A stretch of 18,271 nt of DNA from Streptosporangiaceae bacterium (lineage in GTDB: Bacteria; Actinomycetota; Actinomycetes; Streptosporangiales; Streptosporangiaceae). The stretch lies in NCBI GenBank assembly GCA_030045215.1, contig JASIBJ010000225.1, positions 1 to 18,271 on the forward strand, in the 5' to 3' direction. Below, piece by piece: positions 1-18,271 of the stretch (its first letter is position 1; each line of letters starts with the position of its first letter). The notes beneath the pieces are model-generated. The model did not search any database and was not told where the DNA came from. It saw only the letters and a list, made by a program, of their open reading frames with translations. A program made the position numbers and the translations under genes.

Positions 1-1135
1 CGGCGGGCATGCTGACACCGATCGCGGAGGCGGCGTACGCCGAGCGTGACATCTTCGCCCTCGGCCTGGCGTCGCTGCGCCGGTACCCGGCGTTCGCGGC
101 CGAACTTGAGGTGGCAGCGGGCCTGCCCACCGGATTCCGGCAGACTGGCACGCTGCAGGTTGCCTACGATTCCGACGACCTAGCGGTGCTTGACCAACTG
201 CGGGCACTGCAGGACTCGTTCGGTGTTCAGACCTGCCAGCTGACCGCGCGCCAGTGCCGAGAGGCCGAGCCCATGCTGGACCCGTCGATCCGCGGCGGGC
301 TGCTGGCAGCCGATGACGGCTCGGTCGACCCGCGGCTGCTTGCGGCTGCGCTGCTGCGCGCCGCGACCGCGGCGGGAGCGCGGCACCTGCCGCTGCCGGT
401 CGCCGAGATCCTCACCGAGCGCGCCGCACGTACCAGCCCGCACGCCGCGGCGGCGGGCATGGCCACGACCGCGGCGGACCCGACTCTGGGCCGCGCCAGC
501 GGCGTCAGGTTCGCCGACGCCTCTGAGCTGGCCGCGCCTGCCATCGTCTTGGCCGCCGGGTGGAAGTCGGCCGGGTTCCCCGGCCTGCCAGCCGGATGCG
601 CCCCCCCGGTCCGGCCGGTGAAAGGCCAGATCCTGCGGCTGCGTTCCACGGCGACGACGATGGCGGCCGGCCTGCCGCCCGGACTGCTGCGGCGAACGGT
701 GCGCGGGATCGTCCGGGGGTCAAGCGTCTACCTCGTGCCGCGCGAGAGCGGCGAACTGGTCGTGGGGGCCACTCAGGAGGAACTCGGCGCGGACACGACG
801 GTCACCGCTGGCGGGGTCTGGGAGCTGCTACGAGATGCACGCGCGCTGGTACCCGGCGTCACGGAGCTGGCGCTGGCCGAGGTCGTCGCCGGCTTGCGAC
901 CGGGAACGCCAGACAACGCCCCGCTGCTCGGCCCGGCCGCCCTGCCGGGACTCGTTCTGGCCACCGGCCACTTCCGGTCGGGCGTGCTACTCGCTCCGGT
1001 CACAGCCGATACGGTCAGCCGCTATCTGCTGACCGGACAGTCCGATCCGCTCTGGGCAGCCTTCGGCCCCGACCGGTTCCCCGCCGTCGCCGGACGACCC
1101 CGGCCGACGGCGCCCGTCACCCAGGTGGCCGCGAC

Positions 1136-1139
<4 letters not shown>
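1..1139 (+). CDS. thiO: Glycine oxidase ThiO, 5'-truncated by window start
   Basis: FAD-dependent amino-acid oxidase of the DadA/ThiO family. In thiamine synthesis it oxidises glycine to iminoglycine for the thiazole synthase. The reading frame is open to the window edge, and the residues before the first ATG (position 9) are Ala-Gly, giving the family's internal AGML motif, so that ATG is not the real start. The N-terminal GxGxxG FAD loop lies off the window. Visible are the substrate-domain stretch with VKGQILRLR, the YLVPR and VVGATQEE strands, and the C-terminal FAD-contact segment AGLRPGTPDNAPLLG followed by LATGHFRSGVLLAP. An alanine-rich stretch (about residues 140-165 counted from that ATG) looks like a loop insertion. 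The stop overlaps the thiS start (ATGA, 1136-1139), so the two are translationally coupled. Other FAD amine oxidases are possible, but the thiS-thiG neighbours settle it. Confidence 0.93.
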
Positions 1140-2097
<958 letters not shown>

Positions 2098-2158
2098 GGC
2101 GAGGGCGGCGCCGGCCACCTGCCATGGCTTTATCGGGCCAGGACTCGTTTTCGCACCC

Positions 2159-2164
2159 TAGACT
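2159..2164 (+). promoter_or_regulatory. Putative -10 element for a leaderless kinase transcript
   Basis: TAGACT fits the actinobacterial TANNNT -10 pattern and lies exactly seven bases before the kinase ATG at 2172. This would place the transcription start on the start codon itself. No purine-rich ribosome binding site precedes that ATG, which agrees with a leaderless mRNA. No convincing -35 is seen. Confidence 0.4.
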
Positions 2165-2171
2165 GCTCCCG

Positions 2172-4160
2172 ATGGATACGACGCTGTCAGCACCGATCGG
2201 GCAGTTGCTCGACGGCCGCTACCTTGTCGAGTCGCAGCTCGCCCGCGGTGGCATGGCCGCCGTCTACCTGGGCCGGGACGTGCGGCTCGACCGGACCGTC
2301 GCGCTGAAGATCGCCCATCCGGAGCTGGCCCGCGACCGCGAGTTCACCGATCGGTTCATCGGTGAGGCCCGCGCGGTCGCCCGGCTATCCAGCCCGAACG
2401 TCGTTGCCATCTTCGACCAGGGCTCCACTGGCGACATCAACTACATCGCGATGGAGTACGTGCCAGGGCCGACCCTGCGCGAGTTGCTCAACGCCCGCGG
2501 GCGGCTGAGCCCGCGGGAGTCCCTGGACATCATCGAGGGCGTGCTCAGCGGGCTTGCCGCAGCCCACGACGCCGGGATCATCCACCGGGATGTCAAGCCC
2601 GAGAACGTGCTGCTCGGCACCGGCGCCACGGTGAAGGTCGTCGACTTCGGCCTGGCCAGGGCGGCGGCTGGCATGCGGAACACCAGGACCGGCCTGCTCA
2701 TCGGCACTGCCGCCTATCTCGCCCCCGAGCAGGTCTCGTCGAACGCCTCGGATGCCAGGACGGACGTGTACGCGGCGGGCGTGATGCTGTTCGAGATGCT
2801 CACCGGGTCCCAGCCGCATACCGGCGACACACCGCTCGCCGTTGCCTACAAGCACGTCAATGCGGCTGTCCCGGCGCCGTCGAGCCTGGTTCCCGACCTG
2901 CCGCCGGCGCTCGACGCGCTGGTCGCGCTCAGCACCAATCGCGACCCGGCGCTGCGGCCGCCGGGCGCGGCGCACTTTCTGCACGCCATCGGCCAGGTCC
3001 GGCGGGGCATGCCCATTCCGCCGGTCTATCCAGGCGCGCCCGCCGCGGCACAGGGCACCGGTCACCAGGCTTCAAGCGGCGGGGGCGCAGGCACTTTCAG
3101 CATGGCCGCGACCGGCCGGATCAGCCCTGGCGCGGTGGCCGCGGGGACGGCCGGTCCGGCGATCTCCTCGCATCACACCATGATCGTTCCGGCCGGGGCG
3201 ATGGAGGCCGGCTACGCCGGTGACGGCGCCGGCTATGCCATGCAGCCACGACGCTCCCGCGGGTACCGAGAGCCGTTCCTGCAGCGCTGGCTCTTCAGCC
3301 GCCGGATATTGATCGTCCTGGCCGTGATCGTGATCGGCGCGGCGACCTGGTGGCTGGTCGCGGGCCAGTACTTCAGCCTGCCCAGGGTGACTGGCATGAC
3401 CGTGAGCGCGGCCAAGGCCGATCTGGCCAGTACGGGCCTGACCGCAAGGCTCGGGAGTTCCAGGCATAGCGACACGGTGGCGGCGGGCGATGTCCTCGCT
3501 ACCGTTCCTGCCTCGGGATCGAATGTCAAGCATGGCCAGGTGATCACCATCATCATCTCGCTCGGCCCGGAGCTGGCCACGGTCCCGAATGTGACGGGCC
3601 AGACGCTTGCCAGCGCTCAGCAGGGCCTTGAGCAGGCCGGGCTCACGCCCGCCCCGCCGACCTACGAGACGTCCTCCGCAGTAGCGCCGGGGATCGTCAT
3701 TGCGACCGACCCGGTCGCCTACACGAACTGGCCGAAGGACAAGCCCGTGGGCCTCATCGTCAGTTCGGGGCCGCCGCTCCCGGATTTCGTGGGAGTGCCG
3801 CTCACCCAGGCTGAAGGCGAGGCCGGATCGGTCGGGGTGACGCTTCAGCCGGAGAGGGCGGCGACGAGCAACCTGCCGGCCGGCACCGTGATCCGCCAGT
3901 CCCCGGCGCCGAACACCGCGATGAGGCCGGGCGAGGTCGTCGTCGTCTGGTTCTCCCCCGGCCCGCCCGAGGTCGCGGTGCCCGACGTGGACGGCCTGTC
4001 ACAGCAGCAGGCAGTGCAGGAACTCCACGCCGCGGGCTTCCAGGTCTCGGTCAATAACACTTTCGGCGGCATCGCGGGCAGCGGGGTGACGAGCTACTCG
4101 CCAACCGGCGAGGCCCCGAAGGGCTCGACGATCACCATCAACATCGGGTTCAACCTCTAG
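2172..4160 (+). CDS. PknB-type Ser/Thr protein kinase with four PASTA domains
   Basis: Membrane Hanks-type kinase of 662 residues. Kinase domain about 15-275: glycine-rich loop LARGGMAAVY (first and last loop glycines are alanine, as in several actinobacterial members), ATP-binding lysine K46 in VALK, catalytic HRDVKPEN at 138-145, DFG at 158-160 and APE at 184-186, so all catalytic residues are present. A Gly/Ala/Ser juxtamembrane linker follows. One hydrophobic helix (about 379-397) comes after a basic cluster. Four extracellular PASTA repeats run from about 402 to the end (opening SLPRVTG, TVPNVTG, LPDFVGV, VPDVDGL). PASTA domains of PknB bind peptidoglycan or lipid II fragments, so a cell-wall signalling role is likely. 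Start 2172 gives the family-like MDTTL...GQLLDGRY. An in-frame ATG at 2124 is possible but less so. Substrates are unknown. Confidence 0.93.
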   Translation: MDTTLSAPIGQLLDGRYLVESQLARGGMAAVYLGRDVRLDRTVALKIAHPELARDREFTDRFIGEARAVARLSSPNVVAIFDQGSTGDINYIAMEYVPGPTLRELLNARGRLSPRESLDIIEGVLSGLAAAHDAGIIHRDVKPENVLLGTGATVKVVDFGLARAAAGMRNTRTGLLIGTAAYLAPEQVSSNASDARTDVYAAGVMLFEMLTGSQPHTGDTPLAVAYKHVNAAVPAPSSLVPDLPPALDALVALSTNRDPALRPPGAAHFLHAIGQVRRGMPIPPVYPGAPAAAQGTGHQASSGGGAGTFSMAATGRISPGAVAAGTAGPAISSHHTMIVPAGAMEAGYAGDGAGYAMQPRRSRGYREPFLQRWLFSRRILIVLAVIVIGAATWWLVAGQYFSLPRVTGMTVSAAKADLASTGLTARLGSSRHSDTVAAGDVLATVPASGSNVKHGQVITIIISLGPELATVPNVTGQTLASAQQGLEQAGLTPAPPTYETSSAVAPGIVIATDPVAYTNWPKDKPVGLIVSSGPPLPDFVGVPLTQAEGEAGSVGVTLQPERAATSNLPAGTVIRQSPAPNTAMRPGEVVVVWFSPGPPEVAVPDVDGLSQQQAVQELHAAGFQVSVNNTFGGIAGSGVTSYSPTGEAPKGSTITINIGFNL

Positions 4161-4217
4161 GCGACCAGGTCTCGCGGGCTCGAGCGCCCAGCTGGTGCCC
4201 GGAGGGTCACGGCCGGG

Positions 4218-4943
4218 CTACAGCGGCGGCCCCTCGCCCTCCAGTTCCTGGTAGGAGTACCGCTGCTCCCGCCAGGGGTCGGCGACATTGTGGTAGCCGC
4301 GCTCCTCCCAGAAGCCGCGCCTGTCGACGGTCATGTACTCGACCGCGCGCACCCACTTGACGCTCTTCCAGGCGTAGAGGCTCGGGACGACCAGGCGCAG
4401 CGGGTACCCGTGCTCGGGAGTCAGCGGTTCGCGGTCGCAGTGGGTTGCCAGAATCGTGTCCTCCGCGGCAAAGTCACCGATCCGCACGTTCGCGCTGTAG
4501 CCGAAGTCAGCCCAGATCATCACGTGCGTCACCGCGGGGGCAGGCGGGAACCCGAGCAGCAGGTCGGCAGCCAGCACCCCCGACCAGCAGATGCCGGGCA
4601 CTGTGAACTTCGTCACGCAGTGAAAGTCGGCCGTTACTTCGGCCATCGGAAGCTGAGCGATGTCATCCCAGCTCAGCCTGGCCTCATTGCCCGACTCGGT
4701 CGCGCCGAAAATTCTCAGGTCCCAGGTCTGCGGGTTGAAGGCCGGCACGGGTCCGTAGTGCAGGACCGGCAGAGTGCGGGGAATGTACTGACCAGGGGGC
4801 AGGTCTCCCGCCTCCCCGGCGGGCTGCTGCGGATGGCCCGTCCCGGACTGCGCCTGGTCTGCGAGCGGGCCAGCGTCCCAAGCCGCGCGCGAGTCCTGCG
4901 CTCGCCCGCTGCTCTCGCGCGCGCCTGTATCAGGCTGCGTCAT
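4218..4943 (-). CDS. Sulfite oxidase-like molybdopterin oxidoreductase
   Basis: Cytoplasmic-type member of the oxidoreductase molybdopterin-binding domain family (sulfite oxidase/YedY fold). The conserved core starts near HYGPVPAFNPQTWDLRIFG. It contains DFHCVTKF, whose cysteine (residue 109 in this start) is the expected molybdenum ligand, then HVMIWADFGYSANV, EHGYPLRLVVPSLYAWK and WVRAVEYM. The ending RRGFWEERGYHN...DPWREQRYSYQE is typical of the short actinobacterial form with no cytochrome or dimerisation domain. No signal peptide or Tat motif is seen. The first 50 or so residues are Gln/Gly/Ala-rich and unlikely to be catalytic. The start is uncertain: 4943 gives MTQPDTG, while ATGs at 4970 and 5072 are also in frame and none has a clear ribosome binding site. 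Physiological substrate unknown. It ends 57 bases from the kinase stop, convergent. Confidence 0.85.
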   Translation of the reverse strand: MTQPDTGARESSGRAQDSRAAWDAGPLADQAQSGTGHPQQPAGEAGDLPPGQYIPRTLPVLHYGPVPAFNPQTWDLRIFGATESGNEARLSWDDIAQLPMAEVTADFHCVTKFTVPGICWSGVLAADLLLGFPPAPAVTHVMIWADFGYSANVRIGDFAAEDTILATHCDREPLTPEHGYPLRLVVPSLYAWKSVKWVRAVEYMTVDRRGFWEERGYHNVADPWREQRYSYQELEGEGPPL

Positions 4944-5009
4944 CTCAGGCTGACCTGCCCCTTCCCGCATAGCGCAGCACCCAGCCGCGAAATCGACCCT
5001 TGTTCTCGC

Positions 5010-5031
5010 AGGTGGAGCTATCTTGCCACCT
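5010..5031. repeat. Inverted repeat between divergent genes
   Basis: AGGTGG (5010-5015) and CCACCT (5026-5031) form a perfect 6-bp inverted repeat with a 10-base centre. It lies upstream of the molybdoenzyme gene and about 70 bases before the aromatic leader peptide. It could be an operator or the hairpin of a 5' leader. Nothing more can be read from sequence alone. Confidence 0.3.
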
Positions 5032-5062
5032 CCCGAAAACTGACTGAGCCTGGCCCACCGGC

Positions 5063-5092
5063 CAGACCGCATCGCCCCGAGTGGGCTAAGCT
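5063..5092 (+). promoter_or_regulatory. Promoter of the aromatic leader/DAHP synthase unit
   Basis: The -10 TAAGCT (5087-5092) matches TANNNT. A weak -35 CAGACC (5063-5068, sharing the GAC core) lies 18 bases upstream. Seven bases separate the -10 from the leader-peptide ATG at 5100, so the transcript is expected to start on or next to the initiation codon. There is no Shine-Dalgarno sequence before that ATG, consistent with a leaderless message. Confidence 0.5.
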
Positions 5093-5099
5093 ACGGCTC

Positions 5100-5174
5100 A
5101 TGCGTAGCGAGTATTGGTTTGGTTTTGGCTACCGGCCCGGCCCTGGGACGGTCGCCCGCCAGACTCTGCGCTGA
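5100..5174 (+). CDS. Aromatic amino-acid attenuator leader peptide
   Basis: A 24-codon ORF whose residues 5-11 read YWFGFGY: five aromatic residues in seven codons (Tyr 5112, Trp 5115, Phe 5118, Phe 5124, Tyr 5130), covering all three end products of the shikimate pathway. It stops at TGA 5172-5174, 18 bases before a strong terminator hairpin and 76 bases before the DAHP synthase start. This is the layout of a classical ribosome-mediated transcription attenuator: scarcity of any aromatic aminoacyl-tRNA should stall the ribosome early in the peptide. A segment just after the control codons (CCGGCCCGG, 5132-5140) is perfectly complementary over nine bases to 5198-5206, within the 5' arm and loop of the terminator, and could form the antiterminator. 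The peptide itself probably has no other function. The stall and antiterminator model is inference. Confidence 0.85.
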   Translation: MRSEYWFGFGYRPGPGTVARQTLR

Positions 5175-5192
5175 CGCGAGCGACGCTAACCG

Positions 5193-5223
5193 AAGCCCCG
5201 GGCCGGAACGGCCCGGGGCTTTT
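5193..5223 (+). terminator. Attenuator terminator hairpin before DAHP synthase
   Basis: A perfect 12-bp stem (5193-5204 with 5210-5221) closed by the five-base loop GGAAC, ending in a short T run (TTTTC). It lies after the leader peptide stop and before the DAHP synthase gene on the same strand, so it is placed to stop transcription early rather than end a gene. Its 5' arm is also the target of the candidate antiterminator segment 5132-5140. Confidence 0.85.
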
Positions 5224-5250
5224 CGTCATGATGGAGTCGAGGAGGACGTC

Positions 5251-6294
5251 GTGGTGGTGGTTATGGCCCCGGAGGCCACGCAAGCCGATATTGCTGCAGT
5301 TGTCGAACTGGTCCAGGCGGCGGGCGGCGAGGCTTTCGTCAGCCGCGGCGTATCCCGGACGATCATCGGCCTCGTCGGCGATGTCGAGCAGTTCGGCGCC
5401 CTGAACCTGCGAAGCTACAGCGGTGTCAGCGACGTCGTGCGCATATCCGTGCCGTACAAGCTGGTCAGCAGGGAGCATCACCCGAACCGATCGGTGATCC
5501 ACGTCGGCGGCGTGCCGATCGGGCCGGATACGGTCACGGTCATCGCCGGACCGTGCACCGTGGAGACTCCCGAGCAGACCCTCACGTCGGCACGGATGGC
5601 CCAGGCGGCCGGGGCGTCGCTGCTGCGCGGCGGCGCGTTCAAGCCGCGCACGTCGCCGTACGCCTTCCAGGGCCTCGGCGAGGCCGGGCTGCGGATCCTG
5701 GCGGACGTCCGGGCCGAGACCGGTCTGCCGGTCGTGACCGAGGTCATTGATCCGGCCACCGTCGACCTCGTGTCCTCGTACGCGGACATGCTGCAGGTGG
5801 GGACCCGCAGCATGCAGAATTTCACGTTGCTCCAGGCGGTGGGGTCGGCCAGCAAGCCGGTGCTGCTCAAGCGGGGCATGAACGCCACCATTGAGGAGTG
5901 GCTGATGGCCGCCGAGTACATTGCGCAGCGCGGCAACCTCGACATCGTGCTGTGCGAGCGGGGCATCCGGACGTTCGAGACCGCAACCAGGAACACGCTG
6001 GACATCAGCGCGGTACCCGTCGCACAGCGGCTGTCCCACCTGCCGGTGATCATCGACCCGTCACATTCGGGCGGCCGACGCGATCTCGTGCTCCCGCTGA
6101 CGCGAGCCGCGATCGCCGTCGGCGCGGACGGGATCATCGTCGACGTGCATCCGCAACCGGCGGCGGCGATGTGCGACGGCGACCAGGCGCTCACCGGCGA
6201 CGACATCAGGGAACTGGCGACCGCGGTCCGCACGCTGCCGCAGCTGCTCGGCCGCGAGCTAGCGCCGGCGCCGGTGCCGGCCGGGGCCCGCTGA
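5251..6294 (+). CDS. aroF: DAHP synthase, type I-beta with N-terminal regulatory domain
   Basis: 3-Deoxy-7-phosphoheptulonate synthase, the first step of the shikimate pathway (phosphoenolpyruvate plus erythrose 4-phosphate). The protein is 347 residues. The N-terminal 70 or so residues form the ferredoxin-like feedback domain (VVVVMAPEATQADI, GVSRTIIGLVGD), which in Thermotoga-type enzymes binds Tyr or Phe. The TIM barrel follows with AGPCTVET (metal-ligand Cys about 102), RGGAFKPRTSPYAFQGLG, QVGTRSMQNF, KPVLLKRGM, CERGIRTFE, IDPSHSGGRRD and GIIVDVHP. Start: GGAGGA at 5241-5246 precedes a run of three GTG codons (5251, 5254, 5257). I choose the first, though the second is better spaced (7 bases). 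Expression is likely controlled by the upstream attenuator, and activity by allostery. The symbol could equally be aroG or aroH; many actinomycetes use a type II enzyme instead. Confidence 0.94.
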   Translation: MVVVMAPEATQADIAAVVELVQAAGGEAFVSRGVSRTIIGLVGDVEQFGALNLRSYSGVSDVVRISVPYKLVSREHHPNRSVIHVGGVPIGPDTVTVIAGPCTVETPEQTLTSARMAQAAGASLLRGGAFKPRTSPYAFQGLGEAGLRILADVRAETGLPVVTEVIDPATVDLVSSYADMLQVGTRSMQNFTLLQAVGSASKPVLLKRGMNATIEEWLMAAEYIAQRGNLDIVLCERGIRTFETATRNTLDISAVPVAQRLSHLPVIIDPSHSGGRRDLVLPLTRAAIAVGADGIIVDVHPQPAAAMCDGDQALTGDDIRELATAVRTLPQLLGRELAPAPVPAGAR

Positions 6295-6378
6295 GGCCCG
6301 GAGCGCGCCTGGCCAACGCTAGGACGCCTCCCGCCACGACGCGATCGCCGACACCTGGAGCGGGCCCGACGCCAGCGG

Positions 6379-7251
6379 TCAGAGCGCCTCGACCGCCGGG
6401 ATGACCTGGCTGCCTATCACCTCAAGCGGGGCCAGCGTCCAGACGTTGGCGACCGCCCCGATCGCAGTCCCGAAGCCCAGCTCGGCCAGCTGGCCGAGCC
6501 GATCGACGACCTCGCTCGCGCGCTCGCCGCGCTCCCCCATATCGAAGATGAAGTAGCAGGTCTTCTCGATCTCGTCGTAGTCGCGGCCCTCGGCCTCGCA
6601 GTGGGCGCGGAGCACGTCGAGCTTCCGGCCGAGGTCGGGGCCGGAGAACAGGTTGCAGGCCTGGGCGTATCTGGCCACCAGTCGCAACGTCTTCTGCTCA
6701 CCTCCGCCGCCGATCATGATCGGCGGGTGCGGCCTGGATAGGGCTGCTGGCCTATTGAGTGGACGCTCCAGCTGGTAGTGCCGGCCAGTAAACGGCGACT
6801 CGTCACCGCTCCACATCTGCAGGCAGATCTGCAGAGTCTCCTCGAGCCGCTCGAACCGCTCGGCCACGGGCGGAAACGGAATGCCAAGTCCCTGGCTCTC
6901 CTCCTTGTTCCAGGCCGCGCCGATGCCCAGCCAGGCCCGGCCGCCCGATAGCACATCCAGCGTCGTCACAATCTTGGCGAGGACGCCGGGATGCCGGTAG
7001 ACGACGCCGGTGACCAGAGTCAGCAGCCGAGCATTGGATGTGCACGCTGCCAGGTATCCGAGTGTGGTGTAAGCCTCGAGCATGTCGTGCTCGGGCGGGC
7101 CGATAGGGCCGATCTGGAAGAAGTGATCCATCACCGCGATGCTGGAGAATCCGGCATCGTCGGCGGTGCGGGCAACCTCGGCGAGTCGTCGCCCGAGGTG
7201 TTCAGGACCGCCGGCACCCTGAAAGTCGGGGATCTGCAGGCCTATGCGCAT
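6379..7251 (-). CDS. LLM-class F420-dependent oxidoreductase
   Basis: Luciferase-like TIM-barrel flavin/F420 enzyme of 290 residues, resembling the TIGR03560 group. The start MRIGLQIPDFQG is the canonical first strand of the family, so I use ATG 7251 rather than the longer frame from 7335. Visible motifs: VARTADDAGFSSIAVMDHFFQ, EAYTTLGYLAACTSNARLLTLVTGVVYRHPG, TLDVLSGGRAWLGIGAAW, FERLEETLQICLQMW, RPHPPIMIGGGGEQKTLRLVARYAQACNLF. The last glycine-rich block is where F420 or FMN phosphate binds in relatives. The natural substrate cannot be inferred. A weak GAGG lies just upstream of the ATG. It converges with DAHP synthase across 84 bases and diverges from the secreted protein gene, with 175 bases between starts. 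Confidence 0.9.
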   Translation of the reverse strand: MRIGLQIPDFQGAGGPEHLGRRLAEVARTADDAGFSSIAVMDHFFQIGPIGPPEHDMLEAYTTLGYLAACTSNARLLTLVTGVVYRHPGVLAKIVTTLDVLSGGRAWLGIGAAWNKEESQGLGIPFPPVAERFERLEETLQICLQMWSGDESPFTGRHYQLERPLNRPAALSRPHPPIMIGGGGEQKTLRLVARYAQACNLFSGPDLGRKLDVLRAHCEAEGRDYDEIEKTCYFIFDMGERGERASEVVDRLGQLAELGFGTAIGAVANVWTLAPLEVIGSQVIPAVEAL

Positions 7252-7426
7252 CGCCTCAGCGTGCCACAAGCGCGTGGCCAGCCAACCGCGGCTTGGCGGC
7301 GAACGGGAAGAAACATCAACAGAACCGGGCCGCACTACTGCCCCTCACCCGGTATTTTGTGCAAGCCTTGACCTTAACGTTGCGCAACTGCGGGCTACCT
7401 GTTCTGGCCCCGCGCGGAGGCATGAA

Positions 7427-8560
7427 ATGCCGAGGTACCGCTCGCTCGGTGCGGCTGCCGTGGCCATTCTGCCTGCCATGATCTTGAGTCCGGCGGCGGG
7501 GCGGGCGGAAGTGCAGCGCGCCACCGTGCAGCACGCGGCAATCGTGAGCCCGCAATGGCGCATGGCGGTGAACCTGCACTACGGCCAGATTCCCAACGCG
7601 TCCGGATACTCCGAGGTCCTGACGGTCGGCCACGTGGTCTGGGCGTTCGGCGGAACAAATCCCGGCGGACAGAGTTCGCCGGTGGCAATGTTCCTGGCTC
7701 GCGGAACCTGGCATGATTCGGCACTGCCTGCCGGGCTGACCAACTTCATCAGCGGCGCCAGCGCGCCGAAGCCGAATGACATCTGGGCGATCAGCGAATA
7801 CGGCGAGTACGTCCTGCACTGGAACGGCTCCCGCTGGTCCCTGGTCAAAAGCTGGAGCCAGTCCGGCCAGCTCACCGGGGTGGTCGCGATCAGCAGCCGG
7901 AACGTCTGGGTGTTTGGCACATCCGCTGGCGGCGATCACACCATTGGCACCTGGCACTTCAACGGCCGGAGGTGGAGGCCCGTCAGCTCCGGCGGTAAGG
8001 ACATCTACCGGGCAAGCGCGCTGTCGGCCTACGACATCTGGGGGATCGCGGCCGGGCCGAAGGTCGACTCGATCGAGCGCTTCGGCCACCGAGGCTGGCA
8101 CCACGTGCGGACCGGCCGCGTGCTGGTCGGTGCCCGCTGGCACGACATTCTGGCCGTGTCGGAGAACGACGTCTGGATTCTCGGGACTGCGGCGAGCCGC
8201 CAGGGCACCGGCAGGCTGGTCCTGGCCCACTGGAATGGCAGGTACTGGACCAGGTTCGACACGTCCTTGCAAGCATGGGCGGGCCAGCTGGCCGCGGCAG
8301 AATCTGGATCGATCATCGCGACGGCCATGTCCTCAGGGCTGGCGGGCGACGGGCTCATCATCGAGATGACCGGCAGCGGCCACCTGACCTGGTCGACGAT
8401 CTCGTCGAGCCTCGGCAGCGGGGTCACCGACGTCGCCTACGCTTCGCAGAGCCAGATCCTCTGGGCCAGCGGCGGAGTCCTGACGAGGCTCGGGGGCAAT
8501 GCTGCCCTCTGGACGCTCGCGCTACCTCACTTCAGCCGGCGGCCGGGTCCCGACGGCTGA
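7427..8560 (+). CDS. Secreted beta-propeller-like protein, function unknown
   Basis: 377-residue exported protein. Residues 1-27 form a signal peptide: basic start MPRYR, hydrophobic core, likely cleavage after AGRA. The mature part carries about six loosely repeated units of roughly 43-45 residues. Each pairs a strand such as HVVWAFG (69), NDIWAIS (117), NVWVFGT (159), YDIWGIA (202) or NDVWILGT (247) with an outer motif of the W-x-NG-x-x-W kind (LHWNGSRWSLV, WHFNGRRWRPV, AHWNGRYWTRF). This periodicity is typical of a beta-propeller. No catalytic motif, lipobox or membrane anchor is seen. The start is chosen from GGAGG at 7416-7420, six bases before ATG 7427; an ATG at 7422 is in another frame. 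Similar 'DVWAVG'-type secreted proteins are common in actinomycetes and mostly uncharacterised. Confidence 0.82.
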   Translation: MPRYRSLGAAAVAILPAMILSPAAGRAEVQRATVQHAAIVSPQWRMAVNLHYGQIPNASGYSEVLTVGHVVWAFGGTNPGGQSSPVAMFLARGTWHDSALPAGLTNFISGASAPKPNDIWAISEYGEYVLHWNGSRWSLVKSWSQSGQLTGVVAISSRNVWVFGTSAGGDHTIGTWHFNGRRWRPVSSGGKDIYRASALSAYDIWGIAAGPKVDSIERFGHRGWHHVRTGRVLVGARWHDILAVSENDVWILGTAASRQGTGRLVLAHWNGRYWTRFDTSLQAWAGQLAAAESGSIIATAMSSGLAGDGLIIEMTGSGHLTWSTISSSLGSGVTDVAYASQSQILWASGGVLTRLGGNAALWTLALPHFSRRPGPDG

Positions 8561-8572
8561 CCGCGGCCGCGA

Positions 8573-9814
8573 TTAGCCGGCCCCGGGCATGTGCTCCTGC
8601 GCGGCCGCGGCCAGTTCCTCGGCCAGGTCATCTGCCTCGAGACGGGCCTCGATCCGGCGCAGGTCTTCGATTCGGGCCCGCGTCTCCACCTGCCGGGGCG
8701 TGAGCAGCGAGCAACAGTCCTGATCGGGCAGTTCCGAGATGGTGAGGGTCTCGATGCGGCGTGCCTCGCGGATGATCTCCGTCTTGTCCCAGCCGATCAG
8801 CGGCCGCAGGATCGGCAGGTGCACCGCGTCGTCGAGCGCCGTGATGTTGGCCAGCGTCTGGCTGCTCACCTGGCCCAGCGAATCGCCGGTGACCAGCGCA
8901 GTGGCCCGAAGCCTGCGGGCCATCGCCGCGCCGGTCTTGAGCATGAGCCTGCGCTGGGCCACGATCTGCAGCCGTCCGGCGCCTGAGGAGGCGAGCCGGC
9001 GCTGCGCGTTCCCGAACGCGACGACAAACAACCGCGAGTCGCCCTGGTAACGGTCGAGCTGACGGACCAGGCCGTACGCCTTGTACACCGACTCGGGGCC
9101 GGTCAGCGGCATTCCGGAGAAGTGCAGGTAGCTGCAGCGCAGGCCGCGGCGCATCATCCGGTAGGAGGCGACCGGCGAATCGATGCCGCCTGACATCAGC
9201 ACCAGCGCCCGACCGCTCATGCCGACGGGCAGGCCCCCCTGGCCGGCCCAGCCTTGAGTGAATACGAACACCTCGTGCTGATCCACCTCGACGAATACTG
9301 TCGTTTCCGGCGATGTCAGGTTGACCGGCAGGCCATACTCCTGCTGGATCCTCGTGCCGATCATCACCGCGAGCTCCGCCGATGTGACCGGGAACCGCTT
9401 GTCACGGCGCCTGGCCCTGACGGCGAACGGTCCCGTGCGGCCCGCGACAAGCTCGACGGCCGCCTCAACCGCTGCCTGCGGATCCTTCGCGACCCGGATC
9501 GCCCGGCACACCCGCGCGACGCCCATGACGTAAGTGAGGCGCTCGGCGATCAGGTCAGCCGCGGTCTCCGCGCCAAATCCGCCGGCCTCTCCCCCGGCCA
9601 CCCTGACGACAACGACGCCCTCGCGCTGCCAGACGCGGATGGCAATCCCGAGGTTGCGCACGGAGCGCCTGATGTTCTCGTGCAGGAGGCGCTCGAACTG
9701 CTGCCGGTTCCGTCCCTTGAGGACGATCTCGCCCAGCTTCAGCAGGACGCACGGCTCATGCAGCGCAGGCGCTGCATGCGGTTCGGCGTGGCTGGCAACG
9801 GGCAGCGCGGACAT
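8573..9814 (-). CDS. thiI: tRNA 4-thiouridine sulfurtransferase ThiI (no rhodanese domain)
   Basis: Adenylates and thiolates U8 of tRNA; in some bacteria it also supports thiamine thiazole synthesis. 413 residues from this start. The N-terminal ferredoxin-like/THUMP region opens with EPCVLLKLGEIVLKGRNRQQFE and includes RLTYVMGVARVCRA and VRARRRDKRFPVTSAEL. The PP-loop ATPase domain has LVLMSGGIDSPVASY (SGGIDS about 208-213), LVTGDSLGQVSSQTLANI and RPLIGWDKTEII. It ends soon after DQDCCSLLTPR (Cys 367-368). The C-terminal rhodanese domain of the E. coli protein is absent, so sulfur must be delivered otherwise. The start is uncertain: ATG 9814 (MSALPV) and ATG 9856 are both in frame and neither has a good ribosome binding site. 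It is separated from the thi operon by 6.5 kb and converges tightly (12 bases) with the propeller gene. Confidence 0.92.
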   Translation of the reverse strand: MSALPVASHAEPHAAPALHEPCVLLKLGEIVLKGRNRQQFERLLHENIRRSVRNLGIAIRVWQREGVVVVRVAGGEAGGFGAETAADLIAERLTYVMGVARVCRAIRVAKDPQAAVEAAVELVAGRTGPFAVRARRRDKRFPVTSAELAVMIGTRIQQEYGLPVNLTSPETTVFVEVDQHEVFVFTQGWAGQGGLPVGMSGRALVLMSGGIDSPVASYRMMRRGLRCSYLHFSGMPLTGPESVYKAYGLVRQLDRYQGDSRLFVVAFGNAQRRLASSGAGRLQIVAQRRLMLKTGAAMARRLRATALVTGDSLGQVSSQTLANITALDDAVHLPILRPLIGWDKTEIIREARRIETLTISELPDQDCCSLLTPRQVETRARIEDLRRIEARLEADDLAEELAAAAQEHMPGAG

Positions 9815-9899
9815 CACTTCAGTCTGCCATCTCTCGGACGCGGGGCTTGCACGCATCGCCAGCCGGCCGGGGACGTCGGCCGATCAGGTGGCCGCAGGC

Positions 9900-9905
9900 G
9901 ATAAT
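9900..9905 (+). promoter_or_regulatory. Possible -10 hexamer in the thiI/zinc-ribbon gap
   Basis: GATAAT differs from TATAAT at one base and stands out in this GC-rich gap. If used on the plus strand, the transcript would start near 9912 and carry a leader of about 218 bases, including the foldable region 9961-10073. No clear -35 is present, so this is tentative. Confidence 0.3.
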
Positions 9906-9957
9906 TCCCGCCATGCTGGGAACTGGGCCTGCCGTTGCCGGCGGCCTCGCAGGCTCG

Positions 9958-9969
9958 GGTGACGTCACC
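9958..9969. repeat. Perfect 12-bp palindrome GGTGACGTCACC
   Basis: A perfect dyad in the intergenic region between the divergent thiI and zinc-ribbon genes. It could be a dimeric-regulator operator. Its right half also forms part of a long-range stem (see the adjacent leader element), so DNA-level and RNA-level readings compete. Confidence 0.4.
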
Positions 9970-10073
9970 GAAGGAACGTGAACCGGGCCCAACCCGGCTG
10001 TAAAGCCGCGAACAGGCAGTCTGTGGTGATTATCAGCGACTCGGTGGCGTCCCAGAGTATCTGCTCGGATACT
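9961..10073 (+). promoter_or_regulatory. Candidate structured 5' leader upstream of zinc-ribbon gene
   Basis: Bases 9961-9971 pair with 10041-10051 in an 11-bp helix with a single G-U wobble, enclosing 69 bases. Inside are two mutually exclusive hairpins, 9983-9997 (CCGGG/CCCGG) and 9995-10008 (CGGCT, GTAA tetraloop of the GNRA type, AGCCG), and a small one at 10012-10024 (ACAG/CTGT). Just after the closing helix comes AGTATC-TGCTCG-GATACT (10056-10073), a further hairpin. The gene starts at 10130. This resembles an aptamer with a following switch, but I could not match it to a known riboswitch class, and chance pairing in GC-rich DNA cannot be excluded. Confidence 0.3.
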
Positions 10074-10129
10074 TAAGGTGATGCCATACGGCCAGAGTGT
10101 GACCGGTCGGCAGAAGGACATGATTCCAC

Positions 10130-11932
10130 ATGGCACTCTGCACAAGGTGCGGGCAGGACGCGGAACCCGGAGCGGAATTCTGCCAAGGCTGCGCCGGAAG
10201 CTCCGCCGCCGTAGCTGACCAGCCAGTGACGGCGCCGGCGATGGCCGCCGCCGCCGATTACCTGCGCCCGTTTGCCGCCCAGGGCACCAGCCCCGCGCTC
10301 TTACCCGAGACCCACGGGCCCGACTACTGGACCGATCCGGGTGTCGATCGGATTCCGGCTTACCCGAGGTCTGAGCGTGCAGTCCCGTCGCAGCCTGGTG
10401 AGCCGCCGGAGGAGATCGCGCCGCCCGGCGATGAGCTGCTCGCTGGCGGTAGGTGGTCGTATTTCGCGCAAGACGGCCCGCCCTACGACGACTACGACTA
10501 TGACGGCCCCGATGTCGTGCCGCCGCGCGGCACGTATCTGCCCGGAGCGGGTCAGGCCCCCGCCGGTGCTGGCGAGCGGTACCAGAGGGCCGGCCCCCAG
10601 AGCCAGCTGCAGCCCTACGGCCCCGCCGACAGCGCGGAGCCAGCCGACCAGCAGCGCTACCCAATTCCGGATGCGCCCTACGAGGCGGGCCAGGACTTCG
10701 ATGCGCCGGCAGGCGCGCCGTACACGGTGGGCCCGCAGCGCTACCCGCCCGCGGCCGAGCAGTATCCCGCCGACGACAATGCGCACCCCGCATACCCAGG
10801 CGAGCTTCCCTCGCCCGCCGGCGCACGTGGCGAGGCCGGCTACCACCCGGTCGGCCAGCCCTACCAGGCGAGCGCCGGGTACCCGGCCCCGAGTGCGGAT
10901 TGGGGCGCAAGTTCGCCAGAGGACCTCACGGGCCTGGATCCGATCCGGTACCCGGATCCATTGCTGTATCCGTCGACCGCTGCGCCGAGCGGGCCGAGCG
11001 ACCCGGCAGCTGCGGCCTCGGAGCTGACCGACTCGGGGAAGCCCGCCGGTCGCGGATGGGGAGCTGGTGCCCGGCGCATGTTCAGGCGGAACGGCCCGGC
11101 CGATGCCCAGGCCGATGACGGCGGGCAGTTGTCGGGTGCAGGCTTGCCTGGCCAGCCTTACGCGGCCGCGCCGCATGGTCCCGACGGCGGATCCGCGCTG
11201 GCCACGGCTGCGCCCGAGGCCGGTCAGGCCGGCCCAGACGCGGCAGGCGCGGGCCCGGCATACGACCGCTTCGACCTCATCGATGACCGCATGCTCACCG
11301 CGGATGGCGAGACCGACCTGGAGCCCGATTCCGCGGGCCTGATGACCCGCCGGCCGCCCGGGCAGGGCCGCTGGATTGCCTTCGCCGCGGCGGCGATCGT
11401 GCTGATCCTCGCGGCCGCTGGCGCCACGATCGCGCTCACGCACCGCGCCCCGCCGGCTGGCCACCCGGCCAGCGGCCCGACGTCAACGAGCACGAGCACG
11501 AGCGCCCCCAGGCCGGCGCCGAGGCCCAGACCCCTGGTTACCATCGCGCCCGCCGCTGCCAGCGCGCCGCAGGCGCCGGCGGTGAAAGCCTTTCTGATCC
11601 GTTACTTCACCGCCATCAACGAGCACGACTTCGCGGCGTACCGGTCGCTCTTCAGCGACACGCAGCGCGGGGGGCTGTCGGCCGCCGCGTTCGCCCGTGG
11701 CTACGGCTCCTCGCGGGACTCTCAGGCGACGCTGCGCAGCATCGCCGTAGGCGCCGCCGGGCAGCTTGTTGCCACGGTCAGCTTCGTCAGCCATCAGCAG
11801 CCGGCCGACAGCGCGACCCACTCGGCGTGCACGTCCTGGACCATCTCGTTGTTCTTGATCAAGCAGTCCGGTGCCTATGTGATCCATACGCCGCCGGCCG
11901 GCTACGGCGCAACCGCCGCTGCCTGCCCGTAG
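10130..11932 (+). CDS. Zinc-ribbon, single-pass membrane protein with NTF2-like C-terminal domain
   Basis: 600 residues in four parts. (1) Residues 4-21 form a zinc ribbon: C4-x2-C7-x10-C18-x2-C21. (2) A long low-complexity cytoplasmic region, about 25-400, rich in Pro, Tyr, Ala, Asp and Gly with recurring RYP/YPA-type words, almost certainly disordered. (3) A transmembrane helix, about 415-437, after a basic stretch. (4) A Ser/Thr/Pro linker and an extracellular domain, about 484-598, starting VKAFLIRYFTAINEHDFAAYRSLFS, which resembles NTF2/SnoaL-like folds; two cysteines (SACTSW and the C-terminal ACP) could form a disulfide. AAGGA at 10114-10118 precedes ATG 10130 by 11 bases. No function is known. 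The layout suggests an envelope protein with a cytoplasmic docking tail. The fold assignment of the C-terminal domain is inference. Confidence 0.8.
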   Translation: MALCTRCGQDAEPGAEFCQGCAGSSAAVADQPVTAPAMAAAADYLRPFAAQGTSPALLPETHGPDYWTDPGVDRIPAYPRSERAVPSQPGEPPEEIAPPGDELLAGGRWSYFAQDGPPYDDYDYDGPDVVPPRGTYLPGAGQAPAGAGERYQRAGPQSQLQPYGPADSAEPADQQRYPIPDAPYEAGQDFDAPAGAPYTVGPQRYPPAAEQYPADDNAHPAYPGELPSPAGARGEAGYHPVGQPYQASAGYPAPSADWGASSPEDLTGLDPIRYPDPLLYPSTAAPSGPSDPAAAASELTDSGKPAGRGWGAGARRMFRRNGPADAQADDGGQLSGAGLPGQPYAAAPHGPDGGSALATAAPEAGQAGPDAAGAGPAYDRFDLIDDRMLTADGETDLEPDSAGLMTRRPPGQGRWIAFAAAAIVLILAAAGATIALTHRAPPAGHPASGPTSTSTSTSAPRPAPRPRPLVTIAPAAASAPQAPAVKAFLIRYFTAINEHDFAAYRSLFSDTQRGGLSAAAFARGYGSSRDSQATLRSIAVGAAGQLVATVSFVSHQQPADSATHSACTSWTISLFLIKQSGAYVIHTPPAGYGATAAACP

Positions 11933-11945
11933 CCGGCCCGCCCGG

Positions 11946-12752
11946 TCAGGCTGGCAGCACGGCGCACAGCAGCCGGTTGAAACCGTACTGCCAGAGGATG
12001 CCGATCTCGGTGAAACCCGCGGCCCGCAGCGCCTGCGTCTGCACGCTGAGCAGGCCGGCCGGCGAGCCGTGGTGCTCAGAGTCCACGTCCCGGGCGTCCC
12101 GCTCGGCACTGAGCGCCGCCAGGTCGGGATCGGCGGCCACCGCTGCCCACCAGCCTTCCCAGGTCTCGATCCGGTTGGTCGACAAGTACCGCTGCTCCCG
12201 GCGCGCCGTCATGGCCCGGCCCAGCCTGGTCAGCGTCGGCGCGGTGTCGTCCTCGCGCATGTGGTCGCCGTTCAGCAGCACCCCGCCCGGTGCGAGCAGC
12301 CTGGCTGCCTCCGCGTACGTCGAGACCAGGGCGTCCTGCGTTAGCCAGTGCAGCGCGGTCGTGCTGACCACCGCATCCGCCCGCCGGTCCAGGCCCAGAC
12401 CCGCAGACCAGCCGGTGACGCGCAGGTCGGCGTCGACGAACCGAAGCCCGGCCAGGTCCTTGAAGGCCACCCGCCCCAGCGTCATCGTCAGCGGGTCGGC
12501 GTCGATCGCGACAACCGTCGCCTTCGGCAGTCGCGCCAGCACTCGCACCGCCAGTGAGCCGGGTCCGCAGCCCAGGTCGATGACGAGTGGATCGGGCCGG
12601 CCGACGGCGTCCTCGAGCGCGTCGATCAGCGCGGTGAACCGCTCCTCCCGGTCCGGCAGGTAGCCCTGCTGCTGGTGGTCCCAGCGCTCGATCCACGCGC
12701 GAGCCACATCCTGGCTGAGCGCTTCGCCATTGCCGACTGCCGAGCCTGCCAT
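11946..12752 (-). CDS. Class I SAM-dependent methyltransferase
   Basis: 268-residue Rossmann-fold methyltransferase resembling the trans-aconitate/ubiquinone methyltransferase group. Motif I is VIDLGCGPGSLA (DLGCGPG at 59-65), the acidic end of strand 2 is D84 in VVAIDADPL, and motif IV-like STTALHWL sits at 130-137, followed by EAARLLAPGGVLLNGDH. The N-terminal AWIERWDHQQQGYLPDREER is a substrate-lid segment. Substrate unknown. GGAGG lies seven bases before ATG 12752, so the start is firm. It is transcribed away from the CGNR regulator, and its likely promoter (12810-12838) overlaps that gene's start and two repeats, suggesting control by the neighbour. It converges with the zinc-ribbon gene across 13 bases. 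Confidence 0.88.
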   Translation of the reverse strand: MAGSAVGNGEALSQDVARAWIERWDHQQQGYLPDREERFTALIDALEDAVGRPDPLVIDLGCGPGSLAVRVLARLPKATVVAIDADPLTMTLGRVAFKDLAGLRFVDADLRVTGWSAGLGLDRRADAVVSTTALHWLTQDALVSTYAEAARLLAPGGVLLNGDHMREDDTAPTLTRLGRAMTARREQRYLSTNRIETWEGWWAAVAADPDLAALSAERDARDVDSEHHGSPAGLLSVQTQALRAAGFTEIGILWQYGFNRLLCAVLPA

Positions 12753-12772
12753 GGGATGTCCTCCTTCGCCCT

Positions 12773-12809
12773 GAGGGCGTAACTGGCGTATAGGATTTTC
12801 ACAGTCACG
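12773..12809 (+). repeat. Operator-like repeat, copy A
   Basis: A 37-base unit matching copy B (12821-12857) at 28 of 37 positions: GAGGGC, TAACTGG and ACAGTCACG are identical, and the differences cluster in the centre. The copies start 48 bases apart on the same strand. Each unit is itself an imperfect dyad (GTAACTG here, CAGTCAC at the end, 16 bases between), as expected of a dimeric-regulator site. Copy A covers the predicted transcription start of the methyltransferase. Confidence 0.65.
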
Positions 12810-12838
12810 AAGCTAGACCGGAGGGCATAACTGGTCAA
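12810..12838 (-). promoter_or_regulatory. Predicted promoter of the methyltransferase gene
   Basis: On the minus strand, -35 TTGACC (12838-12833) and -10 TAGCTT (12815-12810) are separated by 17 bases, an excellent sigma70-like arrangement fitting TTGACA and TANNNT. Transcription would begin near 12803, about 50 bases before the methyltransferase ATG and its GGAGG. The -35 lies inside repeat copy B and abuts the CGNR start codon on the opposite strand. Protein bound at the repeats would therefore block this promoter. Confidence 0.6.
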
Positions 12839-12857
12839 GTGAATTTCAACAGTCACG
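12821..12857 (+). repeat. Operator-like repeat, copy B
   Basis: Second copy of the 37-base unit. It contains the -35 of the methyltransferase promoter and the GTG start codon (12839) of the CGNR gene, so its right part also encodes the first residues of that protein. Its dyad arms are ATAACTG and CAGTCAC. Confidence 0.65.
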
Positions 12858-13408
12858 TCGATACGATTGTGGCCGCCGCGGTTCGCCTGGTCAACGCGGT
12901 CACGCCGGGCGAGGCTCGCGGGCGCAGTTTCGAACAGCCCGCCGGGGAAGGCCTTCGCGCCGCCGTGAGTGAGGCACTGCGAACCGGCCGGCGCGAGGCG
13001 CCGGCGATCACCGCCGAGGACGCGGCCAAGCTGGCCCTCGTCGCGGGCTGGCTCCGCTCGGTGTTCGACTCGGCCGACCGGGGTGACGTGGATGCTGCCG
13101 CGCTGACGCTCAACGCGCTGCTCGCCGAGACCGGCGCCCGACCCGAACTCGAGAAGCACGACGGCGAGCCGTGGCACATGCACTTTCACGGCAGTACCGA
13201 TTCCCCGGCCGTAGGCTGGGCGGCGGGTTGTGCCACCGGCCTGGCCATCGTGCTCGGCACCGAGATGTACGACCGCCTCGGGGTGTGCACGGCGCCACGG
13301 TGCGACCGCGTCTACGTCGACGTGTCCAGGAACGGGACACGCCGGTTCTGCTCCACGACCTGCCAGAACCGGGTCAAGTCCGCGGCGTTCCGCGCCCGGC
13401 GCGTCTGA
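12839..13408 (+). CDS. CGNR zinc-finger family putative transcriptional regulator
   Basis: 189 residues. The N-terminal ABATE-like stress-sensing domain starts NSHVDTIVAAAVRLVNAVTPGEARGR and includes the WHMHFH segment (112-117) typical of the family. The C-terminal zinc finger has Cys 150, 155, 171 and 175 in GVCTAPRCDRVYVD and RRFCSTTCQNR, then a basic tail. The eponymous CGNR motif reads CQNR here (Gly to Gln); the zinc ligands are intact. Members are presumed DNA-binding regulators. The GTG start gives the family-like MNFNSHVD and has GGAGGG at 12820-12825, a rather long 13 bases upstream. The gene diverges from a methyltransferase whose promoter and repeats overlap this start, so it plausibly controls both itself and that gene (inference). 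Confidence 0.88.
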   Translation: MNFNSHVDTIVAAAVRLVNAVTPGEARGRSFEQPAGEGLRAAVSEALRTGRREAPAITAEDAAKLALVAGWLRSVFDSADRGDVDAAALTLNALLAETGARPELEKHDGEPWHMHFHGSTDSPAVGWAAGCATGLAIVLGTEMYDRLGVCTAPRCDRVYVDVSRNGTRRFCSTTCQNRVKSAAFRARRV

Positions 13409-13457
13409 CGCATCACCAGGGGACAGACACGGGCCGCCTCTGCTTGCGCGGCGAGCG

Positions 13458-14507
13458 TCAGCCGAAGAAGACCTCGGCCTCGCCGTAACGCTCGGGAGGC
13501 ACCAGCTTCAACTGACGAGTCGCCTCGGCGATCGGGACCCGCACGATGTCGGTGCCGCGCAGCGCGACCATTGAGCCCCAGGCGCCATCGGCGACGGCGC
13601 GGGCGGCGTGCACGCCGAACCTGGTGGCCAGCACGCGGTCGAAGGCCGTCGGCGTGCCACCGCGCTGGATGTGCCCGAGCACTGTGCAGCGGGCCTCCTT
13701 GCCCGTGCGCTGCTCGATTTCGTCCGCCAGCATCTGGCCGATCCCGCGGTTGGCCATCCGCACGTGTCCGAAGGCATCCAGTTCCTGCCCGGCGGCCGCC
13801 TCGCCCGAGGTCTTCGGGGTCGCGCCCTCGGCAACCACCACGATCGGCGCGTACCGGGTCTGGAAACGATGCCTGACGTACTCGCAGACCTGCTCCATGT
13901 CGAACGGCTTCTCCGGGATCAGGATGACGTTCGCGCCGCCAGCGATGCCCGCGTGCAGCGCGATCCAGCCCGCATTGCGGCCCATAACCTCCACGATCAG
14001 CGCGCGGTGATGGCTCTCGGCGGTGGTGTGCAGGCGATCGATCGCCTCCATCGCGATGTTCACGGCGGTGTCGAACCCGAAGGTGAAATCAGTCGCGCTC
14101 AGGTCGTTGTCGATGGTCTTCGGCACGCCGACAACGCTCGCGCCGGCCTCGTGGAGGCGGGCGGCCACGCCGAGGGTGTCTTCTCCCCCGATCACGACCA
14201 GCGCGTCGACGCCCAGGCTCTCGAGATTCTCCGTGACCCGCTCCAGGCCGGATTTGCCGCCGGCCGCGGCGGACTCGGCGAGCGGGTTGGTCCGGGACGA
14301 GCCCAGGATTGTGCCGCCACGCGGCAGGATCCCGCGTACCGCGTTCACGTCCAGCACCATCGTGTCGCCCTCGAGCGGGCCGCGCCAGCCGTCACGGAAC
14401 CCGATGAACTCGAGTTCATGCTCGGACACGCCGGTCCGCACCACAGCGCGGATCACCGCGTTCAGGCCGGGGCAGTCACCGCCTCCGGTCAGGACACCCA
14501 CTCGCAT
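13458..14507 (-). CDS. pfkA: 6-Phosphofructokinase, group III; possibly pyrophosphate-dependent
   Basis: Glycolytic enzyme phosphorylating fructose 6-phosphate; 349 residues. Start MRVGVLTGGGDCPGLNAVIR is canonical, with AGAGGA upstream of ATG 14507. Visible: GGTILGSSRTNP, IGGEDTLG (107-113), PKTIDND (129-135, catalytic Asp 133), FGFDTAVNIAMEAIDRLHTTAESHHR, MGRNAGW (175-181), GHIQRGGTPTAFDRVLATRFG. The residues matching E. coli positions 104 and 124 are Asp (D110) and Lys (K130), the pair associated with pyrophosphate rather than ATP use in this family. From memory, the M. tuberculosis enzyme has Gly at the first. Donor specificity must be tested, since group III mixes both kinds. Divergent from glycerol kinase across 42 bases, and convergent with the CGNR gene. 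Confidence 0.93.
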   Translation of the reverse strand: MRVGVLTGGGDCPGLNAVIRAVVRTGVSEHELEFIGFRDGWRGPLEGDTMVLDVNAVRGILPRGGTILGSSRTNPLAESAAAGGKSGLERVTENLESLGVDALVVIGGEDTLGVAARLHEAGASVVGVPKTIDNDLSATDFTFGFDTAVNIAMEAIDRLHTTAESHHRALIVEVMGRNAGWIALHAGIAGGANVILIPEKPFDMEQVCEYVRHRFQTRYAPIVVVAEGATPKTSGEAAAGQELDAFGHVRMANRGIGQMLADEIEQRTGKEARCTVLGHIQRGGTPTAFDRVLATRFGVHAARAVADGAWGSMVALRGTDIVRVPIAEATRQLKLVPPERYGEAEVFFG

Positions 14508-14549
14508 CGTGTTTTTCCTCTCACGTCTCCTGCGGCCACACTAGTGGCT

Positions 14550-16112
14550 ATGAGCGTCCTAGCGATCGACGCCGGCACGACTGGTGTAACCGCTCTAATC
14601 GTTACCGATTCAGGCGCGGTTGCGGGCCGCGGCTACCAGGAATTCCGGCAGTATTTTCCGCAGCCAGGCTGGGTTGAGCATCTGCCTGAGGGCATCTGGC
14701 AGGCGACTTTGGCGGCGTGCTCGCAGGCGCTCGCCGCAGCCGGGAACCTGCCCGTGGTCAGCGTCGGCATAACCAATCAGCGGGAGACCGCCGTGCTGTG
14801 GGATCGGACCACGCTCGCCGCTCCCCACCGCGCCATCGTCTGGCAGGACCGGCGGACGGCCGGGATCTGCGATGAGCTGCGGGCCGCAGGTCACGAGCCA
14901 CGGGTGGCCGAGCTCACCGGGCTCAGGCTCGACCCGTACTTCACCGCGCCGAAGCTGACGTGGCTGTCCCGGCACGAGCGAGGGGTCTGGGCGGGTGTGG
15001 TCGACGGGTCCGTGTCGGTCGGCACCGTGGATTCCTACCTGATTGCCCGCCTGACCGGCGGCCGGCGGCACGTGACTGACGCCTCGAACGCCTCCCGCAC
15101 GCTGCTGTTTGACATCGAAGCCGGCCAGTGGTCGGCGGAGCTGTGCGAGCTGTTCGGCGTGCCCCCGCACGCACTGCCCGAGATAGTGCCGTCCACCGGC
15201 ATCGTCGGGCATACGGATGCATCGGCCTTCCTGGGTTTGGAGCTGCCGGTCGCGGGCGTGGCCGGGGACCAGCAGGCCGCGCTGTTCGGCCAGGCCTGCT
15301 TCGAGCCTGGCGCGGCCAAGTGCACGTACGGGACAGGGTCGTTCGTCCTGGTGAACACCGGCTCGTCGATCGTGCGATCTCACGCCGGCCTGCTGTCCAC
15401 CGTGGCATGGCTGGAACCCTCCGGCGAGTTGACCTACGCTCTCGAAGGCTCGGTGTTCGTGACCGGCTCCGCCATCCAGTGGCTGCGCGACGGTCTGGGG
15501 TTGCTGGACAATGCCGGGCAGAGCGAGGCCCTAGCCCGATCGGTGCCGGACTCGGGCGGCGTGGTCTTCGTGCCGGCTCTGACCGGGCTCGGCGCGCCGG
15601 ACTGGGATCCGTCAGCGCGGGGCGCCATTTTCGGCCTGACGCGCGGCACCACCAGGGCACACCTGATCCGGGCCGCGCTCGAGGCGATCGCCTTCGAGGT
15701 CCGCGACGTTGTGGACGTCATGACGACGGAGGCCGCCGCCCGCGCCTCGTCGGGCAGCCTGGGCAACGCCTCGTCGGGCAGCCCGGGCGGCGTCCCGGGT
15801 CACGCGGCGGGCGACGACCCAGCAGCTGGCGATTCGGCCGCGCTGCGGGTCGACGGTGGCGCCAGCGCCAACGACCTCCTTCTGCAATTGCAGGCCGATC
15901 AGCTGCAGCGCCCGGTCGAGCGGCCCGTCATCGCCGAGACCACGGCGCTGGGCGCGGCCTCGCTGGCCGGGCTGGCCACTGGCGTGTGGTCGTCGCGGGC
16001 TGAGCTGGCCGCAGCGTGGCAGCTAGACCGCCGATTCACGCCAGGCCCGCGCGACGAGACGGCGCACGCCCGGTGGCGCAGCGCGGTCGAGCGGACAAAA
16101 GCGTGGGTCTAG
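14550..16112 (+). CDS. glpK: Glycerol kinase with an internal low-complexity insertion
   Basis: FGGY-family kinase making glycerol 3-phosphate; 520 residues. First phosphate loop DAGTTGVTAL at 7-16, glycerol contacts NQRET (R78, E79) and DPYF (Y130), catalytic Asp 240 in AGDQQAALFGQ, adenosine loop YGTGSFVLVNTG, then LTGLGAPDWDPSARG and DGGASAND (435-442). Between helix FEVRDVVDVMTTE and strand LRVDGG lies a 36-residue insert (395-430) rich in Ala, Ser, Gly and Asp, absent from E. coli GlpK and containing a tandem repeat. The basic FBP-inhibition loop of E. coli GlpK (GTRIP) is not conserved here. The start ATG 14550 gives MSVLAIDAGTTG; an in-frame GTG at 14544 is possible. No clear ribosome binding site. 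Other FGGY sugars are less likely. Confidence 0.9.
   Translation: MSVLAIDAGTTGVTALIVTDSGAVAGRGYQEFRQYFPQPGWVEHLPEGIWQATLAACSQALAAAGNLPVVSVGITNQRETAVLWDRTTLAAPHRAIVWQDRRTAGICDELRAAGHEPRVAELTGLRLDPYFTAPKLTWLSRHERGVWAGVVDGSVSVGTVDSYLIARLTGGRRHVTDASNASRTLLFDIEAGQWSAELCELFGVPPHALPEIVPSTGIVGHTDASAFLGLELPVAGVAGDQQAALFGQACFEPGAAKCTYGTGSFVLVNTGSSIVRSHAGLLSTVAWLEPSGELTYALEGSVFVTGSAIQWLRDGLGLLDNAGQSEALARSVPDSGGVVFVPALTGLGAPDWDPSARGAIFGLTRGTTRAHLIRAALEAIAFEVRDVVDVMTTEAAARASSGSLGNASSGSPGGVPGHAAGDDPAAGDSAALRVDGGASANDLLLQLQADQLQRPVERPVIAETTALGAASLAGLATGVWSSRAELAAAWQLDRRFTPGPRDETAHARWRSAVERTKAWV
15744..15791 (+). repeat. Tandem 24-bp repeat inside glpK
   Basis: Two adjacent 24-base units (15744-15767 and 15768-15791) match at 21 of 24 positions and encode ASSGSLGN followed by ASSGSPGG. 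Being a multiple of three, the duplication keeps the frame and lengthens a surface insert of the kinase. Slipped-strand duplication is the simplest origin. Confidence 0.85.
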
Positions 16113-16221
16113 GTCGCTGCTCCGCATTCCGGCCAGACGCACCGGACGAGTCGGCCCGACACGGCCAGTAGCCCCCTGATCGCCCCGGCCTGGCGGGCGT
16201 CCGCTCGGACCGTTGCCCCCG

Positions 16222-16452
16222 CTAGTCATCGAGCACGTCGGCGAATTCGCCGTTACGCACGCCCGCCATGAACGCAGCCCACTCCGAGCGCGAGAAAACC
16301 AGAACCGGCCCGGCCGGGTTCTTGCTGTCACGGACGCCGACCCGGCTACCGGGCAGCCGCGCCACCAGCACGCAGTCGGCGTTGGCGTAACTAAGCGAGC
16401 TTTTCACCCAGCGCAAGCGGGCCTGGCCGGGCGCGCACATCGTCTCGTGCAT
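16222..16452 (-). CDS. DUF397 domain protein
   Basis: 76-residue small actinobacterial protein. The whole chain is the DUF397 domain: RLRWVKSSLSYANADCVLVARLPG, then VRDSKNPAGPVLVFSRSEWAAFMAGVRNGEF. GGGAGG nine bases before ATG 16452 fixes the start; a longer frame to 16524 is unlikely. DUF397 genes normally sit beside an Xre-type helix-turn-helix regulator and act with it, often in development or antibiotic control. Here no such partner is adjacent on either side, so it is an orphan copy, or its partner is elsewhere. Confidence 0.88.
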   Translation of the reverse strand: MHETMCAPGQARLRWVKSSLSYANADCVLVARLPGSRVGVRDSKNPAGPVLVFSRSEWAAFMAGVRNGEFADVLDD

Positions 16453-16736
16453 GGTCTGGAACCTCCCTTGCCGACGGCGCGTCCTGGCCGCGAATCGCCC
16501 TCGTTGCCCGCCCAGCTGCCGCACGCTCCGAGCCTGGACTGCCGCCTTGCAAAAACCTTGACGGTTTGCTTGCAGCCCAGGTCACGCTGTGCTCCGGCCG
16601 GACTGGAGCGAATGCGGAGGCCGTGGCACATAAGCCCCGGCCTGTCGTGCGCGCACGGCTGCCTGAGCCTGATCAGGTGGACGTGCGCGCGCTGAGATAC
16701 CCGCCGGCTGGGCCAAAGCTGCCGGCGTTGAGTTCG
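16453..16736. other. Gene-free stretch with a bulged hairpin
   Basis: No convincing gene in 284 bases between the DUF397 start and the acyltransferase stop. At 16548-16574 the sequence TGCAAAAACC, TTGAC, GGTTTGCTTGCA can pair over ten base pairs with a two-base bulge. It sits roughly 100 bases upstream of the DUF397 ATG, so it could be a regulator site or, read in the minus direction from the acyltransferase, a hairpin with little T tract. It probably holds the DUF397 promoter, but I cannot name its elements. Confidence 0.35.
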
Positions 16737-17561
16737 TCAGTCCTGGATGTTGTCCGCCGCACTCCGGGAGCCAACCGGTTCGTCCTCGTCCTCTTCCTCA
16801 ACGGAGCCGTGGCCGGGGACTTGACCGTTCGCTCCGCCGCCGTCGGCGTCACGAGCGTTCCCGTCGCGATACAGAACCTGGGCCAGCCGACCCTTGGCTC
16901 GCTGCGCGTACTCGTCCACGTACTCCTGGCCAGACAGCCTCATGAGCGCATACATGATCTCGTCGGTGACGGCGCGCAGCACGATACGGTCCTGCTCGAG
17001 GCCGTAGTACCGCGAAAAGTCAAGCGGCTTCCCGAATCGGACGCCCGGCCGAATCCTCAATCGGGGCGCCACCCGGCCGGGCGGCTGGAACTCGAACCCG
17101 CCGATCATCGCCGTCGGAATCACCGGCACCTTGGCTTCGAGCGCGAGTCGGGCGACGCCAGTTTTGCCGCGGAACAGCCGGCCGTCGGGCGTGCGCGTGC
17201 CCTCGGGATAGATACCGAGCAGATGCCCGGACGCAAGGACGCGAAGGCCAGTCCGCAGCGCCCGCTCACTTGCCGCGCCGCCGGATCGGTCCACGGGGAT
17301 CTGCCCTAGAGCGCTGAAGAAAGCCCGACTGATCAGGCCCTTTATCCCTCGTCCAGTGAAATATTCAGACTTCGCCAGGAACACGACTTTGCGGTGCAGC
17401 GGGAGCGGGGCGAAGAAGTGATCAGAGAAGGACAGGTGGTTGCTCGCGAGGATGGCCGGGCCTTCCCTGGGCACGTTCTCGGTGCCCTGTGCCCATGGCC
17501 GGAACACCAGCAGGAGCACCGGTCCGATGATCGCCTTAAACACCCAGTAGAACACTGCCAT
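16737..17561 (-). CDS. PlsC-type 1-acyl-glycerol-3-phosphate acyltransferase
   Basis: Membrane-associated lysophospholipid acyltransferase of 274 residues. An N-terminal hydrophobic helix (about 3-20, FYWVFKAIIGPVLLLVF) precedes motif I NHLSFSD (N41, H42, D47 catalytic dyad), then FLAKSEYFTGRGIKG, motif II-like IPVDRSGG, motif III YPEGTRTPDG (118-127) and motif IV VPVIPTAMIGG (145-155). The C-terminal 30 or so residues are acidic and probably disordered. It makes phosphatidic acid or a related lipid; acceptor unknown. Start ATG 17561 fits family openings of the MFYWV type. Only a poorly spaced GAGG precedes it, and a perfect 12-bp palindrome lies three to fourteen bases upstream, possibly an operator. 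Confidence 0.9.
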   Translation of the reverse strand: MAVFYWVFKAIIGPVLLLVFRPWAQGTENVPREGPAILASNHLSFSDHFFAPLPLHRKVVFLAKSEYFTGRGIKGLISRAFFSALGQIPVDRSGGAASERALRTGLRVLASGHLLGIYPEGTRTPDGRLFRGKTGVARLALEAKVPVIPTAMIGGFEFQPPGRVAPRLRIRPGVRFGKPLDFSRYYGLEQDRIVLRAVTDEIMYALMRLSGQEYVDEYAQRAKGRLAQVLYRDGNARDADGGGANGQVPGHGSVEEEDEDEPVGSRSAADNIQD

Positions 17562-17563
17562 AC

Positions 17564-17575
17564 CTCAGATCTGAG
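17564..17575. repeat. Perfect 12-bp palindrome CTCAGATCTGAG before plsC-like gene
   Basis: A perfect dyad ending three bases from the acyltransferase start codon (minus strand). Its position over the expected ribosome binding site suggests an operator, or an RNA hairpin masking translation; it could also be chance. Confidence 0.45.
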
Positions 17576-17895
17576 CAAAACGGCCTGCTCAGCGCCCATG
17601 CGCGGGAGTGAGCGCCAGCATCTTGCCGTGAGCAAGGACGTTGGCCACCATCGTCAAGGAGTGCTCCTGCGCCGATCGGCGCCTCTGTAAACACTGATGG
17701 TTGGCAGCGGGCCGGCCGGGGCGGGTCTCCGGCGTGGCTGCGCGATGGACGGTGCTCCGCCGGACTGGCAGACGGCAGCACGAGAAGAGTTTCCCGCATG
17801 ATCGAAAGAGTCTCGCGAACGACTTCGCCGCGCAAGTAGAGGCGACGCGCGGGCCGCGAGCAGAATGAAACCACCGCTCGATGTCGCGGCTCTCG

Positions 17896-17927
17896 CTTCC
17901 AGTGCGCTGAGAACGTTGCGCTGGAAG
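17896..17927. repeat. Stem-loop in intergenic region
   Basis: CTTCCAG (17896-17902) and CTGGAAG (17921-17927) pair perfectly, and four more pairs (two of them G-U when read as RNA) extend the stem to 11 with a 10-base loop. No T tract follows on either strand, so it is not a typical terminator. Confidence 0.5.
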
Positions 17928-18073
17928 TGAAGCCGGACAGCCTTACGCCGGGCGGGGTCAGTTGCAACGCTAACCAGTACCGGGCGGGCATGCCGCATGC
18001 GACGATCTGGGTAGAGAGCACGCAACGCTCGGCGCAGTTCGCGACGGTCGGCCGCGCTCTGAGAGGACTATTC

Positions 18074-18271
18074 ATGCCAGTCATGCCGGGGGCAGAGCCC
18101 TTGGTCCGCCACGAGGGTCCCACCGGAGTGCTCCTGTGCCATGGATTCACCGGCAGCCCGCAGTCACTGCGGCCCTGGGCGGAGTACCTGGCTGACGCGG
18201 GTCTGAGCGTCAGCCTGCCCCGTCTGCCCGGCCACGGCACCACCTGGCAGGAAATGGCGAGGACCAGAGCC
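18074..18271 (+). CDS. Alpha/beta hydrolase (carboxylesterase/lipase-like), 3'-truncated
   Basis: The first 66 codons of a gene running off the window. The protein opens MPVMPGAEPLVRHEGPTGVL, then LLCHGFTGSPQSLRPWAEYLADAGL and LPRLPGHGTTWQEM. HGFTGSP is the oxyanion-hole HG motif of serine hydrolases, and LPGHGTTWQEM closely resembles Est30-type carboxylesterases and monoacylglycerol lipases. The nucleophile GxSxG, Asp and His lie beyond the window. AGAGGA at 18062-18067, six bases before ATG 18074, supports the start. It is divergent from the acyltransferase, which hints at a shared lipid role. Confidence 0.85.
   Translation, partial: MPVMPGAEPLVRHEGPTGVLLCHGFTGSPQSLRPWAEYLADAGLSVSLPRLPGHGTTWQEMARTRA

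Follow-up and report, generated by a model that had tools for sequence, protein, structure and literature searches.

In the trp and pheA attenuators of Escherichia coli, competing hairpins are steered by a stalled ribosome, each attenuator serves one amino acid, and the leader brings its own ribosome binding site. A DAHP synthase gene under leader control is likewise of a known kind.

The available parts of two studies describe aroR of Corynebacterium glutamicum as a leader-peptide attenuator of aroF, which encodes DAHP synthase (PMC4046766, PMC11802643), and the second of these also names trpL and pheL and reports that Tyr availability does not matter with a Tyr codon present in aroR. For Streptomyces, the accessible text of PMC8079986 describes a leaderless signature consisting of a TAnnnT -10 box together with leaderless leader peptides. 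The available part of PMC1173090 tabulates putative attenuators ahead of Thermus and Thermoanaerobacter operons that contain I-beta genes, and a comparative study of 2005 states, in its accessible sections, that no conserved RNA regulatory structures lie upstream of Phe/Tyr operons in Actinobacteria (PMC1262725).

The locus studied here lies in a stretch of 18,271 nucleotides from a Streptosporangiaceae bacterium (assembly GCA_030045215.1, contig JASIBJ010000225.1, positions 1 to 18,271), which as a whole is called the window. Next to a molybdopterin oxidoreductase gene on the opposite strand (ORF 4218-5072), we found the following elements:

5087..5092, forward strand: -10 box TAAGCT (TANNNT) at conserved spacing, with a predicted leaderless transcript start at or next to 5100
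5100..5174, forward strand: leader peptide ORF of 24 codons, encoding MRSEYWFGFGYRPGPGTVARQTLR (direct sequence reading)
5112..5132, forward strand: control codons Tyr-Trp-Phe-Gly-Phe-Gly-Tyr (direct reading; residues kept in relatives)
5127..5156, forward strand: predicted hairpin P1, the putative anti-antiterminator, 11 bp (5127-5129, 5131-5134 and 5136-5139 with 5154-5156, 5149-5152 and 5144-5147; minimum free energy fold of 5100-5225)
5132..5140, forward strand: segment B, CCGGCCCGG, 5' strand of the putative antiterminator, mostly the same bases as the P1 5' arm
5151..5184, forward strand: predicted helix P2 (5151-5155, 5157-5159 and 5160-5162 with 5180-5184, 5176-5178 and 5171-5173; fold of 5130-5225)
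5172..5174, forward strand: leader stop codon TGA (direct sequence reading)
5193..5223, forward strand: intrinsic terminator, 12-bp stem 5193-5204/5210-5221, loop GGAAC, TTTT at 5220-5223
5198..5206, forward strand: segment D, CCGGGCCGG, 3' strand of the putative antiterminator, in the 5' arm and loop of the terminator
5240..5245, forward strand: AGGAGG, Shine-Dalgarno sequence of the DAHP synthase gene (direct sequence reading)
5251..6294, forward strand: type I-beta DAHP synthase with N-terminal ferredoxin-like domain, 347 aa, start GTG

The earlier note on this DNA had claimed a 24-codon leader with the aromatic run YWFGFGY, a perfect 12-bp terminator and the shikimate entry enzyme downstream. 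Direct reading of 5100-5174 confirmed the leader, the terminator stem pairs 5193-5204 with 5210-5221 and runs into TTTT, and the gene 5251-6294 passes the TIGR01361 cut-off (384.3 versus 267.75 bits) and carries the ferredoxin-like domain PF18152 (68 bits versus 27); by this score and the N-terminal domain it is a type I-beta DAHP synthase. A short ORF with clustered codons for pathway end products is thus present, and so is an intrinsic terminator between leader and gene, which is the only perfect 12-bp hairpin with a loop of 3-8 nt in the window (one hairpin in two registers). Elsewhere in the window, thiamine genes stand in a row at 9-2097 (a ThiO-like glycine oxidase, a ThiS domain and ThiG), and an ORF of 834 codons at 13608-16112 matches glycerol kinase over residues 317-833; residues 1-316, which are unexplained, overlap a phosphofructokinase ORF of the opposite strand (13458-14507), and the start is therefore probably later. 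An Rfam search of 5050-5260 at an E-value threshold yielded 20 sub-threshold matches. Apart from two (sX11 and P15/ncS037-type spans), they are centred on the hairpin of the terminator, and the matches were rejected as hairpin chance.

We read the element as a ribosome-mediated transcription attenuator before the DAHP synthase gene, with a probability of roughly 0.83. The same reading had been put forward in the earlier note, and conservation in 64/81 loci, swap tests and pair counts now support it. Transcription would start at the leader's own AUG (leaderless). With charged Phe-, Tyr- and Trp-tRNA, the ribosome would run to the leader stop codon, P1 would refold just behind it and hold segment B, the 3' side of P2 would be hidden by the ribosome, and the terminator (D:E) would form and stop RNA polymerase near 5223. 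When charged aromatic tRNA is short, the ribosome would stall on the control codons and hinder or cover the P1 5' arm, the freed P1 3' arm would pair with the post-stop stretch (P2), B would pair with D, and RNA polymerase would continue into the DAHP synthase gene. In short, the leader probably switches DAHP synthase on when Phe, Trp and Tyr run short. The ORF, its codons, the -10 box, the terminator and the alternative pairings are conserved in the sequences compared below; the start site, the stalling, the folding order and the amino acids that count are what we infer.

Relatives were collected by a DAHP synthase search of genome contigs, and the best 80 of 582 confirmed stretches, many from Streptosporangiales, were used. 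A leader was scored when a short upstream ORF had at least three aromatic residues in eight. By this rule a leader is present upstream in 63 of these 80 relatives and, with the window included, in 64/81 I-beta loci, so the conserved short aromatic ORF that was expected in related I-beta loci is indeed found. The 64 leader ORFs are 17-25 codons long and are followed by a hairpin (a doubtful one for L076). No leader was scored in 17/81 loci, which comprise two with less than 100 nt of upstream sequence (L052, L078), four of Streptosporangiales whose genomes carry the leader elsewhere (L032, L053, L069, L079), and eleven outside Streptosporangiales. Structural counts were made on 61/64 leaders, leaving out L076 (terminator not located) and the shorter leaders L002 and L003, and sets of 34 representatives and of 14 lineage representatives were picked by eye. 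On the protein tree the leader label needs 6 changes versus a shuffled mean of 15.6. Moreover, a cassette scan (-10 box, ORF of 10-45 codons in which some 6 residues include three or more aromatics, hairpin) recovers 64/64 leaders and one other site in 1,091,826 strand-bases; its settings were fixed when the leaders were already known, and its -10 filter was a loosened one (C allowed at the first position).

A sequence model built from the 61 leaders has a match in 196/200 genomes of L044's order at E <= 0.001; since a bare terminator can reach this value, only a best E <= 1e-15 was counted, at which 193/200 genomes match. In the strong-match loci L083-L125 (genomes partly the same as in the earlier set; weak-match loci L126-L131 not counted), the leader is present in 43/43 and a DAHP synthase motif lies at most 500 nt downstream in 39/43, and the other four also read as DAHP synthase. 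The aromatic leader looks conserved across an order of soil actinobacteria. Plasmid records gave no match, and the same kind of leader was seen in 0/13 upstream stretches (~700 nt) of type II DAHP synthase genes (gene in 14/16 genomes, G015 left out).

A TANNNT box with its first T 12-15 nt before the leader start codon is present in 64/64 leaders, versus 7/16081 background positions, and GGAG, GAGG or AGGA at -20..-4 is present in 0/64 leaders versus 58/64 DAHP synthase genes. With the box in every leader and a Shine-Dalgarno-like motif in none, the leader transcript is probably leaderless, with its putative start at the leader AUG. By these motifs, the 64 leaders bear the leaderless-transcript signature as described for Streptomyces.

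The nine-base complement between 5132-5140 (CCGGCCCGG) and 5198-5206 (CCGGGCCGG) had also been claimed, and direct reading shows an exact reverse complement. A complement of at least 9 nt arises by chance in 44/2000 dinucleotide shuffles of the leader and in 635/2000 synonymous recodings with the codon usage of DAHP synthase genes, and in this one GC-rich sequence the match is weak and not significant alone. Because such a match is common in recodings, conservation in relatives, and not the 9-nt match by itself, carries the attenuator case. The registers of P1 and P2 differ between lineages, therefore we used alignment-free tests of own versus swapped partners. In the 61 leaders, own pairings are more stable than swapped ones for B:D (-20.1 versus -17.7 kcal/mol), the terminator (-29.1 versus -26.0), P1 (-17.1 versus -15.7) and P2 (-14.0 versus -11.2), with 0/2000 permutations as low for each, and the control pair of B with the post-stop stretch gains nothing over swapped partners (1926/2000 as low). 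Two pairings outside the model, C:D (29/2000) and B:E (22/2000), are also slightly better than swapped, and therefore small swap effects are not to be over-read. With the 14 lineage representatives, the permutations as low out of 20000 were 5 for B:D, 0 for the terminator, 327 for P1, 0 for P2 and 11399 for the control; with the 34 representatives, P1 gave 3/2000.

On the alignment of the 61 leaders, 99.6% of terminator cells are paired and four of its pairs show two-sided changes. For B:D, 84.0% of cells are paired, versus at most 54.7% when the segments are slid by 1-3 columns, and 47 cells are changed on both sides versus 22.7 in shuffles. Two of the five B:D pair-count measures do not exceed shuffles: the pairs with two-sided changes (G-C/A-U and G-C/C-G) number 2 versus 2.4, and the pair types 5 versus 7.1. 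On the tree, a single event explains the G-C to A-U change, and an independent-pair test for covariation has no power with only 2 pairs. Consensus folding of a MAFFT alignment recovered the terminator alone. Of the compensatory changes that had been predicted for both helices, those in the terminator are found, and those in B:D exceed shuffles by changed cells but not by number of pairs or pair types. The antiterminator reading draws its support from the conservation in 64/81 loci, the own-versus-swapped tests and the pair counts. As judged from sequence comparison and folding, the putative antiterminator shares the terminator 5' arm, is mutually exclusive with the terminator, and is conserved.

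A weak point conceded in the earlier note was that segment B would lie free after complete translation. Our modelling supplies the missing competing pairing: P1 would hold 5132-5140 at this stage, and P2 would compete with P1. In the fold, P1 stands at the end of the control codons, and many relatives have hairpins of different sequence at this place. In P2, the P1 3' arm pairs with bases around the leader stop and beyond it, and this helix is nested inside B:D. In the window, this nested form of P2 and B:D appears in folds that start near the control codons and lack the terminator 3' arm, and is absent when the whole leader from 5100 is folded without that arm. Individual leaders are weak to modest against synonymous recodings: for the window, 17% (B:D), 39% (P1) and 68% (P2) of gene-usage recodings do as well, the window's own P2 being no better than its recodings, and in the per-leader test of 34 representatives the mean z for B:D, P1 and P2 is -1.21, -0.67 and -1.34 with gene codon usage and -1.31, -1.44 and -1.26 with leader codons.

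The effect of ribosome position was modelled with an assumed footprint of 15 nt upstream and 12 nt downstream of the first base of the A-site codon. Under this assumption, a ribosome at the leader stop would cover ~5157-5184, with P1 free and the P2 3' side hidden. When the footprint was masked and the RNA of the 61 leaders was folded to just before the terminator 5' arm, B:C (segment B with the P1 3' arm) was 0.56 at the stop versus a control-codon mean of 0.25, and P2 had 0.05 pairs at the stop versus 8.7 averaged over the control codons. A P2 gain of more than 1 pair was seen in 57/61 leaders at the last control codon and in 59/61 at the second last, and a B:C loss of more than 0.2 in 57/61 and 54/61, respectively. 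The B:C shift was 0.378 versus 0.05 +- 0.02 in recodings with leader codons and 0.04 +- 0.03 with gene codons. The P2 shift was 9.3 versus 5.5 and 4.3 in the recodings and 4.8 with the post-stop stretch shuffled; these nulls of 4.3-5.5 pairs lie above zero because a ribosome placed at the stop masks that stretch itself, which builds part of the P2 shift into the model. Until the terminator is made, the model has P1 held with the ribosome at the stop and lost on stalling at the late codons. With D present and the 3' arm of the terminator still missing, the ribosome states of the 61 leaders are not told apart by equilibrium folding: D is sequestered at 0.71 without ribosome, 0.80 at the stop, 0.74 as control-codon mean and 0.49 at the last control codon, and the control-codon mean is lower than the stop value in 43/61 leaders and higher in 8. 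It follows that, within the model, the switch has to be kinetic, with P1 formed first and the terminator winning the race. A ribosome at the last control codon would itself cover segment B.

These results bear on how the leader might act otherwise. We consider it unlikely that the attenuator works without the P1/P2 logic, i.e., that leader translation disrupts the terminator or B:D, or that the outcome is set by Rho, pausing or translational coupling. In favour of this are the equilibrium folds with D present, which do not discriminate the states, and P1, which of the four model helices scores weakest when the 14 representatives are swapped. On the other side, P1 and P2 shift oppositely with ribosome position, beyond the synonymous and shuffled controls, and the position of the leader stop makes the edge of the assumed footprint coincide with the end of P1 (5156/5157). 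Far less credible is a constitutive terminator of the upstream or divergent gene next to a chance ORF. The upstream gene in ORF 4218-5072 is on the other strand and therefore has no need for the terminator 5193-5223, the leader, -10 box and terminator are conserved together, and one chance site was met in ~1.09 Mb of strand-bases, which outweigh the GC-rich sequence and the frequent 9-nt complements in recodings that such a coincidence could draw on. A metabolite-binding riboswitch or a T-box in place of a translated leader, as a structured 5' region before a biosynthetic gene might suggest, is just as improbable: the conservation centres on an ORF with aromatic codons while the sequence varies, and Rfam at the gathering score gave 0 matches in the window and no match at the leaders of 12 relatives, in which the single match was Ms_AS-4 in L004 at 225-306, away from the leader.

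Within the ribosome-mediated reading, sensing of all three amino acids is what we infer from the codons only. The 64 leaders contain Phe, Trp and Tyr in 54 cases, Phe and Tyr in 9, and Phe and Trp in 1, and all three residues are kept in 41/43 loci of the model search (some from the same genomes as the 64). In the first 14 leader codons, Phe is encoded by TTT in 74/129 cases and Tyr by TAT in 64/87, versus 0/364 and 3/288 in the first 1000 bases of DAHP synthase genes; such U-ending codons may serve slow decoding or low structure. With the ribosome at the Tyr, Trp, Phe, Phe and Tyr codons of the window, the modelled B:C is 0.60, 0.51, 0.45, 0.18 and 0.00 (stop 0.68), and stalling at the first Tyr, Trp and Phe codons would weaken P1 only partly. 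That the switch senses one or two amino acids (e.g., Phe or Trp), with the other codons as by-standers, is a serious contender to which we give somewhat less than an even chance. This partial shift, the 9/64 leaders without Trp, and aroR of C. glutamicum with its Phe-Tyr-Phe codons and a response reported, in the available text, for Phe and not for Tyr (PMC11802643) argue for it; the three residues in 54/64 leaders and 41/43 model-search loci argue against it, as do the chorismate mutase leaders described below, which keep Phe and Tyr and have Trp in the cluster in 1/26 and 0/21.

Weaker matches of the leader model were surveyed in 26 genomes. In 6 genomes from outside the order (G008, G013, G209, G210, G211 and G212), matches with E 4.6e-11 to 1.3e-4 lie 104-218 nt upstream of PF01817 (chorismate mutase) and on its strand, and the chorismate mutase genes checked are AroQ-type; these 6 genomes also contain further weak matches, in part with better E, for which no link to chorismate mutase was traced. 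We found a leader before chorismate mutase in 26/30 loci of the order of G013 (Streptomyces; 41 genomes searched, 40 with a match) and in 21/30 loci of the order of G008 (Actinoplanes; 31 genomes searched, 30 with a match), L269-L298 being left out as they come from the same genomes as the 31-genome set. The orders of Streptomyces and of Actinoplanes/Actinophytocola we take to be Streptomycetales and Mycobacteriales (GTDB sense). With a stricter first -10 filter, the leader was scored in 0/30 Streptomycetales chorismate mutase loci, and 26/30 was reached after allowing C at the first -10 position and other small changes. The loci are as follows:

L127, L130, L164, L165, L196-L225 and L239-L268: chorismate mutase loci covered, the leaders present being of leaderless type with hairpin

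The peptides are such as MLTHPTFLFTYGNRPTGCHGRAA or of the FFYGYRSPVPV type. Trp is present in the aromatic cluster in 1/26 (G013's order) and 0/21 (G008's order) and anywhere in the peptide in 3/26 and 1/21, versus 54/64 and 55/64 in the DAHP synthase leaders; Phe/Tyr leaders nearly without Trp would fit the branch served by chorismate mutase. When 12 leaders of G013's order were folded, 12/12 had a hairpin immediately behind the last Tyr codon of the cluster, and the terminator contained CCCCGGGCC in 10.

A further Phe/Tyr leader (such as MTCYFAFIEPAPEGRS) occurs in Streptosporangiales, where it precedes either chorismate mutase or a DAHP synthase-like domain fused to chorismate mutase, and was found in only 6/30 loci (61 genomes searched); in the PF01817 set of 26 genomes, a leader of either kind is present in 14/30 loci. 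One fusion protein, L147:1465-2394 on the reverse strand, has a DAHP synthase-like domain (PF00793, 54-171) and a C-terminal chorismate mutase (PF01817, 226-297), lacks by eye the KPRTS and DPSH motifs of the window's enzyme, and has its own YFxF leader; similar ORFs are present in L140, L148 and L156, and near full-length matches in further genomes of the order. Upstream in L171, a YFxF leader of different layout has a long hairpin, made of part of the leader and the post-stop stretch, and then a separate terminator.

The model matches and the shared layout suggest homology between the cassettes of chorismate mutase and of DAHP synthase, and convergence could also account for them. Tentatively, and with the odds slightly against the whole combination, we propose that an old Phe/Tyr cassette at chorismate mutase moved in Streptosporangiales to the I-beta DAHP synthase gene and gained Trp there, that the codons follow pathway position, and that the fusion gene has a separate leader. 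If so, the codon list would be all three amino acids at the entry step and Phe plus Tyr at the branch, the base Phe/Tyr cassette would span the orders of Streptomyces and Actinoplanes/Actinophytocola, and Streptosporangiales would also use a differently built Phe/Tyr leader before the fusion of chorismate mutase with a degenerate DAHP synthase.

Further, the attenuator would add the shikimate entry step to the attenuated pathways of antibiotic-producing actinomycetes and, with the chorismate mutase leaders, also the main branch point of the shikimate pathway. A leader with all three aromatic codons would lend itself naturally to testing how a single attenuator combines several tRNA signals, and would be a simple target where more precursor is wanted in producers.

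Compared with known systems, the proposed mechanism shares the competing-hairpin logic with a stalled ribosome with E. coli trp and pheA. With aroR/aroF it shares a leader-peptide attenuator of an actinobacterial DAHP synthase gene with aromatic control codons, but the codons of aroR are given in the available texts as Phe-Tyr-Phe, with no Trp reported and a Phe response, whereas those of the window are Tyr-Trp-Phe-Gly-Phe-Gly-Tyr and the enzyme is of type I-beta in another order. To our knowledge, C. glutamicum AroF is not of the I-beta type. The ilvBNC leader of C. glutamicum likewise has an anti-antiterminator, an antiterminator and a terminator after the leader peptide (PMC11857589, available part), but it carries codons for branched-chain amino acids and is likened by layout. 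Streptomyces lividans trpL, ilvL and leuL have a leader ORF at the first base of the transcript, TAnnnT and hairpins; the eight leaders in the accessible text serve other amino acids, none being for Phe/Tyr, DAHP synthase or chorismate mutase (PMC8079986). The proposed uORFC-13-1 of Acholeplasma aroF also precedes a DAHP synthase gene and has a terminator, but it is described, in the part available, with at least one Phe codon in a far lineage and from 24 sequences (PMC8632094). Among the literature matches listed, mainly open papers seen in part, we found none on a leader before the chorismate mutase or I-beta DAHP synthase gene of an actinomycete. Against this background, the three-amino-acid I-beta form with its P1/P2 switch, its order-wide spread and the chorismate mutase leaders look new.
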